Origin: Flavobacteriales bacterium
GTDB lineage: Bacteria; Bacteroidota; Bacteroidia; Flavobacteriales_E; Vicingaceae
Length of the DNA stretch: 56,460 bases
Assembly (NCBI GenBank): GCA_029262875.1
Contig: JAJCYO010000057.1
Location: 1-56,460 of the forward strand
Reading direction: 5' to 3'
Shown: positions 1-56,460 of the stretch, piece by piece
How positions within the stretch are numbered: position 1 is the first letter of the stretch
Layout of the letters: each line of letters begins with the position of its first letter
Translations under genes and position numbers: made by a program
Notes under the pieces: generated by a model
Seen by the model: the letters and a program-made list of their open reading frames with translations, nothing else
Database searches by the model: none
Told to the model about the DNA's origin: nothing

Positions 1-141
1 TAATCAAATGTGAACAATAGCTAATAATTATTCCTCGTATTTTGGGTGGTCAATTTACTCCGTTTTTACTGCTCACTTTCAACCGAATCTACATGGTCAC
101 TTTAAAACGTTAACTCGTGGTCACTTTCACCGTTTTTTCCA
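1..141. mobile_element. Terminal repeats of an IS21-family-like insertion element (partial)
   Basis: Four spaced copies of a GGTCAnTTTnnnCCG-like unit begin near positions 47, 70, 94 and 118, about 24 bases apart, and end in a run of T followed by CCA at about 141. Multiple spaced terminal repeats of this sort, with a terminal CA, are known for IS21-family elements of Bacteroidota. The transposase genes would lie left of the window and are not visible. Coding sequence of a nuclease-like protein resumes immediately to the right, so the element appears to sit inside that gene. The exact boundary and any target duplication cannot be read from one end. Confidence 0.5.
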
Positions 142-352
142 GTTATGTTCTGAATCTATTGAATTTGGGTATATCAATATAAATAACAGAAAAGAAGATA
201 TACAACAGCTGCTTGATAGAGATAAAAACTACTTTATTCGTCAATACGACATTCTTAAAGGAGAAATTGATGGCTATAACAATTCTATTGGTCCAACAAT
301 AGAGGGTTACGTCAACTCAAGAAGAAGTAAGTTAAATGTATCCGATGACTTT

Positions 353-1009
353 ATGGAGTCTTTTGGGGTGCCATTAAAGAAAAAAGACGAAGTATCCCAT
401 GCCTTTAAGGTTCCAAAACCACAAACCAGAAAGAAAATAGTTGTAAAACCAGCTTCCACAAACGTTGCTAAGAAGAAAACTCCTGAATATTATTTGAGTG
501 ATGATGATTATGTAGAAATTCTTAAACTGATAAATGATATTGGTAAAAATTTTGAAACCAAGTATTTATCTTTTAAAGATATGGATGAGCCTCAATTACG
601 TGACCATATTTTACTTTCCGTTGACCCAAATTTTGAATTGGGAAGTGCATCAGGAGAGACATTTAATAAGAATGGTAAAACGGATATTTGTTTGAAGTAT
701 GACGGTTCAAATGTTTTTATTGCGGAGTGCAAGTTTTGGAAAGGAGAAAAGGAGTATTTAAAGGCAATTAACCAATTATTAGGATACTTAACATGGAGGG
801 ACTCGAAAGCTGCCATTATCATGTTTGTTTCTAATAAAGAAATCACTCCAATAAGCGAGAATATAGAATCTTTCACAGCTGCTCACCCTAATCATATTGG
901 ATTAATAGATAAAGTGGGAGACGGTTGGACGAATTATACTTTTCACATAGAAGGCGATAAAAACAAGAAGCTAAAATTAGCTGTATTGTTGTTTCATATC
1001 CCGAAATAA
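353..1009 (+). pseudogene. PD-(D/E)XK nuclease-like protein, 5' end cut off by an insertion element
   Basis: The first in-frame ATG gives 218 residues. The same frame stays open back to about position 142, directly at the end of the IS-like repeats, and reads there as normal protein (for example residues spelling QQLLDRDKNYFIRQYDIL). About 70 real residues therefore precede this ATG, and the true start has been lost. The C-terminal half carries D111, then E125-C-K127 in the order expected for a PD-(D/E)XK restriction-endonuclease-like core, followed by an aromatic-rich helix (YLTW). A ferredoxin or membrane role is not suggested. The ATG may still initiate a truncated product. The next gene converges on it with only 5 bases between stop codons. 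Function is inferred from the motif only. Confidence 0.55.
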
Positions 1010-1014
1010 GAAAA

Positions 1015-1815
1015 TTATTCAACTCTTGGAACTACTTCATTCATCGTGTAATGAACGAATTGCATGCCTAATTCGGTTAATTCATAAGGCTTAACATTAT
1101 CAAATGCGGATGTAAGGGTGTTTGATGAGCTCTTTCGCCCTCTTGACGAATTCTTGATGAAATTGCCATCATAATCCACTTCTCTATACTGTCTTATTAC
1201 ACCCCCTGTGCTCAAGTCCCGTATTAATAATTTGTACAAGTCAGCTTCAGGAGAATTTTCTCTTAAATCTACACCTCGGACATTGTTCCATATCTCACCA
1301 CGAGTAATCATAGGGTTCTGGTAGATTTCTTTTATTACATAAAAATGCGCTTCATGATAATTGTTAATCCAATCAATAAATAATCGAACTACATCATCAG
1401 AGCATATTTGTGTCGCACTTGCATTAGCAAGCAGTTTTCTAATAACATCTCTTTTAAATTCCGTATCCGCAGAGTCCCATGCCCTAAATCCTTTTTTAAC
1501 TATATCCTGGTACTCATCGGATTCGAATCTTATATGTACCTCTTCTCCAAACTCTTCTATTCTGGTTATTATTTCCAGAATAGTATTACCCAAGTCTTCT
1601 ATCTTCTTTTGGTGCTCTTCAAGCCAGGATTGATTTAGCTCATTGATTTTCCCTTGTTCCTTTTCCGATAAATATGTTGCACCAGCAGCAATAACTCCCC
1701 CCACCCAAGGAATGCTACTTAAGGCAGATAAAACAAATTTCTTTACCCTGTTTTGGTTTTCCTTGTTTTTTATTTTTTCAAGTTTATCCTTTATTATTTC
1801 AGGTGTTTTTTCCAT
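1015..1815 (-). CDS. Hypothetical protein with N-terminal hydrophobic segment
   Basis: A 266-residue protein that I do not recognise. A lysine-rich helical start (residues 1-25) leads into a glycine/alanine-rich hydrophobic stretch at about 28-48 that could insert in a membrane, then a charged helical region (50-110) with coiled-coil character. The C-terminal half has a winged-helix-like rhythm with a basic Ser/Arg linker near 225-232 (SRGRKSSS). It sits in the accessory block between a disrupted nuclease-like gene and two further uncharacterised genes, so a role in defence or conflict is possible, but nothing in the sequence proves it. The start ATG is preceded by an A/T-rich leader typical of this genome. 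Confidence 0.6.
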   Translation of the reverse strand: MEKTPEIIKDKLEKIKNKENQNRVKKFVLSALSSIPWVGGVIAAGATYLSEKEQGKINELNQSWLEEHQKKIEDLGNTILEIITRIEEFGEEVHIRFESDEYQDIVKKGFRAWDSADTEFKRDVIRKLLANASATQICSDDVVRLFIDWINNYHEAHFYVIKEIYQNPMITRGEIWNNVRGVDLRENSPEADLYKLLIRDLSTGGVIRQYREVDYDGNFIKNSSRGRKSSSNTLTSAFDNVKPYELTELGMQFVHYTMNEVVPRVE

Positions 1816-1943
1816 AACTTCTGTTACAAAAATACGATTACTTTATTTACTTTGTTGATTATCAAGTGTCCTCATTATCATTAAGTTTGTGCAGACAAAA
1901 GTTGTTCTTAACAATTCTATTAACGGTTAATCAAAATAATATA

Positions 1944-3050
1944 ATGAATGATTTATTAAAATTTTTGGTCGAAAGGGAGAAGCTTGAGCGTCTAATAATG
2001 ATTCTTTTGAAAATCACTATTACAGTGACTGTACTTTTTTCCATTTTAAATATTTATGCAAGTATTCAAGAGATAGCAACTGGTGATTTTCTCCGTGACC
2101 ATAAGATAGTTTGTGTTCTCTTTTTTTCATTTGGATTTGCCATATTATGGAATCTAATATGGTCTTATGGAGTAGTTTTTATTCAGCCAATAATTAATCT
2201 TCTGTCAACTAAATTTGGGAAAAACACATTTTTGGAAATATTTCTTTTATTAGCTGGAGTTCTCGATATTCGATTAACTCCCACTAATAAAGCTATTGCA
2301 TTTTCTAATGAGTTGAATAGTTTAGCTGAAAAAGACGAAAATCCATTTAATGAAGGTGAGTCAAAAATGGTTCAATATTTCTTAATCGGATTATTCGGAT
2401 ATTTGACATTATTGAATGCTGAAGAGATTAGCATTGCATGGCCTCACCACCTTATTATAATTTTTGCACTATTATCAATGCTTTTTACGGCAATAATGAT
2501 ACAGAGTCTAAGTGAACAATTTGATAATTCTCTTCTTGAACTTAGAAAAAAATACAAAAAAGTCGCTTATTTTCTCATGGTCAAGAATGCTATAAACCTT
2601 CTAAATTTATCTGAATTCAATGTAGATGTTAGGAGTAGAAGGATATTTTTAAAAAAGAAAGAAGATTGGATGCCCTATCCACCTATAATTATTACCCCTT
2701 CCTTTTTCTGGAACTATGATTTAGGATGCAGAAAACTTGTTGAGGAGTTTACCAAAGCACAGATGCGATTGCTTGAAAAAGGCAAGAAAGAATTCACGGA
2801 AACTACAATAAGATATAGTGTTTTGGTCAGCAATATTAAGCCAGAAATTGTAGAAAAATACATCTCTAAGTTTGAAAGAGCTATATATATTTATGGTGAG
2901 ACGGAAAATGATATTAATAATAGGATAGAGGAGATGTTTCACGTTATTAGCAATGAGAATTTTGAAAGATTAACGATTGCAACGGCTGACGAAAACGGAG
3001 ATATAGAGTCAACAAATGATGAGAAAGAAGATAACCGTGAGTCAAACTAA
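1944..3050 (+). CDS. Hypothetical multi-pass membrane protein
   Basis: I place the start at the ATG at 1944 (MNDLLKFLVEREKLE). The frame is open upstream to a GTG at 1866, but that extension is low-complexity and unlike protein. The product has about 368 residues. Four hydrophobic segments are visible, at roughly residues 17-40, 55-90, 145-165 and 172-195, followed by a soluble, charged C-terminal half with a mixed helix/strand pattern and a very acidic tail. No catalytic motif is recognised. The 3' end overlaps the next gene by 35 bases, so the two are probably co-transcribed and may act together. The protein belongs to the accessory block at the left of the window. Function is unknown. Confidence 0.6.
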   Translation: MNDLLKFLVEREKLERLIMILLKITITVTVLFSILNIYASIQEIATGDFLRDHKIVCVLFFSFGFAILWNLIWSYGVVFIQPIINLLSTKFGKNTFLEIFLLLAGVLDIRLTPTNKAIAFSNELNSLAEKDENPFNEGESKMVQYFLIGLFGYLTLLNAEEISIAWPHHLIIIFALLSMLFTAIMIQSLSEQFDNSLLELRKKYKKVAYFLMVKNAINLLNLSEFNVDVRSRRIFLKKKEDWMPYPPIIITPSFFWNYDLGCRKLVEEFTKAQMRLLEKGKKEFTETTIRYSVLVSNIKPEIVEKYISKFERAIYIYGETENDINNRIEEMFHVISNENFERLTIATADENGDIESTNDEKEDNRESN

Positions 3051-3879
3051 ACGACAACACACCATTCCTAAGTGCTATTTGAAGAATTTTTCAGATAGTG
3101 GGCATGATTTATTCAAAAAAGAAAAAAAGGCTAATGTAAAACAAGAAGAAGTGTTAAAGGACCTTAATAAACCAATTTCCTTAAAAAAAGCAACAGTCGT
3201 TGATGATTTTTACACTGTAGATAGTGGAAACGACCCAATGTTAATTGAAACAAGAATATATGCAAGAGAAATTGAAAATCGTTATCCAGACGTATATAAC
3301 CTATTGATTGACCCCCATAAAAATGGTTTTGATATGATGGAAAGAACCTGGATGCTATCCTGTTTACTTTCTTTACATTGTAGAACACCAAAACAATTTC
3401 GTCTTTTTGAATCAACAATACCTGATTCACATGCCTACGAAAAAGACATAATACTTGAAGACTATAAAGGTGCTCATCTACTTAAAACTTTCACTAAATT
3501 TATGGAGACACATCAATTCAAACGTGTCATCATAGCTAAAATTATTGGTACTTCTGAATTTATTACCTGCGATAATCCTTTATTAATAATTGGAAATGAT
3601 AATACTCTCAAGAATAATTCCTTCGAAGAACAATTTAATAGTGAAAATTTAGTGATTATACCATTGGATAAAAATCATTGCTGCATTCTAACACATGCAA
3701 GGGATAAAAATGGTACAAAGGCAGATGGAAAAGTTTTTTACAACAAAATTGAAAGAATGGATGTTGATGCTTCTTTCAGCAATAGTGCTAATATGCTTAT
3801 TTTGGAAAGCGCTGACAAGTATTACTATGGCTCTGAAAAATATATGAAAGCGTTTTTTAGCCTCTATAATCTGGTCTGA
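3016..3879 (+). CDS. DUF4238 family protein
   Basis: The N-terminus carries the KRQHTIPKCYLKNFS signature that is characteristic of DUF4238 proteins (usual form K-x-Q-H-y-V/I-P-x-x-Y-L-x-x-F). The 287-residue length fits that family, whose biochemical function is not established. Residues 170-190 contain an EFITCDNP motif, which is also typical of the family. The ATG at 3016 overlaps the upstream gene by 35 bases; a GTG at 3037 would give MSQTKRQ and is an equally good start. Co-transcription with the upstream membrane protein is likely. A strong hairpin follows the stop codon within 20 bases. The family name is fairly certain, the role is not. Confidence 0.75.
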   Translation: MMRKKITVSQTKRQHTIPKCYLKNFSDSGHDLFKKEKKANVKQEEVLKDLNKPISLKKATVVDDFYTVDSGNDPMLIETRIYAREIENRYPDVYNLLIDPHKNGFDMMERTWMLSCLLSLHCRTPKQFRLFESTIPDSHAYEKDIILEDYKGAHLLKTFTKFMETHQFKRVIIAKIIGTSEFITCDNPLLIIGNDNTLKNNSFEEQFNSENLVIIPLDKNHCCILTHARDKNGTKADGKVFYNKIERMDVDASFSNSANMLILESADKYYYGSEKYMKAFFSLYNLV

Positions 3880-3896
3880 ATATTCTTTTCAATGAA

Positions 3897-3926
3897 AAAA
3901 CCTCCAACATTGTTGCTGGAGGTTTT
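3897..3926. terminator. Rho-independent terminator, probably bidirectional
   Basis: An 8-bp stem AACCTCCA / TGGAGGTT encloses a 10-base loop, with an A-run on the left and a T-run on the right. It lies 18 bases after the DUF4238 stop codon and also downstream of the converging universal-stress-protein gene. A second inverted repeat, GAGACCT / AGGTCTC at 3958-3980, lies nearer the minus-strand gene and may add to termination from that side. Confidence 0.75.
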
Positions 3927-4009
3927 GCAGTTTTTAAAGCCCTTTATCCTCGTTTTGGAGACCTGCCAAATTTAGGTCTCAATTGAGAGGCTTTTTCTTA
4001 TTGTCTAAG

Positions 4010-4864
4010 TTAATTATAGGCATTCTTCCCCATTAAGAGTATTGGTATGTCCACATGTTGGATAACATCTGATGCAATATTTGAAGAATTTGCAAAAACC
4101 TTTTGCATCATGTTCTTCGATTTTCCTCTACCAATACATAACATATCTGTATTGTTTTTAGATAAGTGATCCAACAATCCTTGAGATATTACTGAATCAT
4201 TCTCGTACACAAAATCCAAATGCTGCTCCTTTCCGTTATCTGATTTCCCCCAAGTGACAGGAAGCTGTATTTGTTCATTTGAATTACTGCCATTTTTTAT
4301 TTTCAACAAAGTCAATGGGGATTTTGTTTGCCTATTCAAAGAAAAAAGTAAGTTAGGATTATACCGGTTAAGGGTTTCGTTGTTACAACCCAACGAAATC
4401 TTAGTATCACTTGTAAATTCACTATCCCCTCCTATAATCAATACAGAACCAGCATATTTGTTCATGAGATGATTCGTAATCTTACCCGATAACTTAGGGT
4501 TTTCCTTTTTCTTACCAAACACGACCAAATCTGGATTTATCACCTCTATATAATCTTCAAATTCACCCACTATATTTCCTATGGAAGAATGAGGGATGGC
4601 ATTAATTCCTTCAGCAGTAATTATCTCTACCAAGGACCTCATCTTTCTTTTTACCTTTCCTGTTTCTAAGGATAATTCCCTCATCGCTGCCAACTGATTG
4701 TCATTTTCAGCTATTTTTCCAGGATTAGAAATATAACACAAATGAATACTACTTTTAATCAATTTAGCCAATGAAATGGTATACTTTAACGCTTTGTACG
4801 AAGCATCCGAAAAGTCGGTAAGAACTAAAAAATCGTATTCTGTTTTAACTGGTGTTGCTATCAT
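4010..4864 (-). CDS. Universal stress protein, tandem UspA domains
   Basis: The 284-residue length matches two fused UspA domains. Domain 1 (about residues 8-146) starts with FLVLTDFSDAS and ends in a strand LVVFGKKK plus a helix and a final VLIIGG strand. Domain 2 (about 155-284) keeps the closing pattern MLCIGRGKS...IPILLMG. The ATP-binding G-x2-G-x9-G(S/T) motif of classical Usp proteins is not intact in domain 1 and only loosely kept in domain 2, so nucleotide binding is doubtful. The gene lies 20 bases after the SulP transporter gene and is probably expressed with it. In Bacteroidota such Usp proteins often accompany transporters. A cytoplasmic stress or regulatory role is inferred. Confidence 0.85.
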   Translation of the reverse strand: MIATPVKTEYDFLVLTDFSDASYKALKYTISLAKLIKSSIHLCYISNPGKIAENDNQLAAMRELSLETGKVKRKMRSLVEIITAEGINAIPHSSIGNIVGEFEDYIEVINPDLVVFGKKKENPKLSGKITNHLMNKYAGSVLIIGGDSEFTSDTKISLGCNNETLNRYNPNLLFSLNRQTKSPLTLLKIKNGSNSNEQIQLPVTWGKSDNGKEQHLDFVYENDSVISQGLLDHLSKNNTDMLCIGRGKSKNMMQKVFANSSNIASDVIQHVDIPILLMGKNAYN

Positions 4865-4884
4865 TTGTAATTCAATTTTATATA

Positions 4885-6462
4885 TTAATAATCAGCTGTT
4901 TCAAGTTCTCCTCTGTTAATTAACTTAACTTTAATTCCTTTCCCTTCGGACGTGTTTTTATAATTGTCAATAATCTCTAACACATCATAATCTATACTTA
5001 TTGACTTACTCATATCGATTGTTAAATCGGTCCCCTCTTGTACTCGGTTTAATGATTTAAGGATAGATCCTTTATTCATAAACGTAACCTCCTCTGCCAG
5101 TGTTAGTTTAACTTTTCTTTCACCTTTTTGTTCATTTACTTCTTTGTTAAAAAAGTGAGAATTTTTGTAGCTATTTCTTAGTAAGAAAATTAGACTGACA
5201 AACATTCCAATACCAATTCCCTTTAGTAAATCGGTGAATACAATTCCTAAAATGGTAACTAAAAAAGGTGCAAATTGAGCCCATCCCAACTTGTACATTT
5301 GTTTAAACAAACTTGGTTTTGCCAATTTAAATCCTACAACAAATAAAATACAAGCCAAAACTGCCAATGGAATCATGTTAAGCACGAAAGGAATAAGTGC
5401 CACACAAATCAACAACAATAATCCATGTAGGATAGCTGATGCTTTCGTGCGTCCTCCTGATTGAATATTAGCCGAACTTCTAACAATTACCTGAGTTATA
5501 GGTAATCCTCCAATAAGCCCGGAAATAATATTTCCAGCTCCTTGTGCAAAAAGCTCTCTGTTTGTATTGGTAACACCTTTGTTTGGATCTAATTTATCTG
5601 TTGCCTCAACACTGAGCAAGGTTTCGAGACTTGCAACCACAGCAATAGTAAAAGCTACAATCCAAACTTTAGAATTGGCTATGGCTGAAAAATCAGGCAA
5701 TGTAAACTGATTTGTAAAACTAGAAAAACTATCTGCAACTGGCACACTAACCAAGTGTAGAGGTTGAAGTGTTAAACCTGGGAAGTATATTTCAGTAATT
5801 TTTTGATAAGCAATTCCCAAAGCTACAACCACAAATGGCCCTTGAATGAGTTTAAATATTTTATGCTTTTTTGATAAATAAACCTCCCAAGTAAGCAAAA
5901 CGGTTAAGGAAATTAAACTAACAATTACAGCTCCAGGAGAAATATAATCTAACATGTTAATTAATTCACTAAACGTATTTTCACCATCAACTTGGTTAAA
6001 GGCTAAATCTCCTTCGTAGTCAGCATCATAACCAAGGGCATGTGGAATTTGTTTTAAAAAAATAATAATTCCAATTCCAGTTAACATTCCCTTAATTACA
6101 GATGAGGGGAAATAATAACCAATTAACCCTCCTTTTAAAGCCCCCATAATTATTTGAAGCACACCGGCTAATACAACTGCCATTAAAAATACTTCAAAGG
6201 CCCCTAAAGAACTAATAGAGTTAAAAACAATGACTGCCAATCCAGCGGCTGGACCACTTACTCCTAATGATGAATTACTTAGTGCGGCCACTATTATACC
6301 ACCTATTATTCCAGAAATTATACCCGAGAACAAAGGTGCTCCACTAGCCAATGCTATTCCTAAACATAATGGTACAGCAACAAAAAATACGACTACACTT
6401 GCCGGAAGGTCTTGTTTTAAATTTGAGAATACTCCTTTGCTTTCTTTATTATTTTCCATCAT
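4885..6462 (-). CDS. SulP family inorganic anion transporter
   Basis: A 525-residue inner-membrane permease. The N-terminal LPASVVVFFVAVPLCLGIAL and GVSGPAAGLAVIVF segments are hallmark SulP sequences, and about eleven hydrophobic segments run to residue 430. The C-terminal 85 residues form a STAS domain. The family takes up sulfate, bicarbonate or related anions by symport with H+ or Na+; the substrate cannot be read here, although many bacterial proteins of this length are bicarbonate transporters. A two-component system lies 84 bases upstream and a Usp gene 20 bases downstream, all on the minus strand, which suggests that transport is under stress or ion-responsive control. Confidence 0.9.
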   Translation of the reverse strand: MMENNKESKGVFSNLKQDLPASVVVFFVAVPLCLGIALASGAPLFSGIISGIIGGIIVAALSNSSLGVSGPAAGLAVIVFNSISSLGAFEVFLMAVVLAGVLQIIMGALKGGLIGYYFPSSVIKGMLTGIGIIIFLKQIPHALGYDADYEGDLAFNQVDGENTFSELINMLDYISPGAVIVSLISLTVLLTWEVYLSKKHKIFKLIQGPFVVVALGIAYQKITEIYFPGLTLQPLHLVSVPVADSFSSFTNQFTLPDFSAIANSKVWIVAFTIAVVASLETLLSVEATDKLDPNKGVTNTNRELFAQGAGNIISGLIGGLPITQVIVRSSANIQSGGRTKASAILHGLLLLICVALIPFVLNMIPLAVLACILFVVGFKLAKPSLFKQMYKLGWAQFAPFLVTILGIVFTDLLKGIGIGMFVSLIFLLRNSYKNSHFFNKEVNEQKGERKVKLTLAEEVTFMNKGSILKSLNRVQEGTDLTIDMSKSISIDYDVLEIIDNYKNTSEGKGIKVKLINRGELETADY

Positions 6463-6546
6463 TTCACGATATTAATTATCGGCAATGATATGAACCTCAA
6501 ATTAGGAGTAAATTAGAATCACATTAAAATGAGATTAGAAAATGAT

Positions 6547-7896
6547 TTAGCTAAATGTATGAGGTAAAAGAACCCGAGCAATAGTTCCTTGACATACTTG
6601 AGACTCAAGTTTCAATTCACCTTGATGAAGCGCGATAATTTTATCAGTTAATGACAACCCTATTCCAGAGCCTTTTACTTCAATCGCATTACTCCCTCTA
6701 TAAAATGGTGTTAAAACATGATTTATATCGTTAGGTTCAATTCCTATACCAAGATCTTTTATGGATACAGTTAACCAATTCTTTTCCTTGGTAAGTTTTA
6801 CCATTACTTTTTGATTGGATGAAAATTTACAAGCATTATCTAATAAGTTTATTAGTGCAGTTTTAAGCAAGTTCTCATTTCCAAGTATTGAAAAATCTTC
6901 TTTCTCCATTAATTCAATTTCGATTTGATTGTCTGGGTTCATAAAATCATAACTACCCTTTATCTGATGCAGCAGTTTACCAAAATCAATTGTTTCATAC
7001 TTAATTCCAAGCTCATTACCACTAACTTTAGATAGTTGAAGAAGATTATTCACAGTGGCATTTAATGTTTCAGCTTCTGACAATATAGTGTCCAATGATT
7101 TACCATATTCAGCTGCGGTTCTTTCTTTGGCATTCGTTACTTCTGCTTCCCCCATAATAGTGGTTAACGGATTTCGAATTTCATGGGAAGCATTTCTAAT
7201 AAAAGCCTTTTGAGCCTCAAATGAATCTTGTAATCGATCAAGTAAATTATTAAATGCAATAGCCATTTGTCCAAGCTCATCGTTAGGATTGTGCACATTC
7301 AGTCTTTGATCTAATGTAGTTGCACTTATGGTATTGGCTTTGTTTATTTTTTTGGTAATTGGAAGCAATGCTCTCCGAGTCATGAAGAAACTGCTTAGGA
7401 AAATTAGGGGGATTCCAATCCCTACTAATAAAATGATAATATTCTTTAAATAGGATAAATTCTCTAAGCCCGCTTTATCAACCGCTGTAACTATAATCAA
7501 ATACTTTTTTCCTTTTACCGTAAACACCCTACTTTCTCCCTGAATTTCTCCATCATAAAAAGAATAAACATTATTTCTAAGCATCATAGTTTTTGCTTCG
7601 GTGGGGTAGTTAAAGATAAATTCCTCATCATCCTTTTTATCTAAAGCCAAAACTTCTTCAGTTTCTTGTGGCAGCTTTTGAAGAAACTGGTTTGACATTT
7701 TTTTCAATTCATCAGGTTGGAATGACTCCTTTTCCAAGAGGATTTTTTCAGTAATTACTACACGTTCCTTTAACCTCTCTTGAAACTCGTGTTTCTGGTG
7801 ATTGGATGAAAATAATAATACCGTAATTCCAAACACTACTAGTATGACACTTGTAATAATTGAAATCGTGATCGCTAATCGAGTACTTATTTTCAT
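6547..7896 (-). CDS. Two-component sensor histidine kinase
   Basis: A membrane histidine kinase of 449 residues. TM1 is at about 9-30, followed by a periplasmic sensor region to about 148, TM2 at 151-172, a HAMP linker (173-225), a HisKA domain with the phospho-acceptor His238 in ASHEIRNPLTT, and a HATPase domain with N-box NLLDNACKF, G1 DLGIGIE and G2 GSGIGLSL. All residues needed for autophosphorylation are present. The gene starts one base after its partner response regulator ends, so the two are translationally coupled. The architecture resembles the metal- and envelope-sensing kinases paired with OmpR-type regulators. The signal is unknown; the downstream anion transporter is a plausible target. 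Confidence 0.93.
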   Translation of the reverse strand: MKISTRLAITISIITSVILVVFGITVLLFSSNHQKHEFQERLKERVVITEKILLEKESFQPDELKKMSNQFLQKLPQETEEVLALDKKDDEEFIFNYPTEAKTMMLRNNVYSFYDGEIQGESRVFTVKGKKYLIIVTAVDKAGLENLSYLKNIIILLVGIGIPLIFLSSFFMTRRALLPITKKINKANTISATTLDQRLNVHNPNDELGQMAIAFNNLLDRLQDSFEAQKAFIRNASHEIRNPLTTIMGEAEVTNAKERTAAEYGKSLDTILSEAETLNATVNNLLQLSKVSGNELGIKYETIDFGKLLHQIKGSYDFMNPDNQIEIELMEKEDFSILGNENLLKTALINLLDNACKFSSNQKVMVKLTKEKNWLTVSIKDLGIGIEPNDINHVLTPFYRGSNAIEVKGSGIGLSLTDKIIALHQGELKLESQVCQGTIARVLLPHTFS

Positions 7897-7897
7897 G

Positions 7898-8575
7898 TTA
7901 TTCCTTTATTACGTATCCCATTCCTATTACCGTTTTTATAATAGGAGCGGAAGAATTATCCTTTATTTTTTTTCGCACATAATTGATGTAAACGTCTACC
8001 ACATTGGTTCCCATATCGAAGCCTATTTCCCATACATTTTCCAGAATATCCGTTCTAGAAAGCACTCTGTTTTTGTTTTTTAATAAATAGGTTAGCAAAT
8101 TGAATTCCCGAGCTGTAAGCTCGATTTCTTTTCCATTTCTTCTTACTTCTTTCGATCTTAAATCTAACTTTAGATCTCGAACACCAAGAATTTCCTTCGT
8201 ACTATCTCCTACCGATCCTCTACGAATTAACGCTTTTAACCTTGCAAGAAGCTCCTTAAATTTAAATGGTTTTGCCAAGTAATCATCTGCTCCTGCTTCC
8301 AAACCTGTAACAATGTCGTCCGTAGTGCCCAAAGCTGTTAACATTAGAATAGGCGTTGATATACCCTTTTCATTTTTTAAAAGATTACAAACCTCTATCC
8401 CATTCATTCCTGGCATAATTACATCAAGGATAATCACATCATAGTCATCCTGAACAGCAAGGCGCAGCCCCAAATTCCCATCAAATGCCTGAACAACCTG
8501 ATGCGCTTGCTCCTCTAAACCCCTTTTTATAAAAGAAGATACGTTCGCTTCATCTTCAATGATTAAAATTTTCAT
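7898..8575 (-). CDS. OmpR/PhoB-family response regulator
   Basis: A 225-residue regulator. The receiver domain (1-118) has the acidic pocket E7/D8, phospho-acceptor D51 in VIILDVIMPG, T80 and K102 in the YLAKPF motif. The winged-helix DNA-binding domain (about 128-225) has the OmpR-type ELTAREFNLLTYLL and VDVYINYVRKKI segments. It is first in a minus-strand set followed by its kinase, a SulP transporter and a Usp gene. The kinase and regulator are separated by one base. It presumably activates or represses its own operon and perhaps the transporter. No binding site could be identified with confidence in the upstream 344 bases. Confidence 0.95.
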   Translation of the reverse strand: MKILIIEDEANVSSFIKRGLEEQAHQVVQAFDGNLGLRLAVQDDYDVIILDVIMPGMNGIEVCNLLKNEKGISTPILMLTALGTTDDIVTGLEAGADDYLAKPFKFKELLARLKALIRRGSVGDSTKEILGVRDLKLDLRSKEVRRNGKEIELTAREFNLLTYLLKNKNRVLSRTDILENVWEIGFDMGTNVVDVYINYVRKKIKDNSSAPIIKTVIGMGYVIKE

Positions 8576-8919
8576 GCAACAAATTTACAAAAGAGTATCG
8601 AATCCTATTTTAGAAAATGTATGGTAGCGTGAATATCAAACATCAATAAGTTCGATAATTTGAACCTTGGGTCCACATTACGCTAAAGCTTCCGAAAACA
8701 TTGATGTTTCTACAGATGCCTTTTTTATAATCATGTTTTTTTTCAATTCTCTCTATGTTATTCTTATAAATATTTTAGTTGGTTCTCTCGCATTAAAAAT
8801 TGTTGGTGTTATAAATCAATTCTACCAATTGATAAAAATTAACTACATGTTGATAAACGATATAGGTTATACTAATAGATATTGAATAGTTTTGTTTTAG
8901 AACATAAAATAGTTTAACC
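8576..8919. other. Intergenic region between divergent genes, with one copy of the 23-bp dispersed motif
   Basis: This 344-base gap holds the promoters of the response-regulator operon (minus) and of the large exported protein (plus). TAGTTTTG at 8887-8894 fits the Bacteroidota -7 element TAnnTTTG, but no TTG is found at the expected distance upstream, so the promoter call is weak. The dispersed motif lies at 8648-8670. I see no convincing gene. Confidence 0.4.
8648..8670 (+). repeat. Dispersed intergenic motif, copy A
   Basis: A 23-bp sequence with core TTCGATAATTTGAACC, which matches copy D at 34998-35020 at 20 of 23 positions. The core is an imperfect palindrome (TTCGA / TTGAA halves). 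It lies between divergent genes. It may be a protein-binding site or a very small repeat; see the findings. Confidence 0.55.
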
Positions 8920-11900
8920 ATGAAACATTTATTAACACTTACCCTTATCTGCGGATTAATCCTTTCTATTACTCCTTGCAAAGCACAAGGACTTAAATAC
9001 ATGTGGCACCACAACCATGATTTTGATGGCAATAGTACCTCAGCAAATGATGTAATAGCCACCGAGTACGAAGAGCTGTACGTACTTTACACCCATTCTG
9101 CAGAAATAGATGTAGATCCTACCCCAGCAGTTATTGTAACTGATGAGTTTACGACTAACTATACCATTGTTAAGTATAACGACCAACGAGAATACTTATG
9201 GTATAAAACGCTACCAGCAGGACAAGGAGTTTTTACTATAAATATGAAGCAAGGCCCTAATGGAAATATATACGTATATGGGTTTTTTGGGATGGCTTTT
9301 GATGCTGACCCTGGACCAGGCGTGAATACACTTACCCCAAGCGGGTTTCAGCAATCAGGATATATTATACAATTAGACTCTAATGCTAATTACATCAACG
9401 CAGTAGAATTTGATGCAACGTCTGCTGCCAGAATTAGAGACTTGGATATCGATGATACCGGTAATTTATATGTTATAGGTGTGCATGGCGGTGATTTTGA
9501 TGCCGATCCAGGCGCAGGTGTTCAAACCATTTTAGCGGGTCCGTCTGGAGGAGGTGCTTTTATGATCAAACTGAACCCGAACATGCAATATATTTGGTCA
9601 TTTGGAATTAACGGACCTGCAGGGGATAATTTTGGAGATATCGTTTTACATGGAACCAACATTTATGTGAGTGGTAGCTCTCCTAACTTTGCGGATGTAG
9701 ACCCCGGCCCAGCAACAGTAATGTCTACCGGACCAGTATATTTATTAAAATATGATACAGCAGCTAACTTGTTAGATACCGCCTTCTGGGCCTCAGGAGA
9801 CCTTCCACTCATAGCAGTTGATGACAATGGGCTAATAATGATGGCTGGCACCTTTATGGGCTCAGCTTACGATGCCGACCCCAATGCTGGCAGCTTTATT
9901 ATTCCTTCATCGAACTGGTGGGAAAAACCGCACCTTATCGCCTTAGATTACAATTTTAATTTCCAGTGGGCCATTGGTTTTGAAACTACTTCTTCCACTC
10001 CAAACTTACGCTTAACCGGTGTAGCAATAGACCCAAATGGTAATGTGGTTACTGCTGGACATTTTAAAGGTGGGATAGATCTTGATCCTTCAGTCGGAAC
10101 CAATTCCATTACATCATTGAACAACTCATCTGATGGATATGTTGGCTATTATGATAATAACGGAAATATGCTATCTGGCCATGGCTTGTTAGATAATAAC
10201 AACACTTCAATGGCTACACTAAAGTTAGGACCAGATTATGAGGTATTTATACCCTTGAATTACCGATCTGGGATTGATGTAGACCCTGGTCCTGGAGTAT
10301 TTAATGTTACCAACTCATCCACTACGGCAGCATTGGTAATTGAATATTCAAGTTGCCCAACCAATGTAACTGTAGTTAACCCAAGTATCTGCGAAGATGA
10401 TGTATATGCCATTGGAGATACAGCTTTTGCTAAGACGGGTACACATCGGTATCGATTTAAAACTACAAGTGGTTGCGACAGTATTGTTGAAGTGAATTTA
10501 ACGGTTAGTAAACCTGCAATTAAAATGAAGCAAGCTTCTGATACTCTGGAAGTGGAATATTCAGCTGCGGCAACTTACCAGTGGCATAATTGCACAATGG
10601 GTATGGATGTTTCAGGAGAAACCAATTCAACATTTATTCCTACCAACAACGATGCTTATGCTGTAGCTGTTACAGAAGGAGGTTGTATAGATACTTCAGG
10701 TTGTGTGCAGTACCTGCAAGGAGGGGTAGTAGGTGTCCCTGAATTGGTTTGGGGAGCCGACCTTGATGATGTGCGTATGGGTGAACACAACAACCTGATC
10801 ACTGACAAGTATGGGAATTTTTACCTATGTGGTACACTTTGTAGCCGTTCGGACGTTTCTTTAATGTCTGATAGCATTTTTTACCAAGAGGCAGGTAACT
10901 CTTGTGATATTATTGTTGCAAAATATAATAACAATGGTAAACTACTATGGGGCTACCATGTAGGTAGTGCAGGACCATCTAATGTTAATGAGTATGCAGC
11001 TTCATTAGCTGTAGATGATGCTGGTAATGTATACATTGCAGGAGATATTATCATTGATATTGATTTTAATCCTAACCCCGATCTTGAATTATTGGTTACT
11101 GACCCTTCACCTGGATGTTGCACGCCACATGCCTTTATTGCCAAACTGAACGAAAGTGGACAGATACAGTGGGCAAAAGGAATAGGTAGTGGTGGTAATA
11201 CTTCTGTTTGGAGTATGGATGTTTCTCCAGCTGGCCGGATAGCCATTACGGGAGAAGTTACGGGTACCGCTGATATGGACCCTGGAGTAGGGGTTGTGAA
11301 TACAGTTTCAGGAGCCTATGTTGCTATTTACGACAATTCTGGTAATTTTGAAAACTTAATCAATATACCGATAGGTCCTTTTGCTGCTGATGATTCATTT
11401 GGCCATTCAGTTTCTTTTAACTCGCAAGACGCCTTGGTTATTTCAGGTTCTTCCAGTGAAGTTTTTGATTTTGACTTGGGTCCTGGGACAACGCAATTAA
11501 CTCCTGGTGGAGCCCAAGAATACATTTATCTCGCACAATATGATTTCAATATGAATCTTGATTGGGCTACTCGATTTGGAGATTATGCAAATTCAATTTA
11601 CCCCCGTACAGTGTTAAGGCACGATTGCAACGACAAACTATATTTTGCCGGGCAAGGAATATTGAATACCGGTTATTCAACCGCTCCTTATGTGATCCGA
11701 TACGATGCCAATGGAAATTTTGAACATAGCTATTCTTTAAACAGTACCTCGCATTGGTCAAGCGATAATGTGGCTATTGATGTTGATATATATGGAAATT
11801 TATTTGTTACTGGTAAAGCTATGGGGGGTGACTTTTTTAGTCCAGGTGTTACTTTATCAGGTAGTAACGAGCAAACTTTTGTTGCTAAATATCAGGCAGA

Positions 11901-12552
11901 CGGTACAGCAGCTTGGGTGTTTGGAATTGAGGACGACCCTGGTGTTATACAAGCAGGTATAGCTGCAGACCACTTAGGCAATGTCTTTTTAGGCTCAGAT
12001 GGGCATGCATCATTGTTTGATATCGATCCAAGTGCAGCTACTTATAACCTGAACTCCTTTTTCGGCTATGTGGCCAAATATGGTGAAGGTTGTGGCGGTA
12101 TTAATACAGGGATTACCTTAGGCACCACTACTATAGACGTTCCTGGTAACGGTTATTATGTATGGAAGCGTTGTAACGATAATGTAATCGTTGATACTAC
12201 ATTAAACACCAGCTTTGCACCAACGGTCCCGGGTGATTATTATGCGGTTATCTATGCTGGTAATTGTGTAGACTCTACCGGTTGTATTACCATACTAACA
12301 GTAGGCATCGAAGCCATTAGCAACGGAGTGGTAAATGTGTACCCTAACCCTGCTAAAGACCATATAATTATAGAAACAGATGGCTCTGAAAATACCATTG
12401 CTACGTTATATAATATGGTAGGAAAACAAGTCGCTACCCTTCCTTTTAACAACCGAATAAAAGTGGATCTAAACAACCATCCTAAAGGTGTTTATCTATT
12501 AGAGATAAAAAGTGATACCACAAAACGGATGATTAAAGTAATTAAACAATAA
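8920..12552 (+). CDS. Large secreted DxDP-repeat protein with T9SS type A sorting domain
   Basis: A 1210-residue exported protein. Residues 1-22 are a signal peptide (ending TPCKAQG). Two beta-propeller/SBBP-like regions (about 25-490 and 600-1090) contain some eleven acidic turns of the type DxDPgpG or close variants (seven in the first, four in the second), each next to a GNxYxxG strand; such turns may bind calcium. Between and after them are short domains with Cys pairs (TTSGCDSI and similar) seen in gliding and adhesion proteins. The C-terminal 80 residues (VNVYPNPAKDHIII to MIKVIKQ) are a type A T9SS sorting domain, so the protein should cross the outer membrane and be anchored or released. 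Its ligand is unknown. Confidence 0.9.
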   Translation: MKHLLTLTLICGLILSITPCKAQGLKYMWHHNHDFDGNSTSANDVIATEYEELYVLYTHSAEIDVDPTPAVIVTDEFTTNYTIVKYNDQREYLWYKTLPAGQGVFTINMKQGPNGNIYVYGFFGMAFDADPGPGVNTLTPSGFQQSGYIIQLDSNANYINAVEFDATSAARIRDLDIDDTGNLYVIGVHGGDFDADPGAGVQTILAGPSGGGAFMIKLNPNMQYIWSFGINGPAGDNFGDIVLHGTNIYVSGSSPNFADVDPGPATVMSTGPVYLLKYDTAANLLDTAFWASGDLPLIAVDDNGLIMMAGTFMGSAYDADPNAGSFIIPSSNWWEKPHLIALDYNFNFQWAIGFETTSSTPNLRLTGVAIDPNGNVVTAGHFKGGIDLDPSVGTNSITSLNNSSDGYVGYYDNNGNMLSGHGLLDNNNTSMATLKLGPDYEVFIPLNYRSGIDVDPGPGVFNVTNSSTTAALVIEYSSCPTNVTVVNPSICEDDVYAIGDTAFAKTGTHRYRFKTTSGCDSIVEVNLTVSKPAIKMKQASDTLEVEYSAAATYQWHNCTMGMDVSGETNSTFIPTNNDAYAVAVTEGGCIDTSGCVQYLQGGVVGVPELVWGADLDDVRMGEHNNLITDKYGNFYLCGTLCSRSDVSLMSDSIFYQEAGNSCDIIVAKYNNNGKLLWGYHVGSAGPSNVNEYAASLAVDDAGNVYIAGDIIIDIDFNPNPDLELLVTDPSPGCCTPHAFIAKLNESGQIQWAKGIGSGGNTSVWSMDVSPAGRIAITGEVTGTADMDPGVGVVNTVSGAYVAIYDNSGNFENLINIPIGPFAADDSFGHSVSFNSQDALVISGSSSEVFDFDLGPGTTQLTPGGAQEYIYLAQYDFNMNLDWATRFGDYANSIYPRTVLRHDCNDKLYFAGQGILNTGYSTAPYVIRYDANGNFEHSYSLNSTSHWSSDNVAIDVDIYGNLFVTGKAMGGDFFSPGVTLSGSNEQTFVAKYQADGTAAWVFGIEDDPGVIQAGIAADHLGNVFLGSDGHASLFDIDPSAATYNLNSFFGYVAKYGEGCGGINTGITLGTTTIDVPGNGYYVWKRCNDNVIVDTTLNTSFAPTVPGDYYAVIYAGNCVDSTGCITILTVGIEAISNGVVNVYPNPAKDHIIIETDGSENTIATLYNMVGKQVATLPFNNRIKVDLNNHPKGVYLLEIKSDTTKRMIKVIKQ

Positions 12553-12915
12553 GTTGGAGTGTTAATTTTGAAGGAAGCTGTTACTCTTAACATTGCAAAT
12601 CTAAGTCTATAATTAAAACTAAAAAAGGTTCTATCTCATTAATTAAAAATCATGATTTTGTTACAAGGTTCTAACTATTTGGATATCCACTTCAAAAAAT
12701 TAGACAATTCGAACCTCGGATAATTTTTACATCATTGTCTAAATTTTCGTAGTGCAATACGGAAATATCTCCATCATTGTCTTCTTGGTAACATGATTTA
12801 TATCATGCCCAAAGACTTCTGCATCATACCTAAACTCTTTATTGTTATCTAATTTTGATATGGTATTTAAGTATCAACTTAAAAAAACCAATACAACAAA
12901 ACTTCATTACACGTT
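12553..12915. other. Leader region of the oxidoreductase-Rnf operon
   Basis: This 363-base gap has no convincing coding sequence. It holds dispersed motif copy B at 12697-12719 and two CATCATTGTCT sequences about 40 bases apart (near 12731 and 12771). TAATTTTG at 12850-12857 fits the Bacteroidota -7 box and lies 58 bases before the korA start; a matching -33 TTG is not evident. No clear terminator follows the preceding gene; the only candidate is a weak TGTTAA / TTAACA pair. Confidence 0.35.
12697..12719 (+). repeat. Dispersed intergenic motif, copy B
   Basis: Core TTAGACAATTCGAACC; 19 of 23 positions match copy D. It lies upstream of the oxidoreductase-Rnf operon, about 200 bases before korA. 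Confidence 0.5.
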
Positions 12916-14799
12916 ATGAATGACACAATTCAAACCAAGGAAAAGCCATCGAAAAAAACTTCGAAAGCAATAAAAATCGATGAACATATAGTAGAAATTG
13001 TTAGTGATTCTGGAGAGGGAGCACAAAAATGTGGGGTGAGCTTCGCAGCAATATCTGCCAAAATGGGAAATGGAGTCTGGACAGTGGAAATTATACCTGC
13101 AGAAATTCAGCCACCAGCACGTAGTAGAGCTGGAGCATCTGGAATCCGTATCCGAATTGGAACCAAGGAGATTACCAACTCTGGCAACGAAGCCAATTTG
13201 GTAATTGCTTTAAACGAGCAAGTGCCTTACGGAAGAATCGATCAAAATGCTTACAACGAAAACACCATTATGCTATTGGAGAGCAAATGGGCTACTGATG
13301 CAGACGAGAACATCCGAAACAAGTATGCCGATGCATTGGCAGATTTTAAATCCAGAGGATACAATGTGATTGAAATCCCAATGGAAGTAGAATGTTTGAA
13401 GGTCGTGAAGAATGCACGAAAAGGAAAGAACATGTGGGTATTGGGAATGTTAAGCTTCATCTATAATCGTGGAATCGAAGCAGGTGAACAGCAGATTAAA
13501 AATATTTTTAGAAAAAAATCAGATGCTATTATCAACTCCAATATTGAGTTATTAAGAGCAGGTTATAAATGGTCAGAAGCTAACTTAGATTTCCAATATG
13601 ATATTCCTGTTGTAAATTCAGGTAGAGATATGGTTGTAATGAATGGTAATGAAGCCATAGGCTTAGGCGTATTAGCTTCAGGAATGGAAGTATGCTCTAT
13701 GTATCCAATTACGCCAGCTACCTCAGCCTCTCATTTATTGGCTGATATTTTTGAGAAATCTGGAGGTTTAGTTCACCAAGCAGAAGACGAGATTGCTGCA
13801 GTTGGATTTGCTATCGGTTCTTCTTATGCTGGAAAAACGGCAGTCACCATTACTTCAGGACCTGGTATGGCGTTAAAAACAGAATTTTTAGGATTAGCTA
13901 CCATGGCCGAAGTACCATTAGTTGTTGTAAATGTTCAACGTGGAGGTCCATCAACAGGATTACCAACCAAAGTAGAACAGGGAGATTTACTTTCTACAAC
14001 TTATGGAATGCCAGGAGATGCACCTAAAATAGTAATGGCAGTGGCAACAATTGAAGAGTGTTTTCACTTTGTGATCTTAGCTCGTAAACTTGCAGAATCA
14101 TTTAGAACACCTGTTTATATTTTAACCGATGCCAACTTAGCAACAGGCCAACAACCTTTCCAAAGACCACAAATTAAAAAAGATTGGTTTGCTCCGCCAA
14201 TAGATCAAAGCCCTTGGAAAGGAGATGTTAGACCATATGAGTGGGATGATGTAACAGGATTAAGTAAGCGACCTATCCCTGGTCAGTTAGGTGGGCAACA
14301 TACTTTAACAGGACTTGCTCACACAAGAGAGGCACATGTATCTTATCATCCTAACGAAAATCAAGATTCATCAGAATTAAGGAGTAGAAAATTTGCTGCT
14401 TTCCAAAAAACACTAAAACCACCAACCATCAATGGAGATGAAAAAGGTGATTTACTGATTGTTGGTTGGGGATCAACACTTGGTGCTATTGAAGAAGGAG
14501 TAGAAATTGCGCGAAAAGAAGGCATCAAAGTTTCTTCCATTCACTTACGTTTCTTAAGTCCATTAGAACCTGGATTAAAAGAAATTTTCAAAAACTTTAA
14601 GAAAGTGATGACCATTGAAATTAACTACAGTGATAGCCCTGACAATCCTCAATTTACTGAAGAAAATAGGCGTTTTTCCCAGTTATCATGGATGCTAAGA
14701 GCAAGCACATTAACAGACATAGATTGTTACTCAAACGTAGAAGGGCAACCGCTTTCACCAAAAAGAATTGTGGATGTAATAAAAAATAAATTAGCATAG
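12916..14799 (+). CDS. korA: 2-oxoacid:acceptor oxidoreductase subunit alpha (gamma-alpha fusion)
   Basis: The 627 residues combine an N-terminal gamma domain (about 22-205, starting VEIVSDSGEGAQ) with an alpha domain (about 235-627). The alpha domain has the thiamine-pyrimidine-side motif YPITPATSAS, the conserved acidic residues in HQAEDEIAAVGFA, and the RGGPSTGLPTK loop that binds substrate or CoA. It lacks its own ferredoxin domain. With KorB it oxidises a 2-oxoacid to acyl-CoA and CO2 and reduces ferredoxin. The usual substrate of this two-subunit type is 2-oxoglutarate, but pyruvate or branched-chain oxoacids cannot be excluded. It is first of eleven closely spaced genes that continue into an Rnf complex; the korB start follows 23 bases after the stop. 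Confidence 0.93.
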   Translation: MNDTIQTKEKPSKKTSKAIKIDEHIVEIVSDSGEGAQKCGVSFAAISAKMGNGVWTVEIIPAEIQPPARSRAGASGIRIRIGTKEITNSGNEANLVIALNEQVPYGRIDQNAYNENTIMLLESKWATDADENIRNKYADALADFKSRGYNVIEIPMEVECLKVVKNARKGKNMWVLGMLSFIYNRGIEAGEQQIKNIFRKKSDAIINSNIELLRAGYKWSEANLDFQYDIPVVNSGRDMVVMNGNEAIGLGVLASGMEVCSMYPITPATSASHLLADIFEKSGGLVHQAEDEIAAVGFAIGSSYAGKTAVTITSGPGMALKTEFLGLATMAEVPLVVVNVQRGGPSTGLPTKVEQGDLLSTTYGMPGDAPKIVMAVATIEECFHFVILARKLAESFRTPVYILTDANLATGQQPFQRPQIKKDWFAPPIDQSPWKGDVRPYEWDDVTGLSKRPIPGQLGGQHTLTGLAHTREAHVSYHPNENQDSSELRSRKFAAFQKTLKPPTINGDEKGDLLIVGWGSTLGAIEEGVEIARKEGIKVSSIHLRFLSPLEPGLKEIFKNFKKVMTIEINYSDSPDNPQFTEENRRFSQLSWMLRASTLTDIDCYSNVEGQPLSPKRIVDVIKNKLA

Positions 14800-14822
14800 A
14801 ACTCAGATAAAACCAGATAAAG

Positions 14823-15776
14823 ATGTACGGATTAAAATCAGATATAGCATTAGACCTTCCTTCAAAATATTATTCATTAGAAAACTATGAAAAGGGAGTT
14901 GCACGTTGGTGTCCAGGATGTGGTGATCACGCTGTATTAACTAACATGCAAAAACTATTACGAGAGAAACAGCTACAACCAGAAAAAACTGTATTTGTTT
15001 CTGGGATTGGATGTTCTTCAAGGTTCCCTCATTACATGGACACTTATGGCTTCCATGGTCTTCATGGAAGAGCATTTCCTGTAGCAGAAGGAATTAAATT
15101 TAGAAGACCAGATTTAGATGTTTTCGTAGTAACTGGGGATGGTGATTGTTGTTCAATTGGTGCTGGAGCATGGATTCATGCCATTAGATATAATATGAAC
15201 ATGACAGTTCTTTTATTAAACAACGAAATTTATGGGTTAACAAAGAAACAAGCATCACCAACATCAAGAGTTGGTACTGTTTCCAATACAACGCCTGACG
15301 GCTCCATTCTTCCTCCTTTAAGTCCTATACAAACTACTTTAGGTGTTTCAAACGCTTCATTCGTGGCTCAAACTGCGGATTGGAACCCAGCACACATGTA
15401 TGAAACAATTAAAGCTGCCTACGAACACAAAGGGTTTTCATTTATCCATGTGATTCAAAGGTGTCCAATTTTTCAAGGAGCATTAGCTGATGAACAAGTA
15501 GCAGATAAAGATGCTCTGGTTTATTTGAATCATGATAATGGGATTCAAGTAGATGAAACTATTGCTAAGACTTTTAAAAATGAACTTAACCATGATCCAA
15601 CAGATTTATCTGTCGCAAGAAATTTAGCCATGGATCCGGAGAAAATTTACATGGGGTTATTTTACCAAGACAAAAATGCTCCTTGTTACGATGACCATGG
15701 AGCTTCGAACATTGGATTTACAGTAGAACAAAAAGAAGCGGCATTAAATGCGGAGCTGGATAAATTCGCTATTTAA
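14823..15776 (+). CDS. korB: 2-oxoacid:ferredoxin oxidoreductase subunit beta
   Basis: A 317-residue thiamine-diphosphate subunit. The [4Fe-4S] ligands are C30 and C33 (WCPGCG), C64 (GIGCSS) and C214 (QRCPIF). The thiamine-binding motif runs from GDGD at 105-108 to the NNEIYG at 133-138. The usual TGGQ after this motif is TKKQ here. All residues for catalysis appear present, so this subunit with KorA should be the only active 2-oxoacid-oxidising unit of the cluster. The C-terminal 75 residues are a helical extension. It is followed after 29 bases by a giant protein carrying a ferredoxin domain, which is the obvious candidate for electron acceptor. Confidence 0.93.
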   Translation: MYGLKSDIALDLPSKYYSLENYEKGVARWCPGCGDHAVLTNMQKLLREKQLQPEKTVFVSGIGCSSRFPHYMDTYGFHGLHGRAFPVAEGIKFRRPDLDVFVVTGDGDCCSIGAGAWIHAIRYNMNMTVLLLNNEIYGLTKKQASPTSRVGTVSNTTPDGSILPPLSPIQTTLGVSNASFVAQTADWNPAHMYETIKAAYEHKGFSFIHVIQRCPIFQGALADEQVADKDALVYLNHDNGIQVDETIAKTFKNELNHDPTDLSVARNLAMDPEKIYMGLFYQDKNAPCYDDHGASNIGFTVEQKEAALNAELDKFAI

Positions 15777-15805
15777 GAACCACGAGACTAAAGCTGAACT
15801 GCACT

Positions 15806-18331
15806 ATGTCAACAAAAGAGAAAAGCACATTTAGCCATTTTTTTAAAGAAGATGCCGAACACATTCAGGACATCCTCCAAGGAACAAATGGCCAACCTTT
15901 AGCAAATAAATTAGGTGCTGCAACCAAAGAAATATTCCCCAAAATAAATGGAGGTTCCGAAGTTTCAGAAAATGAGATGACCTCAAAATGGAGAAGTTTA
16001 AGATCCTTTTTTAGAAGCGGAATAAGCACTGAAGAATTTAAGGGTGAGTTATCTCCTGTAATAATGTCTCCTTTATACACCAATACATTGATAGGTACAG
16101 AGTTTCCTGTTTGGGTTGCAGATGAATCTTTTGAGGGAGAAGGCGCTCAATGTCTTTCATTGAAAGAGATGCTAACAACATGCCTTGAGAAAATTGCACC
16201 TGAAGGTGAGGATGCTCATATCTTAAAAGAAAATATAGCGCGTATTGTCCATATTGCTAATCAACAACTAAAAGACAATAAACCACAACTGTTTAAATCG
16301 GCCATCCAAAATATCTTGGATGAATTAGAAAGTCAATTGGATGTTTCAGGAGATGAAGTAAGTAAATTTAATACTAGCTTAAAAGAATTAAAAGAAATAT
16401 TGCCATCATGTGGCGCTTTGCTCCCTTATTCGAATAACACCTCTTTTCAATTGTTGGAAGCTGCAATGCTAACTACGCATGGTCAAGCAAGAAAAAAATT
16501 AGCTTATGATATTTCACAGTTAAAATGTAGGCTAAAAGACTTGCTTAGAGTTGAGAGAGAAAAAAATCCAACTGAAGCTGGTGGAGCTAAGACCAAAGAA
16601 TCTTATGACTTTGCTGATGCTATGATGAACATTGAGGAAATTTCTACAATGGACCCTGGAGCTGGAGCAGAAAGTATGGGACCAGAAAGAGTTGAAAGAA
16701 TAACCGGTGTAATTGCAGAATTAGAACTTGCCGATAAAATGCTTACGCAAACAAGCTTCCTTTTTGTAGATGAAATAGTTCACGCCAATAAAAGTACAGA
16801 TTGGAAATCTCTATTTGAAGACAGCGAGGTTAAACCCTATAAGAAAGGTGGAGGTTGCGATGCTATTAACGCCTGCTTCACTAAAAACATTTCTGCTTGG
16901 ACAAAATTATTTGTTGCTAAAAGAATTGGGGAATTAGAATTTGAAAGTAGTTACATGGCCGATGTTCATGATGATTATTTTACTCATTTTGGTTGGGAGA
17001 ATTTCTCTTCCGAAGAACTTAGTAATTGTCCTCACTTTGTTTTAATCGCTGACGATGTGCAGTTATTTGAAACTGAATTAAGCAAACTATCATCTACGTT
17101 AACTCACAACATTCCTATAAAGATAGTTGCTGTAAAAAGAGACAACTATGGAACAACCGATGTGCATTCTCAAACTGAGTTAGGCGCTTTAATGATTTCT
17201 CATAAAAACATATTTGTGGCGCAGTCTACTTCAATTACACCAACCTATTTATTTGATGGTTTTGCACGTGGGTTAAACTCATTTGCTCCAGCATTTTTTA
17301 ACGTGTTGAATGTTGATCAGAGCACACATGATAATCCATACCTATGGACAAGTGCTTCTGTTGAAAGTAGAGAATTCCCAGGATTCACATTCAATGGAGT
17401 TTTAGGCACTTCCTGGGGAAGTAGATTTGAAGTAGCCAATAATCCACAACCAAACCAAAAATATCCAATCCATACATTAGCAATTATTGATGAAGCTGGC
17501 GAAAAAGTTGATACCGACTTTCCGTTCACTTTTGCTGATCAAGCAGCTTTAAATCCTGCATTTCATGGTCACTTCATGAATGTTGATGCATCTTATTGGA
17601 ACGAAAATTTAATCTCAATAACAGACTACATCGAAAATAGTGCTGAAGATAATGTTGGAAAAGTTCCTTTTGTTTGGATGATGAATGCAGCCAATGAATT
17701 ACAAAAAGTTGCTGTTTCATGGCCACTCGTACTGGCAACTCAAGAACGTTTAGACTTCTGGAGGTTTTTACAAGAAAGCAGCGGAATAAACAACTATCAT
17801 GTTGGCAAAGCATTGGCCAATGCAAAAGAAGATTTTCAAGCAGACCTTGACGCTGCTGTTGCACAATTGAATGAAGAGCATGCCACTGAAATTCAAGCTG
17901 TAAGAGACGAAGAATCTGGGAAAGTAATGGAGAATTTAACCTCCGTACTACTTAACTTAGATACAAGTAATGTAGTAACCACAAGTGCTCCTGGATCTAA
18001 TGCAACTCCGGCAAGTAGTGCCGTTACAGAAACAGAAGAGCCAGTGGCTGAAGAAGCCACTGCCGAAGAAGAAAGTGCCTTATCGAATGATCCATATATT
18101 GATACCGCTTTATGTACATCTTGCAATGAATGTACTAATATGAACGGGCAACTGTTTAAGTATAATGGAGATAAAATGGCATACATCAATGATCCAAAAG
18201 CTGGAAGCTTTAGCGAATTAGTTGAAGCTGCTGAACTTTGCCCTGTTGCAATTATACATCCTGGCTCACCTCTTGATCCTAATGAAGCAGACTTAGATAG
18301 TTTAGTCGAAAGAGCAGCAAAATTTAATTAG
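15806..18331 (+). CDS. Decayed PFOR-like domain with coiled coil and C-terminal [4Fe-4S] ferredoxin domain
   Basis: The 841 residues form a mostly helical N-terminal region (1-380) without a known motif, then a domain at about 385-560 that aligns by eye with the C-terminal part of the 1229-residue protein encoded two genes on. Shared marks are FVLIADD, LFDGFARGL, PAFFN and SREFPGFTFN. In that paralogue the same region can be traced to the thiamine domain of pyruvate:ferredoxin oxidoreductase; here no GDG thiamine motif remains. A coiled coil follows (about 670-720), then an Ala/Glu linker and a ferredoxin domain with C770, C773, C776 and C812. It probably carries electrons between KorAB and RnfB rather than catalysing. 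The stop is 4 bases before rnfB. I know no named family for the full-length protein. Confidence 0.6.
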   Translation: MSTKEKSTFSHFFKEDAEHIQDILQGTNGQPLANKLGAATKEIFPKINGGSEVSENEMTSKWRSLRSFFRSGISTEEFKGELSPVIMSPLYTNTLIGTEFPVWVADESFEGEGAQCLSLKEMLTTCLEKIAPEGEDAHILKENIARIVHIANQQLKDNKPQLFKSAIQNILDELESQLDVSGDEVSKFNTSLKELKEILPSCGALLPYSNNTSFQLLEAAMLTTHGQARKKLAYDISQLKCRLKDLLRVEREKNPTEAGGAKTKESYDFADAMMNIEEISTMDPGAGAESMGPERVERITGVIAELELADKMLTQTSFLFVDEIVHANKSTDWKSLFEDSEVKPYKKGGGCDAINACFTKNISAWTKLFVAKRIGELEFESSYMADVHDDYFTHFGWENFSSEELSNCPHFVLIADDVQLFETELSKLSSTLTHNIPIKIVAVKRDNYGTTDVHSQTELGALMISHKNIFVAQSTSITPTYLFDGFARGLNSFAPAFFNVLNVDQSTHDNPYLWTSASVESREFPGFTFNGVLGTSWGSRFEVANNPQPNQKYPIHTLAIIDEAGEKVDTDFPFTFADQAALNPAFHGHFMNVDASYWNENLISITDYIENSAEDNVGKVPFVWMMNAANELQKVAVSWPLVLATQERLDFWRFLQESSGINNYHVGKALANAKEDFQADLDAAVAQLNEEHATEIQAVRDEESGKVMENLTSVLLNLDTSNVVTTSAPGSNATPASSAVTETEEPVAEEATAEEESALSNDPYIDTALCTSCNECTNMNGQLFKYNGDKMAYINDPKAGSFSELVEAAELCPVAIIHPGSPLDPNEADLDSLVERAAKFN

Positions 18332-18335
18332 CAGG

Positions 18336-19214
18336 ATGGGAGAAGATTTTCTCATACCATTAGCCATCCTTGTCGGACTCGGCCTGTTGTTTGGGCTTAT
18401 CTTAGCTTTAGCTTACAAACAATTTAAGGTATACGAAGATCCAAGAATAGATGTAGTAGAAGATTTATTACCGAATGCTAACTGCGGTGCTTGTGGAGTT
18501 CCGGGTTGCAGGGCATTTGCAGAATCCATCATTAACGATGGAACCAACCCTGCTAAATGTACCGTTAGTTCTGAAGATGGAATCACCAACATTGCTAATT
18601 TCTTGGGAGTGGAAGCCAATGCCGAAGATAAAATTGTAGCACGATTACTTTGCGCTGGGGGAATTAAAGAAGCCCACAACCTTGCAGATTACAAAGGTGG
18701 AATGAGTACTTGTCGAGGAGAAACTGTTGTTGGCGGAGGAGGAAAAGATTGTTCTTGGGGATGCTTAGGTTTAGGGGATTGCGCTAAAGCTTGTGATTTT
18801 GAAGCAATTACGATGAGTGATGATGCGTTACCAGTAGTTGACACAGAAAAGTGTACCGCCTGTAATGATTGTGTTATTGAATGTCCAAAAGGGCTTTTCA
18901 AGTTAATGCCGATCAACCAAAAATTATTGGTTCAGTGTCGTTCATTATTAGAAGGTGATTTAGCAGAATCGAAATGCAGTGTAGCCTGCACAGGCTGTTC
19001 TCGTTGTGCTGCTGATGCTGCTCCAGATGTGATTGAGATAGTCGAAAATTTAGCTGTAGTAAATTACGAATTGAATGATTTAGCAACTTCTGCAGCAGTA
19101 AAAAGATGCCCAACAGATGCCATTGTTTGGCTTGAAGGAGATAATCAATTTGAAGCTGTCACTAAAATAGATTTACCGTTGGGAAGAGTTGAAGAGGAAG
19201 TGTATTACCAATAA
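18336..19214 (+). CDS. rnfB: Rnf complex subunit RnfB
   Basis: A 292-residue iron-sulfur subunit that receives electrons from ferredoxin. An N-terminal membrane anchor (about 6-28) is followed by the RnfB cluster C50, C53, C58 and C75 (NCGACGVPGC), a ferredoxin pair with C139/C143/C149/C153 and C173/C176/C179/C183, and a further cysteine group C214/C218/C221/C224 with C258-P that looks like a third ferredoxin-type motif. This is longer than the proteobacterial RnfB and similar to the long forms of anaerobes. It is flanked on both sides by giant PFOR-like proteins, 4 and 11 bases away, rather than by other rnf genes. That position implies direct contact between these proteins and RnfB. Confidence 0.92.
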   Translation: MGEDFLIPLAILVGLGLLFGLILALAYKQFKVYEDPRIDVVEDLLPNANCGACGVPGCRAFAESIINDGTNPAKCTVSSEDGITNIANFLGVEANAEDKIVARLLCAGGIKEAHNLADYKGGMSTCRGETVVGGGGKDCSWGCLGLGDCAKACDFEAITMSDDALPVVDTEKCTACNDCVIECPKGLFKLMPINQKLLVQCRSLLEGDLAESKCSVACTGCSRCAADAAPDVIEIVENLAVVNYELNDLATSAAVKRCPTDAIVWLEGDNQFEAVTKIDLPLGRVEEEVYYQ

Positions 19215-19225
19215 ACGAAGCTATT

Positions 19226-22200
19226 ATGAAAGAAATAATTGAAAAATTAGCATACAAAGTAGGGGAAGGATTTCAATCTTCGGCAGTGAGTGATTCTGCC
19301 AGTCAGGTAAATGCATTTCATAGAAACGTTTTTGTACATGAATCCTCAGATATTTCTTTCATTAATGGATTAGTTTCTACTGGACTCCGAGGTGCTGCAA
19401 TTTTAGATGGAGAAAAATTAATCGCTAACTACAATCAATTTCTAACTGCATCAAGACAGCATCTTCCTTTGGTTATTAATACAAATGCAAGAGTAGTTAA
19501 TGAATCTACATTTTCTACCATTAACAACTATGGCAACATAAATGCTATTCAACAAACCGGTTGTTTTCAACTGGTTGCTACTTCATTACAAGAAGAAATA
19601 TTCTTAACACTAATCGCACATAAAATAACCGAGCTGTCTCTGATACCGGGAATAGTAATTTCCGATTATACACCGAATGATGAGAAAGTTGGCGTGCCTG
19701 CGGACGATTTAATTAGAAATTATCTCGGTGATCCTGATGATCAAATTAATTGCCCTACTCCATCTCAAGAGATTATTTTTGGCAAAACGAGAAGAAGAAT
19801 ACCAAACTGGTATAGTTTAGATATTCCAGTAATGTTAGGCTCCAAAAAAGATGGGGAAGCCATGTCTTTTGAAGCAGCTGCATCTCAAAAATATTTTTAT
19901 GATCACCTTCCACAGCTCATAAAACAAGCATTTGCAGAGTTTACTATGGTGTTTGGTACAAATGTTGACCCCATCACTACAAAAGGAAACTCATCAGAAC
20001 ATGCAATAATTACTATTGGTGGTAAAATAGGTGAAGTGTTTTCAAATGATAATGCTGAGTTAATTGTTGTCAACCAAATTAACCCTTTCCCATTAGCTAA
20101 AATTACTGAACTGGTTAAAGGGAAAAAAGGAATTACAATTCTTGAAAATGCAGGCTCAGGCATTGCTAAATCATCATTCTATTATGATGTAATTAGTGCC
20201 GCTGATAGTGCAAAATCAAAAGTTTATTACGGTAAATATAGTGCAGATGTTACTACTGGATCTTTGAATAAGGCCATCCAACATATGGTGTCAGGTCAAC
20301 CAAAAGCAGAATATTTCTTAGGTGTAGAATTCACAAAAGAATCGAGCAGCTATCCTAAGCATGATATCTTATTACAAGAAATTGAAAAAAAATACCCTGG
20401 TTTATCAGGTGAAACAATCAATGATAATTCTAAGGAACATACTTCGTCAGGTCAACAAAGTGAAGTTCCTTTAGCTGTTAGAATGTATCAAGATAAGGGC
20501 CCTAATTACTCTCGTTTATCTCGGTTTTATGATGATACTGCTTTCTTTTATGAGCACGATGATCATAGTGAATTAGTGGCAGACCCTTTTGCTGCAGTAC
20601 CTATAGCACCAAGTGCAAGTGCAAGTTTCTTTAATCAATCTTCAGAAAGAACTTGGTTACCGATTATTGATATTACAAAGTGTACAGGAGATGGTGACAA
20701 TTTTGTCAACTGCCCTCACTCAGCATTACTACCAATTGTTATAGGTGTTGAACAACTCATGAAAACTGGAGCAGATATAGCAGCCACTAAAGGTGTTGTT
20801 ATTACTAAGTTAACTCCTATGATAAAGAATTTAGCAAAGGTTTCAGCTAAATCGATTGCCGAAACGGAAGGAAAAACAGTGGAGGATTTTCTTCCAGCGG
20901 CATTTGAAAATTTGGCTAAACAAATGAAGTTGGATGGTGAGAAATTAGCAGACGCGCAAAACGAATTTAATGCTGTGATGAGCGAAATAGGTGAGCTGCC
21001 AGTTGCTGTTACCGATACATTCTTTAATCAACCAACTGCACAAGATGCTGGAAGCGGGGAGTTCTTTTCATTGGCAGTAAACCCATCCTCATGTACAGGT
21101 TGTGGAATATGTGCTCAAGTGAGCGAAGCCATTTCTATGGAAGAACAAGACAGTGAAAAGTTAGGTGAAATTACAGCTCAATTTAAATTATGGGAACAAT
21201 TGCCTGACACTTCAGGTGACACCATTAATCGATTATTCCATGATGAAAATTACAGCTCTTTAGCTGCAATGATGCTTAGTAGAAGCTACTTCATGTCAAT
21301 GTCAGGAGCCAGTAAATGTGAAAGCAACAATCCTTACAAAACATTATTACACATTATTACAGCTACAACAGAGTCGGTTGTACAACCAAGAATAATTAAT
21401 CAGATCAATCAAATTGATGAGTTAATTGAATCGCTATCAGAAAACGTACATAAAAAACTAAGTAACGCTTTACCCAAAGAAAATTTAGATAAACTGGCCA
21501 AATCACTAAAAAAGGCACAAGGCCAAAAACTATCTTTTCAGGATGTAGTTAGTGAGATTACTGAAGGTGAAAACAGTCAAATGATCGATAGTAAATTATT
21601 GGGAAGAAAGACAGATTTAGTAGATGACTTAAAAAACTTAAAATGGGTCTTGTCTGAAGGGCCGACAGGAGTTGGTAGATCACGATATGGAATGTTAATG
21701 GCTGGAGAAAATTCTATGGAATGGGCGAAACAATATCCTGCAAACAATTTTACCAATCCATCAGTAATACATTGGAATGGCTCGGCTCCTGAGCAAACGT
21801 TAGGTTTGTTTCATGGTCAGTTACGTTATTTGATTGACAACATCAAACTAATGCGAAGAGCTAGTTTAGAGGCAAAAGACAAATATGACCCCGTCATTCA
21901 TGATTTAGAAATAGCCGAGTTAACTTGGAGTGAATTAACGGATGATGAGAAAAACTTAATCCCCCCTATTCTATTAATTGCTGAAAGGGATGATTTAAAT
22001 GAAGTGGGTTGGAGTAGTTTAAATAGCTTATTGGCAGAAAATTATCCAGTGAAAGTATTCTTATTTGACAACATTACTTCACCGAATAACTCTCCAATAG
22101 CCAATTTAACACAAACCATTTCTGGAATGTTTAGTACTATGGCCTTAAAGAATGCATATGTATTCCAAGGTGGCATGGGAGATGCTGATCATTTATTTGA

Positions 22201-22915
22201 TGGCTTAATGACAGGTTTAGATAAAAGCTATCCTGCTCTTTTTAATCTATATGCTACCAAATATGAAAAACATGGTGTAATAGATGTGGATTGGTCTCCG
22301 TATGCAAGTTTAGCTTTAAACAGCAGAGCGTTCCCATCATTTGCTTTTAATCCAGAAGAGAAAAACAATTTCTTAAATGGAGCTATTAATATTGAAGGGA
22401 ATGGAGCTCCCAAAGAAGATTGGGTTACAGAAAATCTTCCCGTCTCAGAAGAGGAAACAATAGAGTATGCTGTTACATGGGCAGATTGGGCATACACTCA
22501 AAGTGATTGGAAAACAGAATTTAAGCCAGTTGAATCAGTTGATACCACTGCTGCTGTTGCCGACTATATGAAATTAGACCTTAAGGCAAGAAAAGGAAAA
22601 ACTCCCGTTATTATTCGAGTAAATTCAGAGGGCATTTGTTATTATGAGGTAAGCGATAAAGTTATTGAAATGACCGATGCGGTTTTAACCAACTGGAACA
22701 CGCTTCAGGAATTGGCTGGAGAAGTTGCAGCTATTCCTAAGAAATTGAGGGAAGAATTGACTCAAGAAATTAGTAGTAAATACGAAGAAGAGATTGCTAC
22801 TCTTAAAAAAGATTACGAAAAGCAGCTCAGTGATGCAGCAGCAGCTCAAACAGAACAATTAAGACAACAATTAAAAGAAAAATTAGTAGCACTTTCGTCA
22901 ATGGCGAGAAGCTAA
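19226..22915 (+). CDS. NifJ-like (pyruvate:ferredoxin oxidoreductase) paralogue that has lost cofactor motifs
   Basis: The 1229 residues follow the order of NifJ. The N-terminal domain keeps the AIQQTGCFQL and IPGIVISDY regions of PFOR domain I, then comes a transketolase-C-like region (about 255-330). The tandem ferredoxin domain is damaged: the first cluster retains only C486 and C496 (NCPHS), the second has C623, C626 and C629 with Ser633 where the fourth Cys should be. The SGACAGCGETPY region is SGASKCESNNPY (C698), and the GDG thiamine motif is replaced by ERDD at 920-923. A coiled coil ends the protein. It should not bind thiamine. A structural or electron-relay role between KorAB and Rnf is inferred. 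It lies between rnfB and rnfC with gaps of 11 and 3 bases. Confidence 0.65.
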   Translation: MKEIIEKLAYKVGEGFQSSAVSDSASQVNAFHRNVFVHESSDISFINGLVSTGLRGAAILDGEKLIANYNQFLTASRQHLPLVINTNARVVNESTFSTINNYGNINAIQQTGCFQLVATSLQEEIFLTLIAHKITELSLIPGIVISDYTPNDEKVGVPADDLIRNYLGDPDDQINCPTPSQEIIFGKTRRRIPNWYSLDIPVMLGSKKDGEAMSFEAAASQKYFYDHLPQLIKQAFAEFTMVFGTNVDPITTKGNSSEHAIITIGGKIGEVFSNDNAELIVVNQINPFPLAKITELVKGKKGITILENAGSGIAKSSFYYDVISAADSAKSKVYYGKYSADVTTGSLNKAIQHMVSGQPKAEYFLGVEFTKESSSYPKHDILLQEIEKKYPGLSGETINDNSKEHTSSGQQSEVPLAVRMYQDKGPNYSRLSRFYDDTAFFYEHDDHSELVADPFAAVPIAPSASASFFNQSSERTWLPIIDITKCTGDGDNFVNCPHSALLPIVIGVEQLMKTGADIAATKGVVITKLTPMIKNLAKVSAKSIAETEGKTVEDFLPAAFENLAKQMKLDGEKLADAQNEFNAVMSEIGELPVAVTDTFFNQPTAQDAGSGEFFSLAVNPSSCTGCGICAQVSEAISMEEQDSEKLGEITAQFKLWEQLPDTSGDTINRLFHDENYSSLAAMMLSRSYFMSMSGASKCESNNPYKTLLHIITATTESVVQPRIINQINQIDELIESLSENVHKKLSNALPKENLDKLAKSLKKAQGQKLSFQDVVSEITEGENSQMIDSKLLGRKTDLVDDLKNLKWVLSEGPTGVGRSRYGMLMAGENSMEWAKQYPANNFTNPSVIHWNGSAPEQTLGLFHGQLRYLIDNIKLMRRASLEAKDKYDPVIHDLEIAELTWSELTDDEKNLIPPILLIAERDDLNEVGWSSLNSLLAENYPVKVFLFDNITSPNNSPIANLTQTISGMFSTMALKNAYVFQGGMGDADHLFDGLMTGLDKSYPALFNLYATKYEKHGVIDVDWSPYASLALNSRAFPSFAFNPEEKNNFLNGAINIEGNGAPKEDWVTENLPVSEEETIEYAVTWADWAYTQSDWKTEFKPVESVDTTAAVADYMKLDLKARKGKTPVIIRVNSEGICYYEVSDKVIEMTDAVLTNWNTLQELAGEVAAIPKKLREELTQEISSKYEEEIATLKKDYEKQLSDAAAAQTEQLRQQLKEKLVALSSMARS

Positions 22916-22918
22916 GTA

Positions 22919-24286
22919 ATGATAAAAATGTCATCGACAACTACATATAAAGGCAAAACCTACACGTTTAATCACGGTGTACATCCTGAGGAATTTAAAA
23001 CCTTGAGCAGTCACTGTGAAGTGCAACGAATGCCATTTGTAGATGAATACACCTTACCCTTAGGGCAGCACATTGGAGCACCAAGTAAAGCGTTAGTGAA
23101 CAAAGGTGACAAAGTTAAGAGGGGGCAGAAAATAGCAGATGCTGGAGGTTTTGTTTCAGTTGCATTACATTCTCCAGTTGACGGAACTGTGAGTGATATC
23201 GGAATTTTTGATAATCCAAACGGGCAAGTTTTACCAGCCATTAAAATCAAAACAGATCCTTATAGTACGCAAAGAGTTGAAGACCTTCCAATAGATATAG
23301 AAAACTTAGATACAAAAGAATTTATCTCTGCAGTGCAAGATGCTGGAATCGTTGGATTAGGTGGAGCAGCATTTCCTACCCATGTAAAGTTTGCTATTCC
23401 TGAAGGAAAAAAATGCAAATACATCATGCTAAATGGATGTGAGTGCGAACCTTTTTTAACTGCCGACCACAGGGTGATGGTCGAAAGTCCAGAAGAGATT
23501 ATTGATGGTATTATTATTTTAAACAAATACCTCAATGCAGAAAAAGCATACATCGGAATTGAAGCCAATAAACCGGATGCAATTGAAGCGCTAAAGAAAG
23601 TTGCTGCAACCAGTAGCTTCCCTATAGAGGTGATGGCCCTTCAAGTGAAATATCCTCAAGGAGCCGAAAAAATGATGATTACAGCTATTTTAGGGGAAGA
23701 AGTTCCTAGTGGGAAACTACCGTTAGACTTAGGTGTTTTAGTTGGAAACGTTGGAACGTTTAAAGCCTTAGCAGAATATTTTAGAAAAGGAAAACCCTTG
23801 GTAGAAAGAGTGGTTACTGTTACAGGAACCGCTATTAAAAACCCTGCAAATGTATTGGTTCCTATTGGAACGCCCATGAGAGATGTTATTGAATTATGTG
23901 GAGGAATAACTGACGATGCAGCAAGAATATTATTAGGTGGCCCCATGATGGGAGCAGTTCAAAAAAGTTTAGATGTGCCAGTGGTTAAAGGAACATCAGG
24001 AATATTAATCTTAACCAACAACGAGGTAAGAGATTTAGAAGAATATAACTGTATTCGATGTGGGAAATGTGTAGATGCTTGTCCCATCTTTTTAAATCCC
24101 TCCATGATGGGAATGTTAGCCAAAAAAGGATTGTGGGATGAGATGTTAGAATACAATGTGATGGATTGTTTTGAGTGTGCAAGCTGCTCCTTTGTTTGCC
24201 CATCAGCAATTCCATTGGTACAAAGTTTTAGAGTAGCCAAAGGATTTTTAAGAGAGAAAGCAGCAAGAGAAAAGGAAACGAATTAG
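22919..24286 (+). CDS. rnfC: Rnf complex subunit RnfC
   Basis: A 455-residue peripheral subunit carrying the NADH/FMN site. The N-terminal domain contains HSPVDGTVSDI, the Rossmann-like core starts GLGGAAFPTHVKF (nucleotide binding), and the C-terminal part has two [4Fe-4S] motifs: C378/C381/C384/C388 and C417/C420/C423/C427. It is short, without the repetitive tail of the proteobacterial proteins. A second ATG three codons downstream (MSSTTTYKG) may be the true start. It accepts electrons via RnfB and reduces NAD+. The gap to rnfD is one base, which indicates tight translational coupling. Confidence 0.95.
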   Translation: MIKMSSTTTYKGKTYTFNHGVHPEEFKTLSSHCEVQRMPFVDEYTLPLGQHIGAPSKALVNKGDKVKRGQKIADAGGFVSVALHSPVDGTVSDIGIFDNPNGQVLPAIKIKTDPYSTQRVEDLPIDIENLDTKEFISAVQDAGIVGLGGAAFPTHVKFAIPEGKKCKYIMLNGCECEPFLTADHRVMVESPEEIIDGIIILNKYLNAEKAYIGIEANKPDAIEALKKVAATSSFPIEVMALQVKYPQGAEKMMITAILGEEVPSGKLPLDLGVLVGNVGTFKALAEYFRKGKPLVERVVTVTGTAIKNPANVLVPIGTPMRDVIELCGGITDDAARILLGGPMMGAVQKSLDVPVVKGTSGILILTNNEVRDLEEYNCIRCGKCVDACPIFLNPSMMGMLAKKGLWDEMLEYNVMDCFECASCSFVCPSAIPLVQSFRVAKGFLREKAAREKETN

Positions 24287-24287
24287 A

Positions 24288-25301
24288 ATGGATTTGAGTA
24301 ATAAATTATCAGTATCAACGGCTCCTTTTTTAAAGGATAAAAACACCACGCCCAAAATTATGATGACGGTGGTGTATACACTGATTCCAATTGTAATGAT
24401 TTCGATCTACTACTTTGGATTAGCTGCATTATTAGTTACGATAACTTCTGTTTTCTCCTGCATGTTTACTGAATGGTTATTTAACAACAAACAAAAAGAT
24501 CGATTTAAATCCTTAAAAGATGGCAGTGGATTAATTACGGGTTTGTTATTGGCCTTAACCCTTCCTCCTGGATTTCCATTGTGGATGGTATTTATAGGTG
24601 GCTTTGTAGCCATTGGAATGGGAAAAGCGATGTGGGGTGGATTGGGTCAAAACATATTTAACCCTGCACTATTAGGAAGGGCATTTTTGCAAGCAGCATT
24701 TCCAACAGCCATTACCACTTGGTCTCCAGCAGATGGAAGATATTTTGGAATACGGGGAACCAATTTTGCAACACCATTTTTTCAAGGAGAAAATATTGAT
24801 GCCGTTTCTGGTGCTACACCTTTATCAAAAATGAAGTTCGATCATGTTGCCACAGATTCTTTTGAATTATTAATGGGAACAACGGGTGGTTCCTTAGGAG
24901 AAACATGCGCCCTATTATTGATTTTAGCAGGAGCATATTTGCTGATCAAAAAAATCATCAATTGGAGAATTCCGGTATCAATCATCTTAACAGTAAGTTT
25001 ATTCTCGGGGATTTTTTATATGATCAATCCAGAAATTTACCCATCCCCTATATTTATGCTGCTATCTGGTGGTATGTTATTAGGAACAGTTTATATGGCT
25101 ACCGATTTAGTAACCTCTCCACTAACACCTAAAGGAACCTGGATATTTGGAATAGGGATAGGAGTATTAATTGTATTGATTAGAATTTGGGGAGGATTAC
25201 CTGAAGGTGTGATGTACGCCATATTATTAATGAATGCCGGAACACCATTATTGAATCGTTTTACTAAAATTAGAACCTACGGGCATAAAAAAAGTAATTA
25301 A
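24288..25301 (+). CDS. rnfD: Rnf complex subunit RnfD
   Basis: A 337-residue integral membrane subunit related to NqrB. About nine hydrophobic segments are visible. Thr177 in DAVSGATPLS lies in the SGAT motif to which FMN is covalently attached in this family by a flavin transferase; no apbE gene is present in the window, so that enzyme must be encoded elsewhere. Conserved family stretches include GLLLALTLPPGFPLW and GGLGQNIFNPALLGRAFL. The stop codon overlaps the rnfG start by one base. Confidence 0.95.
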   Translation: MDLSNKLSVSTAPFLKDKNTTPKIMMTVVYTLIPIVMISIYYFGLAALLVTITSVFSCMFTEWLFNNKQKDRFKSLKDGSGLITGLLLALTLPPGFPLWMVFIGGFVAIGMGKAMWGGLGQNIFNPALLGRAFLQAAFPTAITTWSPADGRYFGIRGTNFATPFFQGENIDAVSGATPLSKMKFDHVATDSFELLMGTTGGSLGETCALLLILAGAYLLIKKIINWRIPVSIILTVSLFSGIFYMINPEIYPSPIFMLLSGGMLLGTVYMATDLVTSPLTPKGTWIFGIGIGVLIVLIRIWGGLPEGVMYAILLMNAGTPLLNRFTKIRTYGHKKSN

Positions 25302-26005
25302 TGAGCGAAGGAGAAGAAAATATAACCCCTGAAATAGTAGAGGAGAAAGAACCAAGTTCTTTAAAGCTGATTTTGGCTTTGGGAATTGCTGGTTTAATCT
25401 CTGGAATTATTTTAGTGGGAACTTATATCTATACCGATCCTTTGATAAAAGCAAACAAAGCAGCAGCAACTCAAAGTGCCATCTTTAAAGTCTTAGAAGG
25501 ATGCGAGTCTTTTACCACTTTAGTTCTTGAAAATGACAAGTTAGTTGAAAAAATTGTTGATCCAAACAAGGAGGAGAAGAACGATAAAGATGAACTCATT
25601 ATTTACGCGGGCTACAATGCCAATAAAGAACTAATTGGATTTGCTATTCCTGGAAGCGAACCTGGATTTCAAGATATTATTGGAACTATATTCGGTTATG
25701 ATGGGACAAAAAAAGTAATCATTGGGTTTGAAGTGCTGGAAAGTAAAGAAACTCCTGGACTGGGAGATAAAATATTTAAAGATGCCGATTTCCAAACCAA
25801 CTTTGCAGCACTTGCTATTGAACCAGAGATAATACCTGTAAAGAAAGGGGAAAAGCAAAACCCAAATGAAGTGGAAACAATTGCTGGAGCTACTATTTCT
25901 TCAAAAGCAGTTGTGCGCTTACTGAATAAAACAATGGCCGTTTGGCAAAAAACTATAGACGATTACATTAAAGAAAATGATTTAACCGTTGCTGAAAAAC
26001 AATGA
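25301..26005 (+). CDS. rnfG: Rnf complex subunit RnfG
   Basis: A 234-residue single-pass membrane protein related to NqrC. The transmembrane helix spans about residues 22-44, and the rest is an exported FMN-binding domain. Thr198 in the sequence AGATISSKAVV is the expected covalent FMN site. GSEPGFQDII and ETPGLGDKI are typical of RnfG/NqrC. It overlaps rnfD by one base and rnfE by four, which fits strictly coupled expression. Confidence 0.93.
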   Translation: MSEGEENITPEIVEEKEPSSLKLILALGIAGLISGIILVGTYIYTDPLIKANKAAATQSAIFKVLEGCESFTTLVLENDKLVEKIVDPNKEEKNDKDELIIYAGYNANKELIGFAIPGSEPGFQDIIGTIFGYDGTKKVIIGFEVLESKETPGLGDKIFKDADFQTNFAALAIEPEIIPVKKGEKQNPNEVETIAGATISSKAVVRLLNKTMAVWQKTIDDYIKENDLTVAEKQ

Positions 26006-26649
26006 GTGATATAGAAAATAAAAGTCAAGCCGCGCAGGAATTTTTAAAAGGACTCTGGAAAGAAAACCCTGTGTTTATTTCTGTGTTAGGAATGTGTCCT
26101 GCTTTGGCAGTAACCAATACAGCCATTAACAGTTTGGCGATGGGATTGGCCACTACTTTTGTGTTGTTATGCTCCAGTATTTTGGTCTCTTTGTTGAAAT
26201 CCATTATCCCAAAACAAGTTAGAATAACAGCTTACATTATCATTATTGCAACATTCGTTACGGTAGTAGATTTTTCATTGGCCGCATTCCTTCCAGCGAT
26301 TCATAAAGAACTTGGAGCATTTATCGCATTGATTGTGGTAAACTGTTTGATCTTAGGAAGGCAGGAAGCATTTGCCTCTAAAAACAGTGTTGGCTTATCC
26401 ATATTGGATGCTTTAGGAATGAGTGTTGGATTTACATTCGCCATGTTATGTATTGGGATGCCTAGAGAAATATTAGGAAGTGGTTCACTGTTTAATATTC
26501 CATTATTTGGTGAAAGCTTCGAACCGTGGGTAGTTATGATTTTACCTCCAGGCGGGTTCTTTATGTTAGGGTTTTTACTACTTGGATTTAACTGGTATGC
26601 ACAACGAAAAAAGGAAAGAGAATTAACTAAACAAACACAAAAAGTATAA
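26002..26649 (+). CDS. rnfE: Rnf complex subunit RnfE
   Basis: A 215-residue membrane subunit of the RnfE/NqrD family with about six transmembrane helices. The N-terminal GLWKENPVFISVLGMCPALAV contains the conserved half-helix cysteine that, in the Nqr/Rnf structures, helps to hold an intramembrane [2Fe-2S] cluster with the partner subunit; a second cysteine is in the VVNCLILGRQEAFA segment. It overlaps rnfG by four bases and rnfA by one. Confidence 0.94.
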   Translation: MSDIENKSQAAQEFLKGLWKENPVFISVLGMCPALAVTNTAINSLAMGLATTFVLLCSSILVSLLKSIIPKQVRITAYIIIIATFVTVVDFSLAAFLPAIHKELGAFIALIVVNCLILGRQEAFASKNSVGLSILDALGMSVGFTFAMLCIGMPREILGSGSLFNIPLFGESFEPWVVMILPPGGFFMLGFLLLGFNWYAQRKKERELTKQTQKV

Positions 26650-27224
26650 TGGGCGAATTGATTTGGATATTTGTTTCAGCGTTATTGGTAAACAATTTTA
26701 CTTTAGCTTATTTCTTAGGGTTGTGTCCATTCTTAGGCGTTTCTGGAAAACTACAAACTGCCTTCAGATTAGGATTAGCAAACATCTTTGTGATGCTAAT
26801 TACTGCTGCTTGTGCTTACGCATTAAACACTTGGGTCTTAGTTTATGCCCCCTATTTACGATTGATCAGTTTTATTATTGTAATTGCCAGTTCCGTCCAA
26901 TTTGTAGAGATGGCAGTTAAAAAATTGAGTCCAGACTTATTTCAGGCTTTAGGTATTTTCTTGCCGTTAATCACTACTAATTGCGCCATTTTAGGATTAG
27001 CACTATTCTCTACTAACAAAGGTTATGGGTTTTGGGAAGGAATGATATACGCTTTAGGAGCAGGCGGAGGAGTGACCTTAGCATTAGCATTATTGGCTGG
27101 AGTAAGAGAAGAAACAAGAATATTAAACATCCCTAAAGTAATACAGGGAACAGCTATTAACTTAATTATTGCAGGCATTATCTCAATGGCATTTATGGGA
27201 TTTGCTGGATTGTTTAGTTCATAA
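26649..27224 (+). CDS. rnfA: Rnf complex subunit RnfA
   Basis: A 191-residue membrane subunit of the RnfA/NqrE family, predicted to have six helices. NNFTLAYFLGLCPFLGVS and ITTNCAILGLALF carry the two cysteines expected to coordinate, with RnfE, the intramembrane [2Fe-2S] cluster. The usual length and motifs are complete. It is followed after 11 bases by a small cysteine-rich membrane protein that may help to assemble that cluster. Confidence 0.95.
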   Translation: MGELIWIFVSALLVNNFTLAYFLGLCPFLGVSGKLQTAFRLGLANIFVMLITAACAYALNTWVLVYAPYLRLISFIIVIASSVQFVEMAVKKLSPDLFQALGIFLPLITTNCAILGLALFSTNKGYGFWEGMIYALGAGGGVTLALALLAGVREETRILNIPKVIQGTAINLIIAGIISMAFMGFAGLFSS

Positions 27225-27235
27225 AATATAGAAAG

Positions 27236-27412
27236 ATGAAGTACATTATTCCCATATTATTTGTTGCAGCATTAAGTGCGGGGTGGGTAGTTGTACAACT
27301 TATCGCAAAAAAAATGAAAACAAAAAATCATATGGATGACCTTGGAAAAGGTGAATGTATGACTTGTACATGTGGAGGCACTGATGATGCTTGTACAAAC
27401 GAAAATAAATAG
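27236..27412 (+). CDS. Small membrane protein with CxxCxC...C motif, NqrM-like in layout
   Basis: A 58-residue protein starting MKYIIPILFVAALSAGW. One transmembrane helix (about 3-23) is followed by a basic stretch and a cysteine-rich tail with C41, C44, C46 and C53 (ECMTCTCGGTDDAC). It starts 11 bases after rnfA and is the last gene of the operon. NqrM, a small one-helix protein with four cysteines encoded beside nqr genes, is needed to mature Na+-NQR by supplying iron to the NqrD/NqrE cluster. RnfE and RnfA are homologues of those subunits. The spacing of cysteines here differs from NqrM, so this is an analogy of layout and position and not a confirmed homology. Real coding status is supported by its clear membrane/Cys pattern and operon spacing. 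Confidence 0.65.
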   Translation: MKYIIPILFVAALSAGWVVVQLIAKKMKTKNHMDDLGKGECMTCTCGGTDDACTNENK

Positions 27413-27450
27413 CTGTATCAGCTAATACGATTATACTAAAGTCAATAACT

Positions 27451-27843
27451 ATGGAAACAACAAGAGACCCAATTAACATTAACGATCAACACGAAAATAT
27501 TGTTAAAATGCTTGCCGAAATTGAAGGCTGTCAAGAAGAGCTTGAAAATATAAATAACGGTTTACTATTAGCAACCGAAAATACTTGTTCACAATATGGA
27601 GACCGTATATTAGAAAACATGCAAAGTAAATTATTTTACCTCCAAAGAGTATTAAGGCTAAGCACTCGTTCTTTAAATAAACATGAAGAAGTTTTAAAAC
27701 AAGCCATTAAAGGGTCTCTTTCTAAGAGTAAAAAAGAGCTTGAAGAATATTATGAGTATTGCCAAAAAAGTGCGGTTAAAATCAGGTTAAAACTTTCAAA
27801 ATTTGAGCAAGAAACACACGGTATTATTGCAAGTAATTGCTAA
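27451..27843 (+). CDS. Hypothetical helical protein
   Basis: A 130-residue, almost entirely helical, soluble protein with heptad-like leucines and no membrane segment. Three cysteines lie in the body (near 27, 46 and 104) and one is the last residue. No family is recognised. It starts 38 bases after the small NqrM-like gene on the same strand and is followed by a perfect hairpin terminator, so it may be the last gene of the oxidoreductase-Rnf transcript or have its own promoter. Nothing shows a redox role beyond this position. Confidence 0.6.
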   Translation: METTRDPININDQHENIVKMLAEIEGCQEELENINNGLLLATENTCSQYGDRILENMQSKLFYLQRVLRLSTRSLNKHEEVLKQAIKGSLSKSKKELEEYYEYCQKSAVKIRLKLSKFEQETHGIIASNC

Positions 27844-27920
27844 TAGCTCATTGTTTTAAATTTAAAGCACTATTAGCAGCAGCATCCAATAAATTTGACA
27901 ATATAAACCATAGGCCCGCA

Positions 27921-27962
27921 GTGAAAATAAACCCTCAATTTCTATTGAGGGTTTATTTTCAC
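27921..27962. terminator. Perfect 19-bp hairpin terminator, bidirectional
   Basis: A 19-bp stem (core AACCCTCAAT / ATTGAGGGTT) with a 4-base loop TTCT is flanked by A- and T-rich ends. It follows the 130-residue helical gene on the plus strand and contains the stop codon of the DUF2490 gene on the minus strand. It can serve both transcripts and probably ends the long Rnf-containing transcript. Confidence 0.8.
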
Positions 27963-28636
27963 TCCTTCTTTCTAAAATCTGGATTAAACACTAAAGCAAC
28001 CTGTAAATAGGTTTTTCCAAAACCATTTACATTCTGCCTTAGCAATCCAGCTTGAATTCCAGTATTAGAACGTAATTGGTAACCCAATGCTCCATATAAT
28101 CTGTTACGATCAAATATGGTTTCTTTATCGTTGATAAAAATTTCATCATAGATTCCTAAAAATAACGTTCCCTTTTCGATAGCTTTTTTATTTAAAGGAA
28201 TAAACAACATAAGACGGTAACGATAACGGTTTTTATAGACTTTATTCACCCAGCGCTGTTCGAAGCGGTAGCGATGTTCAAATTTAATTCGACCTACCTT
28301 ATTGGTCAGGATAAATTGTTGAAATATGCGACTCTCTTCAGATTCAGGGGTCGTTTGCTCACTTTCGTAAACATGTCCTGCCACGTAACCATAACCGGCA
28401 GTTAAAATGGCATTTTTGGCCATGTGAAAATTCAATCCTGTTCTAAGCAATAATTGCTCAGTATTTACTGGAGCTACTGTATGATTTCGATACTGGACTT
28501 CACTATGAATACTCAACTTATTGCTAATCTTATTGGTTCCAAAATACATCAACCAATTCCCCATCTGATCATTTTGAGCAGATAGTGTTTGGACAAAAAT
28601 TAGTAGGAATGCCCCAACCTTAATTAATTTATACAT
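27959..28636 (-). CDS. DUF2490 family outer-membrane protein
   Basis: A 225-residue exported protein with signal peptide (residues 1-20, ending LSAQ). The start of the mature part, GNWLMYFGTNKISNKLSIHSE, and later EHRYRFEQRW and YRYRLML strands are typical of DUF2490 proteins, which are predicted small outer-membrane beta barrels with alternating polar and hydrophobic residues. The function is unknown. The stop codon lies within the bidirectional hairpin. The gene upstream on the same strand, which encodes a small exported protein, is 118 bases away and may be co-transcribed. Confidence 0.8.
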   Translation of the reverse strand: MYKLIKVGAFLLIFVQTLSAQNDQMGNWLMYFGTNKISNKLSIHSEVQYRNHTVAPVNTEQLLLRTGLNFHMAKNAILTAGYGYVAGHVYESEQTTPESEESRIFQQFILTNKVGRIKFEHRYRFEQRWVNKVYKNRYRYRLMLFIPLNKKAIEKGTLFLGIYDEIFINDKETIFDRNRLYGALGYQLRSNTGIQAGLLRQNVNGFGKTYLQVALVFNPDFRKKE

Positions 28637-28753
28637 GTTTTGTTTTTATTATTATAATCGATATTGAATCAGATTTTGATTCAAAATTAACCTGGTTTAA
28701 GCCTAAAGTTTAGGCCATTTTTTTGGCCCATATAGAGGCCTTAAAATATTGGA

Positions 28754-29074
28754 TTATAATAATTCAGGTGGAGGAGTAAAGACTTCGGAATGATTTTCGA
28801 AACAGTTTTTAATCACAGAACGGTTAATCTTGTTGGTAGGTAAAAAAACCAATGACGATGCCTCCGTATTACAGCTGAACAGTTCCAACTCAATTTCATT
28901 TTCTTCATTTTCGTTCTCTTCTGATTGTTCGGTAAGAGAATCCATTCCATAACTTAATTCTATATACGGGGTGATAACGGATAAATTTAAAAATACGAGT
29001 AAAAAAGTTGCCGCTAAAGTTTTACTGAAAATGCCAAAAGCGTATCCCCTTATATTTTTATTGGACTGAGTCAT
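28754..29074 (-). CDS. Hypothetical small membrane or exported protein with PPPE tail
   Basis: A 106-residue protein. A basic N-terminus precedes a hydrophobic segment (about 15-38) that could be a signal anchor, then a Glu/Asn-rich acidic stretch (about 46-64) and a C-terminal tail with two cysteines ending TPPPELL. Small proteins of this plan with a terminal PPPE are common in Bacteroidota but I cannot give a function. It lies upstream of the DUF2490 gene on the same strand; the 114-base gap between them contains nested inverted repeats (GCCTAA / TTAGGC at 28701-28715). Confidence 0.5.
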   Translation of the reverse strand: MTQSNKNIRGYAFGIFSKTLAATFLLVFLNLSVITPYIELSYGMDSLTEQSEENENEENEIELELFSCNTEASSLVFLPTNKINRSVIKNCFENHSEVFTPPPELL

Positions 29075-29147
29075 ATTTCCAAAATTAAGAAGATTTATAC
29101 TATTGAAATCAACTGTTTTAAAGAATTTCAGATCTTACTCCAAAAAA

Positions 29148-29168
29148 CTCAATAATTCGAAGCTTGAG
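29148..29168 (+). repeat. Weak relative of the dispersed intergenic motif, copy C
   Basis: CTCAATAATTCGAAGCTTGA and the following G form an imperfect palindrome with outer arms CTCAA / TTGAG and shares AATTCGAA with copies B and D. Similarity outside this core is low, so it may be unrelated. It lies 12 bases from the terminator at 29180-29217, as copy D lies next to a terminator at 35046-35085. Confidence 0.3.
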
Positions 29169-29179
29169 TCGACAAATAA

Positions 29180-29217
29180 AAAAAACCTCTTAAAACATAT
29201 GTTTTAAGAGGTTTTTT
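29180..29217. terminator. Perfect palindromic terminator
   Basis: A 38-bp perfect palindrome (half-site AAAAAACCTCTTAAAACAT) gives a stem with A-run before and T-run after on both strands. It lies between two divergently oriented genes, where no terminator is expected unless another transcript ends here. The 45-residue reading frame on the minus strand at 29268-29405 ends 50 bases away and would be a suitable source. Confidence 0.75.
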
Positions 29218-29267
29218 TGCAAAAGCTCACTAAATTATAATATATTGAAAGGGCTACCTACATTAAA

Positions 29268-29405
29268 TTATATTGATACTCTAATCATGTAAGAATATCC
29301 TATGTTGCTCATTTTTTTTGGGCTGTGAAATGGCGTCACATTACTTGTAAATAATTTTATTAATCCATTTCTGATGTTCTTTATTAAGGTTTTCATAACG
29401 TTCAT
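29268..29405 (-). CDS. Possible small basic protein, 45 residues
   Basis: ATG to TAA reading frame starting MNVMKTLIKNIRNGLIKLF. It is basic, amphipathic at the N-terminus, and has no recognised family. Support comes from its place: it lies in a 485-base gap between divergent genes and is followed 50 bases later by a perfect palindromic terminator in the same direction. A GGTTCGAATT sequence resembling the reverse of the dispersed motif lies just upstream of the start (29411-29420). Peptide-sized membrane-active products would fit the sequence, but the coding status is uncertain. Confidence 0.4.
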   Translation of the reverse strand: MNVMKTLIKNIRNGLIKLFTSNVTPFHSPKKMSNIGYSYMIRVSI

Positions 29406-29559
29406 ATTAAGGGTTCGAATTAATTATGAAGTAAAGATCATTGATAATCCCTTGCTTTACAATCAAATTATTACATATTATTTGTTTTTTATAAGTCATT
29501 TTTTGATTATATTTACCTGTTTTTCAACTGTTTAATAAATAAATTATTAATTTTTTACG

Positions 29560-31071
29560 ATGGCAAAAGATAGTCTATTCGAATTGATTCAGTCCATGTC
29601 TAAGTCTGAAAAGAGGTACTTCAAACTAAACTCTTCCACACATAATAGTAAACAAAGCAGTTATGTTAAAATGTTTGATCAAATTAATGCTCAGAAAAAC
29701 TACAATGAAAAAGAGGTGAAAGACAAACTCAAAAAAATTATAAATTCTAAAAATTTTGCTGTAGAAAAAAATTACCTGTATAATTTCTTATTAAAAAACT
29801 TAACCTCATTTCACAACCAAAAATCATTAAACTCTAAAGCTTCTACTTCTCTTTTCACCATTAGAATGCTTATTGACAAAGCGCTTTACGGTCAGGCCAA
29901 AAAATTAATTGACAAGAATCAAAAATTTGCTGAACAAAGTGAAAACTACACCTTGTTATTAGAAATATTAAAATTAAAAATCATTTACCAAGAAACCATC
30001 ATGGATAATGACGGTATAAATGACACTTACCAAAGAATATTTGAAGTTCAAAAAATATACACCAATTTAGAACAATTTCGTTTTTATCACCACAAGGTAT
30101 ATGAAATTGCTACCAAAATTGGAGGAAAAAAAAGAAGTGACTTATTTAAAGAAGCAAGTGCAATAATTAATGAAGCTTTACTAAAAGATGAAAAACTGGC
30201 ACTAAGTAACGAAGCAAAAATCAGGTTCAATGAATGTTGGATGCTCTATTATTACTTGCAACCAGAATTCGCAAAAGCCTTTAATTTTAGTAAAAGATCC
30301 GTTGAAATTTCTGAAAGCACTCCATATTATACCACAGAAAAACAAGACAATTATATTTCGAACCTCAACAATTATGTGATTTTTTGTAATGGAATAAGCA
30401 AATACGAGGAGTCAGAACTGCAAATACAAAAGCTAAAAAGTTTTTTGACGAAAGATGCCAATAGCAAGTCTAACATTAACATATTTATTGGTACTTCTTT
30501 ACAAGAAACCAACCTGATTATCATCACTGCTAAGTTTGAACGGTTATACGATATTGTTGATAGCTATGAAGCTTACTTAAAGCTATTTGAAGAGAAGATC
30601 GTGTTATCTCATAAATATGGTTTATTCATTAATTTATCGTTACTGTTTTTTATCAATTCTGATTATAAAAATGCACTAAAGTGGATTAACAAAGTTATTC
30701 ATGGAGAAGAGCCAAACACCCGAACTGATGTAATTGCCTATGCCTGGTTATTTAACCTAATCATCCATTATGAGTTAGAAAACTATGATTATTTAGAGTA
30801 CTTATCAAAAACAACCATTAGATTATTAAGCAAAAAGAATCAATTCGCAACAACAGCGAAAACAGTATCAAAACATTTACTTCAATTGAGTTCAAGCAAC
30901 AAAGATCATAAAAAAATATATTTGGCACTAAACAAAGGCTTAGCTTCAGAGGGGTGTACCAAGGAAAAGAAAGAGCTTGAATATTTTGACATTGAAAATT
31001 GGGTGATTTCTAAGATTGAAAATAAACCACTTAAAACCATCCTCAAACAACAATTTATGAATAGCGATTAA
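29560..31071 (+). CDS. Hypothetical helical-repeat protein (SEKRYFKL family)
   Basis: A 503-residue soluble protein. The N-terminal segment LIQSMSKSEKRYFKL matches LIKSLNKSEKK of the protein encoded at 40676-42147, showing that the two belong to one family. The rest consists of helical pairs with TPR-like spacing and many Tyr/Leu positions, without enzymatic motifs. Proteins of this plan are frequent in Bacteroidota and unassigned; a role as a scaffold or regulator is plausible only by fold. A TTTG at 29481-29484 and TATATTTA at 29508-29515, 23 bases apart, form a possible Bacteroidota promoter upstream. It converges with the PKD-repeat gene with 35 bases between them and no evident terminator. 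Confidence 0.65.
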   Translation: MAKDSLFELIQSMSKSEKRYFKLNSSTHNSKQSSYVKMFDQINAQKNYNEKEVKDKLKKIINSKNFAVEKNYLYNFLLKNLTSFHNQKSLNSKASTSLFTIRMLIDKALYGQAKKLIDKNQKFAEQSENYTLLLEILKLKIIYQETIMDNDGINDTYQRIFEVQKIYTNLEQFRFYHHKVYEIATKIGGKKRSDLFKEASAIINEALLKDEKLALSNEAKIRFNECWMLYYYLQPEFAKAFNFSKRSVEISESTPYYTTEKQDNYISNLNNYVIFCNGISKYEESELQIQKLKSFLTKDANSKSNINIFIGTSLQETNLIIITAKFERLYDIVDSYEAYLKLFEEKIVLSHKYGLFINLSLLFFINSDYKNALKWINKVIHGEEPNTRTDVIAYAWLFNLIIHYELENYDYLEYLSKTTIRLLSKKNQFATTAKTVSKHLLQLSSSNKDHKKIYLALNKGLASEGCTKEKKELEYFDIENWVISKIENKPLKTILKQQFMNSD

Positions 31072-31106
31072 TTATAGCCTCAGTCATCAGTTGTTTATAA
31101 TAGTAG

Positions 31107-34100
31107 TTATTTCAATATGGTAACTCTTCCAACAAAATCATGGTACTCGTTGAAAATATCTTTTACCCTGGCTTTATACACATACACATCATCTTGCACT
31201 AATGCCCCTTTATAAATGCCATCCCAGACTACCTGTGTGTTTTTTCCTGTTTCATGAAACAATTGATTTCCCCATCTATTAAATATCCTCAAATCCACTT
31301 CTTCCAGTCCAAAACCATCTATAAAAAACCCTTCGTTAATATTATCTCCATTGGGTGTAAACACGTTTGGAATCCATATGGCAAAGGCAGGTCTAATCTT
31401 TACTTCGCGCCTAACTGTATCTCTACAGCCATATGTATTTTCAATGTAAAGTGATACAATATAGGATCCTGAATCACTATACTCATGTACAGGATTGTTT
31501 ATTATTGAATTTGAACCATCTCCTAAATCCCATAACCAACTACTTGCTATTTCCGATTGGTCAAAGAACGAAATTTCCCTATCATATACATCCGTAATTT
31601 CTGGTTCTACAATAAAATCAGCTAAAGGAATAGGATAAACCGTTACCATATTGGGTATTGATGCAAATGCTGAACATCCTTTATCTGAAATAGCCGTCAA
31701 ACTAACATCATATGATTTACTGGCCACACGAGATTTGTTTTGAAAACAATATGATGGGTTTTGACTACCCGCACCTGAACCATCTCCAAAATCCCACTGA
31801 TAAGACACAATACTCCCCGAGCTTATTGAAGAAGAATTGTTTATCGTTAAACACAGTGGAGCGCAAGCTGCAGTATCTGTTCCAAACAATAGAACTGGTA
31901 ATGGGTTTACATTAACCAGTATAGTTGCAGAGTCTATACATCCATTATTCGTTGTTACAATTAATGTTGTTGGCACTACCCCCTCATTATTAAAAATATG
32001 GGTTGGATGTTGGAGGTTAGAACTTCCCAGCCCATCAAAATTCCAATTCCATTGCGCGATTGTATTTATTGTATTCACATTAGAAACTGTAGACAAATCA
32101 CTAAATTGCGTAGTATCATTTAAGCATACCTCAGTAGGAATAAAATTAACTACAGGCAATGGCCAAACCTCAACTTGTTGTGCTAAAGTATCTTCACACC
32201 CATTATCAGAAGTAACAATTAATTGCGTAGCATAAAGTCCTTCATTTAGATAGTTTTCCGAAGGGTTTTGAACAACCGAGTTATTAGAATTACCGAAATT
32301 CCAATTCCAATTAATAATATTTCCTGAATTGACAGATGAGTTATCTGAAAAAGTAACTGAAGTACCAACGCAAGCATTTACATAAGTATAATCTGCAACG
32401 GGCATTGGAAATATCGTAATCGGTTGAACAATAGTGTCGCTGCAACCAGAGGTAGTCGTAACAATTAGCTGAACATTATATCCCCCATCAGATGAATAAA
32501 CATTTGATGGGTTTTGAGATGTATTGTCTACTATTCCATCACTTTCAAAATCCCAATCCCAATTCGAAATTATGCCTCCATTTGGATTAGAGTTATCCGT
32601 AAACGAAGCAGCTACATTCTCACAGACATCATTTGTGGTAAATGCCGCAATGGGTTCTGGAAACACATCTAAATTCGTATTGAAAGTATTAATACATCCG
32701 CTATCAGATATTATTGTTAATGTAGCATTGTAATTTCCAGCAGCAGCATATGTGTATGTGGGGTTTTGCAGGGTACTTGTACCAGATGCATCCCCAAAAT
32801 CCCAAGCCCAGCTGGTAATACCTCCTGTAGAAATAGTAGATAAATCATTAAAGGCAGTTACCGCATTTAGACAAACATTTGATGAAGAAAAGTTTGCTGT
32901 AGGAATAGGGTTTACAATTACCTGCATTGTTATTGAGTCGTTACACGCTCCTCCTGCAGAAACAAATAGTTCCGCGGTATATGTTCCTGCAGCCGGGTAA
33001 CCATTCGTTGGATTTTGAGTAGTATTATCAATCACTCCATTATTATCAAAGTCCCATTGCCATGTGGTAATTGTCCCACCATTCCCATTAGACAAATCAG
33101 TAAACCCAGTAGATGTACCAAAGCATTCATTGGTAAAGGTAAATCCCGCTGTTGGCAAGGCTGAAACTATTACATTAATGGTGGTGTCATGTCCACAGTT
33201 TCCTCCTCCCAACGAAAGATTCACTGGGTATGTTCCCAATGAAGGAAATGTATAGGTTGGATGCTGTGATGTGTTGTCCACTATACCATCATTGTCAAAA
33301 TCCCATGCCCAACTGGTAATTGTTCCTGTTGGAGTAGTTGACAAATCAGTAAACGATGTAGCCGATCCTTGGCAAACCGTATCCGCAGCAAAAATTGCCG
33401 TGGGAGTAGTACTGTCTGCCACTATGGTAACATCTAATGTTATAAAACAACCTGGAGCGGTTATCAAATCTACTGTGTACAACCCAGGTGTACTTGTCGT
33501 TATGGAAGATGTTGTTGCTCCAGTACTCCACAAGTAAGTTCCATTAAATGGACTGGGAGCATTAAGTGTTACTGGTGCGCCACAAACAACAGTATCTGAT
33601 GGTACGATTTGTAATGGAGTACAAGACGCTTCTACATAAGCATACCCGTAGTGTCCTCCTTGACCGCAATCACCTACAGTAAATTCAACTGTTACATTTT
33701 GACCAATGTAAGCTTGTAATGGCACTATTACAGTGGACCAATCTCGATATTGAACCGAACCCGTATTTACCCACCCTGGAGATCCATCTCCAGCAGTAGA
33801 TTCAAATTCTCCACATACTATCGAATTACCTGCCTGATCGTAAACCCTTGCCTGAAAGTATGGTTTTTCACCCAAGGAATGACCAGAAGGATCTTCCAAA
33901 ACCGCAGCATAACTATAAGAGAAATCAGCATTTGTAGCACTTACTAAAAATGTTTGAGCTATTCTTGATGCCCAATATCCTGTACCTGTTCCGTCTCCTA
34001 TAAGTGCGGAGCAAGTTCCTCCATTTAAAGGGTTTACCATTTGAATAGGCACATTTGGGTCTGGTCCAGGGTTTACAATATAATGCTGGTCTGACCCCGA

Positions 34101-34673
34101 TCCTCCAGTACCTGGGAAACCTACGGTGGACCCATTACCCCAATTCGTAGTAGCTACAGGGTTGGTAAATCCATAGGCGTTATTATCAACCGTTCCTTGC
34201 GTTAAATTCCAGGCTGAAAAATCACAATTTTCAAATTCCATATTCTGACACGGGTCTCCAGGTCCTTTATCGATAGGTCCTTTATTAAGTTCAGTATTAT
34301 CAGTTTTAGGTGATTGCAATTCTTTTTTCAATAAAATAAAGCGATTATATTTATTAAAATCAGCTATTAAAGTGTTCTCAACTTGAGGTAAAAACCCTCT
34401 CACCATATCAATGGTGACATTGGGAGTCTCATGCACATAACTATGCACCATTTTCTTGTACTTTTTTATGTTCTCAATAAAATAACTCCTAATTCGACTC
34501 AGATCTTCAGATGCGATCAATGGGTTATCAGCCAAACCTCTAAGAAAGGATTCTTTAATCTCAATTTTTGTTTCTTTAGATTCAAAAATATTATGGGTAT
34601 GATTTACTTGCGATTTTAATGAGAACGGCACTATCATCACAAATAATAGTAGGGAGAGAAAGTTATTTTTCAC
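31107..34673 (-). CDS. PKD-repeat surface protein with T9SS type B (gliding-associated) C-terminal domain
   Basis: A 1188-residue secreted protein. Signal peptide at 1-22 (ending SLKSQ). Residues 140-355 form a jelly-roll-like domain with four or more cysteines, followed by an Ig-like unit and about eight PKD repeats of some 80-95 residues. Each repeat shows C.....F.D.S and W.WDFg.....QNPt.Y patterns. The last 90 residues (IPNVFTPNGDNINEGFFI to GRVTILK) are the gliding-motility-associated C-terminal domain that serves as type B T9SS signal. The protein should be displayed on the cell surface and probably acts in adhesion. The repeated domains also give repetitive DNA across this gene. Confidence 0.92.
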   Translation of the reverse strand: MKNNFLSLLLFVMIVPFSLKSQVNHTHNIFESKETKIEIKESFLRGLADNPLIASEDLSRIRSYFIENIKKYKKMVHSYVHETPNVTIDMVRGFLPQVENTLIADFNKYNRFILLKKELQSPKTDNTELNKGPIDKGPGDPCQNMEFENCDFSAWNLTQGTVDNNAYGFTNPVATTNWGNGSTVGFPGTGGSGSDQHYIVNPGPDPNVPIQMVNPLNGGTCSALIGDGTGTGYWASRIAQTFLVSATNADFSYSYAAVLEDPSGHSLGEKPYFQARVYDQAGNSIVCGEFESTAGDGSPGWVNTGSVQYRDWSTVIVPLQAYIGQNVTVEFTVGDCGQGGHYGYAYVEASCTPLQIVPSDTVVCGAPVTLNAPSPFNGTYLWSTGATTSSITTSTPGLYTVDLITAPGCFITLDVTIVADSTTPTAIFAADTVCQGSATSFTDLSTTPTGTITSWAWDFDNDGIVDNTSQHPTYTFPSLGTYPVNLSLGGGNCGHDTTINVIVSALPTAGFTFTNECFGTSTGFTDLSNGNGGTITTWQWDFDNNGVIDNTTQNPTNGYPAAGTYTAELFVSAGGACNDSITMQVIVNPIPTANFSSSNVCLNAVTAFNDLSTISTGGITSWAWDFGDASGTSTLQNPTYTYAAAGNYNATLTIISDSGCINTFNTNLDVFPEPIAAFTTNDVCENVAASFTDNSNPNGGIISNWDWDFESDGIVDNTSQNPSNVYSSDGGYNVQLIVTTTSGCSDTIVQPITIFPMPVADYTYVNACVGTSVTFSDNSSVNSGNIINWNWNFGNSNNSVVQNPSENYLNEGLYATQLIVTSDNGCEDTLAQQVEVWPLPVVNFIPTEVCLNDTTQFSDLSTVSNVNTINTIAQWNWNFDGLGSSNLQHPTHIFNNEGVVPTTLIVTTNNGCIDSATILVNVNPLPVLLFGTDTAACAPLCLTINNSSSISSGSIVSYQWDFGDGSGAGSQNPSYCFQNKSRVASKSYDVSLTAISDKGCSAFASIPNMVTVYPIPLADFIVEPEITDVYDREISFFDQSEIASSWLWDLGDGSNSIINNPVHEYSDSGSYIVSLYIENTYGCRDTVRREVKIRPAFAIWIPNVFTPNGDNINEGFFIDGFGLEEVDLRIFNRWGNQLFHETGKNTQVVWDGIYKGALVQDDVYVYKARVKDIFNEYHDFVGRVTILK

Positions 34674-34997
34674 GACAAGTATTTTTAGTTAGGAATTTAA
34701 CATTGTTGTTAAAATCTCTACTAATTTAAAAACACTTATAGTGATCAACAATTCTAAAAAAGGGTTTATTTAGCTTTCTAAAGGATTAGAAAAAATCATA
34801 ACATGCTGTATTTCATGCTTTTAAGTTGCTCATCCATTTACATTCTTAACAAAACACTAAAATGTTAAAAAACTCTACTTTTTTAGTTTTTAAAATGAAG
34901 CTATTGTAACAAATATTGCTTATAAAATATAAACATATATAGGCCAATTATTAGTTTTCTAAAATACATGAAGAACAATAGGCTATCCTCCTCCATA

Positions 34998-35020
34998 AAG
35001 TTCGACAATTCGAACCATGG
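34998..35020 (+). repeat. Dispersed intergenic motif, copy D
   Basis: Core TTCGACAATTCGAACC, the most regular palindrome of the set (TTCGA / TTCGAA). It matches copy A at 20 of 23 positions and copy B at 19 of 23. It lies 26 bases to the left of the terminator at 35046-35085 and about 325 bases upstream of the PKD-repeat gene start. Confidence 0.55.
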
Positions 35021-35045
35021 TGACACTAAGAATAGTTTTATTAGA

Positions 35046-35085
35046 CAAAAAAAGCCCCTCACAACACAATGTTTTAGAGGGGCTT
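35046..35085 (-). terminator. Rho-independent terminator
   Basis: Read on the minus strand, a 9-bp stem AAGCCCCTC / GAGGGGCTT with a 16-base loop is followed by a T-run. It ends transcripts from the small frame at 35163-35288 and, through it, possibly from the LytTR/LytS pair, whose last stop codon is about 300 bases upstream. Confidence 0.75.
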
Positions 35086-35162
35086 AGCAATCACAAAAAG
35101 GAGATTGTTGCAGGAAATCTAATCGATTATTCTTTAATCACCTTTTAGTAAATAATCCATCA

Positions 35163-35288
35163 TCATTTGTGCATTTTATAAAATAAGTAACGCTTTGAAG
35201 ATGTTCCAGAAGGAATAGATACCCACTGAGCTACAGCAGCATACCCTGTAATAAGTAAAAAACTAATTGATAGTAGATTTTTTTTCAT
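35163..35288 (-). CDS. Possible truncated secreted protein: orphan signal peptide, 41 residues
   Basis: The frame reads MKKNLLSISFLLITGYAAVAQ, a textbook signal peptide, followed by WVSIPSGTSSKRYLFY and a stop after 41 residues. The mature start resembles the opening of T9SS-exported YCF48/BNR-type proteins (W-x-x-x-x-S-G-T-x-x-x-L). The protein is therefore either a very small exported peptide or, more likely, the remnant of a large surface protein whose body has been deleted. It has its own terminator 78 bases downstream. Coordinates were set from the ATG with an A-rich leader. Confidence 0.5.
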   Translation of the reverse strand: MKKNLLSISFLLITGYAAVAQWVSIPSGTSSKRYLFYKMHK

Positions 35289-35388
35289 AGCTCTATTTTT
35301 TGATTTATAAATTAAAAATAGAGAACTTTTTCTGCCTTTGTTAAAGACAATTATCTGTTGGCAGGAACTTTTAATCCCTTTGTTGAGT

Positions 35389-36138
35389 TTAAATAAATTG
35401 CTTTACAAAATCTTGCTTTTTATGTCTAGACACTTTCAGAATATCTCCATTTTTCATCACCACGGAACCACCATCTCCTTTAAGGTATTCTTTTACATGA
35501 GTTAGATTAGCTAAGTAGCTTTGGTGAGTTCTAAAAAACCCATGATCTGATAGCAAGTCTTCATATTCTCCTAAGGTTTTACTCACTGTGATTTTGCGAT
35601 TTTCTTTCAAAATAAAGTTAGTGTAATTTCTATCTCCTTCTAAATAAAAAATGTTGGATAATTCAACTATCTTAAATCCTTCCGTGTTAGAAATGATAAT
35701 TTTTTTAATCTTCCCTTCCTCAGAAAAATTATCAATCAAGACCTTTAAACGCTTATCCGATTCTTCCTTTAATTGATCAATCTTCTCTTTTAAATTTTGA
35801 ATCACATTGTCTAACTCTGTCGACTTTATCGGTTTCATCAAATAACCGAACGCGCTACATTGAAAAGCTTTTACCGCGTAATTGTTATAGGCAGTAATAA
35901 ACACCACTTCAAAATTAATCTTATCTAATTTTTCTAACAAATCAAACCCTGTTCCTTGAGGCATTTGAATGTCCAAAAACACCAAATCGGGTTGATGTTT
36001 TTCAATCACTTCAATTCCTGAAATTACGTCATCACCTTCCCCGACTACTTCAATGTCTGAAGCGTAATTGGTTTGCAAGATGTTTTTTAGTAGAAATCGA
36101 GCATCTTTTTCATCGTCAATAACAACAGCTTTTATCAT
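35389..36138 (-). CDS. LytTR-family response regulator
   Basis: A 249-residue regulator. The receiver domain (1-120) has D8/D9, phospho-acceptor D56 (LVFLDIQMPQG), T82 and K102 (YLMKPI). The LytTR DNA-binding domain (about 145-249) starts KKIIISNTEGFKIVEL and contains FFRTHQSYLANL, typical of the family. The start codon overlaps the end of the upstream kinase gene by four bases, so both are made together. Such pairs in Bacteroidota often control surface or nutrient functions; the targets are not visible here. Confidence 0.95.
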   Translation of the reverse strand: MIKAVVIDDEKDARFLLKNILQTNYASDIEVVGEGDDVISGIEVIEKHQPDLVFLDIQMPQGTGFDLLEKLDKINFEVVFITAYNNYAVKAFQCSAFGYLMKPIKSTELDNVIQNLKEKIDQLKEESDKRLKVLIDNFSEEGKIKKIIISNTEGFKIVELSNIFYLEGDRNYTNFILKENRKITVSKTLGEYEDLLSDHGFFRTHQSYLANLTHVKEYLKGDGGSVVMKNGDILKVSRHKKQDFVKQFI

Positions 36139-38153
36139 GATATTGGTATTTTAATAGTGATTTTGGTTCCGCCTTCCGGAAGTTCTTCTTCTAATACGCC
36201 TCCTCTTTCACCTAATCGTTCTTTAGTCAAGTTCATTCCTTTACTGATGTGCCCTTCCTTTTTATTTTTTCTGCTGGTTTGAATACCAACACCATCATCT
36301 TGTACGGCACATTCCAACATTTCATCATTGATTTGTTTTAGACCAATGCTAATATTTCCTTTTTTCTTGCTTGGTAAAATCCCATGCCAAATAGCGTTTT
36401 CTACAAAAGGCTGTATAATCATAGGTGGGATATGTGTCTGTAATTTATCAATATTTCCATCTACATTTATTTTATAATTAATTTGTCCTCCAGTACGCAC
36501 TTTCTCCATCGTCATGTAAAGCTCTAACATCTGCAAATCCTCTTGAATTGAAATTTTTTCCTTGTCAGAATTGTTTAAAATACTCCTTAATAAAGCACTA
36601 AAATCGGCCATGTAATCATTGGCTAACATCATATTCCCTTCTACATAAATTCGCTGAATACTGTTTAAAGAATTGAATAAAAAATGAGGGTTCATCTGTG
36701 CCCTTAATGCTTGTTGTTTAAGTTCAGATTGTTTTCGAGCGAAATCCGATTCTTTCTTTTTAGTATTAGCCTTTTGATTAAGAATAACTAATATTATTAT
36801 TACAATAACCAAAAGTACTCCTCCTCCTAAACCGATAAGAAGTTGGTTTTTTTGTTTAATCCTTAGTGTTTGATGTTTATTACGTTCATTTAATACTTCT
36901 ATTTGTTTTTTTTGTACAACAATTGCCTGTTTCTTTTTTTCAATTTTATAGTTAGCCTCCTGTTGTATAGCAATTTTTTCTATCTCATTATTATTAATAC
37001 TGTCTTTTATTGATATGTACAAATCATACATTTCCCAACCTTTTTTATAGTCTCCTTCTTTTTTATATATAATACTAAGCAATTCAGCAGCAGGTTTTAT
37101 ATAAATCGGAGATTCCGTTTCTTTAGCAATGTTCAAACTCCTTATTGCATTTTTTTTCGCAGCTTTAATATCTCCTTGCTCATTATAAACACCTCCTATT
37201 TTACAATATAAACTTGAAACTAATTTTTTATGTCCAATTTCTTTACTAAATGTAAGTGACTTTTTATAGAAACTTAATGCCTTGGTTAATTCTCCCTTAA
37301 GCCGATAAACAAGGCCTATATTTACTAATGATTCTACAATGCCATAATTATATCCTATTTCTTCTCTAATTTTTAAACTTTTGTCATGGTATTTTAATGC
37401 ATTTGTATAGTCTTTTTCACGTTGAAAGACGAGGCCTATATTATTGAAATCTATGGCCATCCCATTTTTATTTCCTGTAGATGAATTAATTTCTAATGAT
37501 TTATTGAAATATTCAAGTGCTTTTGGGGAATTGTATTGTTGATAATATATAAATCCTATATTATTAAATACAGCCGATATGGCTTTTTTGTTTCTTTGTT
37601 CCTCAAGAATTTTCAAACCTTTAAAATAATACTCTAATGCTTTGGCTAGCTTTCCTAAATCATCATATGACGTTCCAATATTAGTATAAGCGGTAGCTAT
37701 GGCGTTTTTGTCCCCAATTTCCTTACTTATCTTTAGACTTTTAAGGTAATATTTTAATGATTTTCTTATTTCCCCTTTTTCCGCATAATTAATCCCATTG
37801 TTATTCAAAGAAAGCGCTAAATATTTTAAGTAAAACAATTTTAAGGGTGGGGGAAGTGTTCCTTGGAGCTTCTGTTGAGCTATTTCTTCAATTAAATTGT
37901 TATACTTAACCCAATCATTGTGAATCAAATTTTGTTGAACAATTCCTAAAGCATTTAATCGATCGGTATCGTTCTTTGAATTATGATACAACCCTAAAGC
38001 AGAATCAAGTATCTGCTGATCATAAATGGTTAATTCATCTAAACTTAGGGAGTCCACTAAATAGTACTCTTTCTCCGGCAGCCCTTTATTTACAACAGAA
38101 AAAAGACTGCTCCCCAATAGAGAACAAATTATCAAGAAGAAATATTTCTTCAT
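36135..38153 (-). CDS. TPR-containing LytS-type sensor histidine kinase
   Basis: A 672-residue kinase. A signal peptide or anchor (1-20) precedes a periplasmic array of about six to seven TPR repeats (about 115-375, repeated A.AY.NIG..Y...G.. pattern), a coiled coil, one TM helix (about 430-452), and a short His_kinase domain with His490 in MNPHFLFNSLNSIQ plus a HATPase domain (N-box VENAIWHGI, G-box DDGVGI). This is the standard Bacteroidota LytS-type layout. The partner LytTR regulator overlaps by four bases. The TPR region suggests that it senses a protein or peptide partner in the periplasm. Confidence 0.94.
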   Translation of the reverse strand: MKKYFFLIICSLLGSSLFSVVNKGLPEKEYYLVDSLSLDELTIYDQQILDSALGLYHNSKNDTDRLNALGIVQQNLIHNDWVKYNNLIEEIAQQKLQGTLPPPLKLFYLKYLALSLNNNGINYAEKGEIRKSLKYYLKSLKISKEIGDKNAIATAYTNIGTSYDDLGKLAKALEYYFKGLKILEEQRNKKAISAVFNNIGFIYYQQYNSPKALEYFNKSLEINSSTGNKNGMAIDFNNIGLVFQREKDYTNALKYHDKSLKIREEIGYNYGIVESLVNIGLVYRLKGELTKALSFYKKSLTFSKEIGHKKLVSSLYCKIGGVYNEQGDIKAAKKNAIRSLNIAKETESPIYIKPAAELLSIIYKKEGDYKKGWEMYDLYISIKDSINNNEIEKIAIQQEANYKIEKKKQAIVVQKKQIEVLNERNKHQTLRIKQKNQLLIGLGGGVLLVIVIIILVILNQKANTKKKESDFARKQSELKQQALRAQMNPHFLFNSLNSIQRIYVEGNMMLANDYMADFSALLRSILNNSDKEKISIQEDLQMLELYMTMEKVRTGGQINYKINVDGNIDKLQTHIPPMIIQPFVENAIWHGILPSKKKGNISIGLKQINDEMLECAVQDDGVGIQTSRKNKKEGHISKGMNLTKERLGERGGVLEEELPEGGTKITIKIPIS

Positions 38154-38366
38154 CAGGTTTAAGGATTAAGTTCAAAAATAATCTTAATAACTCAGTAATT
38201 CAAAAAGCGATTATCAATTGGCAGCTATTTATTATCGCTTAGTAAACCTTATGGTTTTTTGTGCTAATTAAAACCTCATAATATAGGTGAAAATAGTCCC
38301 AAAGCTTAAAACTTATTTTATTTTTTACTATGTTTACCGTCATAATTTATAAAAAAACAAGATATT

Positions 38367-38837
38367 ATGGGATTCTTTAGTAATGTAAAAAACAAGTTGG
38401 GTATTGGTGGTGTTAAAGTAGAGCTACAAGTTCCTGGTCAAGTATCAAAGGCCGATACATCAATGGATGGAGTAGTTGTTTTGACTACAAAAAGTGAGCA
38501 AGAAGTTGTAACTATAAAAGTTAAATTTCTTGAAGAATATACTACTGGCAGAGGAGACGATGAAAAAGAAAAAGAATTTGAGTTAGGAGTAGTAACAATC
38601 CCCGGTGGTTTTACCATTCAACCTGGAGATGTTAAAGAGATCCCTTTCACACTACCTTTTCAGTTTGTTAAATCTAATGCAGATGAGTTAAAAGAAAAGG
38701 GTGGTGGATTAGGCACACTTGGTAAAGTAGCTGCATTTGCTAACAATGAAAAATCTGAATATTTTGTTGATGCTGAGGCAGACGTAAAAAGCGCTGCTTT
38801 AGACCCATCTGACAATAAAGAAATTAAAGTCGTTTAA
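38367..38837 (+). CDS. Spo0M-like arrestin-fold protein
   Basis: A 156-residue protein starting [20 protein letters not shown], with alternating strands such as [22 protein letters not shown] and [10 protein letters not shown]. (The first of these is quoted only in part in the family: GxVxLxxKxxxqxV.) This is the arrestin-like N-domain found in the sporulation-control protein Spo0M and its many non-sporulating homologues. Function in Bacteroidota is unknown; a cytoplasmic binding or scaffolding role is likely. The ion channel gene starts 13 bases after the stop, so the two form an operon and may be functionally linked. Confidence 0.8.
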
Positions 38838-38850
38838 ACACAATCAATCT

Positions 38851-39726
38851 ATGGTAAAATTTTTCAAGCAAATTGCTGAATCTAAATGGTTCGGTAACTT
38901 CGTAACTATTGCAATTTTAGTTGCAGGCGTATTGGTGGGTATGGCCACCTACCCTGAATTTTCTGAAAAACATGAATCTATACTCAATCTTCTTAATAAA
39001 ATAGTCTTATATATTTTTATTGTTGAGATTGTTGTAAAAATGGTTGCTGAAGGTAAAAAACCTTGGCTCTATTTTACCGATGCTTGGAACATTTTTGATT
39101 TTATAATTGTAGCAGCAGCATTTCTTCCTTTTGGTGGAAGTTCGGTTGCTATATTAAGGTTACTCCGTTTATTACGTGTCTTAAAATTGGTAAAAGCTTT
39201 ACCTAAGCTACAAATGTTGGTAGGTGCATTGCTAAAAAGTATTCCTTCTATGGGGTATGTTTCTATCCTCTTGCTTTTACTTTTTTACATTTATGCTGTA
39301 GCAGGAGTTTTCTTTTTTAGTGAAAACGATCCTATTCATTTCGAGAACCTTCAAATGTCTATGCTGTCCTTATTTCGTGTTGTTACCTTAGAAGATTGGA
39401 CTGATGTGATGTACATAAATATGTATGGTTGCGAAAACTATGGCTATGGAGGCAACGAGGCTCTCTGTACCAATTCATCAGCTAACCCAGCAGGAAGTGT
39501 TGCTTTTTTCGTGTCGTTTGTGCTTATTGGTACTATGATTATGTTGAATTTATTTATTGGTGTAATTATGACGGGAATGGATGAAGCAAAACAAGAGGCC
39601 AAAGAAGCATTATTAGAGGAACAGCAAGTGGAACATAATGTAGAAATTGATCTTGTTCACTTGGAAGAGATCTTGGTTGAGATGCAAGACCTCATCAAGC
39701 AATTAAGAAGTGATTCGAAAGAGTAA
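38851..39726 (+). CDS. One-domain voltage-gated cation channel (NaChBac family) with LEDWTD filter
   Basis: A 291-residue six-helix channel. S1-S3 cover about residues 13-93. S4 has positive charges every third residue: R103, R106, R109, K112 and K115. The pore loop has filter T179-L-E-D-W-T-D185, then an extended turret with C194 and C206 that may form a disulfide, and S6 (about 216-240, [10 protein letters not shown]). A cytoplasmic coiled coil (about 262-288) should hold the tetramer. NaChBac has LESWAS at the filter; acidic residues at the third and sixth positions, as here, are the changes that turned NaChBac toward Ca2+ in published mutants. Ca2+ permeability is therefore predicted. It lies downstream of a Spo0M-like gene. 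Confidence 0.9.
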
Positions 39727-39767
39727 GGCTGCATTAAGAAGTATTGAATTCGCTATTGTTTGAAAAG

Positions 39768-39965
39768 TTAAATCTTTGACATGAGGACAATTACGATAAC
39801 AATTGCCATCATTATTATGGCATACCACAAACACCCTATATTAGATCCTCCTCTACTTTTTTTGTAGAATTTTACGGAGTCATGTGTATCGCCAAAATAT
39901 TTAAACATCAATAGTATAGTTAATGATGATATAGCTGATACGAATTTTACACCGAAATGTTTCAA
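39768..39965 (-). CDS. Possible small two-helix membrane protein
   Basis: A 65-residue frame with two hydrophobic stretches (about 8-22 and 46-63) separated by a basic loop (FYKKSRGGS). It converges with the channel gene, 41 bases from its stop. No family is recognised. The hydrophobic pattern is credible for a real protein, but frames of this length in A/T-rich DNA are often spurious. Confidence 0.35.
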   Translation of the reverse strand: MKHFGVKFVSAISSLTILLMFKYFGDTHDSVKFYKKSRGGSNIGCLWYAIIMMAIVIVIVLMSKI

Positions 39966-40168
39966 TAAATACAGCTTATCTTCTGCTTTAAGTAACTGAA
40001 AAAATATTAAATATCGATTATTTAAATTTTTATAAAATTTAATTCTTTGTTGATTGAAAAAATCTATGTAGTTTATGTTGATCAGTTAGAAATCGATATT
40101 TATCCTTTTGGTAAAAAATCAAGACAAAAAAAACCTCAATCATTTCAGAGAAAGAGGTAGAAATATAA

Positions 40169-40196
40169 AAAAGAGGGCTCAAATGAGCCCTCTTTT
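40169..40196. terminator. Hairpin terminator
   Basis: A 13-bp perfect stem AAAAGAGGGCTCA / TGAGCCCTCTTTT with a 2-base gap in the middle ends in a T-run. It follows within 4 bases the stop codon of the minus-strand gene encoding a small exported protein. Confidence 0.8.
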
Positions 40197-40199
40197 ATA

Positions 40200-40511
40200 T
40201 TACTCTATGTCATCATGGCCTGTAATAGCCGTTTCTGTACAATCTACATAAGTATCATAACTGTAATCGGTATCAGCTATCCAGTCGCAAGCTGTTGCCC
40301 TGGTACTTCCATTAACAGGAGTAAGCACAATGTTGGTGTATCCGTACCCCTCCAAATAGGTAATCACCTCACTACCAGTGACTTCACAACCCATTGTTGC
40401 AGGTGAGACATCCTCAGATTTTTGGGTAAATGCTACCGTGCTCAATGCCATTAACGTTAATCCTGTTGCCAAAGCAATGGCTTTGGTCTTTTTTGAAATT
40501 TTGGTTCTCAT
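40200..40511 (-). CDS. Small exported protein, function unknown
   Basis: A 103-residue protein with a basic N-terminus and a signal peptide of about 30 residues (hydrophobic core AIALATGLTLMALSTVAF). The mature part is short, acidic and contains three cysteines (about 42, 75 and 90), with a repeated Tyr/Gly pattern (YLEGYGYTNIVL). No family is recognised, although small proteins of this plan are common in Bacteroidota. A strong terminator directly follows it and the promoter region lies in the divergent gap to the right, so it is a stand-alone gene. Confidence 0.65.
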   Translation of the reverse strand: MRTKISKKTKAIALATGLTLMALSTVAFTQKSEDVSPATMGCEVTGSEVITYLEGYGYTNIVLTPVNGSTRATACDWIADTDYSYDTYVDCTETAITGHDDIE

Positions 40512-40675
40512 AACATATAGTTTTTGGTTATGGAACTAAGAAAAAGCTTAAAACAACTGTAGAACAGGCAACTTTTGTTCAATCATTTCAGTGATAAAGG
40601 GTTCCTTTTTTCATAATAAAATCAGTATTAATTTCCTATACTTACAAATCATTACATCATTCAAGGTATTTAAAA

Positions 40676-42147
40676 ATGGAAAATTTGCGCTTATTAATAA
40701 AGAGTCTGAATAAATCGGAAAAAAAATGGTGAAAAATTTTTTAACCAACTATAGTAATAAGGGGAAGAAAGATACTGTGAGCTTAGAATTATTTACCCTT
40801 CTCAGTAGCAGAAACAAACCTGTTTCTAACAAAGAAGCCTCCATTAAGTTATTCGGGAACGATCAAAAAAATAGAATTAGGGTATTAAAAAGCAGAATGA
40901 AAAACAAAATTCTTGATGCCCTAACAACAGAAATCGTATTGGAAAATCAGCAATATGATGTTAATGTAAAAACATCTCTTCTTTTAAGAAAAAAGCTGAC
41001 GCAAGCACAAACATTGTTTCACTCAAAAAAAGGGAACATGAAATTGTTGTCATCTCTATTAGATGATGTGATAAATAAAGCAAAAGAATACGAATTGTAT
41101 CGGATACTTACTGAGGGGGTGAATTTAAAAAAGCAATTGGTAGGTTTTAGAAAAGGAATGCAAGAATATGAACTTTATGAAAAACAAGAATTAGAAGCAA
41201 TAGAAATTCATCATGGCTTAACTAAAATCATCAATCATTATTATAAAATACTATTAATGTATAGAAGTGGAAATACCAGTCAAAAAATATTGTTACAATA
41301 TTTTGCCAATGCCATTAAAGATGGAGAGGAAATATTAAAAAAACACCATAGTAAAAATATAGAACACTACCTAAACATTATCAAATACGCAAATTACGAT
41401 GAACAAAAAAAATACAAGAAAGCACAAAAAGTAATGTTGGATGATGTTGCTCTTTTAACTAATAATAAAGCCGTTTATAGAATTAGCAGGTTAGGAGCTT
41501 CTTACGATTATCTGTGTGAAACCAGCATCCGGTTAGGAAACTATGTAGAAGCGAGTAATTTTGCACAAGAAGCCAAAAAGTGTTTTAAAATGGGGACGTT
41601 GAATTATTCGGTAGCTCAAGAGTTAGAGTTTCGTGCTATGCTCTATGCAGGCAAACTAAAAGAAGCAAACAAAATCATAAAAGACGTGACGGCCCAATAC
41701 AAAAGTGAGATCGATCAACACCGTATTTCATGTCATCGTTTTTATTTGGCCAATTATTATTTTTCTAAGAAGAACTATAATAAATGTACCAGCACATTGA
41801 TGAAGCCTTTCGGATTTAAATCTGACCGAGTTGGGTGGGAGTTTAATGCAAGAATTTTGGACATTATGGCATCCATAGAGCAAGGCAAAATAGAAACTGC
41901 TTACAACAACCATAATAGTTTAATTCGTTATTTTAATCGAAATAAGGCTGAAAAGAAATCATTAAGCACCCGAAATAAAATTATTCTGCAACTTATTGGT
42001 CAGTGGCTAAAGCATGGAGGTAATAAATCAATAGCTAAAATGGGCGGGTCAGAATTATTGGCGAAGCTTTCTCTTCCAAAAAATGAGTGGGATCCTTTAA
42101 GGTCAGAATTGATTCCATTTGATTCATGGCTGAAAAACAAAGCATAA
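40676..42147 (+). CDS. Helical-repeat protein related to the 29560-31071 product, with an apparent -1 frameshift near its start
   Basis: From the ATG at 40676 the frame reads MENLRLLIKSLNKSEKK and then stops at 40730-40732. The -1 frame, entered within a run of eight A at 40719-40726, continues as MVKNFLTNYSNK for 473 residues. The first segment clearly matches LIQSMSKSEKRYFKL of the paralogous product encoded at 29560, so the frames belong together. Either ribosomes or polymerase slip on A8, or the run has nine A in the genome, or translation starts at 40726. The body is helical with TPR-like pairs and no enzyme motif. The last residues lead into a secreted-peptidase gene 91 bases on. Confidence 0.6.
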
Positions 42148-42238
42148 GTCTATCTGTTTTCGCTTTTTATTGTTTGTCAAAAAATTGACTGCTTTATTAT
42201 TATTTTATCCTTAAATTTAACTTCCTAAACTACTCGTT

Positions 42239-43966
42239 ATGAATAAATTAATAGGATTATTACTGTTGTTTTTTACCACTTATGGGTTTTCCCAAACAAA
42301 CATTATCAGCACGAATCCAATTGCCGAACAAATCATGTTGGGTAATTATTCTCCTTCAACGTACACCTCATCTACCGTTATTAACCATCATGACAGTATT
42401 ATAAGGGGTATTAATAATCGAATCAATCCTGACTCTTTGAAGTGTTCGATTTATCAATTGGCTACTTTTAGGAATAGAAACACAGGAGCAGATACAAATT
42501 CTTCTACCATTGGAATAGGGGCAGCAAGAAAATGGGTATTTAATCAATTTCAGCAAATTAGTAGTGACAACGATAATCGATTAATTCCATCTTACTTACA
42601 ATTTGACCAAGTGATCTGTAATGTTAATCAGCACAGAAATATTTTTGCAGTATTGCCCGGCACTGATATTGTTGACAATAAAATCATTATCATTGAAGGG
42701 CATATCGATAGCAGATGCGTAGGGGTTTGTGATACGGCTTGTGTTGCTGAAGGCATTGAGGATAACGCTTCTGGTACTGCATTGGTCCTCGAACTTGCAA
42801 GGGTAATGAGCAAATACACCTATAAAAATACCATAGTTTTTATGGCAACAATTGGTGAAGAACAAGGTTTATATGGAGCAAATGCTTTTGCAGAATATGC
42901 AGACAATAATGGAATTCAGATTGAAGCTGTTCTAAATAATGATGTTATTGGAGGCATTATTTGTGGGCAAACTTCTTCTGCTCCGTCTTGTCCTGGATTA
43001 AATGATATTGACAGTTTACAAGTTCGATTCTTTTCCGCTGGCGGGTTTAATTCCAAGCACAAACAATTGGCTCGTTTTTTAAAGTTAGAGTATAAAGAAG
43101 AGCTACTCTCTCAAGTAAGTGTTCCAATGTTATTGACGATTATGTCTGCTGAAGATAGAACAGGGCGTGGTGGTGATCACATTCCTTTTCGACAAAGGAA
43201 TTTTGCTGCTATGCGTTTTACTTCTGCCAACGAACATGGGGATGCCTCCAATGGAGCAGGATACACAGACAGGCAACATACCAGCAATGACATTATTGGT
43301 ATTGACATAAACAGTGATTTAATTATAGATAGTTTTTATGTAGATTTTAACTACTTAGGAAGAAATGCAGTGATTAATGGTGTTGGTGCTGCCATGGCTG
43401 CCATCGGTCCACTCTCCCCCGACTTAACATTGACTGCAGTAAATGGTCAAGGACTTGAAGTTACCATTACCAACCAAACTCAATACCCTCAATATAGAAT
43501 TGCGGTAAGAACTGTTGGAAATGATTGGGATTCTGTCTATACTACAAGCTCATTAATTGATACCATTTACCCTCCTGCTGCAGGAATTTATTTTGTTAGT
43601 GTTGCTTCAGTGGATAGTTTAGGAATAGAAAGTTTATTTTCCAGAGAAATATTAGATACCCCAACTGGAATAGATCCTTTTGAAAAAGAAACTAACGCAT
43701 TTGAATTGTTACAAAACAGACCCAATCCTTTTGATGAAGCAACAATAATTGGCGTAAAAACAAACATAGACACTCCCTATAAGGAAGCTTATGTGGTAAT
43801 TAGAGATTTCCAAGGAAAAGTAGTAAAAGAACTCCCTATAGCATTAACCAATGAAATAAACGAAGTAACCTATGTCCATGGTTATGGAAAGGTTGGTATT
43901 TACAGTTACAGCTTGATTGTTGATGGTGAAATTCTAATTACTAAACGCATGATTTTTGCTAACTAA
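42239..43966 (+). CDS. Secreted M28 family metallopeptidase with T9SS type A sorting domain
   Basis: A 575-residue exported zinc peptidase. Signal peptide at 1-18 (ending YGFSQ). The M28 domain (about 120-385) shows the two-zinc ligands and catalytic acid: H155 (EGHIDS), D175 (GIEDNASG), E207/E208 (GEEQG), D235 (NNDVIGG) and a late His in GRGGDHIPF. A fibronectin-like linker follows (about 395-480), and the last 75 residues (FELLQNRPNPFDEATIIG to MIFAN) are a type A sorting domain. It should act outside the cell as an aminopeptidase or carboxypeptidase, supplying amino acids from proteins. Cysteines at 160, 164 and 168 form a small insert near the active site. Confidence 0.92.
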   Translation: MNKLIGLLLLFFTTYGFSQTNIISTNPIAEQIMLGNYSPSTYTSSTVINHHDSIIRGINNRINPDSLKCSIYQLATFRNRNTGADTNSSTIGIGAARKWVFNQFQQISSDNDNRLIPSYLQFDQVICNVNQHRNIFAVLPGTDIVDNKIIIIEGHIDSRCVGVCDTACVAEGIEDNASGTALVLELARVMSKYTYKNTIVFMATIGEEQGLYGANAFAEYADNNGIQIEAVLNNDVIGGIICGQTSSAPSCPGLNDIDSLQVRFFSAGGFNSKHKQLARFLKLEYKEELLSQVSVPMLLTIMSAEDRTGRGGDHIPFRQRNFAAMRFTSANEHGDASNGAGYTDRQHTSNDIIGIDINSDLIIDSFYVDFNYLGRNAVINGVGAAMAAIGPLSPDLTLTAVNGQGLEVTITNQTQYPQYRIAVRTVGNDWDSVYTTSSLIDTIYPPAAGIYFVSVASVDSLGIESLFSREILDTPTGIDPFEKETNAFELLQNRPNPFDEATIIGVKTNIDTPYKEAYVVIRDFQGKVVKELPIALTNEINEVTYVHGYGKVGIYSYSLIVDGEILITKRMIFAN

Positions 43967-44048
43967 ACCACATTGCCTAAGCTTTTACAGTTCATTATTT
44001 TGAATTATTATTATTGTTCGATTTTATCTTCTTTTTAAATTGGATAAT

Positions 44049-44065
44049 ACGATATAATATATCGT
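44049..44065. terminator. Possible A/T-rich hairpin terminator
   Basis: An inverted repeat ACGATAT-AAT-ATATCGT is followed by a run of six T. It lies 82 bases after the peptidase stop. The stem is weak, so this is a tentative call. Confidence 0.35.
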
Positions 44066-44230
44066 TTTTTGTATTTTATTCGGAATTTTGCAACTTTTTT
44101 CTACCGTTATAAGTATCATTATACAGAGGCTCCCAAACTAGTTTGTTTTTGTTCTAAGAACTATAATAATAATTAAATTCTTACTGAATTTACAGGCAAT
44201 AATATTCGTTAAACTTAAAACCTAGAAACC

Positions 44231-44965
44231 ATGAAAACTATATATACTTACACAACAATTATCGCAATTATTTTATTCAATTTAAACTTAAAAGCTAATA
44301 ACCCAGCTATCCCAAAAGGTATTGTTTATCAATTAACTGTTAAAAGTACTGACATAAAGAAATCAAAAGAAGTAATAACTGAATACCATTATTTAAGAAA
44401 AATAATGACTCAAGGTTCTTTTGAATATCAATTTGGAAAATACACAACTTACAATAAAGCTGACTCTGTTAAAACCTTACTTGCAAATGCAGGATGTACG
44501 GGTGTTAATATTTTAGCTTACAATAACCACATTTCAATTCCACTTACAGAAGCAATCTCTCTTCAGTACAAGGAAGACTATTTAAATGAAAAGAAAGCCG
44601 GAAAAAAAGTGGCAAAAACAATTACAACTAAAGAAGTAAACTATTTATTACAAGTTCAAGAATCGGGATTAGACCACTATTATTCTTTAGCAATTCCCAT
44701 TACTTCTATTGAAACTGTAGACATGATTTTAGAAAAAATTGATGATGAACAAGTTATCGAAATCAGTGTAGACAATAACCTTTATTCAATCGGAAAATAT
44801 ACCTCTTTTGAAGAAGTAATTGCTGCTCGCAAGCAATTTATTGAGAGTGAAATATTTGATGTATTCATTATGGCTCAGATTACTGATGACAGAATAAATA
44901 CAGAAGATTCCAACAACTTGGCCTTAACAATTCAGACGGTAGTTAACGAATTAGCCGCTAAATAA
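44231..44965 (+). CDS. Exported protein with two SPOR-like repeats
   Basis: A 244-residue protein with a signal peptide (1-22, ending LNLKA). Two similar units follow: one with FEYQFGKYTTYNKADSVKTLL at about 57-77 and one with LYSIGKYTSFEEVIAARK at about 183-200. The pattern of a strand, GkYt, then a helix and a closing strand resembles SPOR-type peptidoglycan-binding domains, but the identity is loose. It lies upstream of the YgiQ gene (31 bases to the chosen start) on the same strand, although with no clear functional connection. A role in the envelope is inferred. Confidence 0.55.
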   Translation: MKTIYTYTTIIAIILFNLNLKANNPAIPKGIVYQLTVKSTDIKKSKEVITEYHYLRKIMTQGSFEYQFGKYTTYNKADSVKTLLANAGCTGVNILAYNNHISIPLTEAISLQYKEDYLNEKKAGKKVAKTITTKEVNYLLQVQESGLDHYYSLAIPITSIETVDMILEKIDDEQVIEISVDNNLYSIGKYTSFEEVIAARKQFIESEIFDVFIMAQITDDRINTEDSNNLALTIQTVVNELAAK

Positions 44966-44996
44966 ATCAAGATTATCTTTGTGTATCTTTGTCGAA

Positions 44997-46880
44997 ATGG
45001 ACAAGGGTACACATAAGATAACCGATTGGCTTCCTACCACAAAAAAAGAAGTTGAGCTGAGAGGATGGGATGAGTTAGACGTCATTCTTTTTAGTGGAGA
45101 TGCTTACGTAGATCACCCAGCATTTGGAAGTGCCGTAGTTGGAAGAATAATAGAAAATATGGGGTTGAGAATCGCAATTGTTCCTCAACCCAACTGGAAA
45201 GATGATTTAAGGGATTTCAAAAAACTTGGAATCCCTAAATTATTTTTTGGTGTCACAGCTGGTTGTATGGATCCTATGATCAACCATTACACAGCAAATA
45301 AGCGCTTACGATCTGAAGATGCGTATACTCCCGGAGGACAAAAAGGGTTTAGACCTGACTATGCTACAACAGTTTACTCCAACATCCTAAAAGATTTGTT
45401 TCCTGACACCCCTGTTGTTATTGGCGGAATAGAAGCTTCATTAAGGCGCGTAACTCATTATGATTATTGGTCAGACGAATTAAAACCAAGTATTTTAGAA
45501 GACTCTAAGGCTGATTTATTAATTTATGGAATGGGAGAGCAACCCTTACGGGAAGTTATAACATTAATGGAAAAAGGACTCCCTTTTGATACTTTAAAAA
45601 CAATCAAACAAACGGCTTTTCTACAACCAAAATCGACAACTGTTCCTAAAAATAAAAATTGGATAGATCTTAATTTATCATCACATGAAGCATGCTTAGG
45701 TAACAAAAAGGTATTTGCTGCCAACTTTAAACACATAGAGCAAGAATCAAATAAATTAAATGCTGATCGATTAATCCAAGAAATTGGGAATAAAAAATTG
45801 ATCATCAATCCTCCTTTTCAAACCATGACTGAAAAAGAAATTGATGCTTCCTTTGACTTACCATACACCAGGTTACCTCATCCAAAATATAGAAAAAGAG
45901 GCGCTATTCCTGCTTTTGAAATGATTAAATTCTCTATTAATATGCATCGAGGATGTTTTGGGGGCTGTAGCTTTTGCACAATTTCTGCACATCAAGGAAA
46001 ATTTATTGCAAGTCGATCTCAGCAATCCATATTAAAAGAGGTAGATCAAGTAGCCAACATGACTGACTTTAAAGGTTATATCAGTGATTTAGGTGGCCCC
46101 TCAGCAAACATGTATCAAATGAAGGGGAAGGTCCAATCCATTTGCGACAAGTGCGTTAGTCCTTCTTGTATTTCTCCAACCATTTGCCACAATTTAGACA
46201 CTTCTCATAAGCCTTTAACCGAAATATATAAAGCTGCTTCCGATCACCCTAAGGTAAAAAAAGCTTTCGTAGGTAGTGGCATTCGATATGACATGTTAGT
46301 CCCTGAATTCAATAAAAACGCAGAAAAAAAAGATCTTCAAGAATATACTGAACAGGTAGTGAAAAACCATGTCTCTGGAAGGTTGAAAGTTGCACCAGAG
46401 CATACGTCTGATGAAGTTCTAAAAATAATGAGAAAGCCTTCTTTCAAGAATTTTCATCTCTTTAAAAAATCCTTTGACAGCATCAATAAAAAATTCAACC
46501 TCAACCAAAAACTAATTCCCTACTTCATATCGAGCCACCCTGCCTGTAAGTTAGAAGACATGGCAAATCTCGCTGCCGAAACCAAAGATATGGGATTTCA
46601 ACTGGAACAAGTCAATGACTTTACCCCAACTCCGATGACAGTTGCTACCATTATTTATTATTCAGGATATCATCCTTACACATTAAAACCAGTATTCACT
46701 CCAAAATCAAAAAGGGAAAAACAAGATCAAAATCGTTTTTTCTTTTGGTACAAAAAAGAAAACCAAAATTGGATTAAAAACGTACTAACAAATGCCAATC
46801 GAATTGACATTTTGAATAAGCTACTATCCAAAACCAAAAAACCTTCATTTCCAACAAATAAAGGCCAACGTCACAGATAA
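44997..46880 (+). CDS. YgiQ family radical SAM protein
   Basis: A radical SAM enzyme of about 627 residues. I take the ATG at 44997 (MDKGTHKITDWLPTT); an upstream ATG would add six residues without family similarity. The N-terminal domain (about 1-260) contains YVDHPAFG and IGGIEASLRRVTHYDYW, hallmarks of YgiQ. The radical SAM core has the [4Fe-4S] motif CFGGCSFC in RGCFGGCSFCTI (near residue 325). Further cysteine pairs (CDKCVSPSC) lie in an auxiliary region, which may bind a second cluster. The reaction of YgiQ proteins is not established. The length is near the usual 600-700. Confidence 0.93.
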   Translation: MDKGTHKITDWLPTTKKEVELRGWDELDVILFSGDAYVDHPAFGSAVVGRIIENMGLRIAIVPQPNWKDDLRDFKKLGIPKLFFGVTAGCMDPMINHYTANKRLRSEDAYTPGGQKGFRPDYATTVYSNILKDLFPDTPVVIGGIEASLRRVTHYDYWSDELKPSILEDSKADLLIYGMGEQPLREVITLMEKGLPFDTLKTIKQTAFLQPKSTTVPKNKNWIDLNLSSHEACLGNKKVFAANFKHIEQESNKLNADRLIQEIGNKKLIINPPFQTMTEKEIDASFDLPYTRLPHPKYRKRGAIPAFEMIKFSINMHRGCFGGCSFCTISAHQGKFIASRSQQSILKEVDQVANMTDFKGYISDLGGPSANMYQMKGKVQSICDKCVSPSCISPTICHNLDTSHKPLTEIYKAASDHPKVKKAFVGSGIRYDMLVPEFNKNAEKKDLQEYTEQVVKNHVSGRLKVAPEHTSDEVLKIMRKPSFKNFHLFKKSFDSINKKFNLNQKLIPYFISSHPACKLEDMANLAAETKDMGFQLEQVNDFTPTPMTVATIIYYSGYHPYTLKPVFTPKSKREKQDQNRFFFWYKKENQNWIKNVLTNANRIDILNKLLSKTKKPSFPTNKGQRHR

Positions 46881-46957
46881 GACATTTAAATTTTAGAACT
46901 TTCAGTTATTTTGTACTAAATGTTTACCTTAGTGTAATCATAAAAACAAGAATAATT

Positions 46958-47638
46958 ATGTCTACTGAAACAAACCTCTGGCACTTAGAAAATTTTAATC
47001 TATTCAAAACATTATCTGCTTATGAAAAGATTAAAATGTCTACTAAAGTGAAACACAATAAGATGAAAAAAAATGAATACATCTATTTTCCAGAAGACCC
47101 CTCAGCTTCTATCTTTTTTTTAAAGCATGGAAGAGTTAAAATTGGTTCGTATTCAGATTCTGGGAAAGAAATCATTAAGGCCATCTTGAATCCAGGAGAG
47201 GTGTTTGGGGAATTGAGTTTAGTTGGGGAAAATAAAAGGAATGATTTTGCTATGGCTTTAGACAATAACATTGTTGTATGCTCATTAGGCATGAAGGACA
47301 TGGAAGACATGATAGAAAAAAACCCAATGATAGGACTTAAGGTGACGAAACTAATTGGGTTTAGGTTACAGAAAATTGAACGTAGGTTAGAATCTTTAAT
47401 TTTTAAAGATGCTCGTACAAGAATCGTTGATTTTATTGTTGATATAGGCAGAGAAAAAGGAACAGCCATTGGAAAAGAAATTTTAGTTAAACACAATTTA
47501 ACCCATTTAGATATGGCGAACCTTACAGCCACATCTAGACAAACTGTTACTACTGTTTTAAATGAACTAAAGGATCAAAATTTAATCCACTTAGAACGCA
47601 ATAAGTTTTTAATTAGAGATATTGATAATTTAAAATAA
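46958..47638 (+). CDS. Crp/Fnr family transcription regulator
   Basis: A 226-residue regulator with an N-terminal cyclic-nucleotide-binding fold (about 15-130, including GEVFGELSLVGE) and a C-terminal winged helix (about 150-226) with recognition motif LTATSRQTVTTVLNEL. It has only one cysteine (C108 region, VVCSLG), so it cannot hold an FNR-type iron-sulfur cluster. The conserved Arg that binds cAMP phosphate is not evident after GELS. The ligand is therefore unknown. The stop codon overlaps the start of a redoxin-like gene by one base, suggesting that the pair works in a redox or stress response. Confidence 0.9.
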   Translation: MSTETNLWHLENFNLFKTLSAYEKIKMSTKVKHNKMKKNEYIYFPEDPSASIFFLKHGRVKIGSYSDSGKEIIKAILNPGEVFGELSLVGENKRNDFAMALDNNIVVCSLGMKDMEDMIEKNPMIGLKVTKLIGFRLQKIERRLESLIFKDARTRIVDFIVDIGREKGTAIGKEILVKHNLTHLDMANLTATSRQTVTTVLNELKDQNLIHLERNKFLIRDIDNLK

Positions 47639-47865
47639 TGCTTAGTACATTCAAATACCAACTATTCATCAGCAACAAATGTTGTGGCTGTGATCAGATC
47701 TTAGGTCACTTGAAAAAGGAAAACATCTCGGTTACAACCATTAACATTGATAACGAAGAAATAAACCTTCCTTTTTCATTGACAATATTGCCAGCCTTAG
47801 TAAAAGAAAATAAATTAATAAGTTACGGTGTCGATGATATTATTCAGCAGCTAAAGAGGGCTTAG
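47638..47865 (+). CDS. Small glutaredoxin/thioredoxin-like protein with CCGC motif
   Basis: A 75-residue protein with a beta-alpha-beta start FKYQLFISNKCCGC, a strand TTINID, and a late PALVKEN that matches the cis-Pro position of thioredoxin-fold proteins. The C-C-G-C motif (residues 14-17) could act as redox pair C14/C17 (C-x-x-C). The sequence is short, equivalent to a minimal glutaredoxin. Its start codon overlaps the stop of the Crp/Fnr gene, so the two are translated together. It converges with the PorP-like gene, overlapping it by four bases. Confidence 0.65.
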   Translation: MLSTFKYQLFISNKCCGCDQILGHLKKENISVTTINIDNEEINLPFSLTILPALVKENKLISYGVDDIIQQLKRA

Positions 47866-48794
47866 TTATAAGCTGGACAAACATGAGGTTTCATTCCTCC
47901 TCCATTTCCAACACCACCACTACCACATTTATTAAAGCCAATCATTACCTCGTGCCCATAATTTCCATAAATCTTGTTCAATGGATAATCAAAAGCGTAT
48001 CCAATTTTTAAAGCTCCCAAATTAAACTTTAACTGTGCTATTACCGATTCCCCTACTCTATACCCCAATCCTAAAGTTGTTTTTTGTCTGTATACCCATG
48101 CCACATTTACGTCTAAAGCAGGAGGGCCTAAAACATCCATTTTCAATAAAAAAGATTTAAAAACAGTCCAATTACCATGCAATGATTTGTGTCCAGCACC
48201 AAAATAATACTGATTTACTTGTGTTTGTTCTTGCCCTAAGTTTATGTTTTTAAAATAAACTTGATTAATCGAAAGACTCCAGTATATAGTATTGCTGTAA
48301 AATAATATCCCTGGCATGATATCAGGATAGCGTATTACTGACCCTGCTGCCGCAGCAAGCACTGGGTCATTATTGGCCTCACCTCCAAAAACATCATCAG
48401 TAGAATATTGTTGAACACCGGCAAAAATCCCTAAGCCCAAGGTATACTTAGATGACAGTTTTTTATGGTAAGAATATGCTCCTTTAATTACTGTTCGAGT
48501 GGTTAAATGAACATCATCTTGCTCCACATAAAGACCAACGGCATGTCTTCCCTTATTCTTAAAATGTTTTTTCTTTAATTCTAATTGTAAACTGGCAAAT
48601 GAGGACCTTGGAGCTCCTTCAAAACCTACCCACTGCAACCTTGTTCCTGCTCTAAAATCAACACATTTTATTGTTCCCAAAAATGCAGGGTTATACCCAA
48701 AGTTATTAAAGGTATATTGGGAATACTGTACAGATTGTTGTGCAACAATTTGAATTGAAACGAGTAAAAATAATATGATTAACCCTCTCTTCAT
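47862..48794 (-). CDS. PorP/SprF family T9SS outer-membrane protein
   Basis: A 310-residue outer-membrane beta-barrel with signal peptide (1-19, ending VAQQ). The start SVQYSQYTFNNFGYNPAF and the following GTIKCVDFRAGTRLQW are the typical PorP/SprF opening (YNPAxAG and RxQW). In Flavobacteria, SprF-like proteins are encoded next to, and needed for surface display of, SprB-type adhesins. Here the upstream gene, three bases away on the same strand, encodes such a small adhesin. This supports a dedicated adhesin/anchor pair. Confidence 0.92.
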   Translation of the reverse strand: MKRGLIILFLLVSIQIVAQQSVQYSQYTFNNFGYNPAFLGTIKCVDFRAGTRLQWVGFEGAPRSSFASLQLELKKKHFKNKGRHAVGLYVEQDDVHLTTRTVIKGAYSYHKKLSSKYTLGLGIFAGVQQYSTDDVFGGEANNDPVLAAAAGSVIRYPDIMPGILFYSNTIYWSLSINQVYFKNINLGQEQTQVNQYYFGAGHKSLHGNWTVFKSFLLKMDVLGPPALDVNVAWVYRQKTTLGLGYRVGESVIAQLKFNLGALKIGYAFDYPLNKIYGNYGHEVMIGFNKCGSGGVGNGGGMKPHVCPAYN

Positions 48795-48797
48795 TGT

Positions 48798-49865
48798 TTA
48801 TCGAAACACAGATATTGGTCCTTTCATAACAATATCGTCACTTTTTTCCAATGTTATCTTTAGCACATAATAATAGGTCGAAACTGGCATGTCTACCCCA
48901 ACATATTTCGCATCCCATCCATCAAGGTTATCATATCCTTCTTTATGGTAGACTCTCTGTCCCCATCTATCAAAAATAAACACTTCATTTTCTGGGTAAA
49001 ACTGTATCGCATTTATTACCCACATATCATTAATCCCATCTTCATTTGGAGTCATAACTTCAGATGGGGTCGGTGGCGGGCAAGTAAACGGAACAATATC
49101 TACCACATTCGTATCTGTGCACCCTTCACTATCTGTGGTATACAGCGTATAACTTCCTGAAGGAACATCACTGTACATTCCTGTTGCATTAGCTCCTATA
49201 CCAACCAGATCGTAGGTGTAAGGAGAAGTACCTCCTGTAGAAGTTATTTCAACATCAGCAGAAGTTTGATTACACTCTGTTATAATTGGAGTTGCAACTG
49301 ATGTAATCACTGTTGGTTCTGGCGTAACAGTGACTTGATTTGTATCATTGCATCCTTGATTATCCGTAATATAAAGAGTGTATGTACCTACTGGAACATT
49401 ATTGTAAAGTCCAGTCGTACTCGTTCCAATCCCTACCAAATCGTAATTATATGGAGATGTTCCTCCTGAAGACGTAATTTGAATGTCTGCATTTGTTAAA
49501 TCGCAACTCGACTTAAGAATTGTTACTGATGACTGAATGATAACTGTTTGAACTTGAATAGATGTAGAAACCGTATCCTGAGGACAACCAGTTGTGGTCC
49601 CCATATATACCTGAATGCTTTGATTATTAGCAAGAATATTAATAATTGAATCTGCACCAAAAATAGTATCTCCATCAACAACCCATATGTACTGAGGACC
49701 TAAGGTTCCAACAGATGGATTTGCTTCAAGTTGTACGGGAGTACTTTTACACACGGTAATTGTCGTAACATCTGGCACACTTGTAATTTGGACGTCAACT
49801 GGACATTGGGAATAACCTCCATAACTCGCTAATAGCAATACAAAGAAAAAAAGATGTTTTTTCAT
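48798..49865 (-). CDS. SprB-repeat adhesin with T9SS type B C-terminal domain
   Basis: An exported protein of about 355 residues. I use the second ATG (MKKHLFFFVLLLASYGGYSQC), which gives a proper signal peptide; the first ATG would add three residues. An Ig-like domain (about 20-105) is followed by two nearly identical 70-residue SprB-type repeats (GGTSPYNYDLVGIG and GGTSPYTYDLVGIG, each ending in YT-LY-TD-x-x-GC-x-D-T). The last 90 residues (TPNEDGINDMWVI to GPISVFR) are the gliding-associated C-terminal domain. It is encoded with a PorP/SprF-like protein three bases downstream. It is much smaller than SprB, and a role in adhesion is inferred. Confidence 0.9.
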   Translation of the reverse strand: MKKHLFFFVLLLASYGGYSQCPVDVQITSVPDVTTITVCKSTPVQLEANPSVGTLGPQYIWVVDGDTIFGADSIINILANNQSIQVYMGTTTGCPQDTVSTSIQVQTVIIQSSVTILKSSCDLTNADIQITSSGGTSPYNYDLVGIGTSTTGLYNNVPVGTYTLYITDNQGCNDTNQVTVTPEPTVITSVATPIITECNQTSADVEITSTGGTSPYTYDLVGIGANATGMYSDVPSGSYTLYTTDSEGCTDTNVVDIVPFTCPPPTPSEVMTPNEDGINDMWVINAIQFYPENEVFIFDRWGQRVYHKEGYDNLDGWDAKYVGVDMPVSTYYYVLKITLEKSDDIVMKGPISVFR

Positions 49866-49912
49866 AAGAATCAAAGTTACTATTATTTTTAGAGGTTTAT
49901 ACGTTTTTACAA

Positions 49913-50068
49913 ATGAAGAGGTTGCTGAAAGAAAACAGTCCGCACTTAAACGAAATCGAGACTTTTATCAGAAATGACAGAGCTACTAATAATATAATTA
50001 AAAACCAAGATTCCATAGTAATCAGACAACATAGAAAAACCATCATCTCTGAACTAGTGAGTTTTTAG
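49913..50068 (+). CDS. Possible 51-residue protein
   Basis: An ATG-to-TAG frame in the 228-base gap between the adhesin and acyltransferase genes, starting MKRLLKENSPHLNEIETFI. It is basic and helical, with no membrane segment or family match. It lies divergent from the adhesin gene (its start codon is less than 50 bases from it). The composition is protein-like, but no terminator or conserved feature supports it. Confidence 0.25.
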   Translation: MKRLLKENSPHLNEIETFIRNDRATNNIIKNQDSIVIRQHRKTIISELVSF

Positions 50069-50102
50069 TTCCTTTTAGAGTTTTCTGTATATATAATTAT
50101 AA

Positions 50103-51182
50103 TTAATAATTAAAACGATTTTTCAGTTTTAAAATAGGCTTTTCAAAATATTGATAACTAACTAATGCTAAAAAAAATAGTAGGAACAATTTTATAAAAT
50201 ATGAATTTTTCCAATCTAACAATATTATTTGAATATCTCCAGCATCATTAAAAATCCATTTGATTAGTTTTTCATACACAAAATGTAGAACCACATGAAA
50301 TAAATATATCCCATAGCTAATTTGTCCAATTTTATTTAAAACTCTATTTTCCAAAAAATACTTTTTTATGAATAATGATTTGTTATGAATTATAAGATGT
50401 ATTATCCAAATAGAAATAATGCTATTAATAGTTAAAAACCAAAAAGAATTCTTGTTAGCAATTTCAGGGTTAAATGCCCAATAAAAATGAAAGAAAAGTG
50501 CAACAAGAACACTTATTTTAATAAGTTTTGAAAAATGTTTTAATTTGTCATTATTTTTCAAATATGCATACCCTCCTCCTATTCCAAAGGATTGCATACA
50601 GGAAAACATTAAAAAACTACCAGCCCAATTGCCAAGAATTATTACCGTATAGAAAGTTGTTAAAACCCCTACAAGTATTGAAACAATGAAAATAATTTTC
50701 AAATGCTTTTCTTTAATAAAAACAATAAGCCAGGGCCAGATAAGATAAAACTGTTCTTCAACTGCTAATGACCATGAATAAGAAAATTCGAAAAATGACT
50801 TGGTTTGGTATATTAAAATATTACTTAAGTACAAAGTAATATATGGCAAACTCCCCTCTTTAAATGGGTAATCAATAAAAAGTAAAAAAATTATCGTTAA
50901 ATAGTAAAGGGGGAAAATTCTTAAAGCTCTTCTTATGATAAAGTTTCTAATAATGACCATTTTTTTGGCTTCTTTATTTTTTATTGCTTGAAGTAGTATT
51001 GTGGTTATTAAAAACCCACTGAGCACAAAAAATAAATGGACACCAAAACCACCATTAGGGATTAGACCATTAATCCAATATTTGAAATCAAAAGAAATGG
51101 GCAACCACCAATGTTCAATAAGCACAAAAATTATTGCGAACGCTCTTAACGTATCTAGACCCTTTATGTATTTCATTCCCAA
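50103..51182 (-). CDS. Acyltransferase 3 (OafA/YrhL) family membrane protein
   Basis: A 359-residue membrane enzyme with about ten hydrophobic segments. The N-terminal GLDTLRAFAIIFVLIEHWW contains the family RAxAi...H motif with the catalytic-type His, and GVHLFFVLSGFLITTIL follows, a hallmark sequence. These proteins transfer acyl groups to sugars of lipopolysaccharide, exopolysaccharide or other acceptors. The window has no glycan gene cluster around it, so the acceptor is unknown. The region is A/T-rich and many wobble positions are A or T. Confidence 0.92.
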   Translation of the reverse strand: MGMKYIKGLDTLRAFAIIFVLIEHWWLPISFDFKYWINGLIPNGGFGVHLFFVLSGFLITTILLQAIKNKEAKKMVIIRNFIIRRALRIFPLYYLTIIFLLFIDYPFKEGSLPYITLYLSNILIYQTKSFFEFSYSWSLAVEEQFYLIWPWLIVFIKEKHLKIIFIVSILVGVLTTFYTVIILGNWAGSFLMFSCMQSFGIGGGYAYLKNNDKLKHFSKLIKISVLVALFFHFYWAFNPEIANKNSFWFLTINSIISIWIIHLIIHNKSLFIKKYFLENRVLNKIGQISYGIYLFHVVLHFVYEKLIKWIFNDAGDIQIILLDWKNSYFIKLFLLFFLALVSYQYFEKPILKLKNRFNY

Positions 51183-51340
51183 CTTATAATCTCTTAATTC
51201 AAGTTATAAAATTAAATAATCTCATTATACTTATTGAGTAATAATATTCAATCTATTAAAGTTTTAAATCTCTGTAGAAATCTATCAAAAAACTGACCGA
51301 ATCCCTTTTTCGATTGAAAATGACAACTTGCCTTATCAAG

Positions 51341-51412
51341 TAGCCCCGCTAGGAATCGAACCTAGATCTACAGTTTAGGAAACTACTATTCTATCCATTG
51401 AACTACGGGGCC
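51341..51412 (-). tRNA. tRNA-Arg (anticodon CCU)
   Basis: A cloverleaf of 72 bases is found on the minus strand. The acceptor stem is GGCCCCG with CGGGGCT (last pair G-U), the D arm is GTTC/GAAT, the anticodon stem GTAGT/ACTGT has loop TTCCTAA (anticodon CCT), and the T arm is CTAGG-TTCGATT-CCTAG. The discriminator is A. CCA is not encoded. The anticodon reads AGG arginine codons. It stands alone between the acyltransferase and IPExxxVDY genes. Confidence 0.92.
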
Positions 51413-51485
51413 ATGAGCCCGTAAAATTATAAATTTACTTTATTTTACCTCCTGTTTATTAGAGTTCTTTATATCTTTACCTATT

Positions 51486-51899
51486 ATGTCTAAAGTATTA
51501 TTAAGCTTAGAAGAAGATTACGATTTTACCCTGATAGGCATTAGCTGTCATACCAAAGATTACCGCTTATGTTGGGAGGTTAATAAAGCGCTTAATATTG
51601 ACTTAATTAGATCTGAGGATTTAGAGCTAAATAAAAAAAATGAAATTACTTCCTTTTCTTTTTATGAGTTTATCGATGAAGACAATCACTTGGAATACTA
51701 TTTAATTTCTAACCTTGGAAACAATGGTTATTTAATTGCAGAGCAAAAAAAAGTAGACTTCTTTTTGCTATTAAAAGGAAGCACTTCAACCAATCAAATA
51801 CAAGACATTATTTGTAAAATAAACTCACTATCATTAGTTTTAACTTCTTTTAATATTAATCCTAATCAATTAAAATCTAAACAAAACTTATTGTTTTAA
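51486..51899 (+). CDS. IPExxxVDY family protein
   Basis: A 137-residue cytoplasmic protein. LIAEQKKVDFFLLLKG near residues 82-97 corresponds to the IPExxxVDY(F)L signature of a Bacteroidota-specific family; here Pro is Ala and Tyr is Phe. The start (LLSLEEDYDFTLIGIS) also fits. The function is unknown. In many Bacteroidota the gene lies directly upstream of pyruvate kinase, as here, where its TAA stop overlaps the pyk ATG by one base. That conserved link suggests a role near glycolysis, but it is not proven. Confidence 0.85.
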   Translation: MSKVLLSLEEDYDFTLIGISCHTKDYRLCWEVNKALNIDLIRSEDLELNKKNEITSFSFYEFIDEDNHLEYYLISNLGNNGYLIAEQKKVDFFLLLKGSTSTNQIQDIICKINSLSLVLTSFNINPNQLKSKQNLLF

Positions 51900-53326
51900 T
51901 GGGTAATAGAAAAACAAAAATAGTGGCAACCATAGGACCTTCTACAGAATCTAAGGAAATGCTAAAAAAAATAATTCAAAAAGGTGTTAATGTATGTAGA
52001 ATAAACTTTTCCCATGGGTCTCATGAAGACCATGAAAAAGTAGTTAAACACATTAAAGAAATCAATAAAGAATTAGGAGTCTTTACTGCTATTTTAGGTG
52101 ACTTGCAAGGTCCAAAAATAAGAGTTGGGAAGATTAAAGATAATGAGGTTGAGTTGAAATACAATCAAGAAATAACCTTTACCACTAAAGAATGTTTAGG
52201 AAATCAAAAAAAAGTATACATCAGTTATCAAAATTTCCCAAAGGATGTCTCTGCTGGTGAAAATATTCTATTAGATGATGGTAAACTTCACCTCGAAGTA
52301 AAAAGCACCAATAACAAAGATGAAGTTGTTGCCATTGTCAAACATGGAGGTATGCTTTCTTCTAACAAAGGAGTGAATCTTCCTAGTACTAAAATATCTT
52401 TACCTTCTTTAACAGAAAAAGACATAAAAGACCTTCATTTTGCATTAAAAATGAACCTCTCTTGGATTGGCCTTTCTTTTGTTAGAAATGCTCGTGATAT
52501 CATTGAACTTAAGGCTATTATCGCCAAAGCAAAAAGTAACACAAAGGTTGTTGCTAAAATTGAAAAACCAGAAGCAATTGTAGATATTGATGCGATTATT
52601 GAAGCAACAGATGGCATTATGGTCGCCCGTGGTGATTTAGGAGTCGAAATTCCATTTCAGGAAGTTCCTTTAACCCAAAAAATGATTGTTAAAAAATCCA
52701 TGAAGGCTGCTAAACCAGTTATTATCGCTACGCAAATGATGGAGAGTATGATTGACAATATCACTCCAACGCGTGCAGAGGTAAATGATGTCGCTAATGC
52801 GGTTATGGACGGTGCTGATGCTGTAATGTTAAGCGGTGAAACTTCTGTTGGAAATCATCCAGGGAAAGTAATTGAAGCCATGAGTAAAATTATTGAGGAT
52901 GTTGAAACTGATGATAGCTTATATCATTATGAATACCCGCCTAGTGAAGATAATTTGGATAGGTATATAACTGATTCTGTTTGTTTTAATTCATGTAGGT
53001 TAGCACAACGTGTAAATGCTAGCGGAATTGTTACCATGACGTTTTCGGGTTACACCGGTTTTAAGATTGCTAGCTTTAGACCTAAAGCTGGTATTTTTGT
53101 ATTTACTGGCAACGAAGCAATACTAAATATGTTAAGTTTGGTATGGGGTGTTAGTGTATTTTATTATGATAAGTTTATTAGTACTGACCATACCATTGCA
53201 GATATAAAATACATTCTAAAAAAAGATAAGTGGGTTAAAAAAGATGATTTACTTATTAATATAGCAAGTATGCCTATTGCCGAAAAAGGGCAATCCAACA
53301 TGATGAAGTTAAGCTATATTGAATAA
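51899..53326 (+). CDS. pyk: Pyruvate kinase
   Basis: A 475-residue glycolytic enzyme that converts phosphoenolpyruvate and ADP to pyruvate and ATP. The N-terminal KTKIVATIGPSTES and NVCRINFSHGSHEDH segments and the metal/phosphate region with MVARGDLGVEIPF (near residue 240) and the IATQMMESM motif are complete. The C-terminal domain is present but somewhat short. It is translationally coupled to the IPExxxVDY gene upstream (one-base overlap), and a metallopeptidase gene starts shortly after its stop codon. Confidence 0.97.
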   Translation: MGNRKTKIVATIGPSTESKEMLKKIIQKGVNVCRINFSHGSHEDHEKVVKHIKEINKELGVFTAILGDLQGPKIRVGKIKDNEVELKYNQEITFTTKECLGNQKKVYISYQNFPKDVSAGENILLDDGKLHLEVKSTNNKDEVVAIVKHGGMLSSNKGVNLPSTKISLPSLTEKDIKDLHFALKMNLSWIGLSFVRNARDIIELKAIIAKAKSNTKVVAKIEKPEAIVDIDAIIEATDGIMVARGDLGVEIPFQEVPLTQKMIVKKSMKAAKPVIIATQMMESMIDNITPTRAEVNDVANAVMDGADAVMLSGETSVGNHPGKVIEAMSKIIEDVETDDSLYHYEYPPSEDNLDRYITDSVCFNSCRLAQRVNASGIVTMTFSGYTGFKIASFRPKAGIFVFTGNEAILNMLSLVWGVSVFYYDKFISTDHTIADIKYILKKDKWVKKDDLLINIASMPIAEKGQSNMMKLSYIE

Positions 53327-53354
53327 CAAAATATTAATTTTTAAAAACAACATA

Positions 53355-54404
53355 ATGCCAATAGACGTAAACTTATTAAAAGAAATTGCCGAAGTAGCAG
53401 GTGCTCCAGGGCACGAACAACGAATTAGAGAAATTGTATTGCGAGAAATAAAACCATTGGTTGATGATATCACCATTGACAATATGGGAAATGTTTATGC
53501 CATAAAAAAGGGCAAAAATGAAAAACGAGTAATGGTTGGCGCCCATATGGATGAAATTGGTTTTATTGTTACTCACATTGATGATGAGGGTTTTGTAAGA
53601 TTTCATACGCTTGGTGGATTTGATCCAAAAACATTAACGGCTCAACGTGTTATTATACACGGAACAGAAGATGTTATTGGTGTAATGGGTTCTAAACCCA
53701 TTCATGTTATGACTGCAGAAGAAAGAACGAAGCCCCCTAAGACAACTGATTATTTTATTGACTTAGGGATGAATAAGGAAGCCGTTGAAAAAATAGTAAG
53801 CATTGGCAATCCAATTACTAGGGAAAGGGGGTTGATAGAAATGGGAAACTGTGTTAACTGTAAATCCTTAGATAACAGGTTGGCAGTCTTTATTTTAATA
53901 GAATCGTTGAGAGCTTTAAAAGACATTGAAGTTCCGTATGATATTTACGGTGTTTTTACTGTTCAGGAAGAAGTGGGAATCAGAGGCGCGAATGTTGCTG
54001 CTCTTGAAATTAAACCTGATTTTGGCTTTGGTTTAGATACTACGATAGCTTTCGATGTTCCTGGCTCTAAGCCAGAAGAAATGATCACAAAATTAGGAGA
54101 CGGTACAGCAATTAAAATAATGGACAGCTCTACTATCTGTGATTACCGTATGATAAAGTACATGGAAAATGTGGCTGATAAACATGGTATAAAAACTCAA
54201 AAAGAAATTTTAACTGCTGGTGGGACTGATACTGCAGGGATTCAAAGGATGAATCCGGGAGGAGCGATAGCTGGGGCTATTTCAATACCAACAAGACACA
54301 TTCATCAAGTAATTGAGATGGCAAATAAAGATGATATTAGTGGAAGTATAGATTTACTAACGAACTGCTTATTAGAACTTGATAGCCACGATTGGGAATT
54401 CTAA
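53355..54404 (+). CDS. M42 family metallopeptidase (glutamyl/leucyl aminopeptidase type)
   Basis: A cytoplasmic two-metal aminopeptidase of about 349 residues. I start at the ATG of MPIDVNLLKEIAEVAGAPGHE; a TTG at 53319 inside pyk would add 12 unrelated residues. The metal-binding motifs are HMDEIGFI (His and Asp), the Asp in SLDNRLAV, the EE pair in FTVQEEVGIRGA, an Asp in GFGLDTTIA, and a final His in RHIHQVIEM. All match M42. It shortens peptides to amino acids. It is encoded just after pyk and converges with the cyclase gene, overlapping by four bases. Confidence 0.93.
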   Translation: MPIDVNLLKEIAEVAGAPGHEQRIREIVLREIKPLVDDITIDNMGNVYAIKKGKNEKRVMVGAHMDEIGFIVTHIDDEGFVRFHTLGGFDPKTLTAQRVIIHGTEDVIGVMGSKPIHVMTAEERTKPPKTTDYFIDLGMNKEAVEKIVSIGNPITRERGLIEMGNCVNCKSLDNRLAVFILIESLRALKDIEVPYDIYGVFTVQEEVGIRGANVAALEIKPDFGFGLDTTIAFDVPGSKPEEMITKLGDGTAIKIMDSSTICDYRMIKYMENVADKHGIKTQKEILTAGGTDTAGIQRMNPGGAIAGAISIPTRHIHQVIEMANKDDISGSIDLLTNCLLELDSHDWEF

Positions 54405-56460
54405 TCGTAGGTTTCTAACCTTTCTTTAATCTCCTCCAAGCGAGCCAATTTATTTGCCCTTCTAAGCTCTATTGCAGTTTTAGTAAAGTAGGTATGTGCT
54501 TCTAAGAATTTAACTTGTAACTCGTCCCAAGACTTATCTGTCTTAATGATGTCTCTTTCCATCAATTCACGTTTTAGTTTATCTGCAATTAAATGAAATT
54601 CATCTCCTCCTAAATAATCTAAATCTGCATCACAAATAATTTGTTGTAAATGATTGGTAGGTTTTTGTGGAACTTTTGTTGCTTGAATTAATCGTCCTAT
54701 TTTATCAATTTGATCTTGTGTATATCCAAATCTTGGAAGTACTTCCTGTGCCAAAGCTGCACCAATATCCTCATTATTAGCATATTGGTGTACAAACCCG
54801 GCATCGTGATACAGTGCTGCTGTTTTTAGTAAAAAGATATCATCACCTTCAATTCCTTCCATAAGTGCTATTCGTTCTACAGCAGCACAAACATCAGTCG
54901 TGTGCCTCAAATCATGGTAATGTAAATTATCTGGTAATTCTTTTTTCAACCTTTCTACAATGTACTTCTCTGCTTTGCGGTAATGAATACTACTGTAAAT
55001 ATGTAGATCAACATATTTTTGAAACAACTCATTAGGAACAATTCCTTTTCCATCAACTGATAATTCTGGTTTAATAGCGTGGACAAAGTACATGTCAATG
55101 TGCCCTTTATTTTTTGCCTTTATCTCACCTCTGTACTCACAAGTAAAAAACTCTTTAACCAATTCATAAGTTGTTCCAGAAATATTTACTTTTCCAATAT
55201 TACTTGCTGCCTCTATTCTACTTGCAATGTTTACACTGTCTCCCCATATATCGTATGCAAATCGTTTAATACCAACTACACCTGCAATTACGGAGCCTGT
55301 ATGTATCCCTATTCTAAGTCCCCAGCCTTTTCCTCCATTTTTCACCTTAGTCTTATTGTAATCTTTCATAAACCGCTGAATTTCCAATCCAGCCAAAACA
55401 ATATCAATTGGGTTACTTTTGTTTCTAATAGGAATTCCTCCCGCACACATGTATGCATCACCTATTGTTTTAATTTTCTCTACATCATACCTCTCTATTA
55501 TTTCATCAAACTTTTTAAAGTAATTATCAAGTTCCGAAACCAATTCTTCTGGCTTTATTTCTTCAGCAATTTTAGTGAAACTCTTAAAATCAGTAAACAT
55601 AATAGACGTCATCCTATACTTACGAGCAGTTGCTTGGCCTTTCGCTTTTAATTCTTCAGCAGTTTCGGCAGGTAAAATATTCAGTAATAATTTTTCAGCC
55701 TTTTCTTTTTCCACTTCAAGCAATTCTTTCTGTTTAATTACTTCATGGGTCCTCTCCCTTACTTGAACTTCTAATAGTTCTTTTTGAGCTTTAACCTGAT
55801 TTATTCTGTACCTAACAATTCCATAAACCATTAATAGCGGAAATAAAATATAGAAAATGATTACAAACCATAAAGTTCTCCAAAAGGGTGGTTTTACGAT
55901 AACCCTAATTTGGGCCTCCTCATTATTCCAGATACCATCACTATTTGCTACTTTAACTTTAAATATATATTCTCCTGGATCTAAGTTAGTGTAATTCGCC
56001 CTTCTATTGTTCCCAATATCTACCCAGTCTTCATTAAAGTTTTCCAATTTATATTTATGCTGATTTTTTAAAGGATAAGAATAATGTAATGAAGCAAACT
56101 CAAATGAAATTACATTTTGTCTATACTCTAAAACAATCTCATCCAGTTCAGAAATATGCTTTTTCAAGATTTCGTCTTTACCTATTTTAACGGGTTTATT
56201 AAACAAATAAAATTTGGTAATAATTGGCTTCGCTTTTGTTTTATTAATGTTTATATCATCAGGATAAAATGAGTTAAACCCATTTATTCCGCCAAAAAAT
56301 AGTTGTCCAGATTTACTTTTAAAATAAGCTCCATTATTAAACTCATTACTTTGTAAACCATCTGTTTCATCAAAGTTTTTAAATCGATTTGATTTTGTGC
56401 TAAAAAAAGATATTCCCTTATTGGTGCTCAACCATAAGTTGTGTTGTTTATCATCAAGCA
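54401..56460 (-). CDS. Sensor-adenylate cyclase-HD domain fusion protein (5' end outside the window)
   Basis: The frame stays open to the window edge, where it reads NLWLSTNKGISFF, the blade motif of two-component regulator propellers. Numbering from the TTG at 56431: propeller end 1-60, Y_Y_Y domain about 115-180, TM helix 187-207, coiled coil 210-250, class III cyclase about 270-450, and HD domain about 500-630. The cyclase has metal ligands D281 and D325, K321 and D394 (adenine-specific pair in KTIGD and YDIWGD), and N401/R405. The HD part has H510, H542-D543 and a later Asp in CDADLDYLG. So it should make cAMP in response to a periplasmic signal, while the HD domain may hydrolyse a phosphoester or nucleotide. 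Fusion of both is unusual. Confidence 0.88.
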   Translation of the reverse strand, partial: LDDKQHNLWLSTNKGISFFSTKSNRFKNFDETDGLQSNEFNNGAYFKSKSGQLFFGGINGFNSFYPDDININKTKAKPIITKFYLFNKPVKIGKDEILKKHISELDEIVLEYRQNVISFEFASLHYSYPLKNQHKYKLENFNEDWVDIGNNRRANYTNLDPGEYIFKVKVANSDGIWNNEEAQIRVIVKPPFWRTLWFVIIFYILFPLLMVYGIVRYRINQVKAQKELLEVQVRERTHEVIKQKELLEVEKEKAEKLLLNILPAETAEELKAKGQATARKYRMTSIMFTDFKSFTKIAEEIKPEELVSELDNYFKKFDEIIERYDVEKIKTIGDAYMCAGGIPIRNKSNPIDIVLAGLEIQRFMKDYNKTKVKNGGKGWGLRIGIHTGSVIAGVVGIKRFAYDIWGDSVNIASRIEAASNIGKVNISGTTYELVKEFFTCEYRGEIKAKNKGHIDMYFVHAIKPELSVDGKGIVPNELFQKYVDLHIYSSIHYRKAEKYIVERLKKELPDNLHYHDLRHTTDVCAAVERIALMEGIEGDDIFLLKTAALYHDAGFVHQYANNEDIGAALAQEVLPRFGYTQDQIDKIGRLIQATKVPQKPTNHLQQIICDADLDYLGGDEFHLIADKLKRELMERDIIKTDKSWDELQVKFLEAHTYFTKTAIELRRANKLARLEEIKERLETYD

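What the first reader, a model, noticed from the sequence alone, without database searches (positions are those of the whole stretch)
15806..18331. 841-residue protein is a partial paralogue of the 1229-residue protein, fused to a ferredoxin domain
Reading both side by side, about 170 residues align: LIADD / LIAER, LFDGFARGL / LFDGLMTGL, PAFFN / PALFN and SREFPGFTFN / SRAFPSFAFN, plus a preceding W..(L/F)S.(D/E)E.... pattern. Both are followed by a coiled coil. Only this one carries an intact [4Fe-4S] ferredoxin domain (C770, C773, C776, C812). It looks like a tethered ferredoxin that replaces the soluble ferredoxin between KorAB and RnfB, and the coiled coils could pair the two giants.
Basis: partly seen in the sequence, partly recalled or inferred. 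Interest (0 to 1): 0.8.

Follow-up and report, generated by a model that had tools for sequence, protein, structure and literature searches.

The report
Gutted pyruvate oxidoreductase with tethered ferredoxin
This gene makes a dead copy of a pyruvate-oxidising enzyme that has kept a ferredoxin (electron-carrying) tail; its place and history suggest that it hands electrons from a 2-oxoacid oxidoreductase straight to an ion-pumping (Rnf) or NADPH-making (Nfn) partner, an arrangement for which I found no published description.

Summary
The 841-aa protein (P841) is a real paralogue of the 1229-aa protein (P1229): pairwise E 2e-17 over 299 aa, more than the 170 aa claimed. Both descend from PFOR (pyruvate:ferredoxin oxidoreductase). 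A P841-family profile hits P1229 at 6e-52 and ordinary PFOR beta at 4e-34; the P841 model matches PFOR at Z 21. The ancestral form, an intact single-chain PFOR with the same ferredoxin tail, still lies between rnfB and rnfC behind korAB in Gemmatimonadota. All P841 members lost the thiamine-diphosphate motif, while the four tail ferredoxin cysteines are invariant. P1229 also lost catalysis; it usually kept PFOR's two internal clusters, but not in this genus. P841 follows korB directly in 51 of 52 testable loci, and in 395 Bacteroidota genomes it occurs exactly where this korB type occurs. In Pseudomonadota the same korAB-P841 unit joins nfnAB instead of rnf. Best reading: a dead-PFOR adaptor with a dedicated tethered ferredoxin linking KorAB to Rnf or Nfn. 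The complex is inferred, not shown. The forecast that soluble ferredoxin is missing fails: this genome has one.

The parts
12916..14799 (+). korA: 2-oxoacid:acceptor oxidoreductase alpha (gamma-alpha fusion, OAFO family)
   Evidence: TIGR03710 501 bits, over cut-off; nearest solved structure M. marinus OGOR alpha 6n2n_A, E 2.8e-77
14823..15776 (+). korB: catalytic beta subunit, operon-specific type, TPP and cluster motifs present
   Evidence: nearest solved structure 6n2n_B E 8.7e-51 with WCPGCG, GIGCSSR, GDGD regions aligned; separate clade from the stand-alone KorBs of the same genome
15806..18331 (+). P841: dead PFOR-derived adaptor with C-terminal ferredoxin
16085..17785 (+). P841 residues 94-660: PFOR domain-VI-like (TPP-enzyme beta) fold without the TPP motif; 373-660 (16922-17785) is the stretch aligned to P1229
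   Evidence: VIA Z 21.2 to PFOR 6cio_E, 289 residues aligned, model 94..660; no GGDG/NTGG motif
17795..17950 (+). P841 residues 664-715: long helix with 3-4-4 hydrophobic repeat
   Evidence: AF2 helix 664-715; hendecad 0/3000 shuffles, heptad not significant
17957..18082 (+). P841 residues 718-759: disordered tether
   Evidence: pLDDT under 50 at 718-759; whole linker median 114 aa in Rnf context, 73 aa in Nfn context
18095..18328 (+). P841 residues 764-841: single [4Fe-4S] ferredoxin, C770 C773 C776 C812
   Evidence: Fer4_13 5.5e-8; D. africanus ferredoxin I 1fxr TM 0.84, rmsd 1.2; invariant Cys
18336..19214 (+). rnfB
   Evidence: TIGR01944 over cut-off
19226..22915 (+). P1229: second dead PFOR (domains I, II, V, VI; domain III deleted), ends in a long helix
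   Evidence: POR_N 5.4e-11; PFOR fold Foldseek E 7e-24; catalytic and proximal-cluster residues lost, domain III 9 aa
21854..22720 (+). P1229 residues 877-1165: the stretch paralogous to P841 373-660
   Evidence: BLASTP E 2e-17
22919..24286 (+). rnfC
   Evidence: TIGR01945 552 bits
24288..27224 (+). rnfD, rnfG, rnfE, rnfA (24288-25301, 25301-26005, 26002-26649, 26649-27224)
   Evidence: contiguous or overlapping ORFs; homologues in the same order in related loci; names of these four by gene order

Best explanation
P841 is a catalytically dead PFOR-derived adaptor carrying a dedicated, covalently tethered single-[4Fe-4S] ferredoxin. Its dead TPP-beta-like body docks to KorAB (inferred, most likely at KorB). 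The ferredoxin swings on a disordered tether (718-759, part of a linker of about 110 residues) and picks up one electron at a time from the KorB cluster during 2-oxoacid oxidation, or delivers electrons in reverse. It hands them to RnfB in this operon, or to NfnAB in other lineages. P1229, a second dead PFOR, pairs with P841 through the homologous domains and the C-terminal helices and holds the unit at Rnf; in most relatives it also offers two [4Fe-4S] clusters as a relay, lost in the window's genus. Shown: homology to PFOR, loss of the TPP site, conserved ferredoxin cysteines, gene order, co-occurrence and partner switch. Inferred: docking, direction of flow, complex formation.
For: P841 and P1229 are sister clades outside which lie the PFOR-ferredoxin fusions: P841 one clade (SH-aLRT 99), joint clade 99. 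The likely ancestral form survives: an intact about 1690-aa PFOR with the same ferredoxin tail, between rnfB and rnfC behind korAB, with all TPP, proximal-cluster, internal-cluster and tail residues present. No P841 keeps the TPP motif, while the tail Cys are invariant. korB lies directly upstream of P841 in 51 of 52 testable loci (the 52nd, L049, also has korB upstream, outside the 400-base test). In 395 Bacteroidota genomes the operon-type KorB is found, besides the window's own, only in the 3 genomes with P841. The electron acceptor switches from Rnf to Nfn with the same nested order in the P841 and KorB trees, and the linker shortens from 114 to 73 aa as P1229 is lost. NfnA/NfnB naming was checked on G220. 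Distance correlation P841-P1229 0.94, P841-KorB 0.89. AF2: rigid body, disordered 718-759, folded ferredoxin. KorB keeps its own catalytic motifs.
Against: No direct evidence of binding or electron transfer. A soluble 2[4Fe-4S] ferredoxin exists in the same genome and could do the job. Two stand-alone KorAB in the same genome have no such partner next door, so it is not generally needed. Both giants evolve fast, which could inflate their distance correlation and their grouping in the tree. The substrate of KorAB was not tested.
Confidence: 0.68

Rival explanations
1. P841 and P1229 are only structural scaffold, assembly or regulatory parts; the soluble ferredoxin carries the electrons and the tail cluster is a relic or a structural or sensing cluster.
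For: Alvin-type soluble ferredoxin present. P1229 in this genus has already lost several of its 8 internal-cluster Cys, so clusters in these giants can be dispensable.
Against: All tail Cys and much of the tail (N774, E775, F784, Y786, I817-G820, P822) are invariant in 58 homologues across many phyla, while the body is diverged. The tail has the fold of a true ferredoxin on a disordered tether.
Confidence: 0.15
2. The giants shield KorAB or its low-potential clusters against oxygen in (micro)aerobic hosts; the ferredoxin is secondary.
For: Hosts include Algoriphagus, Flavobacteriales, Gemmatimonadota and Pseudomonadota, several of them aerobic (own knowledge). A C-terminal domain of D. africanus PFOR protects it from O2 (own knowledge).
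Against: It does not explain the strict conservation of the ferredoxin or the gene-level link to Rnf or Nfn. Stand-alone KorAB in the same genome lack it.
Confidence: 0.08
3. P841 and P1229 together form an active oxidoreductase for another 2-oxoacid, sharing one TPP site.
For: PFOR fold of both.
Against: The catalytic Glu, GDG, NTGG and all four proximal-cluster Cys are gone in P1229, and the GDG/NTGG motif is gone in P841; domain III (CoA) is reduced to about 10 aa in Bacteroidota P1229.
Confidence: 0.04

Closest known systems
Single-chain PFOR / NifJ (1b0p, 6cin) and oxalate oxidoreductase beta (5c4i)
   Same: fold of P841 94-660 and of P1229; common ancestry
   Different: no TPP site or proximal cluster; P841 lacks domains I-V in Bacteroidota and adds a ferredoxin tail
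Two-subunit OFOR KorAB (M. marinus OGOR, 6n2n)
   Same: korA and korB of the operon belong here
   Different: known two-subunit KorAB use a free ferredoxin (own knowledge); here a ferredoxin-bearing partner is encoded next door
OorDABC / KorABCD (H. pylori 8ys5; E. laminata symbiont, PMC6315080)
   Same: an OFOR with its own ferredoxin-like part
   Different: there the ferredoxin part is a small delta subunit (own knowledge); P841 is a PFOR-derived body with a single-cluster tail
RnfB (flexibly tethered ferredoxin-like domain, PMC12174285)
   Same: flexibly tethered [4Fe-4S] domain as electron shuttle
   Different: no similarity found beyond the Fe-S motif; P841 is predicted to act on the substrate side of Rnf

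Membership tests
PFOR (as enzyme) | fold and sequence descent | tested here: met
   Z 21.2 to 6cio_E; HMM E 4e-34 to PFOR beta
PFOR (as enzyme) | TPP/Mg motif GDG...N in domain VI | tested here: not met
   no P841-family protein has both GGDG and NTGG (a lone GGDG in L076 was not examined); absent in P1229
PFOR (as enzyme) | proximal [4Fe-4S] ligands (CxxC, C, C) | tested here: not met
   all four replaced in the P1229 family; not tabulated residue by residue for P841
PFOR (as enzyme) | domain I catalytic Glu and CoA domain III | tested here: not met
   no domain I or III match in P841; P1229 lacks the Glu and most of domain III
Single-cluster [4Fe-4S] ferredoxin (Fer4_13) | CxxCxxC...C motif and fold | tested here: met
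   PF13370 33.8 bits, cut-off 24.5; 1fxr TM 0.84
Single-cluster [4Fe-4S] ferredoxin (Fer4_13) | binds a redox-active cluster | not testable with these tools
   needs purified protein
KorAB OFOR subunit | stable association with KorAB | not testable with these tools
   only adjacency, co-occurrence and co-variation

The most novel reading that the evidence does not exclude
KorAB, P841, P1229 and Rnf form one membrane-bound 2-oxoacid:NAD+ oxidoreductase ion pump in which no free ferredoxin takes part; it arose by duplicating and gutting a PFOR-ferredoxin fusion, and the KorAB-P841 half was later re-plugged onto NfnAB.
Probability: 0.4. Interest if true: 0.87.

Novelty: new variant of a known kind. 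Interest (0 to 1): 0.72.

Why it matters
Ferredoxin is usually seen as a freely diffusing carrier. A widespread gene unit with a dead enzyme as adaptor and a built-in ferredoxin would mean that many bacteria, including aerobes, channel low-potential electrons from 2-oxoacid oxidation directly to an ion pump or to NADPH. It makes that question testable in cultured strains such as Algoriphagus kandeliae and A. limi, and proposes a function for a protein family that matches no NCBIfam model and only a ferredoxin model in Pfam.

Tried and rejected
Soluble ferredoxin missing from genomes with the operon: rejected for the window genome; the multi-genome census was cut by the output limit and only shows that such ORFs are common. 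Heptad coiled coil: rejected; 3-4-4 repeats found instead, after the fact. Active TPP enzyme: rejected. Search of plasmids for annotated names: two weak hits, neither with a useful annotation. Lengths of about 1300 aa for P841 in Myxococcota partly depend on start-site choice, but a PFOR_II domain is really there.

Full report
WHAT IS THERE. The window holds one tight, same-strand gene run: korA (12916), korB (14823), P841 (15806), rnfB (18336), P1229 (19226), rnfC (22919), rnfD (24288), rnfG (25301), rnfE (26002), rnfA (26649-27224), with gaps of 1 to 29 bases or short overlaps. NCBIfam and Pfam name korA, korB, rnfB and rnfC; P841 gets only Fer4_13 at its C-terminus and P1229 a weak POR_N.

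THE PARALOGY. P841 and P1229 align over 299 residues at 25% identity, E = 2e-17, and the match can be followed over about 520 residues (208-720 of the G002 orthologue with 700-1225 of P1229, E = 4.7e-24). P841 also aligns directly with the beta subunit of an intact two-subunit PFOR (E = 6e-9), and P1229 with both alpha (E = 1e-17) and beta (E = 2e-14) of the same enzyme. An HMM from 58 P841 homologues (residues 373-665) hits single-chain PFOR-ferredoxin proteins at E 1e-70 to 1e-86, the window's P1229 at 6e-52 and PFOR beta at 4e-34 (small database of about 110 sequences). The AF2 model of P841 (44-sequence alignment, mean pLDDT 82.7) matches PFOR over residues 94-660 (VIA Z 21.2, 289 residues, rmsd 4.4). 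The model of P1229 (residues 30-1229, pLDDT 84.1, pTM 0.84) matches whole PFOR (Foldseek E 7e-24; oxalate oxidoreductase alpha Z 25.6 and beta Z 23).

WHERE IT COMES FROM. A scan of one genome each for 84,980 species found 222 relatives of P841, of which 80 loci were fetched. Gene order falls into four forms. (A) Gemmatimonadota and a few others: korA-korB-rnfB-[about 1690-aa PFOR with ferredoxin tail]-rnfCDGEA. (B) Bacteroidota, SAR324, Myxococcota, Acidobacteriota, Krumholzibacteriota and others: korA-korB-P841-rnfB-P1229-rnfC..., as in the window. (C) Mostly Pseudomonadota, plus G220 and an Acidobacteriota MAG: nfnA-nfnB-korA-korB-P841 type. (D) Algoriphagus: apparently active PFOR-ferredoxin, rnfCDGEA, rnfB-korA-korB-P841 type. 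The PFOR-ferredoxin proteins keep every catalytic and cluster residue tested. In the domain VI tree, rooted on two-subunit PFOR, P841 is one clade (58 rows, SH-aLRT 99), P1229 another (17 rows, 92), and the two are sisters (99), with the PFOR-ferredoxin proteins outside. This fits one duplication of a PFOR-ferredoxin gene, after which P1229 lost the tail and P841 lost, in steps, the front: Myxococcota versions still carry a PFOR_II domain. Long-branch attraction between two fast, dead copies is a caveat, as is the quick tree search.

WHAT WAS LOST AND WHAT WAS KEPT. No P841 member has the GGDG...NTGG thiamine motif (L076 has a lone GGDG, not examined). The tail cysteines and most of the tail core are invariant. 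P1229 proteins lost the catalytic Glu, GDG, NTGG, the proximal-cluster Cys and the tail, and in Bacteroidota the CoA domain, but most keep all eight Cys of PFOR's two internal clusters; the window's genus (window, L032, L036) and L095 lost several. KorB keeps its own motifs, so KorAB must be the active enzyme.

WHO IT WORKS WITH. korB is directly upstream of P841 in 51 of 52 testable loci. In 395 Bacteroidota genomes, 297 have some KorB, but the full-length operon-type KorB (386-429 bits against 249 for the next) occurs only in G167, G191 and G220 besides the window genome, which are exactly the P841-positive ones. Operon KorBs form a clade far from the stand-alone KorBs of the same genome, and the Nfn-linked ones nest among Rnf-linked ones, as in the P841 tree. 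G220's neighbours are NfnB (Fer4_20, TIGR01316) and NfnA (NF004862, DHODB Fe-S domain). Where Nfn replaces Rnf and P1229 is gone, the linker before the ferredoxin shortens from a median of 114 to 73 residues. Among 17 complete operons the P841-P1229 distance correlation is 0.94 (0.83 after removing RnfC) and P841-KorB 0.89 (0.62). Both C-terminal helices have a 3-4-4 hydrophobic repeat.

SOLUBLE FERREDOXIN. The tethered ferredoxin is therefore dedicated, not a replacement for the free one.

MECHANISM. The most economical reading is an adaptor: the dead PFOR body docks on KorAB, the tail ferredoxin shuttles on its disordered tether (718-759) between the KorB cluster and RnfB or Nfn, and P1229 ties the unit to Rnf. 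Which way electrons flow in vivo is open, since Rnf is reversible (PMC12174285) and so is Nfn (own knowledge). Docking, stoichiometry and flux were not tested.

NOVELTY. Each part belongs to a known family; the arrangement, and the reuse of a gutted PFOR as a ferredoxin-bearing adaptor that switches between Rnf and Nfn, was not found in ten searches of open-access papers (most subscription papers are not covered). I rate it a new variant of a known kind.

Noticed in passing
window 19226-22915: P1229 in the window's genus has lost several Cys of the two [4Fe-4S] clusters that most of its relatives keep, so any relay role must have moved elsewhere.
   Followed up: partly
L029/L019 (G167, same contig as Algoriphagus kandeliae L061): An apparently active single-chain PFOR of 1637 aa with the same ferredoxin tail lies in one run with rnfCDGEA, rnfB, korAB and a P841-type gene.
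   Followed up: yes
L117 and L118 (G000:C147 and C114): Two more korAB pairs in the window genome, one next to 2-oxoglutarate dehydrogenase genes, one in a cluster with IorAB-like and xanthine-dehydrogenase-like genes (by eye, not profile-tested).
   Followed up: partly
L078 and L079: A 'Solirubrobacteraceae' MAG contig carries a PFOR-ferredoxin identical in domain VI to that of a Gemmatimonadaceae MAG from the same site; likely mis-binned.
   Followed up: no
L076: A MAG record titled 'Bordetella parapertussis' carries an nfnAB-korAB-P841 unit that groups with environmental Betaproteobacteria and others; the name is doubtful.
   Followed up: no
L066:9851-11557: A PFOR-ferredoxin ORF of only 569 aa in front of rnfC; possibly broken by a frameshift or an assembly error.
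   Followed up: no
window 8920-12552 and 31107-34673: Large secreted proteins with type IX secretion sorting domains (Por_Secre_tail; eight PKD domains plus CHU_C).
   Followed up: no
window 36135-38153: TPR-containing histidine kinase of the His_kinase (PF06580) type.
   Followed up: no
HMM of P841 373-665 against 3317 ORFs: Eight ORFs not classified by the reference BLAST hit the profile with E 3.6e-7 to 0.02; not examined.
   Followed up: no

Follow-up and report, generated by a model that had tools for sequence, protein, structure and literature searches.

A gene for a small four-cysteine protein next to rnfA is specific to one branch of Rnf complexes and encodes a probable maturation factor

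Introduction

The closest described counterpart of the protein analyzed here is NqrM (DUF539, PF04400). According to the accessible portions of two sources, NQR seemingly depends on it for the insertion of its intramembrane cluster, and NqrM is predicted to deliver iron to NqrD/NqrE (PMC12174285, PMC6209661). In the part of a 2025 review of Rnf and NQR that was available, NqrM is named for NQR only and how the Rnf cluster is inserted is not told (PMC12174285). No Rnf protein of the kind reported below was recognised in the literature consulted on Rnf assembly and maturation, which covers subscription papers thinly and includes three sources in excerpt (PMC12174285, PMC6209661, PMC13108547). 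A second point of comparison is RnfH of the Azotobacter vinelandii RNF1, which likewise accompanies a single type of Rnf as an additional protein, but is said in the same excerpted review to be a subunit that has no cofactor; this comparison is by description only (PMC12174285).

The small gene and its operon

The window (the whole stretch of DNA that was analyzed, 56,460 nucleotides) contains a complete rnf set (rnfB, rnfC, rnfD, rnfG, rnfE and rnfA) beside a short open reading frame with four cysteine codons. The features of the region are the following:

12916-15776, + strand: korA/korB-like 2-oxoacid:ferredoxin oxidoreductase genes (12916-14799 and 14823-15776) at the head of the cluster
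15806-18331, + strand: NifJ C-terminal-like protein with a ferredoxin tail; only Fer4_13 recognised
18336-19214, + strand: rnfB, with the PF04060 Fe-S domain and Fer4
19226-22915, + strand: NifJ-like large protein before rnfC, with a weak POR_N match and one 4Fe-4S motif; also in the clusters of most relatives
22919-24286, + strand: rnfC
24288-25301, + strand: rnfD
25301-26005, + strand: rnfG
26002-26649, + strand: rnfE, with cluster-ligand Cys 32 and 115 present
26649-27224, + strand: rnfA (Rnf-Nqr, E 2.5e-53; best NCBIfam model rnfA), with cluster-ligand Cys 26 and 112
27236-27412, + strand: small four-cysteine gene, 58 residues; helix at about 4-31, Lys-rich stretch at 25-32, tail CxxCxC(x6)C with Cys 41, 44, 46 and 53
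27451-27843, + strand: ORF of 130 residues downstream of the small gene, kept in both congeners; no convincing family match
27920-27963, + strand: terminator-like hairpin of 20 pairs, likely the end of the rnf operon

The small ORF translates as MKYIIPILFVAALSAGWVVVQLIAKKMKTKNHMDDLGKGECMTCTCGGTDDACTNENK. Its coordinates, its length, the single helix, the positions of the four cysteines and the gap of 11 bases after rnfA had all been given correctly in the initial annotation, as re-reading confirmed. The frame is kept at the same place in two congeners (G001 and G002), with identities of 81 and 84% and all four cysteines present. Codon comparison of the three congener pairs gave dN/dS values of 0.087/1.07, 0.103/0.505 and 0.141/1.51, and a dN of 0.09-0.14 against a dS of 0.5-1.5 indicates purifying selection on the protein. 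Judged by this conservation, the ORF is a real gene, and Pfam and NCBIfam look-ups with the window protein matched it to no family.

Cys 26 and 112 of RnfA and Cys 32 and 115 of RnfE, which we take to be the cluster ligands named from NQR and Rnf structures, were present in every aligned sequence: 89/89 and 90/90, respectively, for the two RnfA positions and 89/89 for each of the RnfE positions. They are also kept in two NQR outgroup rows.

Together, rnfCDGEA, rnfB, the NifJ-like genes and those for 2-oxoacid:ferredoxin oxidoreductase make up a conserved supercluster. The order korA-korB-nifJc-rnfB-nifJ-rnfCDGEA is common to the window and to genome G229 (L274), and the other clusters mostly read nifJ-rnfCDGEA-FNR-rnfB, where the small gene comes directly behind rnfA. 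The FNR-like gene encodes an NAD-binding domain (PF00175) and separates the small gene from rnfB at L116 (6403-7263) and in most clusters; no match to it was found in the loci of the window, the congeners or G229. Since it and then rnfB follow downstream in most clusters, the small gene lies inside the operon there. Between lineages, the NifJ-like proteins share only 21-30% identity, and their role may be partly structural.

Anatomy of the small protein

AlphaFold2 predicted one helix (residues 4-31) for the window protein and a tail without confident structure, with a mean pLDDT of 68.5. Six columns are invariant in the 25-row family alignment (W17, Q21, C41, C44, C46 and C53 in window numbering), the first two of them within a conserved helix signature, W..(V/I)Q, and a typical tail of the family reads DEDVLAERRSCGNCGCTKVCKKE. 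Of the 39 members, window included, 38 have an intact CxxCxC...C motif; in the remaining one, L174, the fourth cysteine is absent from a frame that ends near the contig end, and this sequence was omitted from the family profile. In all 39 proteins the count of Lys and Arg is higher after the helix than before it, and by the positive-inside rule the cysteine tail is thus predicted to be cytoplasmic. Searches of PDB chains returned 25 matches for the family, at E 0.13 or worse and mostly to aminopeptidase N, and a single match for NqrM (E 0.59), none of them meaningful.

Distribution of the small gene

In a phylum sample of 392 genomes, RnfC scored above the model cut-off in 50. The rnf loci inspected were 49 besides that of the window and those of the two congeners, 51 in all, and every one of them had the order C-(D-G)-E-A with rnfC, rnfE and rnfA found (rnfG was undetected by tblastn in a few). 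A CxxCxC...C frame directly after rnfA was present among these loci only in G205 (L116) and the two congeners. The idea of a factor serving Rnf generally therefore fails, given that 47 of the 50 Rnf-bearing phylum genomes had no such frame after rnfA and that the gene is confined to one branch. One further genome, G229, has an overlapping frame after rnfA (L103, 6353-6556) that encodes a helix followed by CGGSCATGEC, with three cysteines. It is perhaps a diverged member of the family; the family HMM does not detect it, and G229 was not counted as a carrier.

A search of the phylum sample with the 25-row profile matched six of the 392 genomes, of which the window genome (G000) and G205 had full-length matches next to rnfA. 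The matches in the remaining four genomes (E 1.5e-4 to 1e-3) were partial or broken by stops and were read as unrelated. The genomes without RnfC above the cut-off, apparently from the same draw of 392, gave no full-length open match to this profile. Among 97 relatives of G205, a four-sequence profile gave 10 strong matches (E 3.6e-9 or better), all beside rnfA, and partial matches at E 0.0185-0.08 in six further genomes or places. When the RnfA of G205 was searched in the same 97 genomes, identities of 76-100% were obtained in 10, and these were exactly the carriers of the small protein; the remaining RnfA matches were mostly 40-50% identical, as NqrE would be (they were not classified singly), and came with no strong small-protein match. 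The same pattern was seen among 100 genomes related to that of the window, where the three carriers were the three with a 97-100% identical RnfA and most others had an RnfA homologue at 42-54% only. Four weak matches to the window sequence in this set, other than itself and the two congeners (E 0.009-0.067), were judged to be unrelated frames.

A scan of named genomes placed the small gene on 38 contigs, these being the part of 167 pattern stretches that was confirmed by tblastn (the other 129 are outside the count). On all 38, rnfA lies upstream on the same strand, with 9 to 525 bases between the end of the rnfA alignment and the small gene. Short frames after rnfA in related genomes thus do conserve the four cysteines on which the initial proposal turned. 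The carrier records include Algoriphagus, Aquiflexum, Cognataquiflexum, Cecembia, Mariniradius, Fulvivirga, Roseivirga, Saprospiraceae, Lewinellaceae and Cyclobacteriaceae, together with three gammaproteobacterial carriers (Methylotuvimicrobium buryatense, Methylomicrobium sp. wino1 and one MAG), and a further copy is located on a Persicobacter megaplasmid. In viral contigs, a search with a four-row alignment yielded 139 pattern matches and no confirmed relative. Two loci from genomes close to G205 (L138 and L139, 1498-1563) share an identical 22-residue frame ending in GNGSCRSCVCWL, reminiscent of the cysteine tail; there is no helix in this frame and no rnfA match nearby.

Confinement to one Rnf branch

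A tree of RnfE plus RnfA (92 rows, quick IQ-TREE) united the 42 carriers and G229 in one clade with an SH-aLRT support of 100, and the 47 non-carrier Bacteroidota Rnf fell outside it, so that carriage changes once on the tree. One row (L161) has a long branch, probably owing to a cut contig and a false RnfE pick, and was kept in the count. It is important to note that the small protein itself was the means of finding the 38 contigs, and the tree therefore shows confinement to the clade more than universal presence; the less biased evidence on co-occurrence is that of the RnfC- and RnfA-based surveys above. Within a single genome, M. buryatense has three RnfC genes, and the small protein is encoded beside the NifJ-linked Rnf operon only and not beside the other two; the same genome has NqrM near an nqrF match. 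This within-genome contrast points to specificity for a type of Rnf. Since the small protein also tracks one Rnf branch exactly, even among genomes with only an NqrE-like homologue, a role specific to Rnf is well supported by the comparative data. The small proteins, as delimited by these comparisons, are a family that is specific to one Rnf branch and recognised by no library model tried here.

Relation to NqrM and FeoB-associated proteins

The layout of the small protein resembles that of NqrM in its N-terminal helix and short basic cysteine-rich tail ending C(x)C...C, and each of the two is encoded in one operon with its pump, the two pumps sharing the same kind of intramembrane [2Fe-2S] site between two subunits. 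However, the first two cysteines of the small protein are two residues apart (four or more in the NqrM rows), the linker between helix and cysteines is longer by 16 alignment columns, the W..(V/I)Q signature distinguishes the helix, and the gene is linked to rnfA (on 38 of 38 contigs) and not to nqr genes, the partner being Rnf. GSCGG is found in all 16 rows of the NqrM control set, which was drawn from plasmid records and gammaproteobacterial genomes, and the small-protein family has CGNCGC or CMTCTC instead. PF04400, a model that works on proteobacterial NqrM and matched 4/4 NqrM proteins scanned in the same way, matched none of 25 small proteins at E up to 10, and neither family HMM found members of the other in the loci searched.

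Profile-profile comparison of the small-protein family with NqrM, as a single-template comparison, gave probabilities of 92.8 and 92.2%, and 91.3% with tool alignments, and the alignment pairs the SCG[GN] and CxC...C stretches of the two families. When the NqrM tail columns were shuffled, at most 88.6% was reached, and 0 of 200 shuffles were as high as the real comparison. Shuffling the small-protein tail gave at most 92.0%, and none of 300 shuffles equalled the real score, although the best came close (36.09 versus 36.83); the window sequence alone reached a weak 21% against NqrM, which also counts against kinship. For comparison, the FeoB-associated (PF12669) profile scored 77-79% against the small-protein family (hhalign, 17 Bacteroidota rows including one bad one-residue row) and 2.8% against NqrM. 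A first FeoB-associated control set contained wrong-frame rows and was replaced by this rebuilt one. The profile results are suggestive of a remote relationship between the small-protein family and NqrM, and on the sequence differences we file the small protein not as NqrM but as a separate family.

PF04400 found no NqrM above cut-off in 99 sampled genomes of the window's class. In the set of 100 relatives, 57 carry an RnfA/NqrE homologue, and the window genome itself has an nqr operon (C149, L119). On a Parabacteroides plasmid, the two short genes that follow nqrF are not cysteine-rich and were rejected.

Proposed function and alternatives

RnfE/RnfA carry a site homologous to that of NqrD/NqrE, and we propose an NqrM-like role for the small protein, namely as a dedicated factor for insertion of iron or a [2Fe-2S] cluster at the RnfA/RnfE site of this Rnf branch. 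We put the probability of this reading at about 0.55. The single helix would anchor the protein in the inner membrane, leaving the short tail on the cytoplasmic side. There its four cysteines would hold iron or a nascent cluster and pass it on to RnfA/RnfE, where the intramembrane [2Fe-2S] is bound by four conserved cysteines; the Rnf served would be the one encoded with the NifJ/2-oxoacid:ferredoxin oxidoreductase genes. A donor of iron or cluster is the best explanation for the combination of a membrane-anchored, cytoplasm-facing four-cysteine tail, a gene next to rnfA and inheritance with the type of RnfA. We infer all four of the membrane orientation (from the positive-inside rule), the iron binding, the transfer to RnfA/RnfE and the distant kinship with NqrM. 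Of the initial suggestion of an NqrM-type factor, the kind of function is thus retained, at the probability just given and with a suggestive profile link, but membership in NqrM is not, given the unmatched PF04400, the lack of GSCGG and the separate family.

Several observations speak against a maturation factor. Most Rnf, including two in M. buryatense, have no such neighbour and the NQRs of the window's class have no NqrM match, which means that cluster insertion does not generally depend on one. The conserved cysteines would, in addition, suit a permanent metal-binding subunit. Such a subunit, with its own Fe-S cluster or zinc and in contact on the cytoplasmic side with, for example, the NifJ-like or RnfB modules, is the strongest competing explanation, one that we regard as possible and yet unlikely. 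Four invariant cysteines suit a cluster, strict association with one branch of Rnf and a conserved helix face (W, Q) are what a subunit would show, and RnfH provides a precedent for an extra Rnf subunit, said to be without redox cofactor in the excerpt available (PMC12174285). The predicted tail without confident structure, the NqrM-like layout and the lack of any related PDB chain at a meaningful E-value count against a subunit. More doubtful is a specific form of the subunit explanation, in which a NifJ-Rnf supercomplex would always and permanently include the protein, and the protein's own Fe-S centre on the cytoplasmic face would relay electrons between the NifJ/RnfB modules and the RnfA/RnfE cluster. 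If that were true, electron transfer in this branch of Rnf would involve one redox step more than has been described for Rnf or NQR.

We consider it improbable that the protein is a thiol or redox sensor or regulator of this Rnf. Its CxxC and CxC pairs could form disulfides and the operon presumably handles low-potential electrons, but Pfam and NCBIfam look-ups found no regulator domain, nothing positive was found for this role, and four invariant cysteines on a lone helix look more like metal handling. Very improbable is a cysteine-rich membrane protein of the FeoB-associated type (PF12669), concerned with general ferrous iron uptake or handling, that joined the operon by chance. Such proteins are also small, with one helix and cysteines in the tail, and besides the profile comparison above PF12669 itself matches three of the 25 members with E-values of 1.1 or higher, a level at which they are not placed in that family. 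In contrast, their score is below that of NqrM, their tails mostly have a two-cysteine CxxC and not CxxCxC...C, the strong matches to the small protein all lie beside rnfA, and the window genome already has a separate weak PF12669 match. We know of no rnf neighbour for the FeoB-associated protein. Finally, a spurious ORF, which might be supposed from the failure of the family libraries tried to recognise it, is refuted by conservation, with dN well below dS and both position and motif kept across about 40 loci.

The small gene, inherited with a single branch of Rnf, is a concrete target for deletion, and M. buryatense, with its three RnfC genes, NqrM and the small protein beside one Rnf operon, makes specificity testable in one laboratory organism. 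The maturation reading, if true, would suggest that pumps of the Rnf/NQR superfamily use at least two different small cysteine proteins, and the question is raised why most Rnf need no such factor. The hosts of the small gene are, we assume, mostly aerobes; exposure to oxygen was not adopted as the reason for needing the factor, since the aerobic M. buryatense has two Rnf without the small protein.

Gammaproteobacterial clusters

Three gammaproteobacterial records (L178, L179 and L180), two of them from methanotrophs, contain the NifJ-Rnf cluster with the small gene and are placed inside Cyclobacteriaceae in the RnfE plus RnfA tree. This placement suggests that the gammaproteobacterial NifJ-Rnf cluster was transferred from Bacteroidota.
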